The position numbers were made by a program, and so were the translations under genes. This document shows positions 1-54,246 of a DNA stretch of 54,246 bases, piece by piece (positions within the stretch are counted from its first letter, which is position 1; the number at the start of each line of letters is the position of its first letter). Source of the stretch: a virus; the IMG/VR virus record IMGVR_UViG_3300034198_004256, positions 1 through 54,246 of that record; one strand, given 5' to 3'. The notes beneath the pieces are model-generated. The model had not been told where the DNA came from. It worked only from the letters and a program-made list of their open reading frames with translations, and made no database searches.

Positions 1-1224
1 CTTGTTAAGAACACCTAAAACATCTTTTACTTTATCTAGTTTTGTGCTGATGTCGTCTAATTGCTTATAGTCGTTTTCACCTAGACCGAGTTCTTTAACT
101 TTCTTTTGACCTTCTGCGTCTTCAGCTTTAAGCTCCTGTTCCTTTTCTGCGGCCTCTTGATTTAATTCTTTTAATCTATCTTTAAGCTCTGCCTGTTCTG
201 TTTCGTCGGCAGATGCCATTTTAGCTTTTGCTACCTCCATTGAACTGTCAACTCTAGCTCTAGATAAAACTTTCTTTAAGTAGTTAGAAACTGCCATACC
301 TTCTGCTTCATCATCGATTTCTTTTGCAGCTTCATCTGCAGCATCCATCTTCTTTTGTATAGTATCTTCAAACTTTTCGATATTATCTTTAAACTTTTCT
401 TTGAATTTAGCTATTTGATCGCCTTTCATACCTTTATCTTTAAGTTGGGCGATCTTTTCATCCAACTCTTCGTTCTTTTTAGCGATCATTTCTTGAGCTT
501 TAGTCTCGGCTTGTGCAGCTTTTACTTTAAGGTCTGTAGCTTTCTTTACAGTCTTTTTGATTTTAGGTCTTCTAAATAAGAAGTCGATAATTATATTAGT
601 CTCTTCAGCAGCCTCTTGTATCATAGCTTCAGTTAATTCAACCTCTTTATTTGATACACCTTCCTCTTCGCCAACTAATTTCTCGCCATCTTTCTCGTCT
701 TCCTTAGCCGGTTCACCCATTTTCATTATCTCGTCTTCAATTTCCTTGAAGCTAGCATCAATATCTTTACCGAAACCTTCGATATCTATTTTAATACCAA
801 ATTCATCATCAGTAGCAGGCATCTCTTCGATTTCAGCTTTGTCTTCTGGACCATGGGCAGCTTTCTTTACTTCAGCAGATTCCTCTACATCATCATCGTC
901 ATCGTCATCATCGTCGTCACCCATGTCTTCTTTATTATCGGTTGATGCCATGTTATCTTCAACTTCCTCTTCATCGTCTTCAGGCATATTCGCCAGCTCA
1001 TCTTCATTCTCTAAGAACTCAGAATAAGATTTGATTGCTTGATATTCTAAAATAGAGACTACTCTCGTGCCTTCAGTATAGGCTTGATACGCTTCAAATA
1101 AAGCAAGATCTACATGTGGGATTGTTTCAGTGTTTTCATCAGAAAAACTTTCAAATACCGGTTTAACACCATTTGACTTACATTTTGCAATATAGGTATC
1201 AAAAACTGGAATAGTAATTTTCAT
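1..1224 (-). CDS. Acidic helical protein, probable prohead core component (3' end outside window)
   Basis: An open frame runs from an ATG at 1224 to the window edge with no stop (408 codons visible), so the gene is truncated here. The N-terminus (MKITIPVFDT) resembles capsid-targeting leaders elsewhere in this window. A PVFE/S site follows at residues 22-26, matching the putative gp21 cleavage motif. Residues 72-145 are strongly acidic, with a run of ten Asp at 103-112. From about 190 on the sequence is rich in Lys, Glu, Ala and Gln and looks helical or coiled-coil. It lies directly downstream of gp23, behind a terminator. An acidic helical protein with a maturation site next to the capsid gene suggests a prohead core or scaffold protein (gp22-like role). 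That is inference; I see no clear homology to T4 gp22. Confidence 0.6.
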   Translation of the reverse strand, partial: MKITIPVFDTYIAKCKSNGVKPVFESFSDENTETIPHVDLALFEAYQAYTEGTRVVSILEYQAIKSYSEFLENEDELANMPEDDEEEVEDNMASTDNKEDMGDDDDDDDDDDVEESAEVKKAAHGPEDKAEIEEMPATDDEFGIKIDIEGFGKDIDASFKEIEDEIMKMGEPAKEDEKDGEKLVGEEEGVSNKEVELTEAMIQEAAEETNIIIDFLFRRPKIKKTVKKATDLKVKAAQAETKAQEMIAKKNEELDEKIAQLKDKGMKGDQIAKFKEKFKDNIEKFEDTIQKKMDAADEAAKEIDDEAEGMAVSNYLKKVLSRARVDSSMEVAKAKMASADETEQAELKDRLKELNQEAAEKEQELKAEDAEGQKKVKELGLGENDYKQLDDISTKLDKVKDVLGVLNK

Positions 1225-1252
1225 AACTAGTTATTTTATTTGTTTGATATTC

Positions 1253-1258
1253 TATATA
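1253..1258 (-). promoter_or_regulatory. TATATA element, candidate late promoter
   Basis: On the minus strand a TATATA lies 28 bases upstream of the ATG at 1224 and downstream of the gp23 terminator, so the acidic gene needs its own promoter here. T4 late promoters recognised by gp55 consist of a TATAAATA box alone. A TATATA recurs in several of the short gaps of this window. AT-richness makes chance occurrence possible. Confidence 0.3.
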
Positions 1259-1275
1259 TCAGACCCATAGACAAT

Positions 1276-1298
1276 AAAAAAGCGCTCCGAAGAGCGCT
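1276..1298 (-). terminator. Intrinsic terminator after gp23
   Basis: On the minus strand a perfect 7-bp stem (AGCGCTC/GAGCGCT) closes a TTCG tetraloop and is followed by five T. It lies just downstream of the gp23 stop. A-runs and T-runs on both sides could make it work in both directions. Confidence 0.85.
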
Positions 1299-1321
1299 TT
1301 TAATATAGTTATCTAATTAGA

Positions 1322-3082
1322 TTAGATCATTGCATATTGACCGAAGTTAATACCAAGCGTGATGTAGTAGATTTGCGGGAAGAAACCAGCTTCTACTAGA
1401 GCATAACGTGATTTAACTGCGATTTTTGGAGCCATTGTACCTTCTGCGATAGTTTGTACAGACTCTGCCATCAAGTAAGGCATGAATACCAAACCTGGAG
1501 AGTTAGCATCACCTTTTCTACCGATACAGATACGTGTGTCAGTCCATGCCATGTTAGGATCAACATAGATGTTAACACCTGCGATAGAACCGATTGGGTA
1601 AAGTGAACCAGCAGCTTGACTTACTGTGTTGCTAAGTGGGTAAGGTACGAAACCAGCGATGTCTTGTAGAGCTGAAGCAACTTGACCGTTTGTAACAGCG
1701 AAGTTAGCAGCACCACGACGACCGCGGATTGCGATAAGGTTAGCAGCAGCCAAGATCTTACTCATAATCTTACGTTGTAGTGTACCGCTGTTATCACCGC
1801 TGGTAGGAACAACTGAAGTTGTAGTAATAGAGATATTGTTGTTGCTGTATGCACCTTTACCTAGTGCGATAGCAGTTGTTGTAGATGTAGCCGCAATGTA
1901 CAGGTTAAGGTTAGTACCATCGATACTGTTAACTTGTTGAGCGTTTGTAGCACCTAGACGGAACAATCTTTCAAGAATGTTCTTGTTGATAGTTTGAGTC
2001 AATTCATTGATAAGAACTGCTTCAACTTGAGCAACTGCATCGATACCATATTGCTTAAGGTCTTGTACTTGTTCACGAGTTACAGCAGCTGCAACTTGTA
2101 CAGTGCTAGCAGCAACTGACTTGTTGAACAATTGTAGACCCATTAGGTTCTCCTTAGTAGATTCACCTTCTTCTCTCAAATATGGATCGTTAGATGTCAT
2201 ATCACCTTCTAAGAAACCGCGACCTGAGAAACCAGAGATGTGATCTTCTAGAGCCTTAACCAATTCTGGTGTAGCTTGTGTATCAGCGATATCACCTGTG
2301 TTCAAAGCATCACCTGAAGTAGAACTTACAATATACCAAGTATTTGCAGAGCTAAATACATCAGCTAGTGTGTAAGATGATGATGTTAGGTTACCAGTGC
2401 TATAGTTTTGTGGCCAAACAGCAGATGTTTCTTCAGCAGTTTCAACATAGAACATTGCATAACCATCAATACGTGAACGACCAATAAAAGTTAATTTATA
2501 AGGTACGACCTCACCTGAAGATGGAATAGAGTTGTTGTTACTGATGTAGAACACCTCATTAGCTACAGGCTCATAAGTAAAGAAATCATAAAGATCGGCT
2601 TTAATTGTGATAGGAGCTGTACGACCGTCTGCACCACCTAGACCGTTAACCGCTTGAGAAGGATCTGCAAAAGCACCACCTGCATAAGGGAAGTCAAGGT
2701 AAGTTAACATACCGAATGGTCCACCCATTGGTACTACTGGAACAAGGTCTAGACCTACAGTTTGAGCAGCAACTTGCATAGCAAGTGGAAGTAAGCTGAA
2801 TGGCTTATCACCTGAACCTGCGGTTTGTGCTGCGAAGTCAACGTTAAGACCAGGAGCACCAGGTGCAAATACTGGACCCATGCCTGGAACGTTCATACCT
2901 GGATTCATGTGAACGTAGTTGTATACGCTTTCGTTCAACATACCAGAGTCTTCTGCTAGTTTGTGGAAGTGGCAATACTTCGACATCCACTCAAGCTTGT
3001 TGGTATCGTGAATACCAGTTGCGCTTTCGATGATTGGAGCCCATGTAGCTTTAACTTCCGCTTCGTTAATCATTTGTAACAT
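1322..3082 (-). CDS. 23: Major capsid protein (T4 gp23-like)
   Basis: A 586-residue protein forming the head shell, close in size to T4 gp23 (521). It follows portal and protease in T4 order. The charged N-terminal segment ends in MLNE/S (residues 48-52), the position and type of site where T4 gp21 trims gp23; removal would leave a mature chain starting at about Ser52. Right after this comes NPGMNVPGMGP (60-70), which is nearly repeated in the gene at 22642-23082. Later segments (residues 440-586) have the Ala/Gly-rich capsid-fold look seen in T4-like capsids, including an IRGRRGAAN stretch. The start is ATG 3082; an in-frame ATG at 3073 is an alternative. The leader is A-rich without Shine-Dalgarno. 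Identification rests on context, size and the maturation site. Confidence 0.9.
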   Translation of the reverse strand: MLQMINEAEVKATWAPIIESATGIHDTNKLEWMSKYCHFHKLAEDSGMLNESVYNYVHMNPGMNVPGMGPVFAPGAPGLNVDFAAQTAGSGDKPFSLLPLAMQVAAQTVGLDLVPVVPMGGPFGMLTYLDFPYAGGAFADPSQAVNGLGGADGRTAPITIKADLYDFFTYEPVANEVFYISNNNSIPSSGEVVPYKLTFIGRSRIDGYAMFYVETAEETSAVWPQNYSTGNLTSSSYTLADVFSSANTWYIVSSTSGDALNTGDIADTQATPELVKALEDHISGFSGRGFLEGDMTSNDPYLREEGESTKENLMGLQLFNKSVAASTVQVAAAVTREQVQDLKQYGIDAVAQVEAVLINELTQTINKNILERLFRLGATNAQQVNSIDGTNLNLYIAATSTTTAIALGKGAYSNNNISITTTSVVPTSGDNSGTLQRKIMSKILAAANLIAIRGRRGAANFAVTNGQVASALQDIAGFVPYPLSNTVSQAAGSLYPIGSIAGVNIYVDPNMAWTDTRICIGRKGDANSPGLVFMPYLMAESVQTIAEGTMAPKIAVKSRYALVEAGFFPQIYYITLGINFGQYAMI

Positions 3083-3116
3083 TTTGGAATTGTTTTTTTG
3101 TTTTTATTTGTTTTTG

Positions 3117-4736
3117 TTATTTCTTGGTGTATTTTGCAAATCTGCCCTCTAGCTGAGACTTAAAACCTTCTAGATATTCATTATTTACTGCAGATTTCTC
3201 ATCAGCTGCTGCAACCTTAGACTCATTGATACGCTCAAGTTGAACTTGAGAATTTCTCAAATCTCTGGTTGACCAGAAATTAGCAATTAAGTAATCAGTT
3301 GAAAGATTGTAACGAGTAGACTCTACAATAATTTCATTTTTTCTAGATTCAGATAGTTTAGACCATTTCTCTATGTATTCATTAGGCATATGCTTAATGA
3401 AAGCTGGAGTATTATCTACTACCTCGGTTTTTACGCTCTCATTAATTGGTTGTGCGTCACCATTGTTTCCTGCTGTTTGCTTCTGAGCAGATTCGATTAA
3501 AAGTTGTAGTTTTTCAGAAATAGTCTTCTTATAGTCAACATTTTCTGTAACAGTATTATTAGTTGGTGCTGAAGTATTGTTATTAGCAATTTGATCTTCC
3601 TCATTTACACCAGTTAGTCTTTTATTTAGTTTATCTAGATTCTCACCTATATAGTTACTATAACCACCGACAGTTTCTAGATTTTCTTTTAGATAATCAG
3701 CGAACTTCACTACATTGTTTAGACCTTCTGTTAGATAATCATTGTGCTGTGCTAACTTATCCATGTTCTCAGAAAGATAGTTAGAGAACTCAATAATCTT
3801 CTCTGACTTTTCTGCGATTGACTCCGTGTACTGAATACCTTGATCGGCCTTTTCAGCTACATAGTTCATGTACTTCTCCATGTTATTAACACCTTCAACA
3901 ATATGATCGTTGTGTGTAATTACATTATCAAGATTCTCAGCTAAGAAATTAGTATAGCCATGAAGTTCATTTACCTTTTCTGCGATATGCTCAGCATATT
4001 TAACAACACCTTCATTAGCATTGTTATTTGTAATTGATTCTTTAACAGAGCTAAGTTGCTCATGTAATTTAGCCATTTCGGTAGCTAAGTATTGCGTGTA
4101 CTTATTAAAGTCCTCATTCTTGATATAATCAGACATGCTATTTGGAGAATTATTTTCTATTATGTTATATTTATCGTAATCAAAATTGCCAGGTAGCTCA
4201 AAAAGCTGTACGTCACTATCAGCATCTAAACCGAATGACTCGTTTACTCTTTTAAGTTCTGCGTTCTCAAATCCAGGATCTGCTACTAGGTCATAGGTAA
4301 AAAGCTTCTTGATCTTAACGTGACCATTGCTTTCTACTACACCTGCAGCTCTGCTTGAAATATGGATAGGAACACCGGCATCTACTAAAGCTTTAGCTTC
4401 ACGGCCAGCAGAAGTGTTAAGTAGTCTAATACGACCTCTTACTTGCTTACTGTTCTGATCATACTCAAGATTTTCAATAACGTGTGAAGCATTCTTAAGA
4501 GATATGTCAAAGTTTGAAGGATGATCTAACTCACCTAAAAGTTTACCACTTTTAATTTTTTCCTGTAAAGACTTGATCTGAGGTACATATTCACTCTCGT
4601 CATAGATGCGGTTATTCTTGTTCTTAACGCCAATTTCGCCGAAAACACCTTCTAAAACGTATTCGCCACCCTCGTTTTGAAAGGAAAGCTCGTTACTAGA
4701 ACGCTCTACTACTAATAAGTATTGATTATTTGCCAT
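3117..4736 (-). CDS. 21: Prohead maturation protease with long repeat tail (T4 gp21-like)
   Basis: A 539-residue protein, against about 212 in T4. Residues 1-170 are the herpesvirus-assemblin-type serine protease domain of gp21: GELDHPSN with the candidate catalytic His at 72, and HISSRAAG with the candidate Ser at 127/128. Then comes a tail with one isolated repeat (about 213-226), nine uninterrupted 14-residue repeats (247-372), a polar linker and a conserved-looking C-terminal helical region. RVNE/S, PINE/S and RINE/S match the putative cleavage motif, so self-processing is likely. I chose ATG 4736; an in-frame TTG at 4751 would add five residues, but the ATG has the usual A-rich leader. 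No separate gp22 scaffold gene is seen between portal and capsid, so the tail may do that job (inference). Confidence 0.9.
   Translation of the reverse strand: MANNQYLLVVERSSNELSFQNEGGEYVLEGVFGEIGVKNKNNRIYDESEYVPQIKSLQEKIKSGKLLGELDHPSNFDISLKNASHVIENLEYDQNSKQVRGRIRLLNTSAGREAKALVDAGVPIHISSRAAGVVESNGHVKIKKLFTYDLVADPGFENAELKRVNESFGLDADSDVQLFELPGNFDYDKYNIIENNSPNSMSDYIKNEDFNKYTQYLATEMAKLHEQLSSVKESITNNNANEGVVKYAEHIAEKVNELHGYTNFLAENLDNVITHNDHIVEGVNNMEKYMNYVAEKADQGIQYTESIAEKSEKIIEFSNYLSENMDKLAQHNDYLTEGLNNVVKFADYLKENLETVGGYSNYIGENLDKLNKRLTGVNEEDQIANNNTSAPTNNTVTENVDYKKTISEKLQLLIESAQKQTAGNNGDAQPINESVKTEVVDNTPAFIKHMPNEYIEKWSKLSESRKNEIIVESTRYNLSTDYLIANFWSTRDLRNSQVQLERINESKVAAADEKSAVNNEYLEGFKSQLEGRFAKYTKK
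3621..3998 (-). repeat. Nine tandem 14-residue repeats inside gp21
   Basis: Nine consecutive units of exactly 14 residues, of the form [Y/F/H]-x-x-[Y/F/H/S]-[I/L/V]-x-E-[N/K/G]-x-[D/N/E]-x-x-x-x. Examples are YTNFLAENLDNVIT, FSNYLSENMDKLAQ and YSNYIGENLDKLNK. Spacing is perfect at protein level but the DNA copies have diverged. A 14-residue period is two heptads, consistent with a continuous coiled coil. Confidence 0.9.
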
Positions 4737-4758
4737 ATTTATGTTGCGCAATTTTTTG

Positions 4759-4764
4759 TATATA
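4759..4764 (-). promoter_or_regulatory. TATATA element upstream of gp21, candidate late promoter
   Basis: TATATA on the minus strand, 22 bases before the gp21 ATG in the 55-base gap after gp20. It has the same core as the elements near 1253 and 9708. The context suits a late promoter, but no mapped start supports it. Confidence 0.25.
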
Positions 4765-4791
4765 TTTCATGTTTGGGGTATTTCTACGGGA

Positions 4792-6390
4792 TTAGATCCC
4801 TAGACCTCCAAGACCGAGATCGTCTCCTCCGCCTTCTTCAGCCTTTTTCTTCTTTTCTGCTTCTTTATCCTCTTTGGTTTTTAGGTTTTGAGCTAGATCG
4901 CTAGGATCCATTTTCAAATACTTTTTAACTAACCAATCTAGATCAAAGTATGGGATGTCATTCATGTTCTCGTCTGTCTCTACTAGATTATCTTTAAGTG
5001 CACTAATAAAGTCTAGGCGCTTTTGCATAATCTCCATTGTCTTTAATTCGTCGAACATATTATCTTTATTGTACTGAACTGAGATCATTGACTTAAGATT
5101 TAAGTCTTTCTGGAGTTCAGGGAATTTAAGACATACTTGAATGTAAAGTGGTTTAACAAGAAGTTCTTGGAAAGATGAACGTAATCTATTGATGAACTTA
5201 CTAAATTTAATCTCTTCTCTGATAAGACCTTCTGCAGTCATTTCGTATGTAGCAGGGCTGTCTTTATCGAAACGGCTGAATGGAATTTTAGAAGCCAACT
5301 TCAATTTATCATGGAAGTATTTAAGTGCGTCAGTATCGCTAAGATCTGGACCGTCATTTGCAAGAGTTTCAATTTCAGGTTGCTCGCCATCTTTAGAAGG
5401 TAACCAGTATTCTTTGTTGAAGCTCATCATTGGTTTACCGTTTACATGCATTGAACCTGAATCAAAATCAAAGTCAACAATCTCACGGTAGTTATTCATT
5501 AGCTGACCAAGTGATTGACGTGCTCTTGTTTTAGATTTACCACCTACTGGGATTAAGAATTTCATTCTATATGAAGCGTTCATTGTAGCCCAGATAACTC
5601 TTGTATGCTCCATGATACGTAGAAGATTGAAGGCTCTGACAAGGCGCTCTACGTAAGATACTCTTTCGTTTGTGGCGACTGATGAATAAGAGAGATAGAT
5701 TACTTGTGAATCGTAAAGCTTTCTTTGTTTAACTGGATCGTTCTTATGTTGATACCAGATTTTCTTATTCGTCTCTTTATCGACAGCAGGCATCAGGGAA
5801 ACTGGATCAATTTCTTTGAAACCAATAATCTCAGACTGATCGTCATTATAGATAATTTCAAATGATAAGTAGCCGTCAATCAACCATTTGCGGAAATAAT
5901 ACCAACCTGATTGGTCTTGAGTAAAACCAAAGTATTGATAGATTTGATTGTATGCTGTAACAATATATTTTTGAACGTCTTCAGATAGACCTAAATGTGA
6001 TGCATCTGGATACGCAAAATAGTTTTTACTATCATATACAACGGCCTCGTCGCATAATGTATCTAGAATATCTTCGATTTCATCTTGAGTAGCGAACTTT
6101 CTAAGCTCTATTCTTTTCTGCGGATATTGTTGTATGAAAAAACTGATACTCTTTTTAAGAGTTGTATCAGCCATTGATAATGCTGCGAATGGGTACCAGT
6201 AGTCTTCATTTTCTAGACCGTACGGGTTAATCATGGTATAACCGAAACGATCCTCTGTAACACCAATTGCTTGCGAGTTACGGATAATCATATCGTCATA
6301 CTTCATCCCTAAACTACTAAGATTCTGTAACGATTTTGAAATCGAGAATCTTCTACTAAAGGGTCCAAATCTGTCTAGAAATCCTGCCAT
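4792..6390 (-). CDS. 20: Portal protein (T4 gp20-like)
   Basis: A 532-residue protein (T4 gp20: 524) that forms the dodecameric vertex ring for DNA packaging and nucleates prohead assembly. The T4 pattern is followed throughout: an N-terminal CDEAVVYDSKN region; a WYYFRKWLIDGYLSFEIIY segment; IDPVSLMPAVDKET; a central LVRAFNLLRIMEHTRVIW helix; NKEYWLPSKDGEQPEIETLAND (matching the T4 'EDYWLQRRDGK...VDTLPG' region); and a C-terminal EEIKFSKFINRLRSSFQELLVKPL stretch. The tail is Lys/Glu-rich and ends Gly-rich. It heads the portal-protease-capsid series in T4 order. The leader is A-rich without Shine-Dalgarno. Confidence 0.93.
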   Translation of the reverse strand: MAGFLDRFGPFSRRFSISKSLQNLSSLGMKYDDMIIRNSQAIGVTEDRFGYTMINPYGLENEDYWYPFAALSMADTTLKKSISFFIQQYPQKRIELRKFATQDEIEDILDTLCDEAVVYDSKNYFAYPDASHLGLSEDVQKYIVTAYNQIYQYFGFTQDQSGWYYFRKWLIDGYLSFEIIYNDDQSEIIGFKEIDPVSLMPAVDKETNKKIWYQHKNDPVKQRKLYDSQVIYLSYSSVATNERVSYVERLVRAFNLLRIMEHTRVIWATMNASYRMKFLIPVGGKSKTRARQSLGQLMNNYREIVDFDFDSGSMHVNGKPMMSFNKEYWLPSKDGEQPEIETLANDGPDLSDTDALKYFHDKLKLASKIPFSRFDKDSPATYEMTAEGLIREEIKFSKFINRLRSSFQELLVKPLYIQVCLKFPELQKDLNLKSMISVQYNKDNMFDELKTMEIMQKRLDFISALKDNLVETDENMNDIPYFDLDWLVKKYLKMDPSDLAQNLKTKEDKEAEKKKKAEEGGGDDLGLGGLGI

Positions 6391-6394
6391 CTAA

Positions 6395-7003
6395 TTACTT
6401 TTTCTTGTTTATATATTTGCTATACCCAGACTCTACCTTTCTGATGTCCGTCTTCTTTATTTGTGCTAAATTAAGAAGCGGTACATACTTCCAACCCTCA
6501 GCTGAGACCGCCTTTGTGTTTTTTCTTTGATTAGTTACATATCTTTTAATTGCATATCCAAGACCTGCTTTATTTAGAAATGCTAATATAGTGTCAGCAT
6601 TAAAAGATAGAATAGGTTTTTGTTTCTTTGCCTGGCCAGGTGCTTTAGCCTCCTGTTCTTGTATTTTAGATAGAAAGTTTTTGTATATCTTATCTAAAAC
6701 TTGTAACTTTACCTTCTGTGGTAAATAATTAAGGTTAATACCTACATCGTTACCATCTACTCTGCCTAGACTTAATACTACTGGATTTGCATCCCATTGT
6801 TCTAATCTTTCCATAGTAACCGGATGTTCATATCTAAATATGTAAATTTTACCGGGTTGAAAGGGGCCTGATGTAGATTGTATACTTTTATCACCACTAC
6901 TTTTACCTACAGTTTTATACCATTCGTCAGCGGCCATTCTAGCATTGTCTAGACCTCTAGCATTTTGTACAAAGTTCTTAACCTCATCTGAAAGCTGACC
7001 CAT
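6395..7003 (-). CDS. Conserved-looking phage structural protein of unknown role, next to portal
   Basis: A 202-residue basic protein not confidently recognised. The middle (residues 47-110) has a pattern I associate with virion-type proteins of marine T4-like phages: KIYIFRYEHPVTMERLEQWDANPVVLSLGRVDGNDVG... then NLNYLP, a 'Y-x-P-x-T...L-x-x-[Y/W]-D-x-x-P-[V/L]-V' arrangement followed by a 'GLNLxYLP' type turn. The C-terminal third is Lys-rich. It overlaps gp4 by one base and ends four bases before gp20, so it is co-expressed with head genes. A head-neck or DNA-end function is plausible but not shown. Confidence 0.6.
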   Translation of the reverse strand: MGQLSDEVKNFVQNARGLDNARMAADEWYKTVGKSSGDKSIQSTSGPFQPGKIYIFRYEHPVTMERLEQWDANPVVLSLGRVDGNDVGINLNYLPQKVKLQVLDKIYKNFLSKIQEQEAKAPGQAKKQKPILSFNADTILAFLNKAGLGYAIKRYVTNQRKNTKAVSAEGWKYVPLLNLAQIKKTDIRKVESGYSKYINKKK

Positions 7004-7473
7004 TATTTAAGTGATTTTTCAGTTAGTATTATGTATTCCATTCCTATACTTTCTGCAACTTTCTTGGCTGCTTCAGCCTTGTGTTTGTTTTTTACAAATT
7101 CATTTGCTGCGTACTTATAATTATTAAGTGCCTTTTCTGTAACTCTCTTCGGTGCAGTAGGGGCTTTTAATAGAGAAGATGGTTTAATTTCAACTAGGTA
7201 CTTTTTTTCAAGGCCGTCTTTAGTTTTAACCTTCATAAAAAAGTCTATGTAATAGTTGTGGAACTTTTTAGTGATTGGGTTATAATACTTGATTTTAACG
7301 GCTTCTGAACTCCAGCTTAAAACATCCGTATTTTTATCACAGTAAACCATAAACTTATATTCCCAACTAGATCTGTATATTATTGGTTTTGGTCCAATAT
7401 ATTTACCATTAAGTTCCTCGTAGAAACCTTGTTTAAACTGACCTCTTTTGGGTTTTAAGTTTTTGATTGACAT
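7003..7473 (-). CDS. 4: Head completion protein (T4 gp4/gp50-like, nuclease fold)
   Basis: A 156-residue protein matching T4 gp4 (150) along its length. Features are IIYRSSWEYKFMVYCDKN, a SSEAVKIKYYNPITKKFHNYYIDF segment, YLVEIKPSS, a KRVTEKALNNYKYAANEF helix and a terminal GMEYIILTEKSL. The family has a TnsA-like PD-(D/E)xK nuclease fold: Asp in YIDF and Glu/Lys in VEIKP are the likely catalytic residues. In T4 it acts on the filled head just before tail joining. Start and the gp55 stop overlap (TAATG), so translation is probably coupled. Confidence 0.9.
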   Translation of the reverse strand: MSIKNLKPKRGQFKQGFYEELNGKYIGPKPIIYRSSWEYKFMVYCDKNTDVLSWSSEAVKIKYYNPITKKFHNYYIDFFMKVKTKDGLEKKYLVEIKPSSLLKAPTAPKRVTEKALNNYKYAANEFVKNKHKAEAAKKVAESIGMEYIILTEKSLK

Positions 7474-7937
7474 TAGATTGAATATATGCCTTCAGAATCC
7501 ATACCACCATTGATACTAATTGTACCACTGTATTTCTTAGGATATAATTTATTCCAGCCTTTAGCGTATCCCTTTTTAGCAATTTCAGTAAAGTACGCGA
7601 AAGCATTTTTATATTTAGGATTGAAACCTCTCCAGTATTTTAAGAGATCTAACATTGCAAAAGCAAGGCAGTCTTTCTTATCATCTTGATCAACATATTT
7701 CATTTTTGTGATAGCACGCTCTGCTAAAAGCATTAGCATTTTTTCAGCAGTAGGTGTAAGCTTGTCCTGTTCCTTTGATTTTACAATCTCGTCATAGAAG
7801 TCTTTGTTATTAAGATAATCTTTTTTTCTTTTTGATTTCGGCTTAACCTGTTTAGATTTAATCTCCTGTTCGATTTCTAGTGCTATCATATTTATTGGTT
7901 TATCATGACTTTCTAATCCGTCTTGTAATTCAATCAT
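7473..7937 (-). CDS. 55: Late-transcription sigma factor (T4 gp55-like)
   Basis: A 154-residue protein (T4 gp55: 185) directing host RNA polymerase to late promoters together with the sliding clamp. After a basic, variable N-terminus comes DYLNNKDFYDEIVKSK, as in T4 'YVNNKELLQAIIDWK'. Next is a helical block ending in DCLAFAMLDLLKYWRGFNPKYKNAFAYFTEIAKKGYAKGWNKL, the sigma region 2-like core ('...[22 protein letters not shown]' in T4). It is shorter at the C-terminus and ends in hydrophobic GIYSI, where T4 gp55 has its clamp-binding tail. It is first in a transcription unit with gp4, the unknown gene and gp20, behind a terminator and a candidate promoter. Confidence 0.8.
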   Translation of the reverse strand: MIELQDGLESHDKPINMIALEIEQEIKSKQVKPKSKRKKDYLNNKDFYDEIVKSKEQDKLTPTAEKMLMLLAERAITKMKYVDQDDKKDCLAFAMLDLLKYWRGFNPKYKNAFAYFTEIAKKGYAKGWNKLYPKKYSGTISINGGMDSEGIYSI

Positions 7938-7951
7938 TTAATTTATCTTAT

Positions 7952-7981
7952 TTTATACACCTATATAAGGGTAAGTTTCAA
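7952..7981 (-). promoter_or_regulatory. Candidate sigma70-like promoter for gp55
   Basis: On the minus strand TTGAAA (7976-7981) and TATAAA (7952-7957) are separated by 18 bases, 14 bases upstream of the gp55 ATG and just after a terminator. The layout fits a vegetative promoter, but Bacteroidota polymerase uses different consensus boxes, so confidence is limited. Confidence 0.35.
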
Positions 7982-7986
7982 AACAC

Positions 7987-8009
7987 AAAAAGCGGACATA
8001 TAGTCCGCT
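7987..8009 (-). terminator. Intrinsic terminator after the 549-residue gene
   Basis: On the minus strand a perfect 7-bp stem AGCGGAC/GTCCGCT with a five-base loop is followed by TTTTTG. It separates the gene at 8038-9687 from the gp55 unit. Confidence 0.8.
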
Positions 8010-8037
8010 ATTTGAAAATTATTCTAATCCTGATAGA

Positions 8038-9687
8038 TTAAAGAAGTGTATTAAATTCTTTCTGGAATTTTTCGATTTCTTCAGTAAGAAGATTGTGTGC
8101 CTCAGTAATATATTCATTCTTATTATCTAATTTACCTAGATTATTACGCTCTTCCTTAAGGAAGTTAATTCTATCAAGTAAATCATTTTTCTTTGATTCT
8201 ACTACTCTTTGTGTTTTAATTTCTTCAGACAACAGATCTTCAACAAGTGGTGTTATATCATAATTGATAAACTCTTTTACTATTTCAACCGCCTTTGTAG
8301 CATTTTCAACTTTGAAAAACTCATTTAAAGCCATTGCTTTGTTTATCTTATTAATGTAGATACTTTCTCCGATTCTCATGATATTAGCACTTAAACCTTT
8401 CTTATGTCTATGTTCAATGCTGTTTACGAAATCAAGTTCTACAAATTTGTCAGCGTGCTCATAAGCTGCTACTAGCAAATCTGTTTTATGCATTTCATTT
8501 AGATCAAAATGACATGTTGATACTAGAAGATTTTTAAGCTGTGACTTTTCACTGAATGCTAATTCGCGACCATCTACAAAAAAGTTTCTACCGTTTTCAT
8601 TTAGTTGAATTTCATATGTGTGCTTACCTTTATAGAAGGTCATTTTGTTTTCAGAAAATTTAGCATTCTCTTCTACAGCAATCATTGTAAGATAAGCTGC
8701 TCCGATTTGACGGGCATCAATTTTAGAAATTTGACCGTCATGTAATTTGAAAGTAGAACCTGATACGTGGAATACATGACCACCTTCATTTTCTATTACT
8801 GGAGAAAATTTCTTAACTACCGAATGCTCAGTTGTTGAATTACCGGTAATAGTTAAACTGTTAACGTGCTCAACGATAGCTTTAATCTCTGGGATCCATG
8901 TATGTGAAGCTAATTTATACTTAACAGCTTCTCTGATTTCAGATTCAGAAAGACCCATAAGCTCTTCCATTACTGGATACGCTTGAGAGAAATATGCATT
9001 TCTATTAGAAGTCTTTAACTTAGTATAAGCTTCGTCTAATTGAATTGTAATTACATTTTCGTTTAAGAATGCTGTAACTTCATTTATTACTTTAGATATA
9101 GGCTCCATCCACATGTAATCTTTAGTCTCGTTGATTAGACCTTTTGCGATTACAGGGTGTGAGTAATTAGAACTATTTGCAATTGTCATATACTTTTCAA
9201 TAATTGACTTAAGTGAAGATGTATGAAATGAGCTAGACATGCCTTCAGTAATAGTCTTAAGATCTTTTAATTTACCCTTAAGATCTAGTTTCATCTCTGT
9301 ATTCTTAGAGTTATCTTTCATTGATTTTGCCTTTTGTTTACCAATAAGCATGTTAATGTTTTCAGAAAGTTCTTTTACCGTCTTCTTAAGAGACTCATCT
9401 TCTGATGAAAGGGCATCTAATTTATTTAATACCTCTTTGCTGGCTTCTAATTCTTCTTTTAGTTCCATTTTTATAACTGTATTTTGTGTTTGTTTTGGTA
9501 TATAGCATTCAATAGCTTCATAAGCCTTTTGTTTATCTACACCGATCATATTAAGAACGTTATAGATAGTTTCTTGATTCTTACCTGACTCATGGAGTAC
9601 TAAGATAAGGTCTCTAAGATTATTTGACCCAAAGTTATCAGCTGGGTTAGTATATGCTAAATTTAAGCCTTCGTTTGTATTAGACAT
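8038..9687 (-). CDS. Large helical protein of unknown function in the head gene block
   Basis: A 549-residue protein that I do not recognise. It is Lys/Glu-rich, with likely coiled coils at about 75-145 and 500-549. A more mixed, beta-containing middle lies around 295-400 (GGHVFHVSGSTFKLHDGQ... KHTYEIQLNENGRNFFVDG). Several sites resemble the putative maturation motif: LINE/T near 189, ITE/GM near 148 and YITE/A near the end. The gene lies between gp15-like and gp55 genes and has its own terminator and an upstream TATATA. Size, composition and place suggest a virion or prohead core protein; this is inference. Confidence 0.65.
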   Translation of the reverse strand: MSNTNEGLNLAYTNPADNFGSNNLRDLILVLHESGKNQETIYNVLNMIGVDKQKAYEAIECYIPKQTQNTVIKMELKEELEASKEVLNKLDALSSEDESLKKTVKELSENINMLIGKQKAKSMKDNSKNTEMKLDLKGKLKDLKTITEGMSSSFHTSSLKSIIEKYMTIANSSNYSHPVIAKGLINETKDYMWMEPISKVINEVTAFLNENVITIQLDEAYTKLKTSNRNAYFSQAYPVMEELMGLSESEIREAVKYKLASHTWIPEIKAIVEHVNSLTITGNSTTEHSVVKKFSPVIENEGGHVFHVSGSTFKLHDGQISKIDARQIGAAYLTMIAVEENAKFSENKMTFYKGKHTYEIQLNENGRNFFVDGRELAFSEKSQLKNLLVSTCHFDLNEMHKTDLLVAAYEHADKFVELDFVNSIEHRHKKGLSANIMRIGESIYINKINKAMALNEFFKVENATKAVEIVKEFINYDITPLVEDLLSEEIKTQRVVESKKNDLLDRINFLKEERNNLGKLDNKNEYITEAHNLLTEEIEKFQKEFNTLL

Positions 9688-9707
9688 GTTAAACCTATAA
9701 TTTTTAT

Positions 9708-9713
9708 TATATA
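9708..9713 (-). promoter_or_regulatory. TATATA element, candidate late promoter
   Basis: TATATA on the minus strand, 20 bases before the ATG at 9687, in the 33-base gap after the gp15-like gene. It shares its core with the elements at 1253 and 4759. Confidence 0.25.
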
Positions 9714-9720
9714 TTGCGTG

Positions 9721-10512
9721 TTACGAGTTAGTTCTATTGAATGCATCATCCCCATCTTGTATGATTAAACCCTTATCTTTCTCGATGTTTGGTACAACAT
9801 ATACCTCGTTTGGTATGTTAAACATTCTATTGCCATTGAACTGCTCATCACTCTTTTCAAAGGATGGGATAAATGAAAGCATCTCAATTGAGAAAGTAAT
9901 AGTATAAATCTTTTCATCTGTAAAGCCAAATTGCATTGGTCTTTCTAATGCTTGATCTTCCGGGAATTTGTAATATGAAGCTAATCTAAATGTACCTTCC
10001 TGTGATGCACCGACATCCACATTAAATTGATTATTCTTATAGAGTGTTTTGAGTAATGATTCTGCTATCTTAAATTGATCTAAATTACTATCAACCTTGA
10101 TTGTGCAATCGAAGTTTATAGTCACAGGTATCATTTGAAATTGTGAGATAAATGATCTTATGGTTTGATCGGGCATTTCTTTAACATAAGTACCTCTAAC
10201 ATACTTATTTATAAGTGATGCAGAGTCTACATTTAAGCTCGTCATGTTAACGATGCCTATGGGTAGTTTATTATAGTTACCCATTGCCCTTTGATTATCA
10301 GGGTCTAGTAAAACATCTTGCAGAAAGTTATCATATAAAAAAGCTTCGCTACCAGTCACTGCATAGTGAAAAGGTATTTTAACTAACTCTCTATTATCTT
10401 CGGTTCTTTGTATATGGTAAAAAACCTTATTATTCAAGTCAGCTAATAAACCAACTATGATATGTCGGATGACACTGTCGTCTTTGTTAAATTTCAGATT
10501 GTACGTAGCCAT
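9721..10512 (-). CDS. 15: Tail sheath stabiliser / tail terminator (T4 gp15-like)
   Basis: A 263-residue protein (T4 gp15: 272). The T4 pattern is visible: an N-terminal helix, then 'K-x-P-[F/I]-x-Y-A' (LVKIPFHYAVTG), LPIGIVNMTSLNVD, MIPVTINFDCTIKVDSNLDQFKIAESLLKTLY (T4 'PIKMIYELSIFTRYEDDMFQIVEQILPYF'), NQFNVDVG, and a final EKIYTITFSIEMLSFIPS strand. gp15 caps the tail tube and sheath and joins the tail to the head neck. Its place beside head completion genes fits. A TATATA lies only seven bases before the ATG. Assigned by pattern and length rather than strong identity. Confidence 0.65.
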   Translation of the reverse strand: MATYNLKFNKDDSVIRHIIVGLLADLNNKVFYHIQRTEDNRELVKIPFHYAVTGSEAFLYDNFLQDVLLDPDNQRAMGNYNKLPIGIVNMTSLNVDSASLINKYVRGTYVKEMPDQTIRSFISQFQMIPVTINFDCTIKVDSNLDQFKIAESLLKTLYKNNQFNVDVGASQEGTFRLASYYKFPEDQALERPMQFGFTDEKIYTITFSIEMLSFIPSFEKSDEQFNGNRMFNIPNEVYVVPNIEKDKGLIIQDGDDAFNRTNS

Positions 10513-10527
10513 TATGGGCTATATATT

Positions 10528-12201
10528 CTAGTTGATTGTTTCAACTGTAAACTTGCTGAAGCCGTTGTCCTTGTATATTTCTATCTTCTTATCGAATATC
10601 TCCTGGGGCAGTACTGTGTGGTTGATAACAAAAGTATTAAGGTTATTCTCCTTAATGACCTTATTTAATATCTTAAGTATACTATAGACACCATCTGCAT
10701 CAACTGAGCTAAATATCTCATCTAGGAATAAGATGTTCAATTGCGGAAATCTTAACTTCAGTAATTTGATTATGGCAATGACTATGATAAAGTCGGCCTT
10801 CTTTCTTTCACCAGTACTTAAAGTTTTTGGATTAACGTCTTCACCTAGGTGGTTGATTATACAATTGAATTTATCGTCAAATCTTATATGGAAGCTTAAG
10901 TGCATTTCAGAAACCATTTGGGCTATTGACGTGTTAAGACCTGGTAGAATTGTCTTAACTGCCATGTTCTTAACGCCGTCTTCACCTAATATCATTTCCA
11001 TTAACGACATGAAGTTGTCTTCGTCGTATCTTGTCATTGCAACAAGATTCTTTTTAGTCTTATTGTTTTTGAACTCATCTACAAGACTTGTAAGTTGAGC
11101 AAACTGACCAGTTGAATTGATACCGTTTGACAAAGAAACAAGCTCAGCTTTTATAGAATTGATTCTAGAGTTTAGGTCCCATATTTTACTTGATACAGTG
11201 CTCTGTTTCTTTCTGTTTTCATTAAATTCAGATTTAAGATTGTTGATATCCTCTTGTATCTGAGATATTACAGATGGTAATGAAACCGCTATATCTTCAT
11301 TTTGTTGCTTTATATGTAAATGGATGCCTTCGTCTAGAGGTGATTCACATGTTGGGCACTTTTTGTTTTCGTATAGCTTAAGTTTCCTTTTTGCATTATT
11401 TAGAACCTCATTGTTCTCACTTAGCTCGCTATTCTTAGATGAGATCTTGTCTTCTATCTCGTCATGTAATGTGGTTAACTTAGAACTAGCATCATCAAGC
11501 TTTTTCTTATCGGCAGAAAGAGCAATTGCCTCTTTTTTAAGTGAATCAATCTTTTCTTTATTTTCATCCGCAGATATTTTCTCAAGCTCGTCAATCTTAT
11601 TCAATGTAGAAGTGATACTGGCATCGATTGCTCTCAACTCATCTTCGATTGATTTAAGATCGTCTTTGATTTCCTTTTTAATCTCTTTGACACGGTTGTA
11701 CATGTCATTGATAATAGAGAAACCAAATAATTTATCCACGATGTTTCGCTTGTCCTTTGGGCTCATCGTTAAAAATGACTTAAAGTCATTTACAGATAAT
11801 ATGATAATGTTCTTGAATACATGATAAGGTATTTCGTAAACCTCATTTTCAAGATAGTCTTGCACATTACTCATACCTGCTTGGTCTAATTCTAAACCAT
11901 CTACAGAAGCTGTAAACAACTTTGGGGCAATACCTCTTTCAACTACTACTGATTTGTTACCACACTTCAATTTAATACGGACCCAAAGGTTCTTGTTGAT
12001 CCTGTTAGGAAGATCAGGTAGATTAAAGTCTTCTAGCTTACCATACAGCCCATATATGATGGCGTTTGCTATAGTAGATTTACCATAACCGTTACCACCT
12101 AGAACCAGATATAAAGAGCTTTTGTTGTTGTCGAACTCTAGTGTCTGTATCTGATTGCCGTATGATGCAAAATTCTTAAATGATATCTCTTCTATTCTCA
12201 T
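10528..12201 (-). CDS. 46: Recombination nuclease ATPase subunit (T4 gp46, Rad50-like)
   Basis: A 557-residue SMC/Rad50-type ATPase, matching T4 gp46 (560). It has Walker A GGNGYGKST (35-43), a long coiled coil interrupted by the zinc-hook CPTC (282-285), ABC signature LSTGERKK, and Walker B NILFLDEIFSSVD near the C-terminus. With gp47 it resects DNA ends for recombination-dependent replication and degrades host DNA. The start overlaps the gp47 stop by four bases, so the two are translationally coupled. Confidence 0.96.
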   Translation of the reverse strand: MRIEEISFKNFASYGNQIQTLEFDNNKSSLYLVLGGNGYGKSTIANAIIYGLYGKLEDFNLPDLPNRINKNLWVRIKLKCGNKSVVVERGIAPKLFTASVDGLELDQAGMSNVQDYLENEVYEIPYHVFKNIIILSVNDFKSFLTMSPKDKRNIVDKLFGFSIINDMYNRVKEIKKEIKDDLKSIEDELRAIDASITSTLNKIDELEKISADENKEKIDSLKKEAIALSADKKKLDDASSKLTTLHDEIEDKISSKNSELSENNEVLNNAKRKLKLYENKKCPTCESPLDEGIHLHIKQQNEDIAVSLPSVISQIQEDINNLKSEFNENRKKQSTVSSKIWDLNSRINSIKAELVSLSNGINSTGQFAQLTSLVDEFKNNKTKKNLVAMTRYDEDNFMSLMEMILGEDGVKNMAVKTILPGLNTSIAQMVSEMHLSFHIRFDDKFNCIINHLGEDVNPKTLSTGERKKADFIIVIAIIKLLKLRFPQLNILFLDEIFSSVDADGVYSILKILNKVIKENNLNTFVINHTVLPQEIFDKKIEIYKDNGFSKFTVETIN

Positions 12202-13283
12202 TCCGCCTTGTATTTGTTGGTACAGTCTGTGTATAGTTTATTGATTGTAAGCTCAAGTCTTTTCTTGTCATCATCATCGATGTTCATGCTTTCAATAAAC
12301 TTATCACAAAGGTTAATCACGTTAAAATTCTTGTAGCCGTTTTGTATCTCTTCAGAGATTAAATCTATATCGATGTATGTCTTCTCATCATAGATGTTTG
12401 GCTCTATCTTTCTAGCTTCAGCTTGTACCATCGACATGAAACCTGAAAGATTATATTTAATAGGAATGTCGGATGCAATATAAAGATCGACAAAATTATT
12501 TCTCATCAAGTCTTTAATCTCATCGATTGTTTTATCCAGTATCTTAGTAAGATTTAACTTAACGAATTTTGGAGTATAATTATTTTCAATGAACTGATGC
12601 TCACCTGTTTCAAAGTCTAGTAAGAATACACCTTTTGCGTTATCACCATCTGAACGTGTCATTTGATAGGCATTACCTACCATGACAACGTTTTTATTGC
12701 GCTGTGCATAATGTATATGACCAGAGTAGACTCTTTTATATGCTGCAAACTTACCGACAGGAGTCCCATGCTCTTGCTTAGATTTTTTATTAAGCATCAA
12801 GCCTTTCATTTCACTATGTGAAAAGATATAGTCGGCTTTACCAGAGTACTTCTCTAGATATTCAGCTTCGACCTCAGGTGTTGAGCACCATGGCAACATC
12901 AAACATTTGGCTGTACCGAAATCTACGACGTGAGGTTGCTTATAGACATATAGATTTGGAATAAACTTAAAGCTGTCAAGTGAAGATACATCATTGCTGT
13001 GCTTGTAGTAGATATCATGGTTACCAACAATGATATGTGTCTCGATCATTTGAGAAATTCTAGTGAACAAATCAATAGCGTAGTTGTTAAACTTTAGGTT
13101 AACAGACTGTCTGTTGTCGAATACATCCCCAAGTTGTATCAGCACATCACCTGGCCTAACATTTTCTTTAAGCATAGGTATAAAGAAGTCTTCGAAATAA
13201 CTTTTCGTAATCTCGAACCATTCCATGCTACTGGCTCTTATACCGAAATGTATATCACCTAGAATGAATATGCGTTTTGCCAT
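12198..13283 (-). CDS. 47: Recombination nuclease subunit (T4 gp47, Mre11-like)
   Basis: A 361-residue Mre11/SbcD-type phosphoesterase (T4 gp47: 339). Metal-binding motifs are in order: GDIHFG (D10, H12), GDVFDNR (52-58), GNHD (87-90), HSEM, and SGHIHY. It partners gp46, encoded immediately downstream with overlapping ends. It begins one base after the stop of the 144-residue gene. Confidence 0.96.
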   Translation of the reverse strand: MAKRIFILGDIHFGIRASSMEWFEITKSYFEDFFIPMLKENVRPGDVLIQLGDVFDNRQSVNLKFNNYAIDLFTRISQMIETHIIVGNHDIYYKHSNDVSSLDSFKFIPNLYVYKQPHVVDFGTAKCLMLPWCSTPEVEAEYLEKYSGKADYIFSHSEMKGLMLNKKSKQEHGTPVGKFAAYKRVYSGHIHYAQRNKNVVMVGNAYQMTRSDGDNAKGVFLLDFETGEHQFIENNYTPKFVKLNLTKILDKTIDEIKDLMRNNFVDLYIASDIPIKYNLSGFMSMVQAEARKIEPNIYDEKTYIDIDLISEEIQNGYKNFNVINLCDKFIESMNIDDDDKKRLELTINKLYTDCTNKYKAE

Positions 13284-13718
13284 TTAGAATAATTTACGAA
13301 TACCCTTTTTATCTAAGATATTTAATTTCTTATCCAGTTCCAGTATCAACTCTTCTTTAGCTGCATTGCTCAAGGAATTATAAAATTTATTCGGTGCAAC
13401 ATCTAAAAAATCAGACAGCGTAGAAAAAATTTCTGTTTTACTATATCCTTTTATATTTTGGCTAATGTACAAATATATTTCATTTATACCGGACTTACTT
13501 AATTTTTCATCATTCACTTCAGAGTATGTAGCAAAATCTGAATATTTACTGTTCTTGATTAAGACTTCTATTTTTTCAAATAGAATTGCACTATGTATGC
13601 TATCATCTATACCCTCGTCGGTTTCATATGTTGACTCAACTTTAAAATTTATTGATTGAGTTTCATATTCAGACTCCTCGAATTTATTATCAAATATCTT
13701 ATCTCTTTTTGTTCTCAT
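13284..13718 (-). CDS. Small acidic protein between helicase and gp47, possibly gp33-like
   Basis: A 144-residue protein with a charged, probably disordered N-terminal half. The C-terminal half is helical: YISQNIKGYSKTEIFSTLSDFLDVAPNKFYNSLSNAAKEELILELDKK, ending GIRKLF. The spacing of 'Y-S-x-x-E...FL-x-x-x-x-I/A-P-x-x-F...I-E-K/L-D' weakly recalls T4 gp33, the late-transcription co-activator that bridges polymerase and sliding clamp by a hydrophobic C-terminal tail. A gp55-like sigma and a clamp are present here, so a gp33 partner is expected. This is a guess from pattern; otherwise unknown. Confidence 0.55.
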   Translation of the reverse strand: MRTKRDKIFDNKFEESEYETQSINFKVESTYETDEGIDDSIHSAILFEKIEVLIKNSKYSDFATYSEVNDEKLSKSGINEIYLYISQNIKGYSKTEIFSTLSDFLDVAPNKFYNSLSNAAKEELILELDKKLNILDKKGIRKLF

Positions 13719-13721
13719 ATT

Positions 13722-15029
13722 TTAGTTTATTCCAGAGCTTGAAGTCTCGTTAGTTTCATTCAATCTCATATAATCATAGTTTATAGTGAATTTGCACTTT
13801 AAGTTTTTACCTTCTCCATCTCTTATCTTTAGGATCTTTAACCAGTACTCAAATTCAGAGTGCATTAACTCATCTTGTATGATTGCATAAATCATATCGG
13901 CAGTATGTGCAAGACCTGCTGATTCAGATATATCTTCCATTCCGATGTCAGTTGAGTTATAAGCACCTCTTTTAATCTGTGTTGCAGTAACTATTAACCA
14001 TTTATTTCTATCAGCCATTGCCCTTAAGTCTTCGGCGATTTGTTTGATTTTCAAATACGTGTTCTCACTATTTGGATTTCTATAGTTAGATAAAATATTG
14101 ATGTAGTCGATTACTATTGCTCTTAGCTTGATACCACTTGTTTCCTCAAGGTCTAGTAAATAGTTCTCAATATCAGGCACCGTTGCTTGACTTGTAGGAA
14201 ACTTCTTAACGAATAATTTACCAGGTGGCAGCAGACCATCACCGACGGTCTCAAGTTTTCTTTTTAAGTATACTGGATCTTTAGACTTAGTGTCGTATTC
14301 AGACATACTGATATTAAGGAGGTTTGCACCGACCCTTTTAATAACCTTATGGCCAGCCATTTCAGCTGTTATAAATACAGTGTTGTAACCAAGTCTTACA
14401 TAGTTAGCAGCTTCATTAGCCAACCAAATAGATTTGCCAACGTTCTGCTCACCTGCATAAACTATAAGTGAACATGGGTCATATCCACCATTCGTTACTC
14501 TATCGATAAATGCATATCCTGAAGATATCTTATCTGATGTATGTTGTATGTGATGTTCAGGGTTAAAGAAGTCTAGACCAAGATCTTTATCAAAGTTGAT
14601 TTTGTTTCTATCATTGATAGTTTCTCTAAACTTTGAAATAATAGATTCAACATTATCTGGAGAAACATTTGCAGTCTTAACATATTCAATACCATCTATA
14701 AGACTTTTATCAAAGTTTCTCCATTTAATCCATGACTCAGCGGTTGATTCCAACCAATCTTCATCATAGTCGCTTAGGTTAACATCATATACCGTTTCAA
14801 TTACATTGTCTGTAACTTTATCCTTGGCTTTCTTTGAGTTCTGAACCAGTAATTTCATTTGAGATTGAGATGGTGTCTCATTAAATTTCTCATAAAACTT
14901 CTGGGCCAAAAAGGCCATGATGTCAATGTCAGGATTAGTAAAAAAACCTTCTTTGACGATAGGTAAATACTTGGGTTGCTTTATGCAAAAATTAAAGAAT
15001 AATTTTTCATAATTGGAATTGAACTGCAT
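13722..15029 (-). CDS. 41: Replicative DNA helicase (T4 gp41, DnaB family)
   Basis: A 435-residue DnaB-type hexameric helicase (T4 gp41: 475) that unwinds the fork and works with primase gp61. A helical N-terminal domain (1-150) precedes the RecA-type core. The core has Walker A GEQNVGKS (193-200), a following VFITAEMAG motif, Walker B AIVIDYINIL, and WLIVTATQIKRG with a sensor Gln. The C-terminal YDYMRLNE is usual for the family. It lies close behind uvsX and the 97-residue gene, as in the T4 uvsX-40-41 cluster. Confidence 0.93.
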   Translation of the reverse strand: MQFNSNYEKLFFNFCIKQPKYLPIVKEGFFTNPDIDIMAFLAQKFYEKFNETPSQSQMKLLVQNSKKAKDKVTDNVIETVYDVNLSDYDEDWLESTAESWIKWRNFDKSLIDGIEYVKTANVSPDNVESIISKFRETINDRNKINFDKDLGLDFFNPEHHIQHTSDKISSGYAFIDRVTNGGYDPCSLIVYAGEQNVGKSIWLANEAANYVRLGYNTVFITAEMAGHKVIKRVGANLLNISMSEYDTKSKDPVYLKRKLETVGDGLLPPGKLFVKKFPTSQATVPDIENYLLDLEETSGIKLRAIVIDYINILSNYRNPNSENTYLKIKQIAEDLRAMADRNKWLIVTATQIKRGAYNSTDIGMEDISESAGLAHTADMIYAIIQDELMHSEFEYWLKILKIRDGEGKNLKCKFTINYDYMRLNETNETSSSGIN

Positions 15030-15030
15030 A

Positions 15031-15324
15031 TTAAATGAAATCGTTTTTAAGTACTTTATATGTAGTGCTATCCTTTGTTTCTCTTGTTACATTAACGTAA
15101 CCATCATGCACTAAACCATTAAGTGATACAATGATAGTATCTAGATACTCTTGACCTAGTTTCTTGACAACAAAGTTATCAGTAAACGTTATCTCACCAG
15201 TTCCCTCTTTCTCGTAATGGCGCTTAATAATAAAGTATAAGATATCTTCACCCGTAGGATATCCTGGCATGTCTTTGTGCATGCCTAGGATATACTTGAG
15301 TTTTATTTTACTTGTGTTAAACAT
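15031..15324 (-). CDS. Small winged-helix-like protein between uvsX and helicase
   Basis: A 97-residue protein, not recognised. The order of helix, helix, TIIVSLNGLVHDGYVNVTRETKDSTTYKVLKNDF (helix then two-strand wing) resembles a winged-helix DNA-binding fold. It overlaps the uvsX stop by one base and ends one base before the helicase gene, so it is tightly co-expressed with the recombination and replication machinery. A helicase-loading or regulatory role is possible, but nothing in the sequence proves it; T4 gp59 is larger and different. Confidence 0.6.
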   Translation of the reverse strand: MFNTSKIKLKYILGMHKDMPGYPTGEDILYFIIKRHYEKEGTGEITFTDNFVVKKLGQEYLDTIIVSLNGLVHDGYVNVTRETKDSTTYKVLKNDFI

Positions 15325-16574
15325 TATTCTGAGTCATCTTCAAAAATAGTTTCTTCATCGATATCAAAATCATCAATACCTGCGTCTTCTATTCCGTAAT
15401 TAAACATAGGTTGTATGTGTGCATCGATTGCATCAATAACTTCCGGTGTAAATACAGTGTCTGTAAAGAACTCTGTACCGTCTACTGTTCTACCTAAATG
15501 ACGTACTACAATTTTATTAGATGAATCAGATGGTTCGAAATACTTAGTAGTGATTTCACCAGTTTCAGTATCTGTATATGAAAATGGTACTAAACCGATC
15601 TGATCCTTTTCTTTAAGCTTACCGTATTCCTTTTCAGAATATACATATCCTTTCTGGATTCCACATGTGTCCCATGAAATGTAATTCTCTAGGCCAACAT
15701 ATTCATTCATGCCTTTATTGAAAGGTATTTGGAATTTAATTGAGGTTGGTTTAGCAAATCGGTTTTTATTTGGACGTGCTGTTACGATGATACCAGTCTG
15801 TTCAGTTACTTTCTTACCATCTACTTTCTTAACCTCTTTTAATTTTGCTTTGCTTAAGAATAGGATAATAGATGCTGCGTATTCTGGACCTGTACCACCG
15901 CCTGCTTTTGCTTCTGGATAAAAGTCCTGTGTCATATAGACGTGGTTGCTAAAGATAAATGTTGCCTTGATCTCTGCCATCTTATTCATGATGATACGGA
16001 AGATAGACTTCATTTTCTTAGATCTAGACATATCTGCCTTATCAGAACCTGAAATTGCATCATCAACCTCTTTCTTAGAAGCAAGGTTACCTGCTGAGTC
16101 TAATACAAATAGGATACGCGGAATTTCATAACCACCTCTCTTTGCATCGATAAGTGTTTGACATGTTTGAGTTACAATAGTTCTAAACTCTTCAACTGTA
16201 CCGATTGGTTCGTAACGAACTTTACTGGTATCAATACCGAATTTAACCATCTGCTCTTTATCAACTGCGTTTTCTGAGTCGAAATAGATTACATAGTAAC
16301 CTTCTGTAATGTGATGCTTAACAGTATTCAAGATTAAGTATGTTTTACCGGTACCTGATGGTCCTGCTAATGCTATTGAACGATTGCTAGGATATCCCTT
16401 ACGTAATGAACCGGTAAGACATGCATTCAGATGGTAATTACCACTGTGTATAAATCTATCGATTTCACTAAATTCACTAATTTCCATTACTGAACCGAGT
16501 GAACTTGTTTTTGCAAGTTCTTTATTTAGATCGTCAAAACTAAATTCACCTTTTGCTTTTGTTGTTTTTGCCAT
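15324..16574 (-). CDS. uvsX: Recombinase UvsX (RecA/Rad51 family)
   Basis: A 416-residue strand-exchange protein (T4 UvsX: 391). Walker A is GPSGTGKT (71-78), followed by YYVIYFDSENAVD with the catalytic Glu region, and Walker B ILFVLDSAGNL. FIFSNHVY and GGGTGPEYAASIILFL loops match the L1/L2 areas. The acidic C-terminal tail (DAGIDDFDIDEETIFEDDSE) is typical of UvsX and RecA. UvsY (30435-30872) and gp32 partners are also present. Confidence 0.95.
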   Translation of the reverse strand: MAKTTKAKGEFSFDDLNKELAKTSSLGSVMEISEFSEIDRFIHSGNYHLNACLTGSLRKGYPSNRSIALAGPSGTGKTYLILNTVKHHITEGYYVIYFDSENAVDKEQMVKFGIDTSKVRYEPIGTVEEFRTIVTQTCQTLIDAKRGGYEIPRILFVLDSAGNLASKKEVDDAISGSDKADMSRSKKMKSIFRIIMNKMAEIKATFIFSNHVYMTQDFYPEAKAGGGTGPEYAASIILFLSKAKLKEVKKVDGKKVTEQTGIIVTARPNKNRFAKPTSIKFQIPFNKGMNEYVGLENYISWDTCGIQKGYVYSEKEYGKLKEKDQIGLVPFSYTDTETGEITTKYFEPSDSSNKIVVRHLGRTVDGTEFFTDTVFTPEVIDAIDAHIQPMFNYGIEDAGIDDFDIDEETIFEDDSE

Positions 16575-16587
16575 TTTATATTTTATT

Positions 16588-17742
16588 TTAGAATAATGCT
16601 GTAGAATATATCAAATTTCTATCTAATGTTTTCATGCCGATTGCTGACAGTACACGATTAAGAGGATCGATCATGCATTTTTCGAATTGCTCTTCATAAT
16701 CAATAGGAGGTGCAAATTCATAGGGATGTGATCCAGCTTTGAATGCAAATACATTACAGTCTTTATCAGTAGTATGATACATCTTTAACTTCTCGGCGTT
16801 ATCAATCAATTGATACTTATTCTTAAACTTCGAACCGTTAAGTAAGAAGTTATAATAACCTGCGGATCTTACGGTCATTGGGCACCCAGAAGCAAATTCA
16901 AAAGTATCAACATCGCTGACGATATATTTTTGATAGTTATTCATTTTAAGGTTATAGCAAATATCTTCAATGTTTGCAACCTTAAATTCTTTCTTTGCTT
17001 CTTTTAGAAATTGTACAATTTCAGAAAGCTCTAGGTCATCTTTACCGAGTATAAGCTTGATAGCATCATTAAGTCGCTTTCTTGCAAATAACGGTGTCGA
17101 TGATTGAATAATCTCAAAACCTTTAGTCTTGATTTTTGTCAATGGGTCATAATGATTACCAGGATCGGCCCATACAATATTCTGGATGTATTTTTTCTTA
17201 GCTAACCATATTGCATTTTTAGCAATTGACTCAAGCTCAAAGTCTAAGAAATTTTCTGTAGCATAACCATCAGCATACTTCTGGAGTACTTTCTTAATAT
17301 AGTCGTTCAGACGGTATTTGTAAATGTCACTGATGAAATCCTTTTCAGAGCCGACCCATGTTGATTTAGTAATAGCTTCCTCAAATGATAAGTAGCAGGA
17401 ATCGGTATCAATATAGATTACAACAGGCTTAAGAACTTGACCCTTAACTTCAATACCAAGCTTTTCATGCAGCTCCTTGTCTTTATGCCAGAACTCGGTA
17501 AAATAAGTGTTCACCATCTTTTCTGTGTAAAGGATCGCATTCTGGCCTTGTAGAGTAATACTTTCGGCAATATTGATATTAAAGAAATAAAAGTACTCAT
17601 TACCGAAGGCGCCGTAGATAGAATTAAGGATTCGCTTAACAGACTGTTCTTGATTAAAGAATTGGTTAATTAAATCTTCAGTATCTTTGTATTTTTGCTT
17701 AAGCTCTTCTGATGTTAATTCGTCTAAATTCATATTAGTCAT
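16588..17742 (-). CDS. 43B: DNA polymerase gp43, C-terminal part (split family B polymerase)
   Basis: A 384-residue polypeptide carrying the second part of a T4 gp43-type polymerase. Motif B is KRILNSIYGAFGN (36-48) and motif C is IYIDTDSCYL with catalytic Asp112 and Asp114. Thumb and C-terminal regions follow, ending DRNLIYSTALF, where T4 gp43 has its clamp-binding tail. It lacks exonuclease and motif A, which are on the gene at 20745-22148. The break lies in the fingers, between the two long helices. The ATG is eight bases inside the clamp gene end, so the fragment is probably translated by coupling with gp45. The two parts must associate to make an active enzyme; split gp43 genes are known in some T4 relatives. 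Confidence 0.93.
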   Translation of the reverse strand: MTNMNLDELTSEELKQKYKDTEDLINQFFNQEQSVKRILNSIYGAFGNEYFYFFNINIAESITLQGQNAILYTEKMVNTYFTEFWHKDKELHEKLGIEVKGQVLKPVVIYIDTDSCYLSFEEAITKSTWVGSEKDFISDIYKYRLNDYIKKVLQKYADGYATENFLDFELESIAKNAIWLAKKKYIQNIVWADPGNHYDPLTKIKTKGFEIIQSSTPLFARKRLNDAIKLILGKDDLELSEIVQFLKEAKKEFKVANIEDICYNLKMNNYQKYIVSDVDTFEFASGCPMTVRSAGYYNFLLNGSKFKNKYQLIDNAEKLKMYHTTDKDCNVFAFKAGSHPYEFAPPIDYEEQFEKCMIDPLNRVLSAIGMKTLDRNLIYSTALF

Positions 17743-18496
17743 TTGAACAAACTGATACTGTCAATAACGTATTGCTATCTTTTGATTTGAAAATTAGTTT
17801 ATTAGGACAGACAGAAACTGTGTATGCTTCTTTATCTAAGAGGCTGAAGTATTTTTTATACAACATTACTTCAACACCGCTTTCGACAGATGATGCATCA
17901 GTCTGTGTAATTTTAGCATCATAAGAGTCACCCTTGATTCTTACTGCATCATGTGTATACTGGATCTTGAATGTATCAGAGTCTTTATCTAGATTAAAAA
18001 GTGAACTGATCTTAGATTGCATAAATGGTTCTAGATCAAAATCAAACATAACATCTTTCTTATTAAAGATAGCCTTGATTTGATCTGTTGATAGATCCAT
18101 GAAACCTAAAGTAGGATCGCTACATGCAACAGTAATTCTAAGATTAGAGCTCTGTACGCTTATTTTTGTTGCAATGTATTCACCTTCGATTTCTGCACAC
18201 TCAATTTCACCAGTAAGCTCGTCATTGTCAACATTGCTAAAGTTTCTTAATGCTTCTAGAACTTTAGAACCATTGAAAAACGATATCTTCAAATCTTTAT
18301 CAGGTTTATTTTCAAATGAAAAGATTTCATTAAATAGAACAGACTGTACTTTAACTGCATCCCTTTCAGGCAAGTAAACGCTAGACACTAGATTTTCATC
18401 TGCTACCTTTAGGTAAACGAATTTGTCGATTGATGTAAGTTTCGATATAAAGGATATCATCGCTTCAGCATCGATTCTTGTTAGATTTATTTTCAT
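17735..18496 (-). CDS. 45: Sliding clamp (T4 gp45-like)
   Basis: A 253-residue protein (T4 gp45: 228) forming the trimeric ring that tethers the polymerase and, in T4, activates late transcription with gp55 and gp33. It has the two-domain, strand-rich composition of clamps. The N-terminal segment LTRIDAEAMISFISKLTSIDKFVYLKV and the repeated acidic strands (VDNDELTGEIECAEIEGEYIATKI) fit the family. No loader genes (gp44/gp62) are in the window. The 3' end overlaps the polymerase C-terminal gene by eight bases. Assignment rests on pattern, length and neighbour. Confidence 0.8.
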   Translation of the reverse strand: MKINLTRIDAEAMISFISKLTSIDKFVYLKVADENLVSSVYLPERDAVKVQSVLFNEIFSFENKPDKDLKISFFNGSKVLEALRNFSNVDNDELTGEIECAEIEGEYIATKISVQSSNLRITVACSDPTLGFMDLSTDQIKAIFNKKDVMFDFDLEPFMQSKISSLFNLDKDSDTFKIQYTHDAVRIKGDSYDAKITQTDASSVESGVEVMLYKKYFSLLDKEAYTVSVCPNKLIFKSKDSNTLLTVSVCSND

Positions 18497-18547
18497 ATAA
18501 AATTGCTTTAGATATTATACTAAACAGTATTTAATAGTTTCAAACAT

Positions 18548-18575
18548 AAAAAAGCCTCTACAGAAGCAGAGGCTT
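18548..18575 (-). terminator. Intrinsic terminator after the H1-like gene
   Basis: A stem AAGCCTCT/AGAGGCTT with an eight-base loop, flanked by A-runs and T-runs, is usable in both directions. It separates the H1-like gene from the clamp gene. Confidence 0.85.
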
Positions 18576-18598
18576 TTTTATAACCAGTAAAATCAGTA

Positions 18599-18781
18599 TT
18601 AAGCTTTTTCGCTGTTCTTGATTTCTTGCACTTCAGAACGAACTTCTTGTGCCATTTGTTTCAAAGTTTGCATTGCACCGCGAAGACGGGTACCTGCAGA
18701 CTTGTTACCTTTTGTGTAGAAAGATTCAGCGTCTTTTTCAACTGACTCTAACAAAGATTTGATGTTAGTAAACTTTTCCAT
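18599..18781 (-). CDS. Histone H1-like (Hc1-type) DNA-binding protein
   Basis: A 60-residue protein closely resembling the short histone H1/Hc1-like proteins common in Bacteroidota. Shared features are an N-terminal helix (MEKFTNIKSLLESVEKDAESFY), the K-G-N-K-x-A-G-T-R-x-R-x-A-M-Q-x-L-K core, and an AQEVRSEVQEIKN tail. These proteins bind DNA with Lys/Arg-rich helices. The gene sits between the clamp and ribonucleotide reductase genes with its own strong terminator. Likely acquired from a host; possible roles are compaction of phage DNA or interference with host nucleoid proteins (inference). Confidence 0.82.
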   Translation of the reverse strand: MEKFTNIKSLLESVEKDAESFYTKGNKSAGTRLRGAMQTLKQMAQEVRSEVQEIKNSEKA

Positions 18782-18829
18782 TTTTATTAGATTTTAGATT
18801 TATATTGTTATGATTTATTATGTTTCAAT

Positions 18830-20686
18830 TTATTTTATTTCACATGCACCTCCTGCACAGGCTACTTCACCTTTAAGATCTGTATTGTCTTCTATTTCAA
18901 TGATTTTAGATAGATCAACCTTTGTTAAAGATTTCATCATTTCATTGTATTTCTCTTCAGTACAGTCTTCGAAAGGAGCTTGTATGTAAGTGCCTCCATC
19001 ATATGGTAATACAGAAAGTCCGTTGTAACAGTTTCTATTTTCCCACATCCATTCACCAACTCCGTCCCATTCGTCTTGCTTGATACTTACAGTAGCTGAG
19101 ATATTATGGGTATTCATTCCGCCTCTATGGCCAGGCTTAATCCAGTTATTGTAGAACCATTTAACTCTTTCTAATAGATCGTATGCTGATTCGTGTCTAA
19201 TGATAGAACCTGCCGGAGCTTTCTGTGGAATAGAGATAACAGCCGTATCATGAGGTCTGAAGTACTCATCTTCTACTAATTCAGGATGGTAAATAGAAAG
19301 ATATTGATAGATTGCTTCATTTTTACCTACTCTGATTCGGCGCATATAGAAATCATTATGCCATGCATGTATACCGGATGAGCAGCCTAATGTCAAAGAA
19401 CTTGTACCTGCTGGTTTGATAGTTGTAACACGTGCAGCTTTATTGATACCAAGTAGATCTGCTACTCTAGCGTTTTCAGTTTTGGCGCAATCTGCGGCCT
19501 CTTTTAAAGAGAACTTCTGAGCTTTACCACTACCGATGCCAGTTAAACCGATACCTACAAGTGCGTCTTTCTCAGTAGTACGTTGCCATATTGGACGTAA
19601 ATAATGGAAGTCTGTGTAACCGGCTTGTAATGTACCAATAAATGTAGCAGCTGTTACACGTGCATTAAGATCTTCTTGTGATTCAACATCTGATACGTTT
19701 ACTTCAGTTAGGTTACAGAACTGATAAGGACGTAGTGCAATTTCACAACAAGGATTAGTACCCCAATCTTTATCATTAGTAAAGTAGATGCCTGGTTCGC
19801 CTGAGCCTGAAGCCTCAATTTTCTTCCATAGATCTAGGAAAAACTCTTTAGTAACTTTGTTTCTAACAAGAACTGCAGAGTTATTAGCACGACCTCTTTG
19901 TGAGTTTAATTCCCACCAGCTACCAGACTTACATGAAATCATATCTTCGTCATCAGCACTAAAAAGGCTAATAAGAGCTGCTCTACGAATACCTCCTGCA
20001 AGTACTGCATCTGCAATATGGCATATAATATCATGTACCTCAATTGTTGTAAGCTTATCATTGTTTTGCTTTTGTGATAAAATACCTTCGATTTTAATTA
20101 AGCACTCTTTAAGAGGTTGCGGGCCTGGGGCTTTACCACCTGATGTGATAAGTTTAGCACCCTTTGGTCGAATATCTCTAAAGTCAAATTCAATAGTTGA
20201 GCCACCGTGAAAATAAGACTTCATCAATACCTTGATTGAATCAGCCCAACCCTCGATGCTGTCTGCAACTAGAAATCTTCTTTTACGATTTGGATTAGGT
20301 CTGTTGATTTCAGGTAGATCTTCAACGTGATGTTTCTGAACACTGAAACCTACACCAGTTCCGCCTAGCAATAGGAACATCACCTCACCAAATGAGCGCC
20401 AGTCATCTACAGGTAGATACGCACAGTTGTAAATTCTATTTGGTGAAATTTCAATTGGCTTACCGCCGAATTGTAAAGATCTCATTGACGGTAGAACCAT
20501 TTTACCGTATACAGCTTTGTACTTTTCTCTGATCTCATCTTCAAGTACTGGGTACTTCTTGATGTGCATCTCCATGTTACGAGTTACTAACTCTTCCCAT
20601 GTTTCTCTTCTCTCAAACTCAGGTAGATACCTTGAGTATTTCATGTGCACCGTAATGTCACTGAGGATCTCGTTGGATAATTCCAT
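18830..20686 (-). CDS. nrdJ: Adenosylcobalamin-dependent (class II) ribonucleotide reductase
   Basis: A 618-residue single-chain reductase making deoxynucleotides for phage replication. It resembles the Lactobacillus-type ribonucleoside-triphosphate reductase. Cys88 (YNCAYLP) and Cys324 (QFCNL) are the substrate-site pair. NPCCE (311-315) gives the Asn, thiyl Cys313 and Glu315. LLGGTGVGFSVQ follows the family pattern. A C-terminal Cys610/Cys615 pair (CAGGAC) shuttles electrons. No small subunit is needed or present. It is shorter than the 739-residue Lactobacillus enzyme, so an allosteric part may be reduced. Unlike T4's oxygen-dependent class I enzyme it works without oxygen but needs B12 from the host. 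It lies between the two polymerase genes. Confidence 0.93.
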   Translation of the reverse strand: MELSNEILSDITVHMKYSRYLPEFERRETWEELVTRNMEMHIKKYPVLEDEIREKYKAVYGKMVLPSMRSLQFGGKPIEISPNRIYNCAYLPVDDWRSFGEVMFLLLGGTGVGFSVQKHHVEDLPEINRPNPNRKRRFLVADSIEGWADSIKVLMKSYFHGGSTIEFDFRDIRPKGAKLITSGGKAPGPQPLKECLIKIEGILSQKQNNDKLTTIEVHDIICHIADAVLAGGIRRAALISLFSADDEDMISCKSGSWWELNSQRGRANNSAVLVRNKVTKEFFLDLWKKIEASGSGEPGIYFTNDKDWGTNPCCEIALRPYQFCNLTEVNVSDVESQEDLNARVTAATFIGTLQAGYTDFHYLRPIWQRTTEKDALVGIGLTGIGSGKAQKFSLKEAADCAKTENARVADLLGINKAARVTTIKPAGTSSLTLGCSSGIHAWHNDFYMRRIRVGKNEAIYQYLSIYHPELVEDEYFRPHDTAVISIPQKAPAGSIIRHESAYDLLERVKWFYNNWIKPGHRGGMNTHNISATVSIKQDEWDGVGEWMWENRNCYNGLSVLPYDGGTYIQAPFEDCTEEKYNEMMKSLTKVDLSKIIEIEDNTDLKGEVACAGGACEIK

Positions 20687-20744
20687 AAAAATTCTGTCTT
20701 TTTTTAATTTATTTTGTAGGGTATATAATTTTTTTCCAGAGGAA

Positions 20745-22148
20745 TTAAGCCTTTTCTTTCAGTTTTTCCGAAATCTTTTCTAATTCCATTTTGTATTCAA
20801 ACATCTTTTTCTTATATTCACGTCTCTTTGCATATAGATCAGTAAGTACAAGCTTAAGAATTGATGGTTCTTTTGTATAAACACCGCCTGCTGAAGTGAC
20901 TGTAAATTTTTCTTTATCGTATTCATCAGCTTTACTCTGGGGTACCATATCAACATAAGAATCTGGTGATATATTAAATTGACGCATAATAGATGGGTAT
21001 AGAGAGGCAAAGTCAAAACAGGCTACCGCTCTATGTTTACCAACAACTGGCTGCTTAACAAAAGCACCAGTATATTGCTCATTCTTTTCTTTCTCTTTTT
21101 GATATGGCTTAACTGCCATTACTTTACCTTCAGCAAGAAGATTTCTTGCAATAAGAGATTCAGTGATCGCTACAGGAGAACCTGCTTTATAGAAACTGAT
21201 CTTACAGATATTAGAGAGCGTGAGTACTACTTGTAATGTCTTAAGCTTTTGGTCCATCAAGTATACTAGAATACTGTCTACTGCATTATAGTAAAGATAC
21301 TTTTGATAGTCATCTTCATACAGCTGCTGTAAGCCACCGTCGTATTTAATTTTACCAACTCCGATTGTTTGCATTGCTGCGGTATTCAACTGATTGTTTT
21401 CTTTAACAGCGATGCTTCGATCCCAGTTAGAATATAGATCCATGTAATCGACAATACCTATATGGTACGGCAGACCATCTCTTGTTAGAGTGCCAGTTGG
21501 CGATGCTTCAGCAGGATCAATCTGTAGGCGCTTACATCTGTTTACAATATATTTCCAGTCAAAGTTGATACAGTTCCAACCACTGAGCATTGGAAACTTT
21601 GGCATAAACTTATTGATGAACGTATAGACTAGATCATATTCAGTATTGAACTTAATGTATTTGATTTCCCAGTTAATACCGAATTTCTCAAAGTATTTGT
21701 TGGTATCAGCTTTAACCTTTTCTTGCGCTTTCTGATCAAAGTCTTTTAGACCCAACACGATAACCTGATGATTTGGTGTAACTACAGAGATGGTTAAAAT
21801 TTTATTATTTGCTAACTCAGGTTCTGGGAAACCATCAGTTACTTCAGTTTCAATATCGAAAAAGAAAGTCTTCGGGAAATTATACCCGAAGATCTTTTCA
21901 CTATCTTCCTGTGGAAGTCTTTCGATAAATTCAATCAAACCATGTTTAGATATCTTCTTTTCATATGATGCTCTTACTGGCTTACCATCCCAATTTATAT
22001 TATGGACGCTTCTACGCTTATCTGTATCTTCACAGGTATACCAGTTTGGGAATTGAGTAGTGTCGTATGTTTTTAATTCAACATCACCATTCTCATTGAA
22101 AAAACTAAATGTAACTTGATACTCAAGTTGTTCGATATCTAAAAGCAT
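20745..22148 (-). CDS. 43A: DNA polymerase gp43, N-terminal part: proofreading exonuclease plus motif A
   Basis: A 467-residue polypeptide. It has an N-terminal domain, then the 3'-5' exonuclease with ExoI FDIET (Asp98, Glu100), ExoII NCINFD (Asp197) and ExoIII YYNAVD (Asp291). Polymerase motif A follows at DFASLYPS (379-386). The chain stops after one fingers helix (AKRREYKKKMFEYKMELEKI). Motifs B and C are on the gene at 16588-17742, three kilobases downstream. The end is a clean stop (TAA at 20747-20745) and no remnant of the missing part follows. Exonuclease residues are all present, so proofreading should be active. Confidence 0.95.
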   Translation of the reverse strand: MLLDIEQLEYQVTFSFFNENGDVELKTYDTTQFPNWYTCEDTDKRRSVHNINWDGKPVRASYEKKISKHGLIEFIERLPQEDSEKIFGYNFPKTFFFDIETEVTDGFPEPELANNKILTISVVTPNHQVIVLGLKDFDQKAQEKVKADTNKYFEKFGINWEIKYIKFNTEYDLVYTFINKFMPKFPMLSGWNCINFDWKYIVNRCKRLQIDPAEASPTGTLTRDGLPYHIGIVDYMDLYSNWDRSIAVKENNQLNTAAMQTIGVGKIKYDGGLQQLYEDDYQKYLYYNAVDSILVYLMDQKLKTLQVVLTLSNICKISFYKAGSPVAITESLIARNLLAEGKVMAVKPYQKEKEKNEQYTGAFVKQPVVGKHRAVACFDFASLYPSIMRQFNISPDSYVDMVPQSKADEYDKEKFTVTSAGGVYTKEPSILKLVLTDLYAKRREYKKKMFEYKMELEKISEKLKEKA

Positions 22149-22153
22149 ACTTA

Positions 22154-22597
22154 TTATTTTGAATCAGTTGAACCAAATCCGCCTTCACCTCTATCAGATT
22201 GCATATCTGCAAAAAGCTCCTCTTCACTATGTGCTAGTTCTACAGGCACATAATTCATTTGTATACAAAGTAGCTGGATAATCTTGTCGGCTGGTTGAAT
22301 AACTTGAGGTGATGTACCCACGTTTTTAATGTCAATGTGAATTTCACCCTGATATGATTCGTCAATTACACATGCACCTACTAATAGATTTTTCTTTGCA
22401 GCAACGCCTGATTTGTTGAATGCGATTAGTGCATGCCCTTCAGGTACTCTAGCCTTAACTCCTGATGGAATCAAAACAGATTGGCCTGGTTCTAATACTT
22501 GTGGAAGAAAATCTTCAGGTACATATAGATCTATACCTGCGTCATTTGAATGGGCTCTTGTTGGGGTTTTAACCTCTCTTACTTTAAATATCTTCAT
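22154..22597 (-). CDS. dut: dUTPase (trimeric dUTP diphosphatase)
   Basis: A 147-residue enzyme cleaving dUTP to dUMP and pyrophosphate, preventing uracil incorporation and feeding dTMP synthesis. The five family motifs are present: NDAGIDLYVP, NKSGVAAKK, the GACVIDESYQGEI segment with the catalytic Asp, the QPADKIIQLL segment and the C-terminal RGEGGFGSTDS. It ends five bases before the polymerase N-terminal gene and belongs to the nucleotide/replication unit. Confidence 0.95.
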   Translation of the reverse strand: MKIFKVREVKTPTRAHSNDAGIDLYVPEDFLPQVLEPGQSVLIPSGVKARVPEGHALIAFNKSGVAAKKNLLVGACVIDESYQGEIHIDIKNVGTSPQVIQPADKIIQLLCIQMNYVPVELAHSEEELFADMQSDRGEGGFGSTDSK

Positions 22598-22641
22598 AAT
22601 CTCTTTTATGAAATTATACAGATATCAGTGCCTATGTTTTG

Positions 22642-23082
22642 TTATTTGTCAGATTGTTTAAGAAACTCGTCGAACTTGTTTGGTGTAAATGAAATTGCGG
22701 TTACGCCTTTTTTCTTACCCATCTTCATAAGTTTCTTATCCTTTGTGGAATATGGAGCTGGAACATCACCAGAACCTACTGTGCCATATGGACCTACTTC
22801 TGGTACAACAATTGGACCCATACCACCAACGTTCATACCTGGGTTTGGATGTACTCTGGCATAGTCTTCGTTTAGAAAGCTTTCAAATGTAGGTATAAAG
22901 TTCTCTTTAGTTTCAGGTAAACCCTTATGTTTAGTTGAAGCAAAATCTTTAAGTTGCTTCTTAGTCATACCCTGTGCCAACTGAGCGACTTTATCACTAA
23001 CCTCATCTGGATCCTTCTTACCTGTCTTAACAGCATAAGCTTGACCCATTAAACGCTGTTGTGCTTTACTTTGTGCTGGCAT
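22642..23082 (-). CDS. DUF3008-like protein fused to a copy of the gp23 N-terminal arm
   Basis: A 146-residue protein in three parts. Residues 1-55 (MPAQSKAQQRLMGQAYAVKT... MTKKQLKDFASTKHKGLP) match the DUF3008 family, small basic proteins of unknown function. Residues 61-72 (NFIPTFESFLNE) resemble the capsid-targeting leaders of neighbouring genes plus a maturation site. Residues 79-90 (PNPGMNVGGMGP) with a later GSGDVP nearly copy the segment right after the cleavage site in gp23. The C-terminus is Lys-rich. It overlaps the next gene by one base (TAATG). It may be a minor or internal capsid protein that docks through the gp23 arm motif (inference). Confidence 0.7.
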   Translation of the reverse strand: MPAQSKAQQRLMGQAYAVKTGKKDPDEVSDKVAQLAQGMTKKQLKDFASTKHKGLPETKENFIPTFESFLNEDYARVHPNPGMNVGGMGPIVVPEVGPYGTVGSGDVPAPYSTKDKKLMKMGKKKGVTAISFTPNKFDEFLKQSDK

Positions 23083-23528
23083 TAGTTATCTTCATTTAAT
23101 TTACTTTGCTTAACGGTATATGTCTTACCATTAAACTCGAAAGTCTTTTCACCTTTCTCCCTGGCCTCTTTAAGTGCTAAAAGAAATGCATTGCCTTCAC
23201 TGATCATAGTACCATCTTTAACTCTTTCCCAGATCTTTAAACCGTAAGAAGATAATTTTACACCTTCTTTAGTTACATTGAATAAATGGCTATTTCTAGT
23301 AGACCATCTTCCATGTGCACCTGTTTCTGAAAGTATTCTTTGGAACTCTTCTTCTGTGATAACACCATCTTTGATTGAGCCTATTACTACATTTCTAACT
23401 GCAGCTTTTTCATTAGCAAATCTAGCAGGATAATTATCTGTATAACCTCTCTTATAGATTACTTTACCCTCGTTAACTGGGTTAAAATTTTCATTTATGA
23501 ATTGTTCAAACGTTTGATAATTTTTCAT
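23082..23528 (-). CDS. Small basic protein with capsid-targeting-like leader
   Basis: A 148-residue protein not recognised by family. The N-terminus MKNYQTFEQFINENFNPVNE/GK combines a T4-like capsid-targeting pattern (T4 internal proteins start MKTYQEFIAE) with a PVNE/G site at residue 20/21. The remainder is basic (YKRGYTDNYPARFANEKAAVRN) and might be winged-helix-like around residues 45-110. It ends KLNEDN. Probably packaged in the head and trimmed by gp21 (inference). It is adjacent to other proteins with the same leader. Confidence 0.65.
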   Translation of the reverse strand: MKNYQTFEQFINENFNPVNEGKVIYKRGYTDNYPARFANEKAAVRNVVIGSIKDGVITEEEFQRILSETGAHGRWSTRNSHLFNVTKEGVKLSSYGLKIWERVKDGTMISEGNAFLLALKEAREKGEKTFEFNGKTYTVKQSKLNEDN

Positions 23529-23554
23529 GGTTTATTTATTTCTTTTAGTATTTA

Positions 23555-26500
23555 TCATCTTTTAGAAACCGCTCCTGATGTAAGTCCTATACCCGATGAG
23601 TAAGCATTACTAGTATCACCTTTAGTCTCAAAGTGATAGTCTGCTGTACCTAGATCTTTGGCAATGAATATCATTTCATTCTTTTTAATTTCCATTATTA
23701 AGTATGCTTGAACAGTATCTACTGAAAGTCTAACTAGGTTAGAAATAGGTCCAGAATAGTTTTGATTAAGGTACTTAACAACCATTGTAGATAAAGGGTA
23801 CATTACACAAGAGAAGACGACTTGATCGCTTAAGCTATCCCATTCTTCGTATAGTGATTCAGGTGTTAGAGATTTTGAAGAGAAGTTATCACAAGCTTTC
23901 CAGAGTTCGGTGTAGAACTTTATAAACTTGGTTTTATTATTATGAAGGGTATACAAAAACTCTATTACTGCGCTTTTTGTTACACCTGTATTTGAATCTA
24001 ATTTAGACTCCTGTATAAAGTAATACCAACCTGTACCTTTATTATAAAGGAATTTATTCGACATGTCTGTATAAAAGTCAAGTGAACTTAATTCAACAAT
24101 AGGTAATAAGATATTATCATATACGTATTGCTCATCTTTAGTTGGGACAATTACACCTGCATCTACTTCAATTTTAAGGCGATCTACAAATCCACTTGCT
24201 GAAGCTGTGCCACCTTTTGTACCTGCCTTTGATGAAATGTTAGCACCATCGAAGTAAAAATCAACAAGCTTGGCATTTGATGCAGATGGGTAAACGGTAC
24301 CAGACGTATTGTCTTTAACTACGTTAAACAAATGGATCGCACCTAGAATCTCACCGAAATCGTTTGCAAAGTTACTGATAGAAATCTGATCAATTCCAGC
24401 AGTTATTTTAGTATCGATTGAATATGAGTGTTTTTGATTACCTGATATACATGCCTTCATAAATGCATTTATGTCATCATAAGTATCAGCATTTGATGTA
24501 TTATTCTTAATGGTTTCCATTAAACCTATAGCAAACGCTTTATACTCAGCAGGTATTTTAAGTTTGTTGATTGCACTTTTTGATGCTCCGATTAAATCTT
24601 CAACCTTAGGGTATGAAGCACCAGGTTTTGCTAACTCTAATTTATCTGGTGTTGTATCTTTTTTACCTATTACTGCTGCTGATCCACCTCCTTTCTTTTC
24701 AGGTGTTTTATCTACAATAACTATTGCATCACCTCTTTTGTAATCTACACCGCCTACTGTAACACCTTTCTTGAACTTTATATGATATGCCCAGAATGTG
24801 CCTGAGTATTTAGGTTTTTGATCACCAGGTGCAAAACCTTCTATGATGTATTCCTTTTCTGATACACCTATAGTAGTTAACATTGCTTTGATATTTTCAA
24901 CTGCAACTTCAGTTCCTCCAAATATAGCTTTAAGTACTTCACCCTCTTCTGCGCTTACTTTAACGCCGGTTAATTTTGTACTTTTAACCCATGCATCGTA
25001 TATAGTACCCCATTCATCGCGCTCTTTTTTAGGAGCAGAACCTTCAAAAATAGGTTCATTGTTTTCTCCGATGAAATCATTAAAAGTTAAAAGATTAAAT
25101 AATTCATTTTCTTTAACAGCCTGTATAATGGTTTTAAGCTCCTCATACATCTTGTGCATGCCTTTCGGAGTCATCTTCTTGAAAGTCGCCTCATCATCTA
25201 TCTTTAAGGCCTCTCTGACCTTGGTAGCACTAACATCCTCTTCACCTCTTTTAATTTCAAATGCATCTAGTTCAGGTAGAGCATTTAACTCTTCTTTGTA
25301 CTTGTCGATTTGATATTTGTATGCTTTAAGTCTATCTGTACCTGCACCCCATAGAACTGGCTCGTATGCAGGTCTAAGGGCATTGTATATTGTATCGATA
25401 CCTGCTGTACCGATTACTGCAGCTCCTTCAACCATTTTGTTATGATCTTGTATAGCACCAATCATTGCTAATTGGGTATCTTCATCAAACGGATTCTTAG
25501 CAGGATCTGCTTTAGTACCTCTTACAACAAGTATAAATGTTGGTAAGCCGTTTGCTTTATACAATTGCTCTACAACTTTCATATGACCTTCAGTAAACGG
25601 CTGGAATCTACCTGCTAATATGTTTACTTTTTTTGTACCTCTTTCGGTTGTATTAAGTTTAAGTGCCTCGTTAATATCTACAATGCTTTCAAATATAGAA
25701 GATACATTTTCAATCTGAGATCTCTTTAAGTAATTATTGAAATCTAATACCTGATTCTCCTCTGGCATAAGTTCTACCTTACCTTGGATTTTTGTAATGA
25801 TATCGTTTAGAACATCTACTATTTGCTTTGTCAATATAGGAGTTGTGTTCTTTCTAAATTTTCTAAATGAACTGATGATGATTTTGAAAAGATCGTTAAG
25901 CTTACTATTTTTAAGTATCTCTCTGGTTCTTTCATTTGGTATAGTAGCCAGGTTAATATCGAACTCAGGTTTCTTTGCAAAATCTGGTGTTTCAAAATCT
26001 ACACCGATGTATTTATGTCCGTTTTTCTGGATATAGTCATTAAATATAATCGACATGAGCTCGATGTATCTTTCATCTGGAGCTTCACCATTAAGCTGTA
26101 TTGAACTTATATCGTATACCTCCATAAATTCAATAATGTCTAACATCGCAATCTGATACATGTCATTAGCCATTCTATTAACAGGCGTTGTAACATTCAT
26201 AGAATGCTGATGAAATATAGGGTCTATAAGACGTGCTGTGTATACCTCACTTTCACCTGGTGTGATAAACTTAAACACAATACCTTCGATCGGTTTATCA
26301 AGATCATTCATTAACATACTGGTTCTTAAACCAGAATTTAGAATGTTTATCATGAATCTTGTAAATGATTGTGTCTGGAATTGCTTCTGTAATTCGCTTT
26401 CAGGTGTACTTAAGTATGAAGTAATTCTATCCTTCTGTAGTTGATCTAGAAAGCCATTGAAAATAATCGGCGGCTTTTCTACATCTAGTTTTTTTGACCA

Positions 26501-26923
26501 GTCATTCAAAATCCTAGGATCTGATATAGTCTTTAAGACTCTTCCGTTACCATTGGTTATTTGAATATCTGTAAGTACTAGATTATTATGCGGTGTTCTA
26601 TCATACACCATATTTACAGGAGAGTTAGAAGGGAAGTATTGGAAGCCAAATGACCAGTTGTCAGGTATCTCTGCAATGACTTCCGCTCCTAATGTTTCAA
26701 AATGTGAAATAGCCTTTTCATAGAATATCATCATAGTCCTGTCAATAAAATTAACAGGTTTACCATCTTTCTTACAGAAGGTTATTGAATTATCCATATT
26801 TTTAAGTATGGATAACCGTGAACCATCTAGCTGCTCACTAATTATTACATATTTAGTAAACAGATTCTGTATAAAGTTTTGACCTTTGTCTTTAAAGATA
26901 TCCTTAAGATTGATAAGAGCCAT
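23555..26923 (-). CDS. Multidomain protein: degenerate ligase-like, NMN adenylyltransferase-like and C-terminal unknown domains
   Basis: A 1,122-residue protein. Residues 1-250 look like the covalent nucleotidyltransferase (RNA/DNA ligase) fold. Motif I reads EQLDGSR, with Gln31 where the lysine nucleophile should be; motif IV is EGIVFKF (213-219). After a helical region come SIFE/S (409-413) and DINE/A (416-420). Residues 432-600 are a NadM/NMNAT-type cytidylyltransferase-fold domain: GRFQPFTEGH (438-447), NPFDEDTQLAMI and VSATKVREAL (564-573). Then LLTFNDFIGENNEPIFE/G (611-628) resembles the leader and site of the neighbouring ligase-like protein. The rest is unknown, with E858, D888 and SSK (897-899) spaced a little like a PD-(D/E)xK nuclease. 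It overlaps the upstream gene by one base. A head-packaged polyprotein is my inference. Confidence 0.75.
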   Translation of the reverse strand: MALINLKDIFKDKGQNFIQNLFTKYVIISEQLDGSRLSILKNMDNSITFCKKDGKPVNFIDRTMMIFYEKAISHFETLGAEVIAEIPDNWSFGFQYFPSNSPVNMVYDRTPHNNLVLTDIQITNGNGRVLKTISDPRILNDWSKKLDVEKPPIIFNGFLDQLQKDRITSYLSTPESELQKQFQTQSFTRFMINILNSGLRTSMLMNDLDKPIEGIVFKFITPGESEVYTARLIDPIFHQHSMNVTTPVNRMANDMYQIAMLDIIEFMEVYDISSIQLNGEAPDERYIELMSIIFNDYIQKNGHKYIGVDFETPDFAKKPEFDINLATIPNERTREILKNSKLNDLFKIIISSFRKFRKNTTPILTKQIVDVLNDIITKIQGKVELMPEENQVLDFNNYLKRSQIENVSSIFESIVDINEALKLNTTERGTKKVNILAGRFQPFTEGHMKVVEQLYKANGLPTFILVVRGTKADPAKNPFDEDTQLAMIGAIQDHNKMVEGAAVIGTAGIDTIYNALRPAYEPVLWGAGTDRLKAYKYQIDKYKEELNALPELDAFEIKRGEEDVSATKVREALKIDDEATFKKMTPKGMHKMYEELKTIIQAVKENELFNLLTFNDFIGENNEPIFEGSAPKKERDEWGTIYDAWVKSTKLTGVKVSAEEGEVLKAIFGGTEVAVENIKAMLTTIGVSEKEYIIEGFAPGDQKPKYSGTFWAYHIKFKKGVTVGGVDYKRGDAIVIVDKTPEKKGGGSAAVIGKKDTTPDKLELAKPGASYPKVEDLIGASKSAINKLKIPAEYKAFAIGLMETIKNNTSNADTYDDINAFMKACISGNQKHSYSIDTKITAGIDQISISNFANDFGEILGAIHLFNVVKDNTSGTVYPSASNAKLVDFYFDGANISSKAGTKGGTASASGFVDRLKIEVDAGVIVPTKDEQYVYDNILLPIVELSSLDFYTDMSNKFLYNKGTGWYYFIQESKLDSNTGVTKSAVIEFLYTLHNNKTKFIKFYTELWKACDNFSSKSLTPESLYEEWDSLSDQVVFSCVMYPLSTMVVKYLNQNYSGPISNLVRLSVDTVQAYLIMEIKKNEMIFIAKDLGTADYHFETKGDTSNAYSSGIGLTSGAVSKR

Positions 26924-28188
26924 TATCTTCCGTATTTAATAATTCCCATTAGTTGGTTAATTGCAGCGAACGTACCAGTTAATTTGTACATACCGCCTTT
27001 GTATTTGAAAACAAGACCTTCAGTAGGTATGATAGACTCTATACCACCGATACGTGCAAGTCTAGCCAATTCTGATTCAACTTTCTCAATCTGCTTAGTG
27101 TCACCATTCAATTTAATGGCTTCAGCTTCTTTTCTAATTGTATCGTGTAGTCTTTGCTTCTCTGCATCAGGTGAAAGAGCTAAAAAGTTAGAAGCGTTCT
27201 TAAGAACAACTGATCCTAATTCTAAGAATAGATCTTCGAACGGTCTGATATTCTCTTTATACTTCTTTTTAACGTCTTCTTTATCGTACTTCTTGATAGC
27301 TTCCATCTCTTCAGGTGATATCATTTTAGCAAGAGCTCTAAGATCTAATGACTTCTTATCATCATAAGCCCATCTCAACACTAAACCATCTTTAATAGCC
27401 TGTTCAAGCTTAGGGAATGATTTGTCTATTTCTTTTCTCCACCACATTTCATGGTATTTAGAAACAGGATCACCCGCTGCAAGCTTAAACTCACTTTGTA
27501 GTTTATCAACCTTTTGCATGAAGTAACCTTTCTTAGCATCGAAGTCCGCTTCTTTAGCAACTTTAAGAGCTTGTGGTGGAATGATTTCAAATACATCACC
27601 GATATGGTTGTTAGCATCCTTAATCATTTTTGCAAGATCTTTTGCTGAAGCATTATCTTCACCTACAATGTTACCTTGACCATCAGTCTTCTTAATACCG
27701 TGGAATTGGATAACATCTCTATCGTAATTGATAACGTTTGAGTTCTTTGAATAGATAAGCTCCATATTCATGAAGTTCATGCCATTTTCAAAGTATGCAT
27801 CTTGTGTCTTTTTAGATAAACCCTCTAAACCTTTAGCTAAATCTTTAGCAGCAAGTGTAAATGTCTCTCTAACCATCTCTGAAGGATGATCTGCAAACAT
27901 AGTGTTAACACCATCAAGGCTTATTGGATCTTTAAGCTGACCCTTATTACGAGCAAACATTGCTTTACCGTCCTTAACAGTGGCAAATATATTTTGACCA
28001 TCGGTCTTTTCAGTTGGATCCTCCTCGAAGTTCAACTCGCCTGTAAGACCGGCTTCAATCATTTTTCTAAAATCATCAAACGTAAGATCAGCATCATCAA
28101 AGGGGTGCATCATATGACCTGCTGCACCGCCTTCGAAAATGGGTTGATACATCTCGTTAACGAATGACTCGAACGATAGTAATTTCAT
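26923..28188 (-). CDS. RNA/DNA ligase-like nucleotidyltransferase with capsid-targeting-like leader
   Basis: A 421-residue protein. The leader MKLLSFESFVNEMYQPIFE/GG fits the capsid-targeting pattern and putative cleavage site at 19/20. The rest carries ligase-superfamily motifs: motif I EKTDGQN with Lys61 as the expected AMP-accepting residue, NMELIYS (motif III, Glu143), EGLVFK (motif IV, 390-395) and YKLTG with Lys402 (motif V). Motif IV and V lie at the extreme C-terminus because of a long helical insertion (about 170-370). Whether it joins RNA, DNA or another substrate cannot be read. It is followed by a paralogue-like domain lacking the lysine in the next gene. Likely a packaged nucleic-acid repair enzyme (inference). 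Confidence 0.75.
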   Translation of the reverse strand: MKLLSFESFVNEMYQPIFEGGAAGHMMHPFDDADLTFDDFRKMIEAGLTGELNFEEDPTEKTDGQNIFATVKDGKAMFARNKGQLKDPISLDGVNTMFADHPSEMVRETFTLAAKDLAKGLEGLSKKTQDAYFENGMNFMNMELIYSKNSNVINYDRDVIQFHGIKKTDGQGNIVGEDNASAKDLAKMIKDANNHIGDVFEIIPPQALKVAKEADFDAKKGYFMQKVDKLQSEFKLAAGDPVSKYHEMWWRKEIDKSFPKLEQAIKDGLVLRWAYDDKKSLDLRALAKMISPEEMEAIKKYDKEDVKKKYKENIRPFEDLFLELGSVVLKNASNFLALSPDAEKQRLHDTIRKEAEAIKLNGDTKQIEKVESELARLARIGGIESIIPTEGLVFKYKGGMYKLTGTFAAINQLMGIIKYGR

Positions 28189-28192
28189 TGTA

Positions 28193-28615
28193 TTATCCTT
28201 TATTTAACATTCCGATTAAAGAACCGTAATCGTCTCCTTTCTTTTTGGCAAGAAGACCATCTGCAACTTCTTTTGCTTTAGCCTCATCGAAATCATCTGG
28301 ATGCTGTTGCTTAAGGATAGTATTTACGTACTCTCTAAACTCATCATCTGACTTAATATCAGCTTCATTTAATTCAGTACCCTTAGAAGCGCCTGCTAAT
28401 TCATTCATAGCATCTGCGCTAAATAATTTCTCTAAAAATGCACCTTTATTCTCTTCAGAAATTTCAGATGGGTTAGTAACATCAAATTCCCTAAGAAGGT
28501 TTTCAAATGCCATTGACATTGATTTTTGTGTTTGTGTTTTTTGCTCAGTCATCTTAGCCTCTGATTGAGATTTAACGTGCTGAGAAAAACTTTCAAATGA
28601 TAGTAAATTTTTCAT
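28193..28615 (-). CDS. Small acidic protein with capsid-targeting-like leader
   Basis: A 140-residue protein of unknown family. MKNLLSFESFSQH closely parallels the leader of the adjacent ligase-like protein (MKLLSFESFVNE). The rest is charged and helical, with an ELNE/A site at residues 81-85 and an Asp/Glu/Lys-rich second half. It may be an internal head or core protein processed by gp21. Starts and ends are unambiguous and it lies four bases from the next gene. Confidence 0.65.
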   Translation of the reverse strand: MKNLLSFESFSQHVKSQSEAKMTEQKTQTQKSMSMAFENLLREFDVTNPSEISEENKGAFLEKLFSADAMNELAGASKGTELNEADIKSDDEFREYVNTILKQQHPDDFDEAKAKEVADGLLAKKKGDDYGSLIGMLNKG

Positions 28616-28629
28616 TTTTCTATTTTTGT

Positions 28630-28914
28630 TTATTTGGGGTTTTCATCTTTATTATCTAAACGGCTTTGCATATAACTATGTACCGTTTCAATATAATCTG
28701 CTGCTGTTGTAATCTTACTTTGAACCCATGCTTCTAGATCTTTTACGTTACCTATAAGATTGATTAACTCGCTTGCATGGTCGATGGTTGTCTTTAATTG
28801 ACCGATTGCCATCTCTTGCTCTTCAGACATATCACCTTTAGCCATATCCTTTGGAATTAAGCTTAAGTCTGCTGTATCTTCTTTTATAAAATCTGAGTAA
28901 TTCTTAACAGGCAT
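28630..28914 (-). CDS. Small helical protein, leader weakly capsid-targeting-like
   Basis: A 94-residue protein, not recognised. MPVKNYSDFIKED partly fits the K-x-Y-x-x-F-I-x-E pattern of T4 internal head proteins. The rest is predicted helical (AIGQLKTTIDHASELINLIGNVKDLEAWVQSKITTAADYIETVHSYM). It is first in the block of putative head-packaged proteins; a TATATA lies 15 bases before its ATG, directly against the uvsW stop. Confidence 0.6.
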   Translation of the reverse strand: MPVKNYSDFIKEDTADLSLIPKDMAKGDMSEEQEMAIGQLKTTIDHASELINLIGNVKDLEAWVQSKITTAADYIETVHSYMQSRLDNKDENPK

Positions 28915-28929
28915 AACAGGGTTTTTTGT

Positions 28930-28935
28930 TATATA
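28930..28935 (-). promoter_or_regulatory. TATATA element before the putative internal-protein block
   Basis: TATATA on the minus strand between the uvsW stop and the ATG at 28914, preceded by TGA as in the element at 1253 (TGATATATA in both). It could mark a late promoter for the following block of genes. Support is only the repeated motif and context. Confidence 0.25.
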
Positions 28936-30435
28936 TCAGAATTTAACCTGCTTAACTGCGTAAGAAAATTTCTGATCTTTATAAATCTTCTGACGTTCTT
29001 TACCGTGCTTATAAAGATAACCTTCCCATCCGTCATAACTAAAGTTATCGACAAAGTCTACAATGGTTAATAATTCTTTGTCTTTATGTAGGCGTAATCC
29101 TCGGCCTATACTTTGTCTAACTATAATTTCAGACTTGAATGATTCAGTAAAGAAGATGTTGTGTATATTTTTAATACTAATACCTGTACTGAATGTACCG
29201 AAGCTAGCAATCAAGATAACATTGTCACGATTCTCCATTTTATCCTTGTAGACATCTCTAACCTCTGCATCTGTACCGCCATCAACATAGTAAATAGGTC
29301 TAGAAAACTTTTCACGTAATAGTTTATAAAGCTTTTGACCGTGTTCAATTCTATGAAAGAGGACGAGACTACTCTTTGTGGACTTACCTATAACATTGGC
29401 TATAAAGTTAAGACGTTCATCATTTTTAACGATGAAGTCTTGCTCCATTTGGAATAACTCCTTTCTATTAGGTGATCTGCTTATATTAGCAAATGCCATT
29501 TTCACCTCTTCTGATGCATAGTCCATTTCAATTACTTGGACTCTACACTTGGTTACAAAACCTTCAGATGCTAAGTAATTTGCGCTAACCTCCGTAATCA
29601 GAGGGCCTGTATAACTCATTAAGGTTAAACGGTCTAATGTTTCTGGTTTTGGAATTGTACCTGAAAGACCAAACCGGTATACAGCATTACTACATTTTTC
29701 TAGGATCTGTTTAATAGACTGGGCTTTCACCTTATGTGTCTCATCTACAATAACCGCATCGAAGTCCTCAAAGTATTCTTTCGGCTTCTTGGATAGTGAT
29801 TGATATGTACCTATCACAAAATTAGATTCAGGTCTAGTTTCCTGACCTGCATATACCTCTTGAAATTTTATTTTAACTGGATTTTCGATGAACCTAGAGT
29901 ATGTTTTGAAATCAGAAACACCCTGTGTAACCAAGCTGACACTAGGCACAATAAACAATACTCGCTTTGAAAGCTGCTTCTGTAATAGATATGAAACTAT
30001 AATATATGAGATAAGTGTTTTACCCGCAGATGTTGCAAGTTCAGCAACACATAATCTGTTCTTAAGAACTTGATATGCTGCATTGATTTGATAAGGTCTT
30101 ATCTCCATATTGAAGCCTGTAAAATGCTCTTTTACCCATATCTCAAACTCATCATATTTAATTGTATTATCAAATAATCTTCTAATACCTTCGATCTCAA
30201 TTTCGTAATTGAATTTCTTACATATCTCGATTACCTCTCTCCATAAACCTGCCGGTATAAAACGATCTTTTATAAAATAAGATACGTTGCCATCCCAGTG
30301 ACCCTGTTTAACAAGCGGATGAAATCTCCATCCGTTTACCTTTCGTGTTAAGCATATCTTTAATTGTTCAATTTCAATTTCAGATGCATTAACTACGATA
30401 AGATATCGGTCATCATCACTTAATTGTAATTTCAT
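28936..30435 (-). CDS. uvsW: Recombination helicase UvsW
   Basis: A 499-residue superfamily 2 helicase, nearly the length of T4 UvsW (503). An N-terminal domain (1-100) precedes the helicase core: motif I ATSAGKT (134-140), motif II DETH (231-234), SGT (motif III), and SFGTFSTGISIKNIHNIFF and RQSIGRGLRLH (motifs V and VI). UvsW unwinds R-loops and branched DNA, switching replication from origin- to recombination-driven. uvsY lies directly upstream with a one-base overlap, as the two genes are neighbours in T4. Confidence 0.95.
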   Translation of the reverse strand: MKLQLSDDDRYLIVVNASEIEIEQLKICLTRKVNGWRFHPLVKQGHWDGNVSYFIKDRFIPAGLWREVIEICKKFNYEIEIEGIRRLFDNTIKYDEFEIWVKEHFTGFNMEIRPYQINAAYQVLKNRLCVAELATSAGKTLISYIIVSYLLQKQLSKRVLFIVPSVSLVTQGVSDFKTYSRFIENPVKIKFQEVYAGQETRPESNFVIGTYQSLSKKPKEYFEDFDAVIVDETHKVKAQSIKQILEKCSNAVYRFGLSGTIPKPETLDRLTLMSYTGPLITEVSANYLASEGFVTKCRVQVIEMDYASEEVKMAFANISRSPNRKELFQMEQDFIVKNDERLNFIANVIGKSTKSSLVLFHRIEHGQKLYKLLREKFSRPIYYVDGGTDAEVRDVYKDKMENRDNVILIASFGTFSTGISIKNIHNIFFTESFKSEIIVRQSIGRGLRLHKDKELLTIVDFVDNFSYDGWEGYLYKHGKERQKIYKDQKFSYAVKQVKF

Positions 30436-30872
30436 TATGCGAGTTCGTTAATGTTTAGCCTATTCTTAATAGCCCATCCAACATTATCTAATGTTTTAAT
30501 ACATTCTTTAAAGTACTCAATTTGTGAAGTTAAAAAACCTATCTGTTTATCTAGTATAGACAAATCTGCTTCAACCATATTAACCTTTTGCTTGTCATTA
30601 AGCTTATAATCGTAGTTGAAATATTCAAGAAACTTATTCTTATATTGTATGTTATATGAAGACTGCCTCTTTTTAAGATTGATATTGATTTTAGCAATCT
30701 GATCTATAATCATGTGGCGATAGCTAAGCATAGTTACCTGTGCTTCAGCTAGGTTGTCAAATTCTCTAATCTTAGAAATTAGATCTACTATTCTATCACC
30801 CCATTCGCTTCTTTGTTTTTCAAGAAACTTTTCAAGATCATTTAATTTTTCTAGCTCTGTTTGGTTTTCCAT
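30435..30872 (-). CDS. uvsY: Recombination mediator UvsY
   Basis: A 145-residue, highly helical protein (T4 UvsY: 137). The C-terminal half follows the T4 pattern: K-x-x-M-x-x-x-D-x-x-[I/L]-x-x-x-x-x-x-[L] ... LDNVGWAIKNRLNINEL (T4 '...IKSRGFAIKHIQDMRAF'). UvsY loads UvsX onto gp32-covered single-stranded DNA. The position next to uvsW and the presence of UvsX and gp32 support the call; sequence similarity alone is modest. Confidence 0.75.
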   Translation of the reverse strand: MENQTELEKLNDLEKFLEKQRSEWGDRIVDLISKIREFDNLAEAQVTMLSYRHMIIDQIAKININLKKRQSSYNIQYKNKFLEYFNYDYKLNDKQKVNMVEADLSILDKQIGFLTSQIEYFKECIKTLDNVGWAIKNRLNINELA

Positions 30873-30873
30873 G

Positions 30874-31089
30874 TTAAAATAATTTACCTTCGGTATCAGC
30901 TTCTTTCCTATAGACTAATACCTTTCTTTTCTTAGTTTTTACTTCGAACTCAGAAATTGTTTTGCCATTATAGCCATAATCCCCTGTAGGTAGATCTTCT
31001 ACAATAAGCTTAAGTTTTGATTTGTCTTTCTCGTGGTCTTGATTAAATTTATCAAGTTCTTCCATGAAGCATATATTATTTTTATACAT
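30874..31089 (-). CDS. Small protein of unknown function between primase and uvsY
   Basis: Up to 71 residues, charged, without recognisable domains (LKLIVEDLPTGDYGYNGKTISEFEVKTKKRKVLVYRKE, a short strand-rich segment). The longest frame starts at 31089 and overlaps the primase end by eight bases. ATG 31065 would give 63 residues and avoid the overlap; I cannot decide between them. It ends one base before uvsY. Confidence 0.5.
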   Translation of the reverse strand: MYKNNICFMEELDKFNQDHEKDKSKLKLIVEDLPTGDYGYNGKTISEFEVKTKKRKVLVYRKEADTEGKLF

Positions 31090-32161
31090 AGAAACTATCT
31101 AAACTGTTAGATGAAAAGTAGTTATTAAGATATTTATATGAGTCTAATTTATTTTTGTAACAAGCTATTATCAAATCGTTAAGGTCTTTAAGCTTTTTTA
31201 TTTCTGTCAGTCTTTGTTCTTTAATAAATTTATCCCATAAGAATACTTCTTTACCCTGTTTAAGTAGATCCCTCATTGCATCTCTACCCGCTTTATCATT
31301 ATCAAACATATATCTGATAGTTGGTATATCTGTAAACTGTTCAACGTTTCTACCGACTGTACATAGGGCTAGGCTATTATTTATAAACTTAGCATCAATA
31401 GGGCCTTCAAATATTGTTACAGGTCTGGTGAAATTAATGTTGAGTATTCCAAATAAAGTGGACACATCATTTAATCTTTGTATATCCGTATCTTCAGGTA
31501 ATTCTAAACCACAAAAATGGTACATCTTTTCTATATTGTAAGTAAGATATTTAGCTGAAGTTTTATTTAGATTACGTATCTGAAAGCCGACTATTCTTTT
31601 ATGATCTGAAGTTAAGTTAAGGATATAAAGTTTTCCGTTACCATATGAAAATTCACCTTCAAATCTATGTAGCAACCTTTCTTTAAGGTAGTCAAAACCG
31701 GGCATTCCACTTCTTATTATTCTAGAGCCTGTTCTTTCTAGGAAAGTTTCAATAGGTATAGCGCATTTATAAAGACCTTCAAATATTTCGTACTTCATGT
31801 TGTTGCGTACGACCTTTGTATTGTTGGTTTTAATAAAGTCTATTACTGCTAAACGTTCACTGCTGTCTAAGCCATTTGGTGTAAAGTCATTGATAAACTC
31901 ATTTAACCCTTTATGGGATTTGCAACCATAGTTATAACAGTGGTAATAAAGAGTGTCCCAGAATAAATTACCCCTCTTCTTTAACATATCAGTTGATCCA
32001 TCACCACAGTAAGGACACGCAAAAGTTAAACGATTATGCATTCGCTTAAGTTTTGTTTTAGGTCCACTACCATGTGTAGTAACTAAAATGTCTTCGATTA
32101 AACCTTCTATTTTATCCTTAAATATCTGGTCTATGGCTATCTTTTTATCCAATGTTGTCAT
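31082..32161 (-). CDS. 61: DNA primase (T4 gp61-like)
   Basis: A 359-residue primase (T4 gp61: 342) that makes RNA primers on the lagging strand with helicase gp41. A zinc-binding module lies at the N-terminus: CPYC (49-52) with HC (74-75) and Cys80. Then come a GFQIRN segment and toprim-type motifs TIFEGPIDA (Glu metal ligand) and YMFDNDKAGRDA (acidic pair). It is the first gene after the gp32 terminator. Confidence 0.93.
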   Translation of the reverse strand: MTTLDKKIAIDQIFKDKIEGLIEDILVTTHGSGPKTKLKRMHNRLTFACPYCGDGSTDMLKKRGNLFWDTLYYHCYNYGCKSHKGLNEFINDFTPNGLDSSERLAVIDFIKTNNTKVVRNNMKYEIFEGLYKCAIPIETFLERTGSRIIRSGMPGFDYLKERLLHRFEGEFSYGNGKLYILNLTSDHKRIVGFQIRNLNKTSAKYLTYNIEKMYHFCGLELPEDTDIQRLNDVSTLFGILNINFTRPVTIFEGPIDAKFINNSLALCTVGRNVEQFTDIPTIRYMFDNDKAGRDAMRDLLKQGKEVFLWDKFIKEQRLTEIKKLKDLNDLIIACYKNKLDSYKYLNNYFSSNSLDSFYV

Positions 32162-32171
32162 ATGGTTAAAT

Positions 32172-32199
32172 TAAAAAAGGGAGCCGATAGGCTCCCTTT
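32172..32199 (-). terminator. Intrinsic terminator after gp32
   Basis: A perfect 10-bp stem AAAGGGAGCC/GGCTCCCTTT with a four-base loop is followed on the minus strand by a T-run. It is the strongest hairpin in the window and isolates gp32 as a single-gene unit. Confidence 0.92.
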
Positions 32200-32214
32200 G
32201 AGATAAGTGTTAAA

Positions 32215-33165
32215 TTAAATACCTAAACCGTCTAGGAAAGAATCTAAATCTTCGTCATCACTTGATTGCTTTGCAGCAGGCGCTGACTCGGCTTTAGGTG
32301 ATTCTTTCTTTGCAATAGGTGCAAAGAACTCATCATCTTCACTAGAACTAGCCTCAAAACTAGATTCAGCCTTTGGTTTAGCATTAACTATAGCATCTAC
32401 TGAAGAACCTCTCGAGCTATAATAAGAAAGGAATCTTTCTACTTTAGCACGATCTTCATCAGTCCATGCTGAGTACTCAAATGTGCTTAAATCTGGAGCA
32501 TCACCAAGTTCTTTAAGAATTGCTTCTCTAGACTCAGGTGTGTTATCTGCAGGTTGACCATTGATAACAATTGGTGTTTTCTTACTTTGGAATTTAGATG
32601 TATCGTAGTTGTTATAGTCACCTTGTTTAGTAACAATCAACTCGAAATTCTTACCTGTAAGTGGGTTAAAGATCTGCGTAGGCTCATCAAAGCTTGGTGA
32701 CATTTCATCATCAATTTTCTGCTTCATTTTAACACCATACTTTAAGATAAAGTAACGACCTTCGTTTTCAGGTTTCTGAGGATCTTTAATAACCTTGATC
32801 AAAGAATAGAATTGTTCTTTTCTTTTAAGCTTCTCAGCCATTCTGCGGTCAGCTGCAGATTCACTATTCTTTAAACGATAGAACGCTTGTTGAATTGGAC
32901 ACTTTTCACCAACTGTAGATGGACTATCAAAGTTTTGACCTTTACCATCTGGGCTTTCTAGCCAATAGGTGAACTTGCGGACAATAGGTTGTTTTGGATT
33001 TTTGATGTTTGGCATGAATCTAATCAATGCCTTGTAGGTACCATCATTACCGTCTTTTGCTTTTGGAGAGTAGAATACACTGTCTTTCTTTTCTCTCTTG
33101 TAAAGATCGATATCACTAACGTTTGTAGAGAAGATATCGAAATCATCTTGAACTTTTTTCGCCAT
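32215..33165 (-). CDS. 32: Single-stranded DNA-binding protein (T4 gp32-like)
   Basis: A 316-residue protein (T4 gp32: 301). The N-terminus (VSDIDLYKREKKDSVFYSPKAKDGNDGTYKALIRFMPN) and the core with PIVRKFTYWLESPDGKGQNFDSPSTVGEKCPIQQAFYRL match the gp32 fold. The C-terminus is a long acidic tail ending DLDSFLDGLGI, the protein-docking tail of gp32. The T4 zinc-site Cys/His set is missing: only one Cys (in EKCPIQ) is seen in this region. It has its own terminator and a 222-base leader, suggesting separate control, as for T4 gene 32, which regulates its own translation. Confidence 0.93.
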   Translation of the reverse strand: MAKKVQDDFDIFSTNVSDIDLYKREKKDSVFYSPKAKDGNDGTYKALIRFMPNIKNPKQPIVRKFTYWLESPDGKGQNFDSPSTVGEKCPIQQAFYRLKNSESAADRRMAEKLKRKEQFYSLIKVIKDPQKPENEGRYFILKYGVKMKQKIDDEMSPSFDEPTQIFNPLTGKNFELIVTKQGDYNNYDTSKFQSKKTPIVINGQPADNTPESREAILKELGDAPDLSTFEYSAWTDEDRAKVERFLSYYSSRGSSVDAIVNAKPKAESSFEASSSEDDEFFAPIAKKESPKAESAPAAKQSSDDEDLDSFLDGLGI

Positions 33166-33212
33166 AATAATAAAATTTAATTTGCCTTTTAATTGCCTGA
33201 TAAAAACTTGTA

Positions 33213-33222
33213 ACTGGCCAGT
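33213..33222. promoter_or_regulatory. 10-base perfect palindrome in the gp32 leader
   Basis: ACTGGCCAGT lies 47 bases upstream of the gp32 ATG, in a non-coding stretch. Together with a TATATA at 33246-33251 it may be part of gp32 control (protein-binding site or small hairpin). No function is shown. Confidence 0.3.
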
Positions 33223-33280
33223 AAACTTGTTAATCAGTTATGGTTTATATATCGTTATAATAGAAAATAGTTTATGAGAA

Positions 33281-33400
33281 ATACGGCTAGCAAGCAATTC
33301 CTGAGGGAAAACTGTAGATGTTGAAACAATCTCGACGGGGCTGTGTAGAATATTTAAGTTCTTTAAATACCTCGGTGGGACCAGACTCTAAGTAGCCAGG
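33281..33400. ncRNA. Candidate structured RNA between RuvC-like and gp32 genes
   Basis: The gene gap 33166-33387 is the longest in the window. Its part next to the RuvC-like gene is visibly richer in G and C than the surroundings and folds on paper into nested helices: GGCTA 33285-33289 with TAGCC 33393-33397; CTGAGG 33301-33306 with CCTCGG 33370-33375 (one G-U); and a perfect 7-bp hairpin 33351-33369 stacked directly on the second helix. The outer helix reaches 10 bases into the RuvC-like gene end. Either strand could form most of it; minus-strand transcription would place it in the gp32 leader. No known RNA family was recognised. Confidence 0.4.
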
Positions 33401-34065
33401 CTGACATACTTTCCCATCAGAGCATTAGCTACAAAGTAAGAGTCTATTAGGTCATCAGTCGGCTTTGGTAACTTCTTTAAACCCTTTATAGATTGAGCTA
33501 AAATCCAGAAGTCAGACTTCCCTAGCTTATTATCACTATGTCTATTTTCGGCAAAGACTTCATACATCTCTTTCTTATTATAACGACCAGAACCTGCGTG
33601 CTTCTTAATAGTACCAGGAGCCATAACATCAAGTGTCATATCTATACTATTAGCACTGCAATATTCTATAAGCCTTTCTTTCAGGAAGCCTGTTGCGATA
33701 GCTATATCTATAATGTTGTTAGTATTAGAACCATAGGAAAAACCTTCAAAGCCAAAATGAATAGAGCCTGAATAACCATTCTGTTCTATAGTACTAAAGA
33801 TAATTTCACAGATTTGGTTAGCCCTGTTAATGTAACGTATGATCTTGCGATATTCATTATCACTGTAGCTGTCAATGCTTTCTTGAGATGAGACATCAGT
33901 TTCAAACTGGATATATGAAACATCATTACAGTTCTTAACACGCTCTACATATGAGGCGTCTGCTTTAGTTTTAGGGCCTATTGAATTACTAATCCAATGA
34001 CATTGATCTCCATGTATAATACAAATACCAGGAGAGTTAATAGAAAAGTCGATACCGACAAACAT
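33388..34065 (-). CDS. RuvC-like Holliday junction nuclease (RNase H fold)
   Basis: A 225-residue protein with the RuvC/RNase H layout of acidic residues: GIDFSINSPG (Asp6), FGFEGFSYG (Glu107), and C-terminal PTDDLIDSYFVANA (Asp204/205 and 208). GIDxSxxxPG with a later FEG and DDxxD is the pattern of phage RuvC-type resolvases. It probably resolves branched DNA before packaging, the job of endonuclease VII (gp49) in T4, which is not seen here. It lies between gp32 and virion genes. Confidence 0.8.
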   Translation of the reverse strand: MFVGIDFSINSPGICIIHGDQCHWISNSIGPKTKADASYVERVKNCNDVSYIQFETDVSSQESIDSYSDNEYRKIIRYINRANQICEIIFSTIEQNGYSGSIHFGFEGFSYGSNTNNIIDIAIATGFLKERLIEYCSANSIDMTLDVMAPGTIKKHAGSGRYNKKEMYEVFAENRHSDNKLGKSDFWILAQSIKGLKKLPKPTDDLIDSYFVANALMGKYVSLAT

Positions 34066-34083
34066 AAAATTGAGATTAAAGGG

Positions 34084-34446
34084 TTAAATACGAGAACCAA
34101 GTGCAGAACCTAATGCAGCACCGACTAAGCGACTTGTAAGCATATCATAAAGAATACCAGGGCCTACACCTAAGACTTTAGCTATAATTTTACCTACAGA
34201 TGAACCTAAAGCAAAACCTGCAAGACCACCTAAAATAGAACCGATAAAACCTTCATTCATAATATCCTGCTGAAGATCTTCCATAGTTTTACCCTTACTT
34301 AGATAATCTGATACAAAGCGATCTATGGCTTCATCAATTTGACGTTCTTGATCCGGCGTTAATTCAGTTACATAACTTTCATTTAAGGCTAAAATTTCCT
34401 CACTGAAGTTAATCTTCTCTACAATAAATTCATTATAAGTCTTCAT
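34084..34446 (-). CDS. Glycine-zipper protein with capsid-targeting-like leader
   Basis: A 120-residue protein. Its first ten residues, MKTYNEFIVE, differ only slightly from the MKTYQEFIAE leader of T4 internal head proteins. ALNE/S (20-24) and IMNE/G (62-66) fit the putative gp21 cleavage motif. After the second site the remaining 55 residues are Gly/Ala/Leu-rich with GxxxG-type spacing (GSILGGLAGFALGSSVGK, then LVGAALGSALGS), typical of glycine-zipper membrane-inserting segments. I infer a packaged protein whose trimmed C-terminal peptide could enter a membrane during DNA delivery. Confidence 0.7.
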   Translation of the reverse strand: MKTYNEFIVEKINFSEEILALNESYVTELTPDQERQIDEAIDRFVSDYLSKGKTMEDLQQDIMNEGFIGSILGGLAGFALGSSVGKIIAKVLGVGPGILYDMLTSRLVGAALGSALGSRI

Positions 34447-34456
34447 ATTCTATATA

Positions 34457-35008
34457 TTAGTCTAATTCTACTCTGACTTCAAATTCATTATAAGCTATCG
34501 AAAGATCGAAAGTCTTAAATTCAGCGACGTTACTAGCAAAACTCATTTGTAAATCACTGATACTTTTAATCAGAGGCTTTTTAATTGTTGCTGTAACTAA
34601 ACCATTACCCTCTGAATCTAAAATCCTTAAATTCATATCAGGTACAAACGGAGCCTCGGTACTAAAGTTATAGTAATAGGTTAAAGTATCTAATAATATC
34701 CAATAGTTAATGTAACCATCAACAAGTTGGAATGTTATAGTCATCTCCTTTTGAAATAACTCTTGCACCGGTACACTACTTCTATAAAGATAATTTCTAC
34801 CAGGGTATTGAGCCTGTTGTATAGGATCGTAACCCATTCCAGGTAGGTTAACTGATTGTATAGTGTAGTTTATAAAATCTATAGGTTCCTCAATTAGATT
34901 ACCAGGTATTCTGTTTAGGTATTGCTTATACTTATCACCAACTTCCCTCGGGATAAATGTTCTTGGGAAACCAAACTGGAATAAATTATCTCTAGCGTTA
35001 AGTAGCAT
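34457..35008 (-). CDS. Tail tube or tube-initiator type protein (gp19/gp54-fold-like)
   Basis: A 183-residue protein. The second half has the order seen at the end of T4 gp54 and in tube proteins: KEMTITFQLVDGYINYWILLDTLTYYY, then PDMNLRILDSEGNGLVTATIKKPLIKSISDLQMSF, then FKTFDLSIAYNEFEV (T4 gp54 '...LVISFRMDSEACNYRAMQDWV...ITTFDVTFAY'). It may be the tube initiator or another tube-fold baseplate protein. It precedes large tail genes in the map and is overlapped by one base with the 755-residue gene. Confidence 0.55.
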   Translation of the reverse strand: MLLNARDNLFQFGFPRTFIPREVGDKYKQYLNRIPGNLIEEPIDFINYTIQSVNLPGMGYDPIQQAQYPGRNYLYRSSVPVQELFQKEMTITFQLVDGYINYWILLDTLTYYYNFSTEAPFVPDMNLRILDSEGNGLVTATIKKPLIKSISDLQMSFASNVAEFKTFDLSIAYNEFEVRVELD

Positions 35009-37275
35009 TATTTATTAAAGTTAAATTGTCTGGTACCAATACCTGCTAATTTCTCTAAAGCGGATTGCGCTGCAGCAGTATTTGAAGTATTTTGTGTACC
35101 TTGTGTTACGTTATTGGTTAAATTTTCAACCGTTTGATTATATGAATTAGTTACAGATGCTAAAGCTTGTTCATATGCTGTCTGCTGTACGGCAATTGCA
35201 TCTTGTGCTGCAGATAATGAGTTTTCTATATCACTTATATTTCCACCTAGTTCTGAGATTTTAGCCTGTAATCCGCTAATATATTGATTCTGATATTCAA
35301 TCTCAGCTTTTAATGCTTCTATCTGTTTATCTTTAACATCAGATGTTTCGTTAGAAGTTTTAGACAAAGTGTTATAAGCCACTTGTAAATCAGTTATAGT
35401 ATCTGAAGCTACAGCACCTGCTTTATCTTTAGAATTATACCAAACACCTGTGTATAGCAATGTCTCTTCACTAGTTCCACCTCCTGTTTCTAAAACTGTT
35501 GATATGTAATAGGTCTTATCTGTTAAACCTAGTATTTTATTAGCCTCTTCTGCAGGTATCTTAAACACTACTTCACCTTCTGCAGGGTTTAACTGTTTAA
35601 TATTGTTATAACTCTTAAGTTTTATTTTAAGACCTGTGCTTTGATCAAAGAAGTTTATATAGATTGTTCCAACCTGGGTAAGATCTAATAACTGCGGTTC
35701 ACCTACACCTAGCGCTGTTGATATAGCATTGTTGTAAATAATAAACTGGTAGAAATTATCAAATGGTGAAATACCTATAGGACCTTCTCCCTGTTGATAA
35801 ACCTTATCAGTACTTGCGATCTGTTCTATATTAAGAGGTATATCAGCAAATGTTACAGTTTGACCCTGTGCAGTCGGTATAACATCACCTGGTTGCTTAG
35901 TCGCAGGAATTATTTTAACTGGTGATAAACTAGCACTTATTCTATTTCTATCTACAAAGCTTGTAACAAATTCAGTCTGTACAGTAGTTACATCACTACC
36001 TTGTACAAGTAAATTCATTCTATTATAACTAGTAAGGTTTACGACAGGTTTATCATCTGGTAAAACATTATAAATTTTAGCAACGTTTGGTTCAACACCT
36101 AGGTTTATCTTCCTAATACGTCTTCCGTATTTTTTAACATCAAATGACATATATTGTGCTTGCCTAATTATCTGCGAATTATCAAATGTATTGAAAATTC
36201 TAAGCGTATATTCTATTCTGTATGAAGTCGCAGTAGCTGAGTTCATAACTATAGGTCTAAATCTATAAGGTACACCAAAATCTTCTGTCTGTAAAAATGA
36301 ATTTTCAGATGTAGTTATAAAACTAGCACCAACTTGTTCAACCACTCTAACATCATGGAAAACAACGAGTTTAGTGTTAGGTAATTGATCTAACTGTACA
36401 ATAAAATCTTCATAAATATCACCATTATAAGTACCATATAGTTCAAAATAATCACCATTTGTAGACTCTCCGATAGCTGCAGCCAATCCTGAATACTCAT
36501 CAGTTCTATTTATACTTGCAGATTTTTCTTCACCTGTTAAAAAGAATTTATAACCGTTTATCGTTTCAGTACTTGTAATAGTCTTTATATTAAAGTCTAT
36601 CATGGTATTAGGCGCAACACCTGCACCACCTGTCATTAAATACGATAGCGTAGTTGCTACAGTTGGGTTTGATATAGTAACATCATTAAGATAACTAGTA
36701 GCTGGAACTTTAAGTTCAATGTATTTAGTATAAAGTCTTTCACCAACTACAAACTCATCTGGGTTTATAACCTCATAACTGTCAGTATTCAAATATGTGA
36801 TAGAGGTTAAATTTTGTTTTCTACCAGCTCTATCTGTAAACTGAACCTCAAATATAAAACCATCACCCTGTGAAGCAAAAGAATAACCTGAAACAAGATG
36901 TAATCTTATTGTATCATATTGTAGAGCTTCAACTGGTACGTTAGGAGGAGTTGTTAATTGAGCTAAAAGGCTTGCAACATCCGGCAGATTAGTATCATAA
37001 TCTAAATAATTAAGAGGCATATTAGTGGTTAAATATGCGTATCTTGTTCTAGCAGAATTTAATGGAATTGAACTATAAGTTCTATAATTACCGGTAGGTA
37101 CGTATGGGTTATCCTCACTAAATAAAAAATTTGTACCAGTGTAGGTATCATTTAATATCATTACACGTGCACCGTTTAGATCAGTGTCTATAACATTAGG
37201 TGCAGACGGATCTTGATATATGTACTCAAGTAAAATCTGAGGGTTAAGTTGTAAATACTTTGATGTTGATGCCAT
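35008..37275 (-). CDS. Tail/baseplate structural protein, unknown family
   Basis: A 755-residue protein, Thr/Asn/Tyr-rich with predicted beta structure over residues 1-620, then a likely coiled coil (about 635-735: SNETSDVKDKQIEALKAEIEYQNQ..., NISDIENSLSAAQDAIAVQQTAYEQALA). No known domain is recognised. It lies between the tube-like gene and a small coiled-coil gene and overlaps both by one base, so it is made with tail genes. A baseplate wedge or fibre-connector role is plausible. Confidence 0.6.
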   Translation of the reverse strand: MASTSKYLQLNPQILLEYIYQDPSAPNVIDTDLNGARVMILNDTYTGTNFLFSEDNPYVPTGNYRTYSSIPLNSARTRYAYLTTNMPLNYLDYDTNLPDVASLLAQLTTPPNVPVEALQYDTIRLHLVSGYSFASQGDGFIFEVQFTDRAGRKQNLTSITYLNTDSYEVINPDEFVVGERLYTKYIELKVPATSYLNDVTISNPTVATTLSYLMTGGAGVAPNTMIDFNIKTITSTETINGYKFFLTGEEKSASINRTDEYSGLAAAIGESTNGDYFELYGTYNGDIYEDFIVQLDQLPNTKLVVFHDVRVVEQVGASFITTSENSFLQTEDFGVPYRFRPIVMNSATATSYRIEYTLRIFNTFDNSQIIRQAQYMSFDVKKYGRRIRKINLGVEPNVAKIYNVLPDDKPVVNLTSYNRMNLLVQGSDVTTVQTEFVTSFVDRNRISASLSPVKIIPATKQPGDVIPTAQGQTVTFADIPLNIEQIASTDKVYQQGEGPIGISPFDNFYQFIIYNNAISTALGVGEPQLLDLTQVGTIYINFFDQSTGLKIKLKSYNNIKQLNPAEGEVVFKIPAEEANKILGLTDKTYYISTVLETGGGTSEETLLYTGVWYNSKDKAGAVASDTITDLQVAYNTLSKTSNETSDVKDKQIEALKAEIEYQNQYISGLQAKISELGGNISDIENSLSAAQDAIAVQQTAYEQALASVTNSYNQTVENLTNNVTQGTQNTSNTAAAQSALEKLAGIGTRQFNFNK

Positions 37276-37520
37276 TATTCAGTTATGTATTCCAGGGTTA
37301 AAGTATCTAATTTACCAGGCCCGTATTTTTCTTTTAGATATTCACCAAATTGTTTTTCATCGCTTCTAACATTTTCCAATTCATCAGTAAGCATATGTTG
37401 CTCTTGATTAAGATTAGATAATTTATTTTCAACCTCATTAATGTTGTTATGGATATTTCTATACTTATCCATTAGGCTTGCAATTGTTAGTTGCTCATCT
37501 AAATTTAATTGTGTTTTCAT
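37275..37520 (-). CDS. Small coiled-coil protein
   Basis: An 81-residue, strongly heptad-patterned protein (NIHNNINEVENKLSNLNQEQHMLTDELENV), ending KLDTLTLEYITE. It lies five bases from the fibre gene and overlaps the 755-residue gene. Perhaps a small structural or chaperone protein for tail fibre assembly; no family recognised. Confidence 0.55.
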   Translation of the reverse strand: MKTQLNLDEQLTIASLMDKYRNIHNNINEVENKLSNLNQEQHMLTDELENVRSDEKQFGEYLKEKYGPGKLDTLTLEYITE

Positions 37521-37525
37521 AATAA

Positions 37526-40500
37526 TTAAGGGTTATAAGTTCCATACCAAAACTGAGGATCTAATTCATATGTGCCTGAAAAATAAATATCAGTCCAGAC
37601 GTCAACATTTGAAGCAACTGATGTACCACCTGCTATCTCTCCACCATTAAGTGGTATTAAATAATTTCTAAAAGAAAGCACATTTGAAATAAGCTGCGGA
37701 TCATATGCGTTCAGCGGTGCTGATGAACTTGAATTAGGTAATATAGCGGGCGAACCATTCTTAAAAATCGATATTCTATTATTTACATTATCCCATGCGG
37801 CTTCGATCGGTGTAACTACTCCTATGCCTCCGATACCAGCACCGTTAACAGGCCAGTTAGCTTGACTATTTCTTAGTATTAAAGTGCCTGTACCATGGAA
37901 TGATTGACTTCTATTAGTGCCAGGTAAAGAGTAATTATTAAGAGTAGAATAAACAGATGATATATCACCTGCTTTTGGCCTAGGCATTAAACTAGTACTG
38001 GGAGTAGTTCCAAATAAATTATTAGCAGCATTTATAAAAACAAGTTGAGCATCAGATCCGCTTAAAGTTGTTCTCCATATAACACCTTCTAATGAAGCTA
38101 TAAAATGAACAGTGTAACCTATAACTTTATATCTTAGTAACCATTTAGGTGTAACACCTGAACCACTTATTCTAGCATTCCTATTTAAAGAGTTATCCCA
38201 ACATTGTAAAATCTGACTTGTTCCACCTCCTGATATACCGACGGTTGTTAAATCAACTTCTATCCAACCGGCATCAGCATTTCTAGAAACTATATCACCT
38301 TGTTGTATATTCAATGCTTTTCCGGCAGATATTAAAGCCTCGGAGTCTCTAGTAGTAGTTGTACTTGTATCAGATGACGCTACATTCAAAGATGCTGAAC
38401 CTTTAGGTGAAAATTCTTCTGAAGAGTTATTAAATGTTCGAGTATCATCAGACTGATAACCTACATAAACAAGTCCAGATTTAACTATACCACTCCTCAG
38501 ATAACCGTTATATTGGTCATTAGTTGCTTTAGAGCCTAAGTATATGCTACCAAAATTTCTCCGTTCTGTCGATGTAACAACTGCATTTAAACCTGTTCTA
38601 GCATTAGCATAACCTGTTTGGTATTGGTTTTTATAAGCAGTACCTGCGGTTATGAAAACGTCGCCAGGTCTAGTAAACTTAACACCAAATGTATCTACAT
38701 AGAAAACATCGCCACCTTCTAATATAAGATCTGAGCCCTTTATAACTCTCGGTTGATTAGATGTTCCTGAATTTGAATATGTGACATACCCTGGTTTCAT
38801 ACCAAGCGGCTCGGCTGTTCCTAAACCTAAGGTAACATCGTTCTTTAAAAAACTTAGAGAAGTTGTTATCTGATGCTTGTAACCAGTAATAGAATCATAA
38901 TAGTCCGCAAACGCGCCATTAATGTTAACGTTGCTTGAAGTTACAGAATCAGTTCTTATGACAATACCTGCTCTTATCAAGCCTGAAGCTAAATCATAGT
39001 TTATAGGGTTCTCTGCACTAAGACCTAAATTATTATCAATCTCTATTTTGTTAATATGTAAACTTCTATTAGAGTCTGGCAATATAAAAGGTATCTTATT
39101 AGGTGCTCCTCCGTGCCATGTATCAGATGATGTACTATTAAATGCCTGTGTACTGCTCTGATCCAGGCTAGCATAAGCTGAACCTAAACTTGAAGGTGAA
39201 CTTAATTTACTTACAGAACCGTATACAATGGACTTTAACGGGAATCTAATGGCTTCACCGACACTGACGTTATTAGTAGGTGATATTTCAAATAATGTAG
39301 AAACATTTGTACCTGGAATAACAGATCTTTTTGTAACCAACATACTTCTATTACCTCTAATAGGGTTACCTGAATTATTGGTTATAACAGGCGATCTTTT
39401 CAATTCAGTTGCAGTTAAAGAATATGTAGGTTTTGTTATAAGTGTTTCAACTTCCAAACCAACACCATTTGAATAAATGTTTTGGGTTCCATCTAAAATA
39501 GAATTACTAAGAAGGTTATATCCTAAACCATGCACTAATTTATTCTGTGCTGATATACTTGGTAAATAATTTTGATATCCGCCGTATGTTACGTTATTTT
39601 GATAACTCGACTTTGAATATAATGTTGCAGTGTGTATTTCATCACTTTGGTTAAAAAGCATACTACCACACCATAATGGTGTAGAAATATATGTTGAATT
39701 AGCAGTAGATGTTGTAGTACTAGAACCTGCAGTTGTTAAAATAAGCCTTGGGCTAGTTGCAGAAGTTCCTTGAGGGAAACCAATAATTATGTTATTATTA
39801 GCTATTGCGTCCTCATGTCCATTTAATGTATCTCCTGTAAATTTAGTTAACTTACCTATTATCGCACCGCCTGATGACATTAAATTTGAAGAGTCTGTAG
39901 AACCACTATTTGTAAACTTCTGAGTGTTTATTAAAACCTGCCGGGTTGTAGACTTAAATGCTATACCTGGGTTATATCTAAGATTAGTGAATAAACCACC
40001 GCTAAATGGTAAATTTGTACCAATACCTTGTATGCTTTTTCCACCTGCTATAATTAAAGCACCATCTAAATCACTTACAGGTCCTGTTCCTGCTATACTA
40101 TTAGAACTTAGAAAAGAACCAGGTGATATAAAATAATTACCTATAGTACCTGTAAAAGAAGATGCTAGACTAGGTCCTGTACCGCTAATAAAAGTTCCAA
40201 AACCTAATAATCCATTTTGAACCACAACTGATGATCTAGTAGCAATAGAGTTTAATGCTGAATCACCAAGCTTTACCGGGTTATTTGAACTGTTTAAAGT
40301 ACCTACAGATACTTGACCTTGTATAAAAACAGAATTTGCAATAGTATCACCACCTTGATTACTACTCGCTATAGAAGCATTAGTTGACCAAGATGTACCA
40401 ACGACAATAGAAGGTATAGTTGAAATATTATTATTTACACCTAATTTACCAGAAGTTCTAGCAGATGAAAATGTTCCTACACCTAATCTGTTAGCAGCTA

Positions 40501-41653
40501 ATTCCTGTAAATACATATCATAGCTAGTAGTACCAAATGAGTATAATCTTATAGATTCTCCACTAGTCCAACCACCATACGTTGAACTTTGGTTATGTTT
40601 AACCTTTAAGCTTACAGTACCATCTGATAACGAATGTTCAACAACACCTGCTGGTATAATAGTCGGTGCACATGATACATCCAGAACACCTCCTGTTGCT
40701 GATAGCTTTCTATTTATGATATCCAGTGTTAAAGTTTGCTGTGCACTAGTTAGAGGGTTATTAGCCTCTAGATATATGTTACCAGCTGGCGCTAATAAAT
40801 TTACTGTTCTATTGTTATTACCTGATGAATTAGCAAAACCTTGAATATACAACCTATTTGAACCGGTATACATTGAAGCATAATCGCCAGGTGAAACACT
40901 AGGTGCAGTAACTGAAGTTGAATCTGTTAATGCTATTTGATATGATGTTGAAGATGGGTTTTCCTGATATACTGTTAATATATTATCAGCATAACTACCA
41001 GTACCATCATCTAAAAGAGCAGCCGCTGTAATACTAGATTCATCTGCGCCTAAAACAACTCTAACGATAGGATCGTTACCTGTTTCCTGTAAAGGTCTTA
41101 ATAAATCATTAGATGAAGAATCAGTATCTCTAACCCAATCGGAAGCTCCACTAGCACCTGTTCCTCCGGAATCACCTTTTATATTCACACCTGTAAAAGA
41201 CCAAGTTGAAGTAACAGCATTAAATTCCCATACATCACCGTCAGTGGATGAATAGGTAGCGTAATTGTCATCACCTTCCTGTAAATATAAATCACCAGAT
41301 TTTGGAAATTTACCAGTATAACCTATTACAAATGTATTATCAGGGAATATTGAACCAGATGACTTAAACTTATTAGGATCTCCCTTATATTGGGGGTAGC
41401 CAGCTAAAGCAGAATTATTAGCAGGTTGTGAAGTACCTGACCATGTCGGCGATGTTGATGTAGTATAAACATCTAAGCTTGTAAACCATGTCGTACCTCT
41501 TGGTCCTACAGGACCTTGTATACCTGTACCACCGATAGGACCTGAGGGTCCACCTCCGTTTAGCAATAGCTGATCAAAGTTAAAATTTATTTTATCAACA
41601 AGATCTGATACTGTATCAGCTGCTAATATCTCTTTGATAACTATATTTGCCAT
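37526..41653 (-). CDS. Large tail fibre-like protein with collagen-like segment
   Basis: A 1,375-residue, Ser/Thr/Gly/Asn-rich protein of repetitive beta character. The N-terminus (IKEILAADTVSDLVDKINFNFDQLL) resembles the particle-attachment segment of the 214-residue protein at 52338. It is followed by six collagen-type G-x-x triplets (35-53) and a later GDSGGTGASGAS. Such triplets form trimeric stalks in phage fibres. The long middle has many short 'SGK/NVS/GTG' strand-turn units. The C-terminal 100 residues (from about 1270) may be the receptor-binding tip or a carbohydrate-binding domain. Probably a host-recognition fibre. Confidence 0.7.
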   Translation of the reverse strand: MANIVIKEILAADTVSDLVDKINFNFDQLLLNGGGPSGPIGGTGIQGPVGPRGTTWFTSLDVYTTSTSPTWSGTSQPANNSALAGYPQYKGDPNKFKSSGSIFPDNTFVIGYTGKFPKSGDLYLQEGDDNYATYSSTDGDVWEFNAVTSTWSFTGVNIKGDSGGTGASGASDWVRDTDSSSNDLLRPLQETGNDPIVRVVLGADESSITAAALLDDGTGSYADNILTVYQENPSSTSYQIALTDSTSVTAPSVSPGDYASMYTGSNRLYIQGFANSSGNNNRTVNLLAPAGNIYLEANNPLTSAQQTLTLDIINRKLSATGGVLDVSCAPTIIPAGVVEHSLSDGTVSLKVKHNQSSTYGGWTSGESIRLYSFGTTSYDMYLQELAANRLGVGTFSSARTSGKLGVNNNISTIPSIVVGTSWSTNASIASSNQGGDTIANSVFIQGQVSVGTLNSSNNPVKLGDSALNSIATRSSVVVQNGLLGFGTFISGTGPSLASSFTGTIGNYFISPGSFLSSNSIAGTGPVSDLDGALIIAGGKSIQGIGTNLPFSGGLFTNLRYNPGIAFKSTTRQVLINTQKFTNSGSTDSSNLMSSGGAIIGKLTKFTGDTLNGHEDAIANNNIIIGFPQGTSATSPRLILTTAGSSTTTSTANSTYISTPLWCGSMLFNQSDEIHTATLYSKSSYQNNVTYGGYQNYLPSISAQNKLVHGLGYNLLSNSILDGTQNIYSNGVGLEVETLITKPTYSLTATELKRSPVITNNSGNPIRGNRSMLVTKRSVIPGTNVSTLFEISPTNNVSVGEAIRFPLKSIVYGSVSKLSSPSSLGSAYASLDQSSTQAFNSTSSDTWHGGAPNKIPFILPDSNRSLHINKIEIDNNLGLSAENPINYDLASGLIRAGIVIRTDSVTSSNVNINGAFADYYDSITGYKHQITTSLSFLKNDVTLGLGTAEPLGMKPGYVTYSNSGTSNQPRVIKGSDLILEGGDVFYVDTFGVKFTRPGDVFITAGTAYKNQYQTGYANARTGLNAVVTSTERRNFGSIYLGSKATNDQYNGYLRSGIVKSGLVYVGYQSDDTRTFNNSSEEFSPKGSASLNVASSDTSTTTTRDSEALISAGKALNIQQGDIVSRNADAGWIEVDLTTVGISGGGTSQILQCWDNSLNRNARISGSGVTPKWLLRYKVIGYTVHFIASLEGVIWRTTLSGSDAQLVFINAANNLFGTTPSTSLMPRPKAGDISSVYSTLNNYSLPGTNRSQSFHGTGTLILRNSQANWPVNGAGIGGIGVVTPIEAAWDNVNNRISIFKNGSPAILPNSSSSAPLNAYDPQLISNVLSFRNYLIPLNGGEIAGGTSVASNVDVWTDIYFSGTYELDPQFWYGTYNP

Positions 41654-41658
41654 TACGT

Positions 41659-44600
41659 TTATTTTTTATTTAGTCTGAAGCTAGGAGCTATAGAATAATT
41701 ATATCCAGCTGTTTTGTTATATATCAATCTCAGATTAAAGTTACTTATACCATTAAGCGGTAAGAACTGTACATTATTATCTACCTTATAACCATTTATA
41801 ATTTTCTGAGAATCATTTAATGTGGAATTGACAACAGGGTAGGTATTATTTAGATTAACATCACCGGACTTAAGAACGTATAACTGTAAATTACCAAGAA
41901 TATATCTAGGTAAAATATTAGATTGTATGTAACCGTTAACGTCGTCTACTATATTATCTTCATTTCCAAATCCATATATCGGGTTAATATACTTATTGAA
42001 AAATGAATAAATTCCTAACTCAGATAAAACCTGTACTAATCTTTTATCTAAATAAATATCCAAAATAAATTTTTTGGAATCTTCATAAAACACAACTTCA
42101 TATTGATTGTCAGGTTTAAGTATATCTTGACCCAATGTTAAAAGCTCCTCTTCGGTATTAGCTCTTATAGCATCAAATGTTTCAACACTTATAGAATCCT
42201 CTATCTTCATAATTTTAGACCCAAAGAATGATCTTTTTTCATTTATGCTTCTAGTACCGACTATGTCTATTTTTGTACCCTTCTCAAAGAATTTCTGGAA
42301 ATAACTTGCGTCCCAATTGGTTTTGAATGTATAAAAATCTTTATAGTCTATAGCTATTTGACCTGATAATGGATAGACTGGTAATGTTGAAGAATTTAGA
42401 GAAAGACCGGTAACCGAATCTGGATTTACATCATTAACTTTATGTAGATAAAAATTACGTATATTACCAAAATTATTTAAGAACATAAACTGAGTGTTCT
42501 TATCCTTCATTTTATCTTTAACATAATATTCTTTATCTGTAATACTTAGTTCAAGGTCTACTACATAAGGATCTTCAAAAAAGATTATATCTTCAAATTT
42601 AGGTTGATAATAACCGATATGTCTATAAATAGGTGATATTTTAGAATTATCTCTACCAAATTCCAATCTATTACCAGATAGAACATTCGTATCCGTAGAT
42701 ATATTAGATCTATCTATAACGTCATACGGTCTAAGATAATTAGGCTTCATCGTATAATTAGCTGTTTGTAATTCAACTAAAAACATATTGTTCTGTATGG
42801 TACAATCTTCCATAATTGTAACATACTTAATAGATGGGTCACCTTGATTAACCAGGTTCTGAATATAACCAAATGAAACTTTATTTAATCTATTAGTCCA
42901 AAAGTTATAACCACCATTGATATACGTATAGTTACCATTTTCTACTGCAAAATCACTTAACGCAGTATATAAAGGAGGTGCTGGTAAAAGTGTTGAAACA
43001 TCAGCGATATTTACAATATTATTATTGACAACATTTGTTACAAAATAATTTTTAGGTGAGGCGCCTGAAGGTAATACCAATAATTGATTATAGCCTCCTT
43101 CATTATTATTAAGGATCTCTTCGGTAAATAACGTCCCTTGGCCTACAGCATTTTCAACACCTAGTAGATATGAAGTATTAGAGCCTGCATTAATAAATGA
43201 GTAGCCAGGTTGAGCATTTATTGAACCTGATAAAACTATATCTTGGTAATTATTCGCAGGAATATTAGCAGTATCTACAGAAATAACTTTACTCTTTAAC
43301 GCATACAGAATTGTTCTATCTATAAAATCAGAACTTTCTAAATAAGGTGAATTTTCATTGTCTAAATAATAAGTAGAACATAAGACATCATCTATCTTAA
43401 TATAAATTAAAAGTGTAATTGACTTAAATTTTCTATTTTCTATAAATTCATATTCTATAGTCTTCCTTTCAACACCACCATATTCACCGCTATGAGGGAT
43501 TAAAACACACGAAAACTTATAATCATTATAACGTGTATCATACTTAGTTTTAATAGATGATATATCATAATTAACATCTATGATATTTTCAACTCTTTCT
43601 TTAACTATAACTTTAACTCCTCTAAATAGAGTTGTTGCAAAGTTCTGGGAAGATGCACCTTCAAATACTGAATATCTATATTGTTTTTTAACAGCAACTG
43701 GAATTTCATCCAGTACCGTATACGGTTGAGTAATATTAGATGAAGTTCCAGTAGCGTTATCTAGTACCGGGTATTTTTGATAATCAACAGTAAAATAATC
43801 TGTAAAATAATCTTCATTACAATTTAATAAACCGGTATTAGTGACATCTATTTTATTCGGGAAGTAACTAAAAACTTTATCTAAATTATTGATATTTAAT
43901 AAACCATAATACTTTGGTAAACTTTGTAAGTAATACCATTCATGTGTAAAATAATCAGTGTTTCTATATTTCTCTTCAGATGATGGCGCAAAGTTAGTAA
44001 TACCAAAAGCTTCAGATACAGTGAGTCTATAGTCTGTTTCCCTTACATTTTTACCATTTCTGTATACCCATTTATTAATGTATGGTACGGTCCTTGAAGG
44101 AACTGATGTTTCCAAGAGGCTATTTTCCTTAAGCCTTTCATATTCACATTCTATATTAGATTGTGGTAATGTTGATTGACCTTTTAGAAATGAATTAACC
44201 TCTGAAGGTAGAGTATTAAGAAGTGTTGTAAAACCAGTCTTGTTATAAAACTCTTCAATATCCTCTTGTGTCATAGCTGATGAACCTCCAAAATCGCTGT
44301 AATAGTCTTTTTCAACATTAAGTTCTTTTTCATCACCATACTCAGTACTTAAAAAATCGAAGTCCATAGACTTCATCGGGAATATTGAAAATCTGCCAAA
44401 TGGTATATCATACAATTCATAAAGATAAACAGATCCCATAGAATCTCTGAATATATCATACTTATCATCTATAGAAACAACGCAATACTTATCAAAATTA
44501 TTAAAACCGGTTAATACACCATTCTTATCTCTAATTTCCTCATCTGTGTAATAGAAAACGTTTTTAACCTTAGATATAGTCTCTGATTTTTTCTTATCAT

Positions 44601-46683
44601 TCGTAGTTCTTAAATATCTATTAGGAACATTGAATATACTGAATAAACCCAGATCGACTATAGTTTTACTTTCAGGATTATTTGTGCCACCTTGGAAGTA
44701 ATACAGCGTGTAATCCTGCTGCGGAAATGCAGGTGATGATGTTATCATACTCACCTGATTTGATATCATATATGTATTTCTACCAATTACCAGGTCATTG
44801 AATCTAGGTCCTGCAACCTTAGCTATTATTACTACTTTATTACCTATAGATACTGATTCAAAAAGACGCTCTTTTATATTATTGATAGCCGTAGACATTG
44901 CTTTGGCTATCTCATCAATTGTACCACTGGGGCAAAAGCTTAAACCAACTGCAGTACCTGGTGTAGTTACAGAAGGGTCTGCAGTAATTATATTCTGATA
45001 TAAACTAGCAGAAACTGCTTTAGTTATACTAACTTCACTAGTTCCAGTTACTGTAATTTCAAAATCATCATCTACACAACTAAAATTCTTTTCACTTAAA
45101 ATAAGCTTTCCGTTACGTATTGAAGTAGTGTATCTTTCAAACAGAGGTAATGTTGAATTGTCTATATTATATTCAAAGTCTGATAATGCAACTAATTCGT
45201 TAGACGATGATAAAGTAAACGTTAGAATATCTATACCCTGATTGTTAGTTATAGATATTGTATCACCTGCATTAGCATCTACAACCTCTATATTATATGA
45301 CTGTTTAGATGGCAGTGTAACCACATACGAATCACCGACAGGTATCTCAGTTAAAACCTCAATAAATGTTGAAGATTTACTAGACTTATCTGGAAATTTA
45401 CCGTATGTTGTTAATATAGTCTCTTCAAATCCTGTGAAATCAGAAACGTCTATTTCAGTGTCCTGTAATCTAACCTCGTCTGATAACCAACTGTTATCAT
45501 AATTTAAGTTATAAAAGTCTCCGCTTTTACCCTTGACATAAAATATGCTATCTAAATTTGAACTTTCACTATATGAAGGTATAAAACTATTAGCATCTAA
45601 ACCTGATATTGGATCTATAGAATAAGTCGTGGTAGTAAAAGATGTGTCTACATATAGTTTAACACCAAACTGATTCGTGATAGTAAAACTATTCTCGTTA
45701 TTAGATGCACAGACATCAGCATTTATAGGTTTAGTCTGTTTATCACCCTGTGATCTAATATAAAATTTATTACCGTCTAATCTAAATGTACCTTCGTTTA
45801 CAGCATTAACATACAGGCCAAAATATCTATTTATTTCAAATGATTTAGCATCTGGGTCATCAAATAAAAATTCCAGATTTAATATATTAGAGGCAGTTAA
45901 TCTATTTCTTTCAAAACCAGATGTAATGAAATAATCATTCTCCATTATAGTTCTATCAACAGTGAATAATGTATCATATAAATTTTCAGCCTTGCTAGTA
46001 AAACCTCCTGGTTTATTTATGTTGATACCATTATAATAAGTTGGTTGATCAGATCTGTTTGAAAAATTTATTGCAGATACTGGAAAACCCTGGCCATTTC
46101 TATAATTTCTAATGTACTTACCAATATTCGTTGAATTTGTTAAATCAAACGTTTTGATTATTTTAGCCTTAGATAAAAACAGGCTCTTAAGATTTTCTGG
46201 ATTGTCTACTGTAGAAGCATTAGCATTTTCACTTGCAGCGTCTTTGTTATTAACTGTAACAGGTCCGTCTACTCTAAAAATAATAAAATAGTCCGGCATA
46301 TTAGTTTCAAGCCAGATCGGCGCAAATACGCCGAACTCCTCTTTATAAGATTCTGAATTTACAGAGTAAGAACCATAGCAATAATCTAAATCGTATTGCA
46401 TACCATAGCTATCTAAAACGCTATAATCTGAACTCGGTTTCTTAACGCCATAAAATAAATCTGAAGATAAATTTGAAAAAACTCTTGCAACGTCAAACTG
46501 ATATGATGAAGACGCAGAAGTTTTAACTGCTTTATACTTTGATTTAGCCAACTCTTCATTAGCATTTATACTTTCAATAAAAGTATTGTTAGAACTATCT
46601 ACAACAACTTTAACGTTACCAGTTATTTTAGGATTAGTTCTAAGTAAACCGAATGAAGCATTTTCTAAAATCTTAATACTCAT
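41659..46683 (-). CDS. Very large virion protein, unknown family (1,674 residues)
   Basis: The longest gene in the window. It is Tyr/Asn/Ser/Asp-rich, with mixed beta segments and no recognised domain, signal peptide or membrane segment. The opening MSIKILENASFGLLRTNPKITGNVKVVVD followed by YKAVKTSASSSYQFDVARVFSNLSSDLFYGVKK and IWLETNMPDYFIIFRVDGP suggests a modular structural protein. It is placed in the tail gene block and co-transcribed with the fibre gene (five-base gap). A baseplate or tail-periphery role is likely; the exact function is unknown. Confidence 0.6.
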   Translation of the reverse strand: MSIKILENASFGLLRTNPKITGNVKVVVDSSNNTFIESINANEELAKSKYKAVKTSASSSYQFDVARVFSNLSSDLFYGVKKPSSDYSVLDSYGMQYDLDYCYGSYSVNSESYKEEFGVFAPIWLETNMPDYFIIFRVDGPVTVNNKDAASENANASTVDNPENLKSLFLSKAKIIKTFDLTNSTNIGKYIRNYRNGQGFPVSAINFSNRSDQPTYYNGININKPGGFTSKAENLYDTLFTVDRTIMENDYFITSGFERNRLTASNILNLEFLFDDPDAKSFEINRYFGLYVNAVNEGTFRLDGNKFYIRSQGDKQTKPINADVCASNNENSFTITNQFGVKLYVDTSFTTTTYSIDPISGLDANSFIPSYSESSNLDSIFYVKGKSGDFYNLNYDNSWLSDEVRLQDTEIDVSDFTGFEETILTTYGKFPDKSSKSSTFIEVLTEIPVGDSYVVTLPSKQSYNIEVVDANAGDTISITNNQGIDILTFTLSSSNELVALSDFEYNIDNSTLPLFERYTTSIRNGKLILSEKNFSCVDDDFEITVTGTSEVSITKAVSASLYQNIITADPSVTTPGTAVGLSFCPSGTIDEIAKAMSTAINNIKERLFESVSIGNKVVIIAKVAGPRFNDLVIGRNTYMISNQVSMITSSPAFPQQDYTLYYFQGGTNNPESKTIVDLGLFSIFNVPNRYLRTTNDKKKSETISKVKNVFYYTDEEIRDKNGVLTGFNNFDKYCVVSIDDKYDIFRDSMGSVYLYELYDIPFGRFSIFPMKSMDFDFLSTEYGDEKELNVEKDYYSDFGGSSAMTQEDIEEFYNKTGFTTLLNTLPSEVNSFLKGQSTLPQSNIECEYERLKENSLLETSVPSRTVPYINKWVYRNGKNVRETDYRLTVSEAFGITNFAPSSEEKYRNTDYFTHEWYYLQSLPKYYGLLNINNLDKVFSYFPNKIDVTNTGLLNCNEDYFTDYFTVDYQKYPVLDNATGTSSNITQPYTVLDEIPVAVKKQYRYSVFEGASSQNFATTLFRGVKVIVKERVENIIDVNYDISSIKTKYDTRYNDYKFSCVLIPHSGEYGGVERKTIEYEFIENRKFKSITLLIYIKIDDVLCSTYYLDNENSPYLESSDFIDRTILYALKSKVISVDTANIPANNYQDIVLSGSINAQPGYSFINAGSNTSYLLGVENAVGQGTLFTEEILNNNEGGYNQLLVLPSGASPKNYFVTNVVNNNIVNIADVSTLLPAPPLYTALSDFAVENGNYTYINGGYNFWTNRLNKVSFGYIQNLVNQGDPSIKYVTIMEDCTIQNNMFLVELQTANYTMKPNYLRPYDVIDRSNISTDTNVLSGNRLEFGRDNSKISPIYRHIGYYQPKFEDIIFFEDPYVVDLELSITDKEYYVKDKMKDKNTQFMFLNNFGNIRNFYLHKVNDVNPDSVTGLSLNSSTLPVYPLSGQIAIDYKDFYTFKTNWDASYFQKFFEKGTKIDIVGTRSINEKRSFFGSKIMKIEDSISVETFDAIRANTEEELLTLGQDILKPDNQYEVVFYEDSKKFILDIYLDKRLVQVLSELGIYSFFNKYINPIYGFGNEDNIVDDVNGYIQSNILPRYILGNLQLYVLKSGDVNLNNTYPVVNSTLNDSQKIINGYKVDNNVQFLPLNGISNFNLRLIYNKTAGYNYSIAPSFRLNKK

Positions 46684-46696
46684 TTATACTTTGAAC

Positions 46697-49600
46697 TTAT
46701 TTGTTAGTTATCGGGTTCGTTGTTGCTAGATTTATATTTGGCTGTGTACCTGGTATATTCTTAGTTAAATCTTTAATCGCGTTAGCAATAGAAATAGATG
46801 GTATATTATTTATACTTAAATTATCTACTGAATATTTAGCAAAAATTTCCAAATCGAAAGAAAATTGATTATTATCAATATCCAAGAAATCAAAACCCAT
46901 TTGTTTAGCAAAGATGACATCAGTTGTTAAGCCAGTGTAGTCTCCTGCTATCGATCCAAAACCCTTTATACCTTTACCGTTAAAGTCTGTCATTCTATAT
47001 TGGAATACTAAAGGTATAGATATAGCATTTCCTTCACCTACAATAATAGTTCTAACAGAAAGTGCATTATCACCTGATACAAGCAAACTGTCTTCATCTC
47101 TAGGTAGTAAAAACATATGAGATCCGCAGCTAGCTTTACCTAAAAGATATTGATCTAAAGGATCAAAGGATGACTTAACTGTATTACCCGCTACCTGATC
47201 ATAATAAAAACCTGTTTGCTTTTTACCATTATTTACTGAAGATGATAGCGTTGCAGTCTTTGCCATTCTTACAGAATCTTGTGCAATGGCAGGTGTAGAA
47301 AATGTTTGATTTTGTACTAAAGGATGAGCAGTATGAACTAATATAACAGTACCTGAACTATAGTCAGTAGCAGTAGCAGGATCTGTTGTAGAAGTAGTGA
47401 GAGGAGTACTACCGATATAAGCGCCGTTCCATATAAAATCCGTGATACCTGTAGTCTGTGCATAAATACTAGGACTTACAGTGTACTCATAATCTAAAAG
47501 TGTAGGTACAGATGGTACTAAACCCGTATCTATGTTAATATCAACATAAAAATCATCAGTACTACCTATATTTCTATATCTGCAATACGCAAATTGACCT
47601 CTTGATTGACTGCTCTGTCTATATGAACTTGGATTTTTAACCATGTCGTTTATAGTATATGAAGCAATAGGTAACGTTGTAGTTGAAACAGGCTGTGAAA
47701 AACCAATAGGCACATAGTCATACTTACCTCTTGTTGTGTAATACGTATCTGAAACCACGAACGGGTCTATTGTTGTTGCAGATACTCCAAATTTACCACC
47801 GGATTCATATGCACGCTTTGTTCTATCGCCTGATATTCTAGAGATTAGTTCAAGTGCAGTTGCTTTAACATTCGATAACCTAATAAAATAATTCTTGGAT
47901 ACGATAGCACCTTTCCTGATATTTAAGTTCTGAACATCTTGTGAATAGTAACCTGCAAAAAGAGTTGTTAATGTATCTTTTTGTATAGGTGTAGATACGC
48001 CATTATTATCTAAAATGTTGATAGCAAGTTCACCCTTAGTTCTTTGTATAAATTGCTCTAATTGATCTATCTTAGTCTGTAATGAAACCAATGCATCAAA
48101 TAATGTAATAGGCGTTTGTTCAGCAGATAAAAAGCCTGAAGCTATTGCAGTACTTGCATGTGCAAAGTATTTTCCGTTTGCACTAAACGATGACGACAAA
48201 TGTGTATCTATACCCTTTGACTGTAAGTCTTCATTTAGTTGAACTCTTGCAAGCTCTTTCTCGTTCTGTGATATTATTGCAGAAGTCGTATCAGGCTGTA
48301 TAAGATCCTGTGGGAAATCAACCCTTACTACATCGCTATAATCAGACTCCAGTGCATTAGAAGGATATCCAGCTTCAGATACAGACTTAATTCTTATCTC
48401 CACTGATTCACCTTGTTGTATAGGAATGTCTAACTGGTTGATGTTTACAGTATCTGCATTTTCTACATTTTCTATAGCCCATGAATACTGACCTGTCGCC
48501 TCATCTATTATCCTTTTTCTAACTACAGTCGGTGATATAACCCAGTTCGTGAATGCACCATTTCTTTGTGCACCATCTTTATCTATAAAGGTTAGCTGTT
48601 CAATATTATTTGCAGTACCTGCTGTATCGACATATCTATATTCAATTATAAATTGAACAATTTCTTGGTTACCTGTAAACTTGGAAAACTTAGGATCTGG
48701 TATTTGCCAGAATCCTCTTACTCTATACTTCGGCTGAGCATTTATTAAATCCTGTGATGTAGACTTTGCTTGAATATCCTGTACAGTAGATGCAAATAAT
48801 TGAGCAGTAGTTGTTCTAGAATCTACAAGTGACTGTAATTCATTTAAGTCTTTATCACGCTCAACATCGCTGCTATATTGCTTGGTGTTAATGGTAGTTC
48901 TCTTGATAGCTATTGCAGAATCCTTTTCTTTGATTTCAGATGCTAATCTATTTCTATCATCTGCAAGCCTTTTAATATCATCAATTACAGGATTGTCAGT
49001 AATATGATTATTGATCTGAACAACTTTAAAATCACCTGCTGCTATACTAGGAACATCCGGTTTAATACCGAATGCTGAAGGTATCATTTTATCTTTTGAA
49101 AATGAAAGAAGCATTTGGCCAAAATCAACCGCCTGATTTCTATAAAATGTATCAAGGGATAATGATTGACCGCTCTGTAATGTTATTGATAACTCATTAG
49201 TTAAAAAAGCAGTACCTGGTGACCACAGTTCTGAAGGTAATTTAGAATCTGGATCTACGGGTTTAATAAATGTAACTAGATACTCATCAAAACCGATTGG
49301 GATATCTATAGCTACATTATCTTCTAGACCCTTATAAATTGAAAGAACGTTAGCGCCAATACCTATGGCATCATAACCTTCTATAATCTCTAATGTTACT
49401 GTATTACTACTTGCATCAATTTCAGTTACTCTATATCTGGTATTTTTATTAGAAGAGTTAACCATTAACTGGTCACCTATCTTAATACTCAATGTATCTG
49501 ATGTTCCTGAAAATACATCAGTGTATGTAAGTTTATTTAACTTATAAGTCTTTCTCCTTATATCACTTGTTACACCATTAACCAGGACTTGTTTTGTAAC

Positions 49601-50263
49601 ATCTGATATTTTAATGACATCAAATGATCCTGTATAATTAACTGTTCTAGGTGGAACTGGTAAAATTTCCTCATCTAAAATAAAAGTTATGCTCTGTGAA
49701 AGAAGACTTAACACTAGATCATTAAAACTAATATCTGATCTACCCTTAAGGTTTTTATTAAAATATCTTCTTTTTTCTTCGTTATCGATTTGTAAAAGAT
49801 ATCTTCTTACAATTACATTTTCAGTTGTGATAGGTATCTGACCGCTTAGATCTAATGTAACATACATCAAAGGGTCTATAAATGACTCAAAGAAATAATT
49901 ACTTTTAATATTAAATGCCGTAGGAGCAGCTATCGATTTAACATTCTCTGCAGGTAATTTTAGTTTGGATGCTATAATTTTTCTATAACTACCATCAGAT
50001 AATCTAACATTAACATCAGTATCACCGACAGCAGTTAAATTTTTAATGTTATGTTCAGCATCCGTAATTCTCTTCAATAAATGACCAAAACTCGGTACCT
50101 GTATACTTTTAAGATTTTCATTATCATCAAATAGCTCTACAGTTACTGATTCCCTGTTTGTTGTGATAGCTTCATTTAGCCTCTGGAATATCTCAAGAGC
50201 ATTTCTGTTCAGTCTTATAAACTGAGACATTAATGTCGATAATGAATTTTTAGTATTACTCAT
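46697..50263 (-). CDS. Large baseplate/tail protein with fibronectin III-like region
   Basis: A 1,188-residue protein. After a helical start (LSTLMSQFIRLNRNALEIFQRLNEAI) and mixed regions, a segment around residues 510-650 (KYRVRGFWQIPDP... IVQFIIEYRYVD... QYSWAIENVENADTVNINQLDIPIQQGESVEIRIKSVSEAGYPS... YSDVVRVDFP) has the strand order and 'R-I-[R/K]-[S/A]-V-[S/N]' signature of a fibronectin type III domain, common on phage tails. Coiled coils lie around residues 430-475. It is one base from the 689-residue gene, as part of one tail operon. Confidence 0.62.
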   Translation of the reverse strand: MSNTKNSLSTLMSQFIRLNRNALEIFQRLNEAITTNRESVTVELFDDNENLKSIQVPSFGHLLKRITDAEHNIKNLTAVGDTDVNVRLSDGSYRKIIASKLKLPAENVKSIAAPTAFNIKSNYFFESFIDPLMYVTLDLSGQIPITTENVIVRRYLLQIDNEEKRRYFNKNLKGRSDISFNDLVLSLLSQSITFILDEEILPVPPRTVNYTGSFDVIKISDVTKQVLVNGVTSDIRRKTYKLNKLTYTDVFSGTSDTLSIKIGDQLMVNSSNKNTRYRVTEIDASSNTVTLEIIEGYDAIGIGANVLSIYKGLEDNVAIDIPIGFDEYLVTFIKPVDPDSKLPSELWSPGTAFLTNELSITLQSGQSLSLDTFYRNQAVDFGQMLLSFSKDKMIPSAFGIKPDVPSIAAGDFKVVQINNHITDNPVIDDIKRLADDRNRLASEIKEKDSAIAIKRTTINTKQYSSDVERDKDLNELQSLVDSRTTTAQLFASTVQDIQAKSTSQDLINAQPKYRVRGFWQIPDPKFSKFTGNQEIVQFIIEYRYVDTAGTANNIEQLTFIDKDGAQRNGAFTNWVISPTVVRKRIIDEATGQYSWAIENVENADTVNINQLDIPIQQGESVEIRIKSVSEAGYPSNALESDYSDVVRVDFPQDLIQPDTTSAIISQNEKELARVQLNEDLQSKGIDTHLSSSFSANGKYFAHASTAIASGFLSAEQTPITLFDALVSLQTKIDQLEQFIQRTKGELAINILDNNGVSTPIQKDTLTTLFAGYYSQDVQNLNIRKGAIVSKNYFIRLSNVKATALELISRISGDRTKRAYESGGKFGVSATTIDPFVVSDTYYTTRGKYDYVPIGFSQPVSTTTLPIASYTINDMVKNPSSYRQSSQSRGQFAYCRYRNIGSTDDFYVDINIDTGLVPSVPTLLDYEYTVSPSIYAQTTGITDFIWNGAYIGSTPLTTSTTDPATATDYSSGTVILVHTAHPLVQNQTFSTPAIAQDSVRMAKTATLSSSVNNGKKQTGFYYDQVAGNTVKSSFDPLDQYLLGKASCGSHMFLLPRDEDSLLVSGDNALSVRTIIVGEGNAISIPLVFQYRMTDFNGKGIKGFGSIAGDYTGLTTDVIFAKQMGFDFLDIDNNQFSFDLEIFAKYSVDNLSINNIPSISIANAIKDLTKNIPGTQPNINLATTNPITNK

Positions 50264-50264
50264 A

Positions 50265-52334
50265 TTACTTTAAAATGTCTATTGCAAAATTATAATTTGT
50301 ACTGTCAGTACAGATTAGTTCAAATATAGGCTTTGTACTTAAGTCAGCAGCTGGTATTGTAGCTATTGCTAAACCTAATGAACCTTGTCCAAAGTTATCT
50401 AACTTATCAGTGTATATAATCACGTTCTTCCCGTTTATACCGAATGTAGTGTCAAAAGAAAATCTTATAACTTGACCTTCATTAAATTTAATAGCGCTAT
50501 CATCAATATAAATTTTAACGTCGGAAAGTGCACTATTCGTTGTATTTACCCTAATCATATTAGTAAACACTTCAAGTTTAGTGTAAGCTTTAATCGTATT
50601 CTGATTAAGATCCAATGGGTTTGTAGATGTTATAAGCGTATTCATTGCTAGATCACTAAAAATACTATTCATATTAAACTGCTGAACCGTATTAATGACT
50701 CTAACTATATTAGGTGTAGACTTATCTAAAGAAATACCATCACCTGCTTTTAATACATCAACATTATATTGTAAATTCACTGGTATAGTACCATTTACTA
50801 TTTGAGTAATCGTATCATTAGTATTAGCAATCAAATCAATTATAGAACTTGAGCTAGATAAAGCCAATTGTGCATTATTAACCTGAGCTTCAACAGTAGT
50901 AAGTCTCGTCTTTAATTCATTAACATCTTCTTGTGAGAAGATCATTGACTCTAAATCGTTAACTCTATTATTGATGTCAATTAAACTATTCTGTGACTCA
51001 ACGAGAACTTTAACAGCCTCTTGTAATTGTACTGAAGTATCAATAAACAAGTCCATTGAAAACTGACTGTAGTCATTAATGATCGTTTCTATTGTTGAGT
51101 TATCAACACTGGTATCAAAGTTCATATTAAGCTTTAAGCCATATGAATTACCATTAAGACCTGTAACTAAATTAGGTTTGAACTTTTCAAATCTCTGAAT
51201 ATAACTAGTAGAAGCAGTATCTGTTACATTATCTATTAGTACAACACCGTAGAGATTGGTTACCCTATCAGAAGGGTTAGAAACATCATACAAATCATAG
51301 TACACTAATATAGCGTTAAAGCTAAAATTCTTAGCCTTGTAACTTGAATTGTATTCCTGAATTGTACTTATAGCTGGATCTACAGCGATATCATAATAAT
51401 CATCAGCGTTCCAGTCTATACTTATACCGTCAAGTCTGTTACGTAGATATGTGATAGGTGTAAAAGGATCAGCACCTGGATAATCAGTTGAATATTTAGT
51501 TATCTCAACCGATGTTGAATCTTGAAATGTAAACGGATCTGTAAAGTAACTATCTGTATTTGAAGTGTTCCACCATTTAGCTAAAGGATCTGTATATGTT
51601 ATTGCAACATCCTCGTCATAAAATGCAAATGTACTTAAACCATCAGGATGTAACGTAGATGAGTTTCTACCATAAATATATTCATTATTACCAGGTGATA
51701 TAATCATATCCGGTAAATAATTATTATCTGAAACTGTTTCAAATAAAACTATAGGTGTATTACCAACTCTAGTCGGTACGTTAAAATAGATTTCAGTATA
51801 TGCTTGTCCGCCCTTATCTACGTTATTAGTTACATCAATATCGCCAAGGTATTCTACAACTCTGCTATATCTTCTAGTACCACTATTGGCTATAGCCTCT
51901 TCAGTGAATACAGTTCCAGCCGAAGAACTTTTTTCAGTAGCTCCAGCATCTTTAAATCTTATCGCACCTAATTCCTTTAACCATTTAAAGAATACCCTTT
52001 CTGCTACTGTTCTTTTTAGATCAGTATCAAAATCATTATCAGCCATGAGCAATGACTCTATATTAAGAGCATAGTTCTGGAATGATTCGGCTAAATTTAC
52101 ATTGTTATCAGAGTTTAAACCATTGAATATAGCGCCATCGATTGTCCTAAACTGGATGTAGTTTTCCTTATGTAAAGGTACCTCTATGTTAGGTATATTT
52201 AATAGAGCATATTTCGAAAATTGAAATTTTAACTGATCATTATTAAATGTTTTAGATAAGTCTTTAGCCGCGGATGCAAAAGCATAAAATACTCCACCGC
52301 TGACCTGAGGTGTTCTAATTAAAGGTGTTGCCAT
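50265..52334 (-). CDS. Tail structural protein, unknown family
   Basis: A 689-residue protein, mostly beta-type and Asn/Thr/Asp/Tyr-rich. A coiled coil lies at about residues 435-505 (ESQNSLIDINNRVNDLESMIFSQEDVNELKTRLTTVEAQVNNAQLALSSSSS), followed by a C-terminal beta domain (about 540-689). The beta-coiled coil-beta order is common in trimeric baseplate spikes and fibres. No motif gives a specific name. Confidence 0.6.
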   Translation of the reverse strand: MATPLIRTPQVSGGVFYAFASAAKDLSKTFNNDQLKFQFSKYALLNIPNIEVPLHKENYIQFRTIDGAIFNGLNSDNNVNLAESFQNYALNIESLLMADNDFDTDLKRTVAERVFFKWLKELGAIRFKDAGATEKSSSAGTVFTEEAIANSGTRRYSRVVEYLGDIDVTNNVDKGGQAYTEIYFNVPTRVGNTPIVLFETVSDNNYLPDMIISPGNNEYIYGRNSSTLHPDGLSTFAFYDEDVAITYTDPLAKWWNTSNTDSYFTDPFTFQDSTSVEITKYSTDYPGADPFTPITYLRNRLDGISIDWNADDYYDIAVDPAISTIQEYNSSYKAKNFSFNAILVYYDLYDVSNPSDRVTNLYGVVLIDNVTDTASTSYIQRFEKFKPNLVTGLNGNSYGLKLNMNFDTSVDNSTIETIINDYSQFSMDLFIDTSVQLQEAVKVLVESQNSLIDINNRVNDLESMIFSQEDVNELKTRLTTVEAQVNNAQLALSSSSSIIDLIANTNDTITQIVNGTIPVNLQYNVDVLKAGDGISLDKSTPNIVRVINTVQQFNMNSIFSDLAMNTLITSTNPLDLNQNTIKAYTKLEVFTNMIRVNTTNSALSDVKIYIDDSAIKFNEGQVIRFSFDTTFGINGKNVIIYTDKLDNFGQGSLGLAIATIPAADLSTKPIFELICTDSTNYNFAIDILK

Positions 52335-52337
52335 CTA

Positions 52338-52982
52338 TTAAGAGAATGTTACATTATGATATGCTACTGCGTACCAGGAACCGTTACCTGAAGAGTCTTG
52401 CATATAACGTAATGTAATATTAGAACCTGCTTCATTCAGACTAACTACCTGATTGGTATATGCGGTACTAGTACCAAATACAAACTGGCTAGTACCAGCA
52501 GCTTGTATGTCTATTGAACCAACTATCTGTTCACATGAGAACGTAACCTCTTGACCGAAGTAACCGTCTCCTACTGAAATTGTATATGCTGTAGCTGAAG
52601 TATTTTTAATTGTATAGTTTCTATTTCCTGTAGTAGGATCGACAGTAACTGAAGAACCTGTGATATTAGAATCTAGTACAGCAAAGCTATCGTGTGCTAT
52701 CAAACCGTTTACTGTCATTACTGCAGTCGGTGATGTGAATGTAATGTCATTATTTATATTGAATACAGAGCTACTAATTTCCATATAATAAGATGAAACA
52801 GGACCAACCCTAAGTTCACCAGTCTGTAATGATACTAAACCGTCAATGGTTCCAGCATCCGGATCAATATAAGCCTCGATCGCATTTATTTCATCCTTAA
52901 GGATATTAAAATTGTCATTAATTATAGGACGTGAAGCTGTTAGAGAATCTGTACCTAAAATTGTCGTTACTGTTATTGCCAT
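52338..52982 (-). CDS. Short fibre-like protein
   Basis: A 214-residue protein. The N-terminal segment TVTTILGTDSLTASRPIINDNFNILKDEINAIE is a pattern often found at the attachment end of phage fibre and baseplate proteins. The rest is beta-rich with a GN-repeat-like strand pattern. It ends in SGNGSWYAVAYHNVTF, compatible with a small trimeric fibre tip. Neighbours are tail genes. Confidence 0.6.
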   Translation of the reverse strand: MAITVTTILGTDSLTASRPIINDNFNILKDEINAIEAYIDPDAGTIDGLVSLQTGELRVGPVSSYYMEISSSVFNINNDITFTSPTAVMTVNGLIAHDSFAVLDSNITGSSVTVDPTTGNRNYTIKNTSATAYTISVGDGYFGQEVTFSCEQIVGSIDIQAAGTSQFVFGTSTAYTNQVVSLNEAGSNITLRYMQDSSGNGSWYAVAYHNVTFS

Positions 52983-52988
52983 CTTATT

Positions 52989-54246
52989 TTATTTTATTGT
53001 TAGTACGTTTTTAGTAGTTGTTTTTTTATTACCATTACTGTCTTGTAACTCCAGGCTTAATGTGTATCTACCAGATCTTTTGAATAAATACGTAAACCAT
53101 CTACCTGTAAAGTATATATCATCCGTTCCAGGGCTGTCAATATTTTTAAGGGTCCATTTAGGAATATCTTTACCTGGTATTTTAGTCATATCATAAGTGA
53201 ATGTTAAATGCACTAATTTAGGTAAAGCTATGCCATTAACCAAGAATCTCGTATCATTATAAGTTGGATTATTGATTTCTGTCAAGTCCTCATATCTTAT
53301 ATCAATAAAAGGTTCCTGCCATACAAAATTTATCCAATCACCGTTCTGACTTGTAAACTTACCAACAGCCTGTACGAATTGTAAGCTAAGATTACCTGCT
53401 GTATCTACATCATATACTTTATTGTAGATGTATTTACTAAATATCGGATCGACAGTAGAGTTCAAATCATCTGCAGCCTGTGCTAAGTCATTTGTTGTAA
53501 ACAAGAAAGTGCTAGTATAGGGATATGGGTATCTCTGTTGCATTGTCATTGACTTACTTGAAGTTACTCCGTATATTCTAAAATTAGCTGGTGTATCACC
53601 ACTTATCTTACATGATTGCCACCATAAATGATATGAATCATCCCATGTTCCTGCTCCAGTATTATCCCAGTAATACGGACCAGATGTAAACAAGTCTTTA
53701 TAAACGTCTATCCCAGGGTTTGAATAATGATAACATAGCGATTGATCAGGGTTGCTATTATTTAGTATATAGTTAGCTCTATCTAAAGCCTCATACAAGC
53801 TAGCTTCACCGTCAAAATAAGTTGAATCCGGTGCTATAGGTAAATCCCAACTAGAACCATATTCATTCCAGATGTATTCAGGGTATATGCGAACTGGTGG
53901 TTTACTCAAATCTATAGGAGGTGCAGGTGGTAATTCTTTCATTCCTACCAAATTACTCCACGAGTACTCATTTTCTTTAAATTTATAGAAACCTATAAAC
54001 TCAACTTCTTTAGATAAAACCTCTACATAATCCTTATAGATTTTAGAAGACATGTTATTATACATGTCATAGAGTCTTATTTCAACACTGTACATACCCA
54101 CATAAGGTAAATTTAGTGCTATTGTTTCATATGTACCTATATCACCTCTAACATTAAATTCGTATGCAGGTGTCTCATCGGCTTCTTTAAAAACCCTCCA
54201 TTCCATTTCATAAAAACTAGATCTACCAAAGGTGTCCCATGAATTA
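52989..54246 (-). CDS. Tail protein with Ig/PKD-like domains (5' end outside window)
   Basis: The frame is open to the right edge: codons upstream of the Met at 54206 read NSWDTFGRSSFYE and continue without a stop, so the true start lies outside and at least 418 residues are visible. Two segments look like Ig/PKD-type beta domains: GTYETIALNLPYVGMYSVEIRLYDMYNN and the C-terminal WFTYLFKRSGRYTLSLELQDSNGNKKTTTKNVLTIK. The middle is Tyr/Trp/Pro-rich (CYHYSNPGIDVYKDLFTSGPYYWDN). Such domains on virion proteins are thought to bind surface sugars weakly. The function is unknown beyond that. Confidence 0.65.
   Translation of the reverse strand, partial: NSWDTFGRSSFYEMEWRVFKEADETPAYEFNVRGDIGTYETIALNLPYVGMYSVEIRLYDMYNNMSSKIYKDYVEVLSKEVEFIGFYKFKENEYSWSNLVGMKELPPAPPIDLSKPPVRIYPEYIWNEYGSSWDLPIAPDSTYFDGEASLYEALDRANYILNNSNPDQSLCYHYSNPGIDVYKDLFTSGPYYWDNTGAGTWDDSYHLWWQSCKISGDTPANFRIYGVTSSKSMTMQQRYPYPYTSTFLFTTNDLAQAADDLNSTVDPIFSKYIYNKVYDVDTAGNLSLQFVQAVGKFTSQNGDWINFVWQEPFIDIRYEDLTEINNPTYNDTRFLVNGIALPKLVHLTFTYDMTKIPGKDIPKWTLKNIDSPGTDDIYFTGRWFTYLFKRSGRYTLSLELQDSNGNKKTTTKNVLTIK

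Follow-up and report, generated by a model that had tools for sequence, protein, structure and literature searches.

Phage T4 gp21 and the herpesvirus proteases share a fold, and C/Nu3 of phage lambda is a nested case. In herpesvirus UL26/UL26.5 (assemblin and assembly protein), an N-terminal protease is followed by a release site and by an in-frame nested scaffold that shares the 3′ end of the gene, and a further site lies close to the C-terminus; the nested product is shorter than pUL26C by 21 residues, and binding to the capsid protein occurs through the C-terminus (PMC4498786). T4 gp21 degrades the core, and the peptides leave the prohead (PMC9958956). In phage P2, one protein of 284 aa, gpO, joins an N-terminal protease to a C-terminal scaffold (PMC7552001). 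The protease of the giant phage SPN3US, gp245, carries a self-removed C-terminal extension of 64 residues, a propeptide that is proposed to direct gp245 to the core; another, abundant protein of this phage is described as a scaffold candidate (PMC7411985).

The window, meaning the whole 54,246-nucleotide stretch of DNA analysed here, contains a gene with likenesses to each of these systems. The UL26/UL26.5 layout would recur in it, with the differences that the lineage is another one, that a 14-residue array is present, that the promoter signals are of the late-phage kind, and that the nesting is inferred from sequence. Compared to T4, it has the gp21 fold and family membership and a TATAAATA-type motif, which in T4 stands before the gene 22 start at the end of gene 21. 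With P2 gpO it would share the one-protein arrangement; gpO belongs to another phage lineage, and no such array is described in the excerpt seen. The nearest unfused counterpart is found in Sphingomonas phage PAU, where a short protease (gp151) and a coiled-coil-like protein (gp155) with the same C-terminal domain precede the major capsid protein (MCP), but as separate genes and with the C-terminal domain in another frame than gp155. There are good grounds, though comparative ones, for reading the window gene as a protease (residues 1-166) fused to a head scaffold (about residues 201-539) that would also be made alone from an internal start. This nested start was overlooked by an earlier sequence-only reading of the same DNA and is, we think, the most interesting part.

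The protease gene and its neighbours

The locus and the features of the encoded protein are as follows.

4792..6390, minus strand: portal protein, gp20 family, directly upstream of the protease gene (Pfam Portal_T4, E 2e-70)
3120..4736, stop codon 3117-3119, minus strand: head maturation protease gene with likely fused scaffold, 539 aa (phrog_207, Pfam S77)
1322..3082, minus strand: MCP, gp23 family, directly downstream (Pfam Gp23, E 3e-31)
4239..4736, minus strand: gp21-type protease domain, residues 1-166 (alignment and T4 gp21 structure match)
4236..4250, minus strand: RVNE/S, residues 163-167, where the protease domain ends and release is proposed to occur
4059..4100, minus strand: separate 14-residue unit, residues 213-226 (found by a later, iterated profile)
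3621..3998, minus strand: nine in-phase 14-residue units, residues 247-372 (unit profile scores)
3435..3446, minus strand: INE/S after the array, residues 431-434, within PINE/S at 430-434 (motif scan)
3258..3407, minus strand: conserved C-terminal helical domain, about residues 444-493 (alignment, pLDDT about 85)
3219..3230, minus strand: INE/S near the C-terminus, residues 503-506, within RINE/S at 502-506 and 34 residues before the C-terminus
3126..3182, minus strand: predicted C-terminal helix, residues 519-537 (AlphaFold2 model)

The gene lies on the minus strand, a point that the sequence-only reading did not mention, and the plus strand of the interval is rich in stop codons. Its product scores 43.9 bits against Pfam S77 (cut-off 27), which places it in the T4 gp21-type family, and matches phrog_207 with an E value of 4e-37. 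Moreover, its AlphaFold2 model aligns with the T4 gp21 structure 5jbl over 133 residues (Z 14.9, rmsd 2.6). H72, S127 and S128, which we take to be the catalytic residues, are invariant in the 45 rows of the alignment. These matches confirm the window protein as a T4 gp21-type head maturation protease, the identity proposed by the sequence-only reading, and activity on the MCP and core is predicted from NE/S-type motifs. The herpesvirus proteases 2wpo and 4v07 give weak fold matches, with Z values of 4.7-4.9 that fall within the range of unrelated rows. Second, shorter frames that match phrog_207 were seen at 11437-11790 of a 735-kb genome (W04) and at 154858-155151 of a 462-kb genome (W01).

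Scans of IMG/VR yielded at least 564 and at least 309 encoding stretches, from each of which 80 were kept, and the protease frame is present in 181 of 182 sources. In the phage collection, Lak phages and huge phages from metagenomes (462-735 kb) give the best matches. All three relative-bearing MAG contigs are binned as Bacteroidota, which is consistent with starts that have no clear Shine-Dalgarno sequence. The 14-residue array is carried by 130 of the 134 unique complete proteins analysed, rows that are related by descent and so do not give independent counts; the four exceptions comprise an ordinary T4-like protein and three from Lak phages. The fused gene with its array is a real and widespread feature, and it provides a concrete candidate for a built-in scaffold in genomes of 462-735 kb and in hundreds of metagenomic contigs.

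The source record consists only of the 54,246-bp fragment (IMGVR_UViG_3300034198_004256); the searches for gp22 covered relatives. In the window itself, no gene lies in the portal-protease or protease-MCP interval, which agrees with the earlier statement that gp22 is missing between portal and capsid; the length contrast drawn there, 539 aa compared to 212 aa in T4 gp21, also stands. An MCP gene lies downstream in 168 loci, five of which are T4-like controls (L013, L014, L015, L018 and L177), the other 163 being the group of interest. The protease-MCP interval has no gap above 300 bp or ORF of at least 80 aa in 156 of these 163 loci. The gap exceeds 300 bp in the other seven, four of which have a small ORF of 94-206 aa there, and its median outside the T4 set is 85 bp. 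In 13 further loci the MCP was not seen, mostly because the locus end cuts it off; in three Lak loci it is located elsewhere. In all 79 T4-like loci with room, in contrast, protease (212-288 aa) and gp22 are two genes, the second next after the first, whereas the window group has one gene with a tail of no detectable gp22 homology.

The gp22 profile phrog_237 had no match in the seven whole records of huge phages and Lak phages, while the T4 control was positive. Likewise, gp22 was found in none of 22 larger fragments of the group (3/3 controls positive) and in none of five cultured relatives (T4 positive). This profile does detect distant gp22 in cyanophage, Caulobacter, Vibrio and Rhizobium phages; as the search is profile-based, a gp22 that has diverged beyond the reach of the profile would escape it. 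The tail, as the 3′ half of the fused gene, occupies the gp22 position between protease and MCP. According to the sequence-only reading, a separate gp22 gene and a missing tail in close relatives would speak against a built-in scaffold; every close relative found has the tail. The tail was also considered as a detectable gp22 homologue and rejected (no phrog_237 match; hhalign probability 0.2-1.2%), and a remote kinship is possible.

Two other frames of the window were noted. An acidic, D/E/K-rich ORF of at least 407 aa (1-1224, minus strand) directly follows the MCP gene and is truncated by the window end; it has no PHROG or Pfam match. A 549-aa protein (8038-9687, minus strand) without a convincing family match is encoded upstream of a sigma-like gene, and an ORF of similar size takes its place in L009 and L001.

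The repeat array and the C-terminal domain

The tail is longer than 330 aa, and its similarity at a lag of 14 residues (0.66) was reached by 0 of 5000 shuffles. Array units start at residues 247, 261 and so on to 359 and end at 372, and each of them scores above the 99% level of shuffled proteins. They had been described as nine exact repeats with one separate unit. The number, the exact unit length and the separate unit at residues 213-226 are borne out, but the unit sequences are not exact, with a mean pairwise identity of 27% (range 7-57%), and TRF reports no DNA tandem repeat at the array. The predicted secondary structure is a long helix at low confidence, with AlphaFold2 pLDDT block means of 37-54. 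No description of the array or of the nested start was found in a limited literature search.

It had been suggested that the array is a molecular ruler, in which the number of 14-residue units sets the dimensions of the core and head. Uniform unit number in one cluster, with a run of nine in 33 of 33 proteins, would fit such a role, as would the rise of total units with genome size among five complete array-bearing genomes (rho 0.74), although this trend is not significant (n=5, p=0.15) and genome size is a stand-in for head size. However, relatives with about 99% identity over the aligned N-terminal part have unit numbers that differ by one, a single cluster of 61 proteins spans runs of 11-16, and the fused proteins of Lak (540-550 kb), PTm1, pT24 and MA9V-2 have no 14-residue array. 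The ruler is thus unsupported and appears very unlikely. Across the array-bearing proteins, the longest in-phase run is 9 in 40, 12 in 35, 13 in 13 and 14 in 20, and between 4 and 16 in the others. The array is probably a lineage-specific, expandable spacer and not a strict ruler.

Beyond the array lies the conserved C-terminal domain, whose profile (A9) finds matches in 13 of 15 records, including PAU and every fused protease tested, among them those of Lak, Tenacibaculum phages PTm1 and pT24, and Chryseobacterium phage MA9V-2; it finds none in T4 or Flavobacterium phage MaF61. Foldseek returned no PDB match to this domain at E ≤0.001, a result that does not establish a new fold, and two BFVD matches below 0.001, one of them an uncharacterised viral protein and the other a prohead protease of the T4 type. 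At 3120-3560 (minus strand), the window protein is without a module of about 45 residues that precedes the domain in its closest relatives, L009-L012.

The stretch between the protease and the C-terminal domain is a 14-residue array in the window group, acidic in Lak, and about 900 residues long in MA9V-2. In the PTm1 tail (L262 3728-5422) a 16-residue periodicity, thus a different repeat length, is found at the same place. Since the fused proteins differ in this stretch, the spacer is their variable part. The MA9V-2 head protease (L265 1554-5177) has 1207 aa, and its residues 464-576 match phrog_858, annotated as a starvation-inducible transcriptional regulator.

In PAU the A9 matches fall outside the protease gene gp151 (246 aa) and just before the MCP. 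They come right after gp155, a 248-aa, E-rich, coiled-coil-like protein with LNE/S sites, which is preceded by a TATACATATA-type motif; the PAU record applies the label “scaffolding” to gp152 and not to gp155. The gp155 frame comes to a stop at nine consecutive A, after which the conserved domain continues in another frame (L264 4362-5347), through either a sequencing error or a frameshift. The occurrence of the C-terminal domain apart from the protease, at the place of gp22, gives the strongest support for a protease-scaffold fusion in the window group, which is judged likely from these comparisons. The earlier interpretation is partly supported: its built-in scaffold gains support (no gp22 found in the relatives searched, a tail in every close relative found, and the split domain of PAU), and its ruler does not. 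Direct tests could use PAU (split) and Tenacibaculum phages PTm1 and pT24 (fused), all of which have named hosts.

Met201 and its upstream signals

Three further features of the window bear on separate expression of the tail.

4755..4768, minus strand: late-promoter-like motif GAAATATATACAAA, 32 nt ahead of the start of the full-length gene (score 9.3)
4162..4175, minus strand: late-promoter-like motif GATAAATATAACAT within the gene, 39 nt upstream of the Met201 codon (modest score, 5.4)
4134..4136, minus strand: Met201 codon, proposed start of a nested, scaffold-only product of 339 aa, residues 201-539 (comparative signals)

A Met occupies the Met201 column in 127 of the 130 array proteins, and all 130 have a Met in the linker. 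Residues 170-200 of this linker are mostly variable, and the Met is its only near-invariant residue. No Met is found at the corresponding place in Tenacibaculum phages PTm1 and pT24.

Because the phage's own starts mostly have no Shine-Dalgarno sequence, base composition was used in place of a Shine-Dalgarno test at the internal Met. The 21 nt before Met201 have A and G fractions of 0.57 and 0.08, compared to 0.60 and 0.06 at true starts and 0.39 and 0.19 at other internal Met codons. The median start-like score is 0.24 at Met201, 6.36 at true starts and -8.52 at other Met codons, and among internal Met codons Met201 scores highest in 76 of 130 proteins, where 14 are expected. With the amino acids held fixed, the codons before Met201 are start-like: the mean z is 1.11, with 85% of the values above zero, and the controls range from -0.57 to 0.52. 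For the 20 codons that precede Met201, synonymous variation was expressed as a percentile within the gene in five disjoint clusters. It is in the lowest 5% in four of them (0.02, 0.047, 0.02 and 0.01), the cluster of L003 being only weakly low (0.047) and that of L023 showing no clear constraint (0.231); the combined p is 2e-4. In an overlapping-group test, the 10 codons before Met201 are unconstrained in the L003 clade (0.90).

The TATATA motif of late genes mostly lies about 24-42 nt before the start, and it is found upstream of 114 of 116 unique protease, 85 of 94 portal and 57 of 120 MCP starts. The best promoter match of the coding sequence falls 14-75 nt before Met201 in 61 of 130 proteins, compared to 4.1 expected, and elsewhere in the other 69. 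In the window, GATAAATATAACAT is the best match of the whole protease coding sequence, and the internal motif GATAAATATAACATAA is identical in all seven close relatives. As proof in the window, the internal promoter alone was rejected, as a score of 5.4 is too common: motifs scoring at least 5 number 39 on the coding strand and 31 on the other. A high score (5.57) was obtained for the promoter control at offset -600 and is read as over-extended ORF starts taking in the real promoter. In T4 gene 22, TATAAATAT is found at the place that matches the internal motif, and GTTATAAATATT at the same relative place. The TATAAATA motif also occurs in the cyanophage and Vibrio controls and is absent from the Caulobacter and Rhizobium controls.

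These signals could also be understood as a late promoter that serves only the capsid gene downstream, with Met201 kept for structure and no nested protein made. Between the internal motif (4175) and the motif of the acidic ORF (1262), the window has no motif scoring at least 5, so that the MCP may be transcribed from the internal motif. However, the start-like composition and the synonymous bias lie directly before the Met and not only at the motif, and the Met stands out in an otherwise variable linker. A Met kept for structure would require no biased synonymous codons, which counts against this explanation, and it is regarded as quite unlikely. A scaffold-only product is probably also made from the internal start, on the strength of these comparative signals.

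It is also conceivable that the true scaffold is another gene, such as the acidic ORF or the 549-aa ORF, and that the tail acts as a propeptide. SPN3US provides the precedent, with its targeting propeptide and its separate scaffold candidate (PMC7411985). The acidic ORF may encode a core protein and is the chief rival for the scaffold role, being D/E/K-rich and having its own strong promoter-like motif at 1262; yet it follows the MCP and is not at the gp22 place, and no PHROG match connects it to a known family. Furthermore, the window tail far exceeds 64 residues, and a propeptide needs no start of its own, whereas the internal Met is conserved here together with a start-like context and constraint. 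The PAU domain outside the protease gene also argues against a mere propeptide. A scaffold encoded elsewhere is therefore considered unlikely.

Proposed assembly pathway and cleavage sites

In the preferred reading, a protease-scaffold fusion with a nested scaffold, the internal start at Met201 and a late promoter 30-60 nt upstream would cause the scaffold half to be made alone as well. It is proposed that, through this separate synthesis, the scaffold exceeds the protease. The shared tail would carry full-length copies into the core, whose rods would be built from the helical array, with the C-terminal end attaching to the capsid or portal. Once the shell has closed, the protease would release itself at RVNE/S; its cleavage at LNE/S would trim the MCP, and its cuts in the scaffold at INE/S, and perhaps at [ILV]xE about once per array unit, would clear room for DNA. 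By analogy with T4, the same degradation of the core is inferred here.

A broader and more tentative proposal, given slightly less than even credence, is that the lineage of the biggest phages (up to 735 kb) has a UL26/UL26.5-like nested scaffold with its own late promoter and start, that it arose from a T4-type 21-22 fusion without loss of inner expression, and that [ILV]xE in each array unit would allow cutting into small peptides. Finding such a layout in a T4-type lineage would be relevant to the question of how genes for protease and scaffold fuse or split across tailed phages and herpesviruses.

Cleavage motifs are distributed in keeping with this pathway. RVNE/S, PINE/S and RINE/S, said earlier to bracket the tail, were located at residues 163-167, 430-434 and 502-506. 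NE at residues 165-166 is present in 130/130 proteins and S167 in 121/130, sites of the NE/S type bracket the array in 102/130, and NE[SANGT] occurs within the last 70 residues of 125/130. The window MCP translation has LNE/S at residues 49-52, and [ILV]NE[SANG] is found within residues 21-80 of 89 of 117 MCP N-termini. Together, the sites that bracket the array and those in the MCP N-terminus make destruction of the tail on maturation plausible. Compared to shuffled sequences, [ILV]NE[SANG] is enriched after the array (1.77 per post-array region, 0.12 in shuffles), as is [ILV]xE within it (1.01 per array unit, 0.43 in shuffles). The distance from the protease NE/S to the inner start is 28 residues in the median and about 35 in the window.

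Follow-up and report, generated by a model that had tools for sequence, protein, structure and literature searches.

A T4 gp43-type DNA polymerase encoded by two genes with the sliding clamp gene between them in a large phage lineage

A family B DNA polymerase of the T4 gp43 type is carried on two separate genes, polN and polC, in the viral DNA analysed here (the window, 54,246 nt; positions 1–54,246 of IMG/VR record IMGVR_UViG_3300034198_004256), and the two-piece polymerase is a fixed rule of a large, mostly uncultured phage lineage. The two products very probably form an obligate two-chain replicase of the gp43 type that is assembled without splicing. Split gp43 genes as such are already known from Aeromonas phage 25 and Acinetobacter phage 133; what were scattered reports become a fixed, lineage-wide architecture.

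The two polymerase genes and the point of division

The halves are 3,002 nt apart, and their ORFs lie exactly where the initial annotation had placed a divided gp43-type gene. The sequences FDFASLYPS in polN and KRILNSIYG and YIDTDS in polC are those we take to be motifs A, B and C, respectively. The features are:

20745..22148, (-), polN, N-terminal half of a family B DNA polymerase, 467 aa (ORF, Pfam, PHROG, RB69 alignment)
20991..21017, (-), motif A of polN, residues 378–386, FDFASLYPS (alignment; D379 invariant in 50 sequences)
20748..20858, (-), C-terminal end of polN, residues 431–467, first fingers helix (T4/RB69 alignment)
16588..17742, (-), polC, C-terminal half of the polymerase, 384 aa (ORF, Pfam, PHROG, RB69 alignment)
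17611..17637, (-), motif B of polC, residues 36–44, KRILNSIYG (alignment)
17398..17415, (-), motif C of polC, residues 110–115, YIDTDS (alignment)
16591..16617, (-), C-terminal tail of polC, residues 376–384, NLIYSTALF (alignment)

PolN contains the exonuclease motifs, motif A and the first fingers helix, and polC the second fingers helix, motifs B and C, the thumb and the tail. Positions 22–146 of Pfam DNA_pol_B are matched by polN (E = 2.1e-17) and positions 134–356 by polC (E = 2.8e-18), so the two genes cover complementary pieces and represent two parts of one polymerase model; polN also matches DNA_pol_B_exo1 (E = 3.3e-14). Complementary matches were likewise found to PHROG 262 (polN, 109–497; polC, 485–843) and to RB69 gp43 from the PDB (residues 110–501 and 559–818, respectively). 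Two other PHROG families, 2062 and 1918 (502 and 382 positions), are matched by polN and polC to near the profile ends; their lengths correspond to those of polN and polC, and they are named just "DNA polymerase" and say nothing on a split. The residue set of gp43-type enzymes is complete across the halves (exonuclease, motif A, motif B, motif C and KKxY), and invariant positions include D98, E100, D197, D291 and the motif A aspartate in 50 polN sequences, and K36, N40, Y43, G44, D112, D114 and K182–Y185 in 59 polC sequences. A T4 gp43-type family B polymerase is a single polypeptide, while here there are two ORFs, and judged by sequence the window polymerase is a two-chain variant of that type rather than a standard member. 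In the tail of polC, Y379, L383 and F384 are invariant (59 sequences), and the LF ending is absent from the polC tails of MA9V-1, PAU, PTm1 and pT24. The position of the tail suggests that it is likely to be a clamp-binding peptide.

PolN ends at about residue 512 of T4 gp43, and the window split maps to T4 512/513, in the tip of the fingers. In all 25 representatives compared, the split falls at T4 residues of about 494–530, which bears out the initial annotation in placing it between the two fingers helices. Motifs A and C contribute their catalytic aspartates from different chains, and for that reason neither half would be expected to polymerise by itself. A comparison with relative L005 gave dN/dS values of 0.060/1.06 and 0.069/2.29 for the two halves, with dS near saturation, and indicates that both are under purifying selection. 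When polC was folded alone, the model was of low overall confidence (pLDDT 72.9, pTM 0.45) and fell below a pLDDT of 50 at residues 38–62 and 183–213 (motif B and part of the palm), poor order that would be expected if polC needs polN.

In the proposed mechanism, polN and polC would be translated separately and would associate without covalent joining. Because the coiled coil of the fingers is cut at its tip, the helices could still pack in the manner of the one-chain enzyme, with both chains contributing to a complete palm. The whole proofreading site and motif A would come from polN; motifs B and C would come from polC, along with the thumb and a tail that is the probable clamp-binding element. 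Expression of polC would be tied to that of its partner clamp, and expression of polN to that of nucleotide-supply genes. The earlier suggestion that the parts act together is presumably correct, although their physical assembly is something we infer.

The clamp, the intervening genes and their distribution

The genes and signals in and around the gap are:

22154..22597, (-), dUTPase, directly upstream of polN (Pfam/PHROG)
18830..20686, (-), ribonucleotide reductase (RNR), 618 aa (phrog_367, E = 1.1e-128; class II insertion domain PF21995)
18599..18781, (-), Hc1 (histone H1-like) protein, 60 aa (PF07432, E = 6.8e-25)
18547..18580, (-), intrinsic-terminator-like hairpin with T tail, just after the Hc1 gene (fold z = -3.8)
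18514..18543, (-), promoter-like site TTGAAA-18-TATAAT, 11/12 (best-scoring of 31 in the scan)
17735..18496, (-), sliding clamp, PCNA/gp45 fold, 253 aa (structure model, fold comparison)
17735..17742, (-), 8-nt overlap of clamp stop and polC start (ORFs)
15324..16574, (-), UvsX/RecA-like recombinase, downstream of polC (Pfam/PHROG)
13722..15029, (-), gp41/DnaB-like replicative helicase (Pfam/PHROG)

The three gene products that the initial annotation had named between the halves were all recovered, RNR and Hc1 by their PHROG and Pfam matches and the clamp by fold. Neither Pfam nor PHROG returned a match for the clamp; its structure model (pLDDT 90), however, resembles an archaeal PCNA (Z = 19.1) and T4 gp45 (Z = 18.3, rmsd 2.6, 208 aligned residues). 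The modelled fold is that of PCNA/gp45; ring closure and binding of the polC tail are predictions. Translational coupling of clamp and polC had also been proposed, and the 8-nt overlap is present in the window, but such an overlap is limited to the nearest relatives (5 of 79 IMG/VR loci); a spacing within 20 nt occurs in 72 of the 79.

Terminator-like hairpins, scored against a mononucleotide shuffle, lie between polN and the clamp–polC pair in 39 of 59 distinct gaps, the other 20 being without one. Promoter-like sites show no excess (31 versus 37.5 in shuffles), so the argument is carried by the terminator side. The hairpin predictions suggest that polN and clamp–polC are probably on separate transcripts.

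The gene set between the halves had been thought unusual, a view that does not survive comparison with relatives: the clamp is between polN and polC in every one of the 64 related IMG/VR loci in which the three genes are all present, and a gene resembling the RNR large subunit, in a cluster built by single linkage, is found in 61 of the 64 gaps. The RNR of the window itself was undetected by tblastn in L008 and in L010–L082, so the place of the gene is conserved and the ortholog is not. None of the 64 IMG/VR loci having both halves carries them in one ORF. The clamp also lies between the halves in the cultured phages PAU (of Sphingomonas), MA9V-1 (of Chryseobacterium) and pT24 (of Tenacibaculum), where it was matched by a cleaner, independent test that was positive in 5 of 8 records and found no clamp in MaF61, PTm1 or Lak-A2. 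Other clamp E-values come from an iterated, self-including profile, and the clamp of Tenacibaculum phage PTm1 was found solely in that way. PolN was placed by BLAST; an iterated polN profile absorbed intact and polC sequences, and its counts were discarded. In far larger phages the halves are 41–221 kb apart. The polC genes of huge phages also contain hairpin inserts of 36–48 nt within the codons of motif B, nearly all with stops, and these inserts resemble the bypassing of T4 gene 60.

Alternative explanations and the origin of the split

An assembly or sequencing artefact has a negligible probability, as the same arrangement recurs in all of the three-gene contigs (64/64) and in the complete genome records of cultured phages. 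It is also very improbable that the halves become one molecule through protein splicing by a split intein or, at the RNA level, through a trans-splicing intron. The lineage does use protein splicing elsewhere in polC, which is interrupted near motif C by split inteins in PTm1, Lak-A2 and LR756500 (the PTm1 record labels one piece 'intein-containing split DNA polymerase precursor'). The window, however, lacks intein domains both within and outside the two halves, no Rfam intron family was found between positions 16000 and 23000, and the end of polN and the start of polC are plain fingers-helix sequence. Neither RNR nor Hc1 is an endonuclease, and no homing endonuclease occurs in the window gap, in agreement with the earlier statement that no mobile element is left there.

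Every exonuclease motif sits on polN, which could therefore be a free-standing exonuclease beside a relic polC, with another polymerase copying the genome; a review (PMC7824862) reports a split PolIII-alpha alongside the family B enzyme in its group 2.2, which includes Lak-B8 and PTm1. This explanation is nevertheless quite unlikely, since polC shows the same degree of conservation as polN, its motif B and C residues being invariant, and the PolIII-alpha and family A profiles (PF07733 and PF00476) each matched none of 15 records (controls, 10 of 14). The initial annotation had staked its reading on there being no second, intact gp43 gene. None was found in the window (a 54-kb fragment of the genome), in the records of 20 relatives (20.8–294 kb) or in seven split-phage records (213–642 kb). 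Phage MaF61 has an intact gene (994 aa), the one-chain counterpart. An IMG/VR scan with its polymerase returned no intact relative, and one with PAU polC returned only PAU itself, both being weak scans with patterns from short peptides. The two-chain replicase is the reading preferred here.

The distance matrices of the two halves are closely correlated (Mantel r = 0.968, 0/999 permutations), so no swapping of one half is seen. Acinetobacter 133 groups with T4, the window clade lying apart (99–100 SH-aLRT), and its split is therefore independent of that of the window clade. The intact MaF61 has a very long branch and is placed inside the split group or next to it; the branches of Lak-A2 and the isolates are likewise long. 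A tree holding all 32 split rows together was not rejected (AU p = 0.325), and a single origin for all split polymerases is compatible with the sequence tree rather than demonstrated by it. The split may be the scar of a departed homing endonuclease or intron, with the clamp and other genes inserted later; phage 25, whose annotation places a homing endonuclease in the gap between 43A and 43B and an intron within 43B, would fit such a history. We regard it as doubtful, as the window gap has no endonuclease and a core gene such as the clamp is not easily explained there by insertion alone. PolC holds the position of gp43 before uvsX and gp41, as in cyanophage S-SM1, and the clamp's place in the gap would be more readily accounted for if polN had moved, or if gene 43 had been duplicated and each copy had lost a different half.

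A broader proposal is put forward tentatively. One ancient split may have given rise to an obligate two-subunit family B replicase of the whole jumbo/huge phage lineage. With the halves in separate transcription units (polC with the clamp, polN with nucleotide supply), assembly of the active site would itself be a control point, and the split would have persisted even as the genes came to lie as much as 221 kb from each other and as split inteins and stop-bearing hairpins broke polC up further.

Such a replicative polymerase, with its catalytic aspartates divided between two genes that are probably transcribed separately, is a natural two-part enzyme. It could serve to test how split enzymes become permanent and to ask whether proofreading and synthesis can be dosed apart; polN and polC also bear on how a core gene can move around a genome. 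The two genes need to be annotated jointly, as a lone half is mistakable for a truncated gene.

Comparison with known split polymerases

A literature search, with subscription papers outside its scope, returned no paper on a split with the clamp between the halves, and an earlier description may exist. PMC12363816 describes the DNA polymerase genes of Jug phages as being split by endonuclease sequences. Family B polymerases in two genes are also found in archaea (PolB3 of Methanobacteriales and Nanoarchaeum), where PMC4104785 ascribes the split to inteins, whereas the window polymerase has none. Rhodothermus phage RM378, cited in the initial annotation as a parallel, has its family B polymerase on two genes as in the window, but p024 is an exonuclease-domain protein and p092 a protein with the polymerase domain. 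The cut is thus between these domains, before motif A and not in the fingers, with the genes about 57 kb apart, and RM378 was ruled out as a close parallel. No gene 43 was found within the stretch of Aeh1 examined. The Aeromonas parallel holds in part: polB of phage 25 is likewise split and annotated so in the record (gp43A/gp43B), but its gap has an annotated homing endonuclease, 43B has a group I intron, and the clamp is not between the halves. In Acinetobacter 133, gp43A and gp43B show the same fingers-tip split (T4 510/511; window, 512/513), but the clamp, loader and regA are upstream of 43A as in T4, and the gap consists of small ORFs and a phosphatase gene. PAU, MA9V-1, pT24 and PTm1 share with the window both the split and the clamp between the halves; the remaining gap genes differ, and polC of PTm1 has a further break, made by a split intein.

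Two genes for one polymerase

The window is a virus fragment of 54,246 bases from an IMG/VR record. The genes on its minus strand specify, in order, a dUTPase, the N-terminal half of a T4 gp43-type family B DNA polymerase (polN), ribonucleotide reductase (RNR), an Hc1-like protein, a sliding clamp, the C-terminal half of the polymerase (polC), UvsX, a 97-aa protein and a DnaB/gp41-like helicase.

20745–22148, minus strand: polN
16588–17742, minus strand: polC

That these are two parts of one polymerase, as the initial annotation proposed, is borne out by complementary matches to the family B model PF00136 (positions 22–146 in polN, 134–356 in polC) and to one phage polymerase profile, phrog_262 (109–497 and 485–843), with all catalytic motifs shared out between them. 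The exonuclease residues and motif A are on polN and invariant among 50 sequences compared, while KKKY and motifs B and C are on polC and invariant among 59. PolN carries the entire proofreading site. Since the aspartates of motif A (polN D379) and motif C (polC D112 and D114) lie on separate chains, neither half should polymerise alone, going by established knowledge of family B catalysis.

On T4 gp43 numbering, polN extends to residue 512 and polC starts at 513. The split thus falls in the fingers, as first annotated, and an alignment of 25 representatives places it at the fingers tip (about 494–530). The intact polymerases of cyanophage S-SM1 and pelagiphage Mosig are shorter at this site, so changes to the tip are tolerated. 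In Acinetobacter phage 133 the cut is at this tip as well (510/511), but the phage branches with T4, and its split arose independently of that in the window's lineage. RM378, initially offered as a comparison for the split position, is cut elsewhere: the exonuclease domain is on its p024, and its p092 carries the polymerase domain, matched from profile position 43 onward.

The window contains no intein domains, and no Rfam intron family was found at the split, in line with the earlier view that no intron is left there; weak matches, under their cut-offs, occur only in the stretch before the clamp. PF00136 detected only the halves in the window, in the records of 20 relatives (20.8–294 kb) and in those of seven split phages (MA9V-1, PAU, PTm1, pT24, LR756500, LR756502 and Lak-A2), apart from one stray 38-position match, under the cut-off, in LR756502. 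A second intact gp43, the finding named at the outset as refuting the reading, was not found in any of these. Models for PolA and PolIII-alpha gave no matches in 15 records. The latter result speaks against a split PolIII-alpha reported in PMC7824862 for a group including PTm1 and Lak-B8, although the Pfam model may overlook such a protein.

The clamp and the order of the locus

The window clamp has no match in Pfam or PHROGs, but by its predicted fold (pLDDT 90, built from a 45-sequence alignment) the gene product is a sliding clamp, the model matching A. fulgidus PCNA (Z 19.1) and T4 gp45 (Z 18.3, rmsd 2.6 over 208 residues). The last 8 nt of the clamp gene, stop codon included, are also the first 8 nt of polC, consistent with the coupling already noted.

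An IMG/VR scan with polC returned 119 relatives, the best 80 of which were used for locus counts. Of these 80 loci, 64 also have polN, and in none of them are the halves joined in one ORF. The clamp was detected in 79 loci and lies between the halves in all 64 that hold both; its place in the gap, part of a gene set initially thought unusual, is shared by these relatives. The end of the clamp gene is no more than 20 nt from polC in 72 of the 79, 49 nt away in one and 173–721 nt away in six; UvsX comes next after polC in 78 of 80, and the polN-to-polC stretch spans 992–5,772 nt. The cultured phages PAU, MA9V-1 and pT24 show the same split and clamp position, as does PTm1, where the clamp was detected only by iterated profile.

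Among the same 64 gaps, 61 contain an RNR large-subunit-like ORF and 56 an ORF like the small subunit, NrdB (Pfam Ribonuc_red_sm for the one tested). The gaps of the window's closest kin (L003–L007) lack NrdB and have an RNR different from the NrdB and large subunit of the others; the window's own RNR contains a class II insertion domain. Nearly all loci have a ribonucleotide reductase between polN and clamp (window 18830–20686; gaps of L008–L082). At window 18599–18781 is a 60-aa protein with a full-model match to Pfam Hc1 (histone H1-like, E 6.8e-25) and no PHROG match; such a protein also occurs in 9 of the 64 gaps and in LR756500. Elsewhere, nt 23555–26923 specify a 1122-aa protein whose only Pfam match is a cytidylyltransferase-like domain (residues 436–571), nt 10528–13283 SbcC/SbcD-like subunits, and nt 1322–7937, near the replication genes, T4-type head genes (major head protein, protease, portal, DNA end protector, head closure) together with a late sigma factor gene.

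A terminator-like hairpin was predicted in the window:

18547–18580: after the Hc1 gene

Such sites occur upstream of the clamp in 26 of 68 distinct intergenic stretches, against 0.2 expected from shuffles. In fixed 150-nt stretches they were found before the clamp (23/64), after polN (13/56) and after RNR (16/51), with none after polC (0/68) and almost none within polC (0/65) or polN (1/56). Of 59 distinct gaps, 39 contain one or more such sites, which suggests that polN and clamp–polC are probably transcribed separately in most of these phages. Promoter-like sites, in a scan for them, were no more frequent than expected by chance.

Distant relatives and history of the split

The distance between the halves is about 41–132 kb in LR756502 and six similar IMG/VR records, and about 221 kb in Lak-A2; polN was not seen in the other 15 of 21 IMG/VR records searched, a weak negative since these may be fragments. 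Clamp profile matches nevertheless lie 0.05–6.1 kb upstream of polC in 24 of 35 loci of the huge-phage branch (L097–L131), and about 9.5 kb from it in LR756502. It is thus polN that moves, the clamp mostly remaining near polC. Given the order gp43, uvsX, gp41 in S-SM1 and the location of T4 clamp gene 45 upstream of gene 43, polC appears to occupy the original position of gene 43, and polN appears either to have been relocated or to be the half left over from a duplication of the gene.

Phylogenetic reconstruction groups the split lineage and Flavobacterium phage MaF61 against T4, 133, S-SM1 and Mosig (support 100). Relatives with an intact gene had been called for: MaF61 has one (994 aa), the 64 IMG/VR loci do not. 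The data are compatible with a single split (AU p 0.325), a reading tempered by MaF61's long branch. Distances of the N- and C-halves correlate closely (r 0.968), which reflects joint inheritance, not contact. T4 relatives with a split gp43 have been described before, and some of the phages compared here have annotated pieces of it; in the literature searched, no account was found of the clamp between the halves as a lineage rule or of probable separate transcription.

Second cuts and hairpin inserts in polC

PolC of three phages has a further cut near motif C and its pieces match Intein_splicing, so that the polymerase there consists of three gene pieces:

PTm1 (L086), 12522–15328: twice-cut polC
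Lak-A2 (L094), 7902–10053: twice-cut polC
LR756500 (L088), 29721–33121: twice-cut polC

With inteins at these cuts and none at the fingers split, the lineage has two kinds of split.

Outside the window, 66 huge-phage polC loci were fetched, three of which could not be resolved. In 41 of the other 63, an insert of 36–48 nt interrupts codons in the motif B region:

L103, 8127–8165: polC insert
L120, 8103–8139: polC insert
L186, L176, L200 and others among L145–L210: polC inserts

An in-frame stop is present in 40 of the 41, and all 41 have a GC-rich hairpin (CCCCC...GGGGG), 39 of these detected by script and two by eye. The 29 distinct sequences have lengths in all three frames and occupy several codon positions. 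An overlapping set compiled earlier included 17 loci with such hairpins; each had a single one, and it was in polC every time. Inspection by eye shows synonymous codons on both sides of 19 of the 29 inserts, those at Leu, Ala, Val and Ser codons (CTT/CTA, GCT/GCA, GTT/GTT, TCT/TCA), as expected for take-off and landing codons. The other ten are at Tyr codons: one has TAC on either side, another is ambiguous and the flanks of the remaining eight do not match. These inserts merit a study of their own. PMC5009743 describes bypassing in T4 gene 60 as involving matched codons together with a stop and a stem-loop, with counterparts long presumed. The huge-phage polC inserts resemble gene 60 in their stop, hairpin and often synonymous flanking codons, and are candidates for programmed ribosome bypassing of the same kind.

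Follow-up and report, generated by a model that had tools for sequence, protein, structure and literature searches.

The peptide repeated at the N-termini of otherwise unrelated proteins in the huge phages analysed here is, with a probability of about 90%, a capsid-targeting sequence (CTS) of the T4 type. The motif itself, its match to T4, the excess of alanine, glycine or serine behind its terminal glutamate, and the agreement with the S-CREM2 virion together point, therefore, to the T4 capsid-targeting system in a greatly expanded form. The carried or injected proteins of large phages are mostly unknown because few of these phages can be grown; since one tag marks otherwise unrelated head proteins, those carried, and probably injected, can be listed from the genome. 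With head cargo predictable by a sequence tag the question becomes testable on genomes alone, and the tag may also account for enzymes of cyanophage virions whose presence is so far unexplained, yields ranked candidates for injected anti-defence proteins, and supplies T4-style protein-delivery heads with new leaders and cargo.

Features of the window, that is, the whole stretch of 54,246 nucleotides of viral DNA, are collected in Table 1; every peptide quoted in the first-pass annotation was found there on the minus strand.

Table 1. Head genes, tagged proteins and predicted cleavage sites (/) of the window
Feature	Positions	Strand	Details
Acidic gene behind gp23, candidate scaffold, continues past window end	1..1224	-	proposed weak leader (see text); PVFE/S (1147-1161)
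gp23 major capsid protein	1322..3082	-	site MLNE/S (2927-2941)
gp23 mature N-arm	2861-2914	-	VHMNPGMNVPGMGPVFAP
gp21-type prohead protease (S77) with fused coiled-coil scaffold-like region	3117..4751	-	RVNE/S, PINE/S, RINE/S
gp20 portal protein	4792..6390	-	
DUF3008 protein	22642..23082	-	internal core TFESFLNE (22867-22890), residue 65
DUF3008 protein, C-terminal core	22654-22680	-	NKFDEFLKQ
DUF3008 protein, copy of mature gp23 N-arm	22801-22854	-	
148-aa tagged protein	23082..23528	-	leader MKNYQTFEQFINE (23490-23528); 24.2 bits
148-aa protein, site	23466-23480	-	PVNE/G
1122-aa fusion protein	23555..26923	-	RNA-ligase-2-like, NMN-adenylyltransferase-like (about 430-600), second cargo domain
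1122-aa protein, site	25037-25054	-	PIFE/GS
1122-aa protein, internal leader	25064-25093	-	LLTFNDFIGE
421-aa RNA-ligase-like nucleotidyltransferase	26923..28188	-	KTDG motif; leader MKLLSFESFVNE (28153-28188)
421-aa protein, site	28126-28143	-	PIFE/GG
140-aa tagged protein	28193..28615	-	leader MKNLLSFESF (28586-28615)
140-aa protein, site	28361-28378	-	ELNE/A, residue 84
94-aa protein	28630..28914	-	weaker leader MPVKNYSDFIKE (28879-28914); 10.6 bits
120-aa tagged protein	34084..34446	-	leader MKTYNEFIVE (34417-34446); 16.5 bits held-out
120-aa protein, glycine-zipper, membrane-like domain	34087-34251	-	55 residues
120-aa protein, site	34249-34263	-	IMNE/G, directly ahead of glycine-zipper domain
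120-aa protein, site	34375-34389	-	ALNE/S

The leader motif

De novo motif discovery (EM) was applied to nine huge-phage contigs with 1,877 genes in all, whose starts were taken from the open reading frame calls of this analysis; the N-termini were padded so that leaders beginning at the methionine itself are captured. The consensus obtained, KxIKxFEEFLNE, or in general form K-x-[ILV]-K-x-[FY]-E-[EQD]-F-[ILV]-N-E, was found in 153 genes of about 90 unrelated cargo clusters, with at most 47 (about fifty) tagged genes in any one genome. Matches of at least 10 bits numbered 49 in LR756500 (1.7 expected), 31 in G005 (0.7 expected) and 17 in G006 (0.5 expected). The genome-wide leader search that had been proposed in the first-pass annotation was carried out with a motif from whose training the window and its closest relative (G001) were left out. 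Exactly the five window genes that begin with a leader (those of the 94-, 120-, 140-, 148- and 421-aa proteins) reached at least 10 bits, whereas shuffled window N-termini gave 0.11 such genes (no more than 2 in any of 100 trials). Where housekeeping genes matched the motif (clusters 8-10; window 35008-37275), the match was discounted as a false positive. Two Tenacibaculum phages with related gp23, PTm1 and pT24, had 0 and 0 genes of at least 10 bits and no clear excess, and the second-leader proteins of LR756508 had no Pfam match.

When T4 was held out, gp61.1, ipIII, ipII and ipI took the first four places among the 262 T4 genes ranked by motif score, gp22 being the sixth. The columns [FY], F, [ILV] and E coincide with Y4, F7, I8 and E10 of the T4 CTS, where mutagenesis indicated Y4 and F7 for targeting and I8 and E10 for processing, and where the IPIII leader alone packages a foreign protein (PMC9026906). 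With the T4 CTS (IPI-IPIII, MKTYQEFIAE) are shared the general length (about 10-12 residues), the [FY]xxF[ILV]xE core and the glutamate at the cleavage position; in T4, likewise, one leader stands on unrelated cargo, and the genome also encodes gp23 and an S77/gp21 protease. The huge-phage leader differs in being longer through its K-x-[ILV]-K extension, in downstream second sites and in C-terminal tags of two families, and T4 has only a handful of tagged genes, many of those in huge phages being enzymes. Thus the suggestion of a capsid-targeting leader in the first-pass annotation gained support from the de novo motif, the T4 hold-out, the essential T4 residues and an independent virion proteome, and the predicted packaged set is not only different from that of T4, as had been claimed, but far larger.

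Tagged proteins of the window

The window cargo consists of an RNA-ligase-like enzyme, an RNA-ligase/NMN-adenylyltransferase fusion, a glycine-zipper protein, the DUF3008 protein, and small proteins of unknown fold. The clustering of leader genes described earlier was confirmed, while the count of four in six adjacent genes was too low, the core being present in all six and internal in two; the acidic gene behind gp23, taken for a weak carrier, scored -8 bits. Conservation of leader and site, which the first-pass annotation had proposed to check, was seen in orthologues of the 120-, 140-, 148- and 421-aa proteins, with the leader core in 42 of 48 distinct orthologues, 47 of 53, 50 of 56 and 61 of 61, respectively, and [ILV]xE/GG in 60 of 61 members of the last family. 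The 94-aa protein is present in close relatives only.

Most members of the 148-aa family have the site immediately ahead of the KRxY domain, independent of the distance from the leader. In the 120-aa family xNE/G is conserved immediately before GxxGS; the corresponding IMNE/G, the third site of the window protein and better conserved, had been overlooked. In the 140-aa protein the leader has no terminal glutamate and ELNE/A is the likely site, followed by a small module (residues 89-140) that recurs in other tagged proteins.

At sequence level no credible PDB match was obtained for the 421-aa family, and its structure was therefore predicted. Residues 1-24 of the model are unstructured (pLDDT <50), RNA ligases head the PDB fold matches with weak E-values, and K61, D63, G64, E143, E390, and K402 are invariant in the family, which by its motifs (KxDG) and these weak fold matches is predicted to belong to the ATP-dependent RNA ligases. 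E-G-G was found also in one relative without the leader and therefore possibly belongs to the enzyme.

The N-terminal domain of the 1122-aa protein has a fold match to T4 Rnl2; the motif I lysine of RNA ligase 2 is absent in the window (EQLDG) and in close relatives (EQ[MLI]DG), most relatives having EK in motif I. The next region was assigned as NMN adenylyltransferase-like by its GRFQPxxxGH motif and NadM/CoaD-like fold, and the internal leader core with its site, LLTFNDFIGENNEPIFE/G, lies at residue 611. Most relatives encode the second cargo domain by a gene of its own, and relatives without the fusion terminate in the C-terminal tag FLTFEQFINKI followed by the stop codon.

Such a leader core at the C-terminus, in two families, and the DUF3008 copy of the phage's own gp23 N-arm are new here; T4 gp61.1 similarly contains a copy of the N-arm of the T4 capsid protein. 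Clear C-terminal tags are restricted to the ligase/cytidylyltransferase and DUF3008 families, and the genome-wide search for C-terminal tags revealed no convincing general excess.

Predicted cleavage sites and head genes

The sites PIFE/G, PVNE/G, ALNE/S, and PVFE/S and those in gp23 and gp21 were present as quoted. The residue following the leader glutamate is A, G, or S in 36 of 63 clusters against 15% expected (p=2e-14), [LIVM]xE[AGS] occurs within residues 2-44 in 63% of tagged and 11.5% of untagged genes, and [ILV]xE/G is conserved at domain borders in the window's families. In leaders without a following A/G/S a second site was not significantly commoner (p=0.54). According to these patterns the leader is predicted to end in a cleavage site of the form [ILV]xE/[AGS], and the single protease specificity suggested earlier appears probable from the S77/gp21 gene, the E/[AGS] enrichment outside the motif columns, and the domain borders.

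The same-place genes behind gp23 in G010, G002, and G003 have leader scores of 13-17 bits, and a small acidic gene between portal and gp21, in the slot of T4 gp67/gp68, is tagged in G003, G005, G006, and G010. These tagged genes may encode prohead core proteins that are degraded later.

Cargo and virion proteomes

Among tagged proteins with recognised domains the majority are enzymes; the cargo includes acetyltransferases, ATP-grasp enzymes, a zeta-like kinase, an Acb1-like phosphoesterase, and two RNA-ligase-like proteins, of which one has the NMN-adenylyltransferase domain. Cyanophage virions are reported to carry NMNAT/cytidylyltransferase, SAM hydrolase, and kinases (PMC10665884, PMC9602691, PMC3037559); the available portions of these papers put forward no packaging signal and do not rule out contamination. 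In the S-CREM2 data as available, the four top motif scorers of 219 (cytidylyltransferase, SAM hydrolase, APH-like kinase, and ORF136) are all virion proteins by mass spectrometry, while none of 167 proteins outside the virion list reaches their score (Fisher p=0.003; PMC10665884). The core lies within residues 2-40 in 6 of 27 non-structural virion proteins of that list against 2 of 182 others (p=6e-5, post hoc), the majority of the former having no leader. A rank test over all listed S-CREM2 virion proteins was not significant (p=0.59) because most of them are tail and baseplate proteins. Candidate cleavage points in S-CREM2 are FLTE/A in ORF154 and FMAE/A in ORF12. In the accessible S-SM1 data the cytidylyltransferase detected in the virion starts with MKKFSAFLNE/A (PMC3037559). 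This family is shared with the 1122-aa protein, but both cyanophage members have an N-terminal leader and the window's family a C-terminal or internal tag. By analogy with these listed proteins of the distant relatives S-CREM2 (4/4) and S-SM1, the leader-bearing proteins of the window phage may lie inside the virion.

The ip locus of T-even phages encodes variable internal proteins, some of which are injected inhibitors of GmrSD restriction (PMC12373910), and likewise consists of small genes with only the leader in common and fast-changing cargo. In huge phages, by comparison, tagged genes stand in runs of up to 8 consecutive genes at several loci, with cargo for RNA repair, acetyltransferase, kinase, and 2H phosphoesterase functions. 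No Pfam, PHROG, or PADLOC match suggested T-even-type restriction inhibitors among the cargo, and PADLOC gave no convincing defence match. In the phiKZ-type phage SPN3US many head proteins are processed by a prohead protease, as is predicted here, but its ejection proteins have long propeptides, mostly >100 residues (PMC5694885), as opposed to the T4-like tag of about 12 residues.

Proposed mechanism and alternatives

In the phage of the window the prohead core would assemble on the portal, and the leader, by the aromatic residue at T4 position 4 and Phe at 7, would bind this core and so carry the attached protein into the prohead. Cleavage by the gp21-type protease would follow, behind the leader-end glutamate or at a downstream [ILV]xE/[AGS] site, and the mature cargo so released would be retained, packed alongside the DNA, and ejected with it. 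A wider picture, tentative as a whole and held at somewhat less than even odds, joins an address code of the T4 superfamily, which might work N-terminally, within a fusion, or C-terminally, with an enzyme kit and an adapter. Huge phages would bring along, together with their DNA, a counter-defence and repair kit of dozens of preformed enzymes (RNA ligases, NMN adenylyltransferase, Acb1-like phosphoesterase, acetyltransferases, and kinases), and the DUF3008 protein, like T4 gp61.1, would be a dedicated adapter whose N-arm copy binds the capsid wall.

T4 gp67, gp68, and gp22 are cut up and exit the head. It is conceivable, though unlikely, that the leader is an address of the prohead core and that the majority of tagged proteins serve as pieces of core or scaffold with a similar fate, cut up and not injected; such a role would suit the tagged portal-gp21 gene, the acidic genes behind gp23, and the 120-aa family with its multiple sites in one protein, but not the predominance of enzymatic domains or the tagged enzymes listed in S-CREM2 and S-SM1 virions.

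Targeting elsewhere (replication site, membrane, or host polymerase), with T4 likeness by convergence, is highly improbable: many tagged genes are indeed small and of no known function, but the critical residues are identical to those of the T4 CTS, the P1' residues are of protease type, the leader agrees with the available virion lists, and replication proteins and most tail proteins have no tag. Recent duplication of one gene family has even less in its favour, since apart from some paralogous LR756500 clusters, such as leucine-rich-repeat proteins, the clusters are dissimilar behind the leader, and alignment of 81 representatives gave a consensus at the leader only. An artefact of Lys/Glu/Phe-rich N-termini in AT-rich genes is practically excluded, for although these N-termini are Lys-rich, shuffling left 0.11-0.21 matches per genome set, and interior peptides gave far weaker EM motifs than N-termini (191-223 against 427 in G005 and 191-220 against 475 in LR756500).

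The leader as a genome-wide tag

The window, a 54-kb virus record of a T4-like phage, was assigned to a huge-phage clade because its closest record in the annotated collection is the 462-kb uncultured phage LR756500 (major capsid protein gp23 56% identical). The 421-aa gene of its six-gene cluster is also present at 80 other IMG/VR loci. The whole contigs of relatives were joined from fetched pieces, with gene starts from our own ORF caller, and an unsupervised motif search was run on the first residues of every gene; its random starts ended at one consensus, KxIKxFEEFLNE, later refined. At a threshold of at least 10 bits, with expected values from interior peptides, tagged genes numbered 49 versus 1.7 expected in LR756500, 31 versus 0.7 in G005, 17 versus 0.5 in G006, 15 versus 0.2 in G003, and 14 versus 0.3 in both G001 and G002. 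After removal of three housekeeping families, 153 tagged genes fall into 90 clusters (the number varies with the BLAST cut-off) that are dissimilar behind the leader; 81 aligned representatives share the consensus MKxIKxFExFxNE at the leader and none elsewhere, and neighbouring tagged genes occur in runs of up to 8.

All peptides quoted earlier from the window are present in it, and with a held-out motif, whose training left out both the window and G001, the relative nearest to it, exactly the five genes first credited with a leader (lower coordinates 23082, 26923, 28193, 28630 and 34084) reach at least 10 bits, against a mean of 0.11 matches for shuffled N-termini. The remaining two of the six cluster genes also have the core, internally and not at the N-terminus. 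The leader proposed for the acidic gene at one end found no support in the window itself; G002, G003 and G010 do have a tagged gene at the corresponding position behind gp23.

Evidence for capsid targeting, and a copied capsid arm

Five lines of evidence mark the leader as a T4-type capsid-targeting sequence; cleavage and injection are predicted for this clade. When no T4 data were used in training, gp61.1, ipIII, ipII and ipI headed the ranking of 262 T4 genes, in which gp22 was sixth. In mutagenesis of T4 MKTYQEFIAE residues 4 and 7 served mainly targeting, and 8 and 10 processing (review PMC9026906); the huge-phage motif has these positions as its [FY], F, [ILV] and E columns, three of which rank among its most informative. 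The position behind the leader Glu lies outside the motif, and A, S or G stands there in 36 of 63 clusters versus a 15% background (p=2e-14), while [LIVM]xE[AGS] occurs within residues 2-44 of 63% of tagged versus 11.5% of untagged genes. The predicted sites fall at domain borders: among 61 distinct sequences of the 421-aa family, 60 have [ILV]xE/GG, and the predicted 421-aa model is disordered over residues 1-24 and starts its fold past the site; in the 120-aa family xNE/G precedes the glycine zipper; and in most 148-aa members a site lies directly ahead of the KRxY domain, irrespective of leader distance. Finally, the small gene between portal and the protease gp21, the slot of T4 gp67/gp68, is tagged in G003, G005, G006 and G010.

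Within the DUF3008 protein, the mature N-arm of the same phage's gp23 is copied. In 7 of 8 phages this mimic is the best proteome match to the arm (weak in G006), own gp23 is the best fit for 6 of 8 mimics, and the true pairing is better than permutation (p=1e-4); T4 gp61.1 (L224) likewise copies the T4 gp23 arm (score 82 versus 28.9 +- 4.2 shuffled). We suggest that the DUF3008 protein may bind the places on the capsid that the arm usually takes.

Virion proteins of cyanophages

For the cultured cyanophage S-CREM2, a distant relative with a published mass-spectrometric virion proteome (PMC10665884, Table 3), 219 annotated proteins were scored with the huge-phage motif. All four proteins of at least 10 bits are in the virion list, and 0 of 167 others reach the threshold (Fisher p=0.003); over a wider, post hoc residue range, 6 of the 27 virion proteins that are non-structural have the core, the Cas9-like nuclease included, versus 2 of 182 others (p=6e-5). 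A rank test across all S-CREM2 virion proteins was not significant, since most of these are tail proteins. The authors of the proteome left open contamination as the source of such enzymes. The cytidylyltransferase of S-SM1 (T4-GC190), detected in virions (PMC3037559), begins MKKFSAFLNE/A, and its P-SSM2 homologue ranks second within that genome.

The S-CREM2 nuclease (L282) carries motifs near both termini. Further genes that probably carry the targeting sequence are seen in P-SSM2 (L266-L278) and KVP40 (L253-L265), for example MKSFKQFLEE, MKSLSQFIIE and MNDEKIISFDEYLNE; the annotation seen does not describe them as such.

Features bearing the leader or its core, and related features (/, predicted cut)
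Feature	Genome	Coordinates	Leader or core
gp23, S77 protease gp21, portal	window	1322-6390	
Acidic gene	window	1-1224	
DUF3008 protein	window	22642-23082	TFESFLNE, residue 65
148-aa protein	window	23082-23528	N-terminal
1122-aa protein	window	23555-26923	LLTFNDFIGENNEPIFE/G, residue 611
421-aa protein	window	26923-28188	N-terminal
120-aa glycine-zipper protein	window	34084-34446	N-terminal
Glycine-zipper domain	window	34087-34251	
2H phosphoesterase	G005	198662-199201	leader
2H phosphoesterase	G003	96068-96625	leader
2H phosphoesterase	G006	155292-155858	leader
2H phosphoesterase	G001	121180-121935	leader
gp61.1	T4	18966-19130	
Cytidylyltransferase ORF154	S-CREM2		MKNFSSFLTE/A
SAM hydrolase ORF6	S-CREM2		MKDFDSFLEE
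APH-like kinase ORF14	S-CREM2		MKRFDAFLTE
ORF136	S-CREM2		MQTFSMFFSE
Cas9-like nuclease	S-CREM2	7704-10313	RFASFMAE/A; KTFRDFLN* (C-terminal)

Cargo

The T4 targeting sequence (PMC9026906) and T-even ip genes with only the leader in common (PMC12373910) are already known; compared with T4 the address is the same, whereas the huge-phage freight is much larger and different. The searchable literature, which excludes most subscription journals, yielded no earlier report of the tag in huge T4-like phages, of its use to predict which enzymes cyanophage virions carry, of C-terminal tags or of a copied gp23 arm.

The 421-aa protein shows the invariant covalent-nucleotidyltransferase motifs and a predicted RNA-ligase-like fold, for which the fold matches are weak. 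The 1122-aa protein joins an RNA-ligase-2-like domain to an NMN-adenylyltransferase-like one; because Gln replaces Lys in motif I, the ligase domain may be inactive in the window and close relatives. Elsewhere the tagged cargo includes a zeta-toxin-like P-loop kinase, GNAT acetyltransferases, ATP-grasp enzymes, leucine-rich-repeat proteins, and 2H phosphoesterases with HxT...PHMT as in T4 anti-CBASS Acb1 (57B), which are possibly delivered along with the genome. Arriving with the DNA, such cargo could serve RNA repair, NAD supply and counter-defence; we infer both injection and function, and a kit of this type would fit known T4 internal-protein biology (PMC12373910).

During ejection, a conserved 55-residue glycine-zipper domain, which a cut at IMNE/G would free, might act on the membrane of the host.

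C-terminal tags and leader variants

Most relatives of the ligase/cytidylyltransferase are 612-626 aa long, and their last residues read FLTFEQFINKI* or much the same, often with E/S just before (alignment A4). Fusion of a second cargo gene behind this C-terminal tag, seen in the window and L003/L004, has made the tag internal in the 1122-aa protein; DUF3008 proteins likewise have the core at the C-terminal end. A genome-wide search for C-terminal tags found no excess.

Another recurrent leader, MKLTERKLRKIIREEL... or MKLKDLLFE..., stands on 33 genes of LR756508 (L225-L249) versus 0.26 expected; these proteins gave no Pfam match, and several have a common [LI]xRG motif reminiscent of ADP-ribosyltransferases. 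In Tenacibaculum phage pT24 (L207-L218) several genes begin with a variant whose last residues are EYLTE or EYVTE; this may be a version of the tag specific to that lineage.

Follow-up and report, generated by a model that had tools for sequence, protein, structure and literature searches.

A small phage DUF3008 protein with a copy of the N-fist of its own major capsid protein, and counterparts in T4 and other phages

A DUF3008 protein in the window carries a segment of gp23

The window, meaning the whole 54,246-nt stretch of viral DNA analysed (IMG/VR record IMGVR_UViG_3300034198_004256), encodes on its minus strand the major capsid protein gp23, a head maturation protease and a 146-residue DUF3008 protein. 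The relevant features are:

22642–23082, minus strand: 146-residue DUF3008 protein with a mimic of the gp23 N-fist (ORF; PF11450, E = 1.6e-11; relatives 97–90% identical in contigs L001–L004)
22906–23076, minus strand: DUF3008 domain, residues 3–59, three predicted helices (Pfam and AlphaFold2)
22867–22887, minus strand: maturation-like site FESFLNE, residues 66–72, predicted cut after E72 (from sequence)
22759–22866, minus strand: N-fist mimic, residues 73–108, DYARVHPNPGMNVGGMGP...GSGDVP (similarity to gp23; tracks own gp23)
22645–22758, minus strand: basic tail and C-terminal NKFDEFLK helix, residues 109–146 (from sequence)
1322–3082, minus strand: gp23, the major capsid protein that is imitated (PF07068, E = 3e-31; phrog_28442, E = 5e-101)
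2801–2929, minus strand: mature N-terminus of gp23, residues 52–94, equivalent of the T4 N-fist (66–91) (Pfam register)
3117–4751, minus strand: head maturation protease, presumed to do the processing (PF03420, E = 2e-11; phrog_207, E = 4e-37)

The 146-residue protein matched PF11450 with 44.6 bits (gathering score, 24; domain length, 57 residues), and its PHROG matches were of the DUF3008 type only. It matched neither PF07068, the HK97-type capsid domain, nor the profiles of the T4 gp61.1 family (phrog_1823/2086). It has no N-terminal capsid-targeting sequence, its FESFLNE being internal. AlphaFold2 predicted a helical DUF3008 head (pLDDT ∼75–87 for residues 1–50) and gave a pLDDT of ∼50 in the fist region. 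Foldseek searches with the predicted structures returned no matches, no solved chain matched the protein, and DUF3008 was not found mentioned in the openly licensed papers searched. A late-promoter scan of the window and of the region near T4 61.1 gave chance-level results only.

Several neighbouring genes were noted. Immediately before the DUF3008 region lies a 1122-residue ORF (23555–26923, minus strand), part of which resembles nucleotidyltransferases (phrog cytidyltransferase). In S-SCSM1, a cyanophage, the gene two places before that of its DUF3008 protein encodes an NMN adenylyltransferase annotated as a virion protein. The DNA polymerase is apparently split into two adjacent minus-strand ORFs (18830–20686 and 20745–22148), the 467-residue one stopping soon after the FDFASLYPSI region. 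Five further minus-strand ORFs (23082–23528, 26923–28188, 28193–28615, 28630–28914 and 34084–34446) have N-termini resembling T4-type capsid-targeting sequences (MKNYQTFEQFINE, MKLLSFESFVNE, MKNLLSFESF, MPVKNYSDFIKE and MKTYNEFIVE). These N-termini suggest that the five form a group of internal head proteins without an assigned function.

A sequence-only reading of the window had proposed that the 146-residue protein carries, after FLNE, the residue series found in mature gp23. Alignment bore this out. Nucleotides 22813–22845 encode residues 80–90 of the small protein, NPGMNVGGMGP, and 2873–2905 encode residues 60–70 of gp23, NPGMNVPGMGP. The full match pairs LNE/DYARVHPNPGMNVGGMGPIVVPEVGPYGTVGSGDVP of the small protein (E72 to P108; the preceding F gives FLNE) with LNE/SVYNYVHMNPGMNVPGMGPVFAPGAPGLNVDFAAQTAGSGDKP of gp23 (E51 to P94), such that the copy, directly after the FLNE of the DUF3008 protein, covers about 43 residues from the start of mature gp23. 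The Smith–Waterman score was 92, as compared to a mean of 33 for shuffled sequences (s.d. 4.8; maximum of 65 among 2000; Gumbel p ∼1e-7) and 40 for the next-best ORF of the window. When all six frames of the window were searched with the small protein, gp23 was the sole other match (E = 2.5e-5). The same reading had also considered the DNA to be close, with ggaccca and a second shared word six bases on in both genes. The actual gap is 7 bases, and the closeness is not special: identical residues use the same codon in 10 of 15 cases, near the 7.1 predicted from codon usage. The likeness is therefore at the protein level.

The copied segment corresponds to the N-fist

In the Pfam register, residue 97 of the window gp23 corresponds to position 8 of the model, whose position 1 is T4 residue 88. 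Residues 89–94 thus fall at T4 residues 87–92, and the mimic spans T4 residues 66–92, ending at the start of the gp23 N-arm. The register rests on Pfam coordinates because hhalign of far-T4 against T4 gp23 aligned the C-terminal half only; the AlphaFold2 model of gp23 was too poor at residues 30–154 for placing the fist.

In T4, the N-fist comprises gp23 residues 66–91, touches four subunits and forms only on expansion. It is described for gp23 and lacking in gp24; in the five gp23 subunits that face the portal, it is disordered (PMC9958956, PMC7136217). In the prohead, the gp23 N-termini lie inside and are disordered, becoming ordered only in the expanded shell (PMC9958956). The mimic shares with the T4 N-fist its sequence pattern and its position after the protease cut, a cut that is predicted in the mimic. 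However, the fist of gp23 is joined to a capsid subunit, whereas the mimic is part of a separate small protein without an N-arm or HK97 fold.

T4 gp61.1 and cyanophage proteins carry corresponding copies

When the T4 genome was scanned with the N-terminus of its own gp23, gp61.1 (NP_049649.1; phrog_1823/phrog_2086; annotated as ‘hypothetical’) was detected with E = 2.7e-6, the next match being at 6.1; reversed-query nulls in such own-gp23 scans gave 0.3 or worse. The T4 pair reads FIKE/DMVAGDSGGNPENISIGTTSGAVVNKGP in gp61.1 and FLTE/AEIGGDHGYNATNIAAGQTSGAVTQIGP in gp23. Like the window protein, gp61.1 consists of a maturation-like site, a copy of its own gp23 residues 66–92 and a lysine-rich tail. 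Unlike it, gp61.1 has 54 residues and no DUF3008 domain, is encoded near primase gene 61 and has no detectable homology to the window protein beyond the fist. As many as 1,440 phage records contain matches to genes of the gp61.1 type, a figure in which some matches may be to gp23 itself. In T4 and the seven relatives inspected, such a gene lies near the one for primase. Longer versions have a front part of ∼115 residues.

A search of the PDB with gp61.1 matched only gp23 itself and a ribosomal protein, so that gp61.1 is in no solved structure. The openly licensed literature mentions gp61.1, and no function for it was found there; it is absent from the T4 core list in PMC9958956. Some homologues (in phages such as Boboto and KNP5) bear the GenBank annotation ‘major capsid (domain-containing) protein’; phrog_696, which the S-SCSM1 mimic matches, is named ‘major head protein’. 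These names are likely misannotations via fist likeness. The capsid-protein names on gp61.1 homologues indicate that automated pipelines pick up the likeness without comment.

In cyanophage S-SCSM1, a genome scan with the N-terminus of its own gp23 detected SSCSM1_97 (E = 7e-6). Both SSCSM1_97 and the DUF3008 protein of this phage are labelled ‘virion protein’ in GenBank, and the published study of this phage identified 45 proteins by mass spectrometry in CsCl-purified virions (PMC9602691). For this one phage, the label and these data of others support the presence of the mimic in virions. In ACG-2014d, the mimic NE/SPTMSAGTGGFSGSSAATGPVAGFDPVL and the gp23 sequence TE/APTMAAGTGGFSGGSTATGPVAGFDPVL are identical at 24 of 28 positions. 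SSCSM1_97 and the ACG-2014d and S-SSM6b proteins resemble the window protein in carrying a fist copy of their own gp23; unlike in the window protein, the fist of the latter two is at the N-terminus of a protein of >170 residues. Only one gp23-type protein was found in the cyanophages.

The fist copy is modular, widespread and not universal

A fist/arm profile was searched over 51 whole records; many of the contigs analysed are fragments. Two matches occurred in 29 of the 51 records, always gp23 and one other ORF, and three occurred in none. At most one other arm-bearing ORF was found per record, so that the motif does not show the spread through unrelated non-virion proteins which the sequence-only reading had named as telling against it. 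This second ORF varies, being a DUF3008 protein, a small neighbouring gene or an unrelated protein. In Group B fragments (up to 78 kb), gp23 was the sole match, which carries no weight because these fragments are incomplete.

Residues 73–90 of the mimic, the first 18 of the fist, are invariant in six related contigs. L001–L004 have the architecture of the window protein. In L005 and L006, an inserted domain of ∼140 residues separates the LNE/fist from a first FINE/FVNE site, such that cleavage at the two maturation-like sites would free it as a separate piece; these DUF3008 genes lie at L005:10001–10861 and L006:4045–4905. In L007, the fist stands behind a different, non-DUF3008 N-terminal part. 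Since the fist moves between contexts in L001–L007, it is a unit of its own. We rejected the idea that it is a DUF3008-specific trait: many DUF3008 proteins have no fist (S-SCSM1_93, L151–L158, L165–L168, L204–L213), and the fist occurs on other proteins (L007, L276–L289). Where the DUF3008 protein lacks a fist, another ORF of the same genome has one, close by in several contigs (L276, L277, L284). The fist ORF of PTm1 adjoins the protease and gp23 genes, and LR756501, LR745206 and Lak-C1 have short fist-bearing ORFs. The LR756504 mimic, found with its own gp23, is a weak match (E = 0.42). The mimic is not universal: own-gp23 scans of eight genomes detected none in PAU, MA9V-2, MaF61 or S-PM2, and a weak candidate in pT24.

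An E stands directly before the mimic in all 27 tabulated phages, this residue being the closest upstream E judged plausible on visual inspection, and a hydrophobic residue occupies P3 in 23 of them. The distance from the E to the fist equals that in gp23 in 15 of the 27 phages and is within two residues of it in 22. Most mimics have a K/R-rich stretch after the fist.

The mimic changes with the gp23 of its own phage

DUF3008 proteins from other phage groups have different fists, each similar to the gp23 on the same contig, as in L196; fists on other ORFs follow their own gp23 likewise. Mimic and own gp23 read, respectively, VTNTPGMGNVVPA..GSGDIF and LLNTPGMGNVAPA..GSGDKF in L196, SGMGAVSSAQPGGLAGTT and SGMGAVVAAQPASLAGTT in LR745206, and ESYGQQPPSASVGMGAVELPKVS and ESYGSQGPEAVPGMGAVKLPSVS in PTm1. 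In Lak-C1, a 63-residue frame reads IGVGDPVPFG..GSGDRF and gp23 reads LGVGDPVPAG..GSGDKY, the usual GMG being replaced in both.

For 15 pairs from seven clades, whichever of the 96 sets of representatives was used, the own pairing ranked first, without a tie, among 5040 possible pairings; it also outscored the crossed pairing in 93 of 93 cross-clade quartets. Among 19 phages, a set that omits those whose mimic came from an own-gp23 search (as in LR756504, T4 and S-SCSM1), none of 200,000 random pairings reached the observed own-pairing total. The optimal assignment was the own gp23 for 16 of the 19; the remaining three were exchanged within Straboviridae, where the mimic fails to separate own from sister gp23. 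Alignment of both genes in relatives, the check that the sequence-only reading had proposed, shows the mimic tracking its own gp23. The copy is not confined to DUF3008 proteins and also occurs in T4 (gp61.1), cyanophages and megaphages.

Residues identical between mimic and gp23 used the same codon in 91 of 211 cases (expected, 93.9 ± 6.9). Silent sites are therefore randomised while the protein likeness persists: the likeness is kept by protein-level selection and changes lineage by lineage with gp23.

Proposed role of the mimics

We consider it probable that the 146-residue protein is one form of a widespread group of head proteins in phages, which supply a copy of the gp23 N-fist in trans and dock with it in the shell. 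A copy maintained at the protein level beside a protease-type site, followed by basic residues and changing with gp23, most simply contacts neighbouring gp23 subunits. The earlier proposal that the protein imitates the gp23 arm to use the same shell site accordingly stands as the best-supported explanation, with the amendment that the copied part is the N-fist and not the arm in its entirety. It is strengthened by the coevolution seen across many phages, by the randomisation of synonymous sites, by the conserved register of the maturation site and by the virion-protein label in a cyanophage.

In the mechanism that we propose, the mimic precursor would enter the prohead, where the head protease would cut after the E preceding the copy, in the register of gp23, and free the N-terminus of the mimic. 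On shell expansion, as the N-termini of gp23 fold into fists that clamp neighbours, the mimic could dock in an equivalent fist site. This would most plausibly be a site without a fist of its own, around the portal or, where gp24 exists, beside the fist-less gp24 pentamers. Docking may anchor the basic tail or fused domain of the mimic to the shell; candidate roles are to seal the surroundings of the portal or pentamers and to tether DNA or a cargo domain. As the sole or general reason, a gap due to gp24 was rejected, because the cyanophages yielded one gp23-type protein only. More tentatively, and with somewhat less than even confidence, we suggest that mimics plug fist sites left empty at symmetry breaks, the portal vertex above all, and tie DNA-binding tails or cargo to the shell, gp61.1 being an overlooked component of the T4 head.

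The shared fist might instead act earlier, as a packaging or scaffold-binding signal common to gp23 and the mimic, which would then never enter the finished lattice. The internal position of the gp23 N-termini in the prohead fits such a signal, as does the presence in many mimics of additional motifs of the head-targeting type, preceding or following the fist. We nevertheless judge it unlikely: the T4 N-termini become ordered only in the expanded shell, targeting of T4 internal proteins relies on a 10-residue propeptide that is removed (PMC9026906) and not on a fist, and the five other window ORFs with targeting-type N-termini have no fist. A soluble decoy against gp23-sensing host defences, or a brake on gp23 assembly, seems more improbable still. 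Capsid-sensing host defences exist, and a decoy could account for a single copy per genome closely tracking gp23; yet it would need no in-register maturation site, basic tail or place in the virion, and the version in S-SCSM1 carries a virion-protein label.

There is slight reason to regard the stretch as a recognition element of the head protease beyond the cut. It always follows a cut-like site, but the likeness spans 28–43 residues and is lineage-specific, and the other targeting-type ORFs of the window lack it after their cut-like sites (scores of 12–28 vs 92). Least credible is a functionless origin, by recent duplication or gene conversion of the 5′ end of gp23 or by chance: the two window genes have short DNA words in common, but the score of the window match excludes chance, many lineages have retained the fist, on differing host proteins, and codon identity at the level of random choice led us to reject recent copying or gene conversion.

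Several known head proteins invite comparison with docking mimics. As proposed for the mimics, T4 IPI–III are short proteins that enter the prohead and are cut there by the head protease, gp21, and gp61.1 starts with MKTFKEFIKE; unlike in the mimics, the mature parts of IPI–III are not known to copy gp23, and the site of the window protein is internal. Soc and gp24 resemble the proposed role in acting at capsomer interfaces or vertices. By contrast, Soc binds outside, between hexamers, and gp24, a paralogue with the full HK97 fold, has no N-fist. We know of no described head protein that works by copying the fist of its own capsid protein, and found none in the openly licensed literature. Mimics would constitute a new class of head protein, less so if they are ordinary cement proteins; the 146-residue protein falls within the class by its E directly before a fist copy that tracks its own gp23.

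Few virus shells have been studied as thoroughly as the T4 head, and a gene kept across relatives imitates its shell-locking segment with no role assigned. If the mimic docks as an N-fist, this would explain gp61.1 and genes of unknown function in cyanophages, Bacteroidetes phages and megaphages, bear on what fills mismatched vertex positions, and provide a natural means by which a protein of choice could be anchored within the shell or across it. As the mimic of T4 is gp61.1, its role is directly testable in that phage.

Second, shorter gp23-like ORFs (259–316 residues) were also observed, at G039:C1:12368–12601, G053:C1:144709–144930, G057:C1:180978–181256 and G067:C1:170951–171226; they may be candidates for vertex proteins in jumbo phages. 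Similarly, the Vibrio phages nt-1 (201296–202135) and D482 (65778–66644) encode gp23-like ORFs of 301–303 residues that lack the middle of the Gp23 model, in addition to a full-length gp23.
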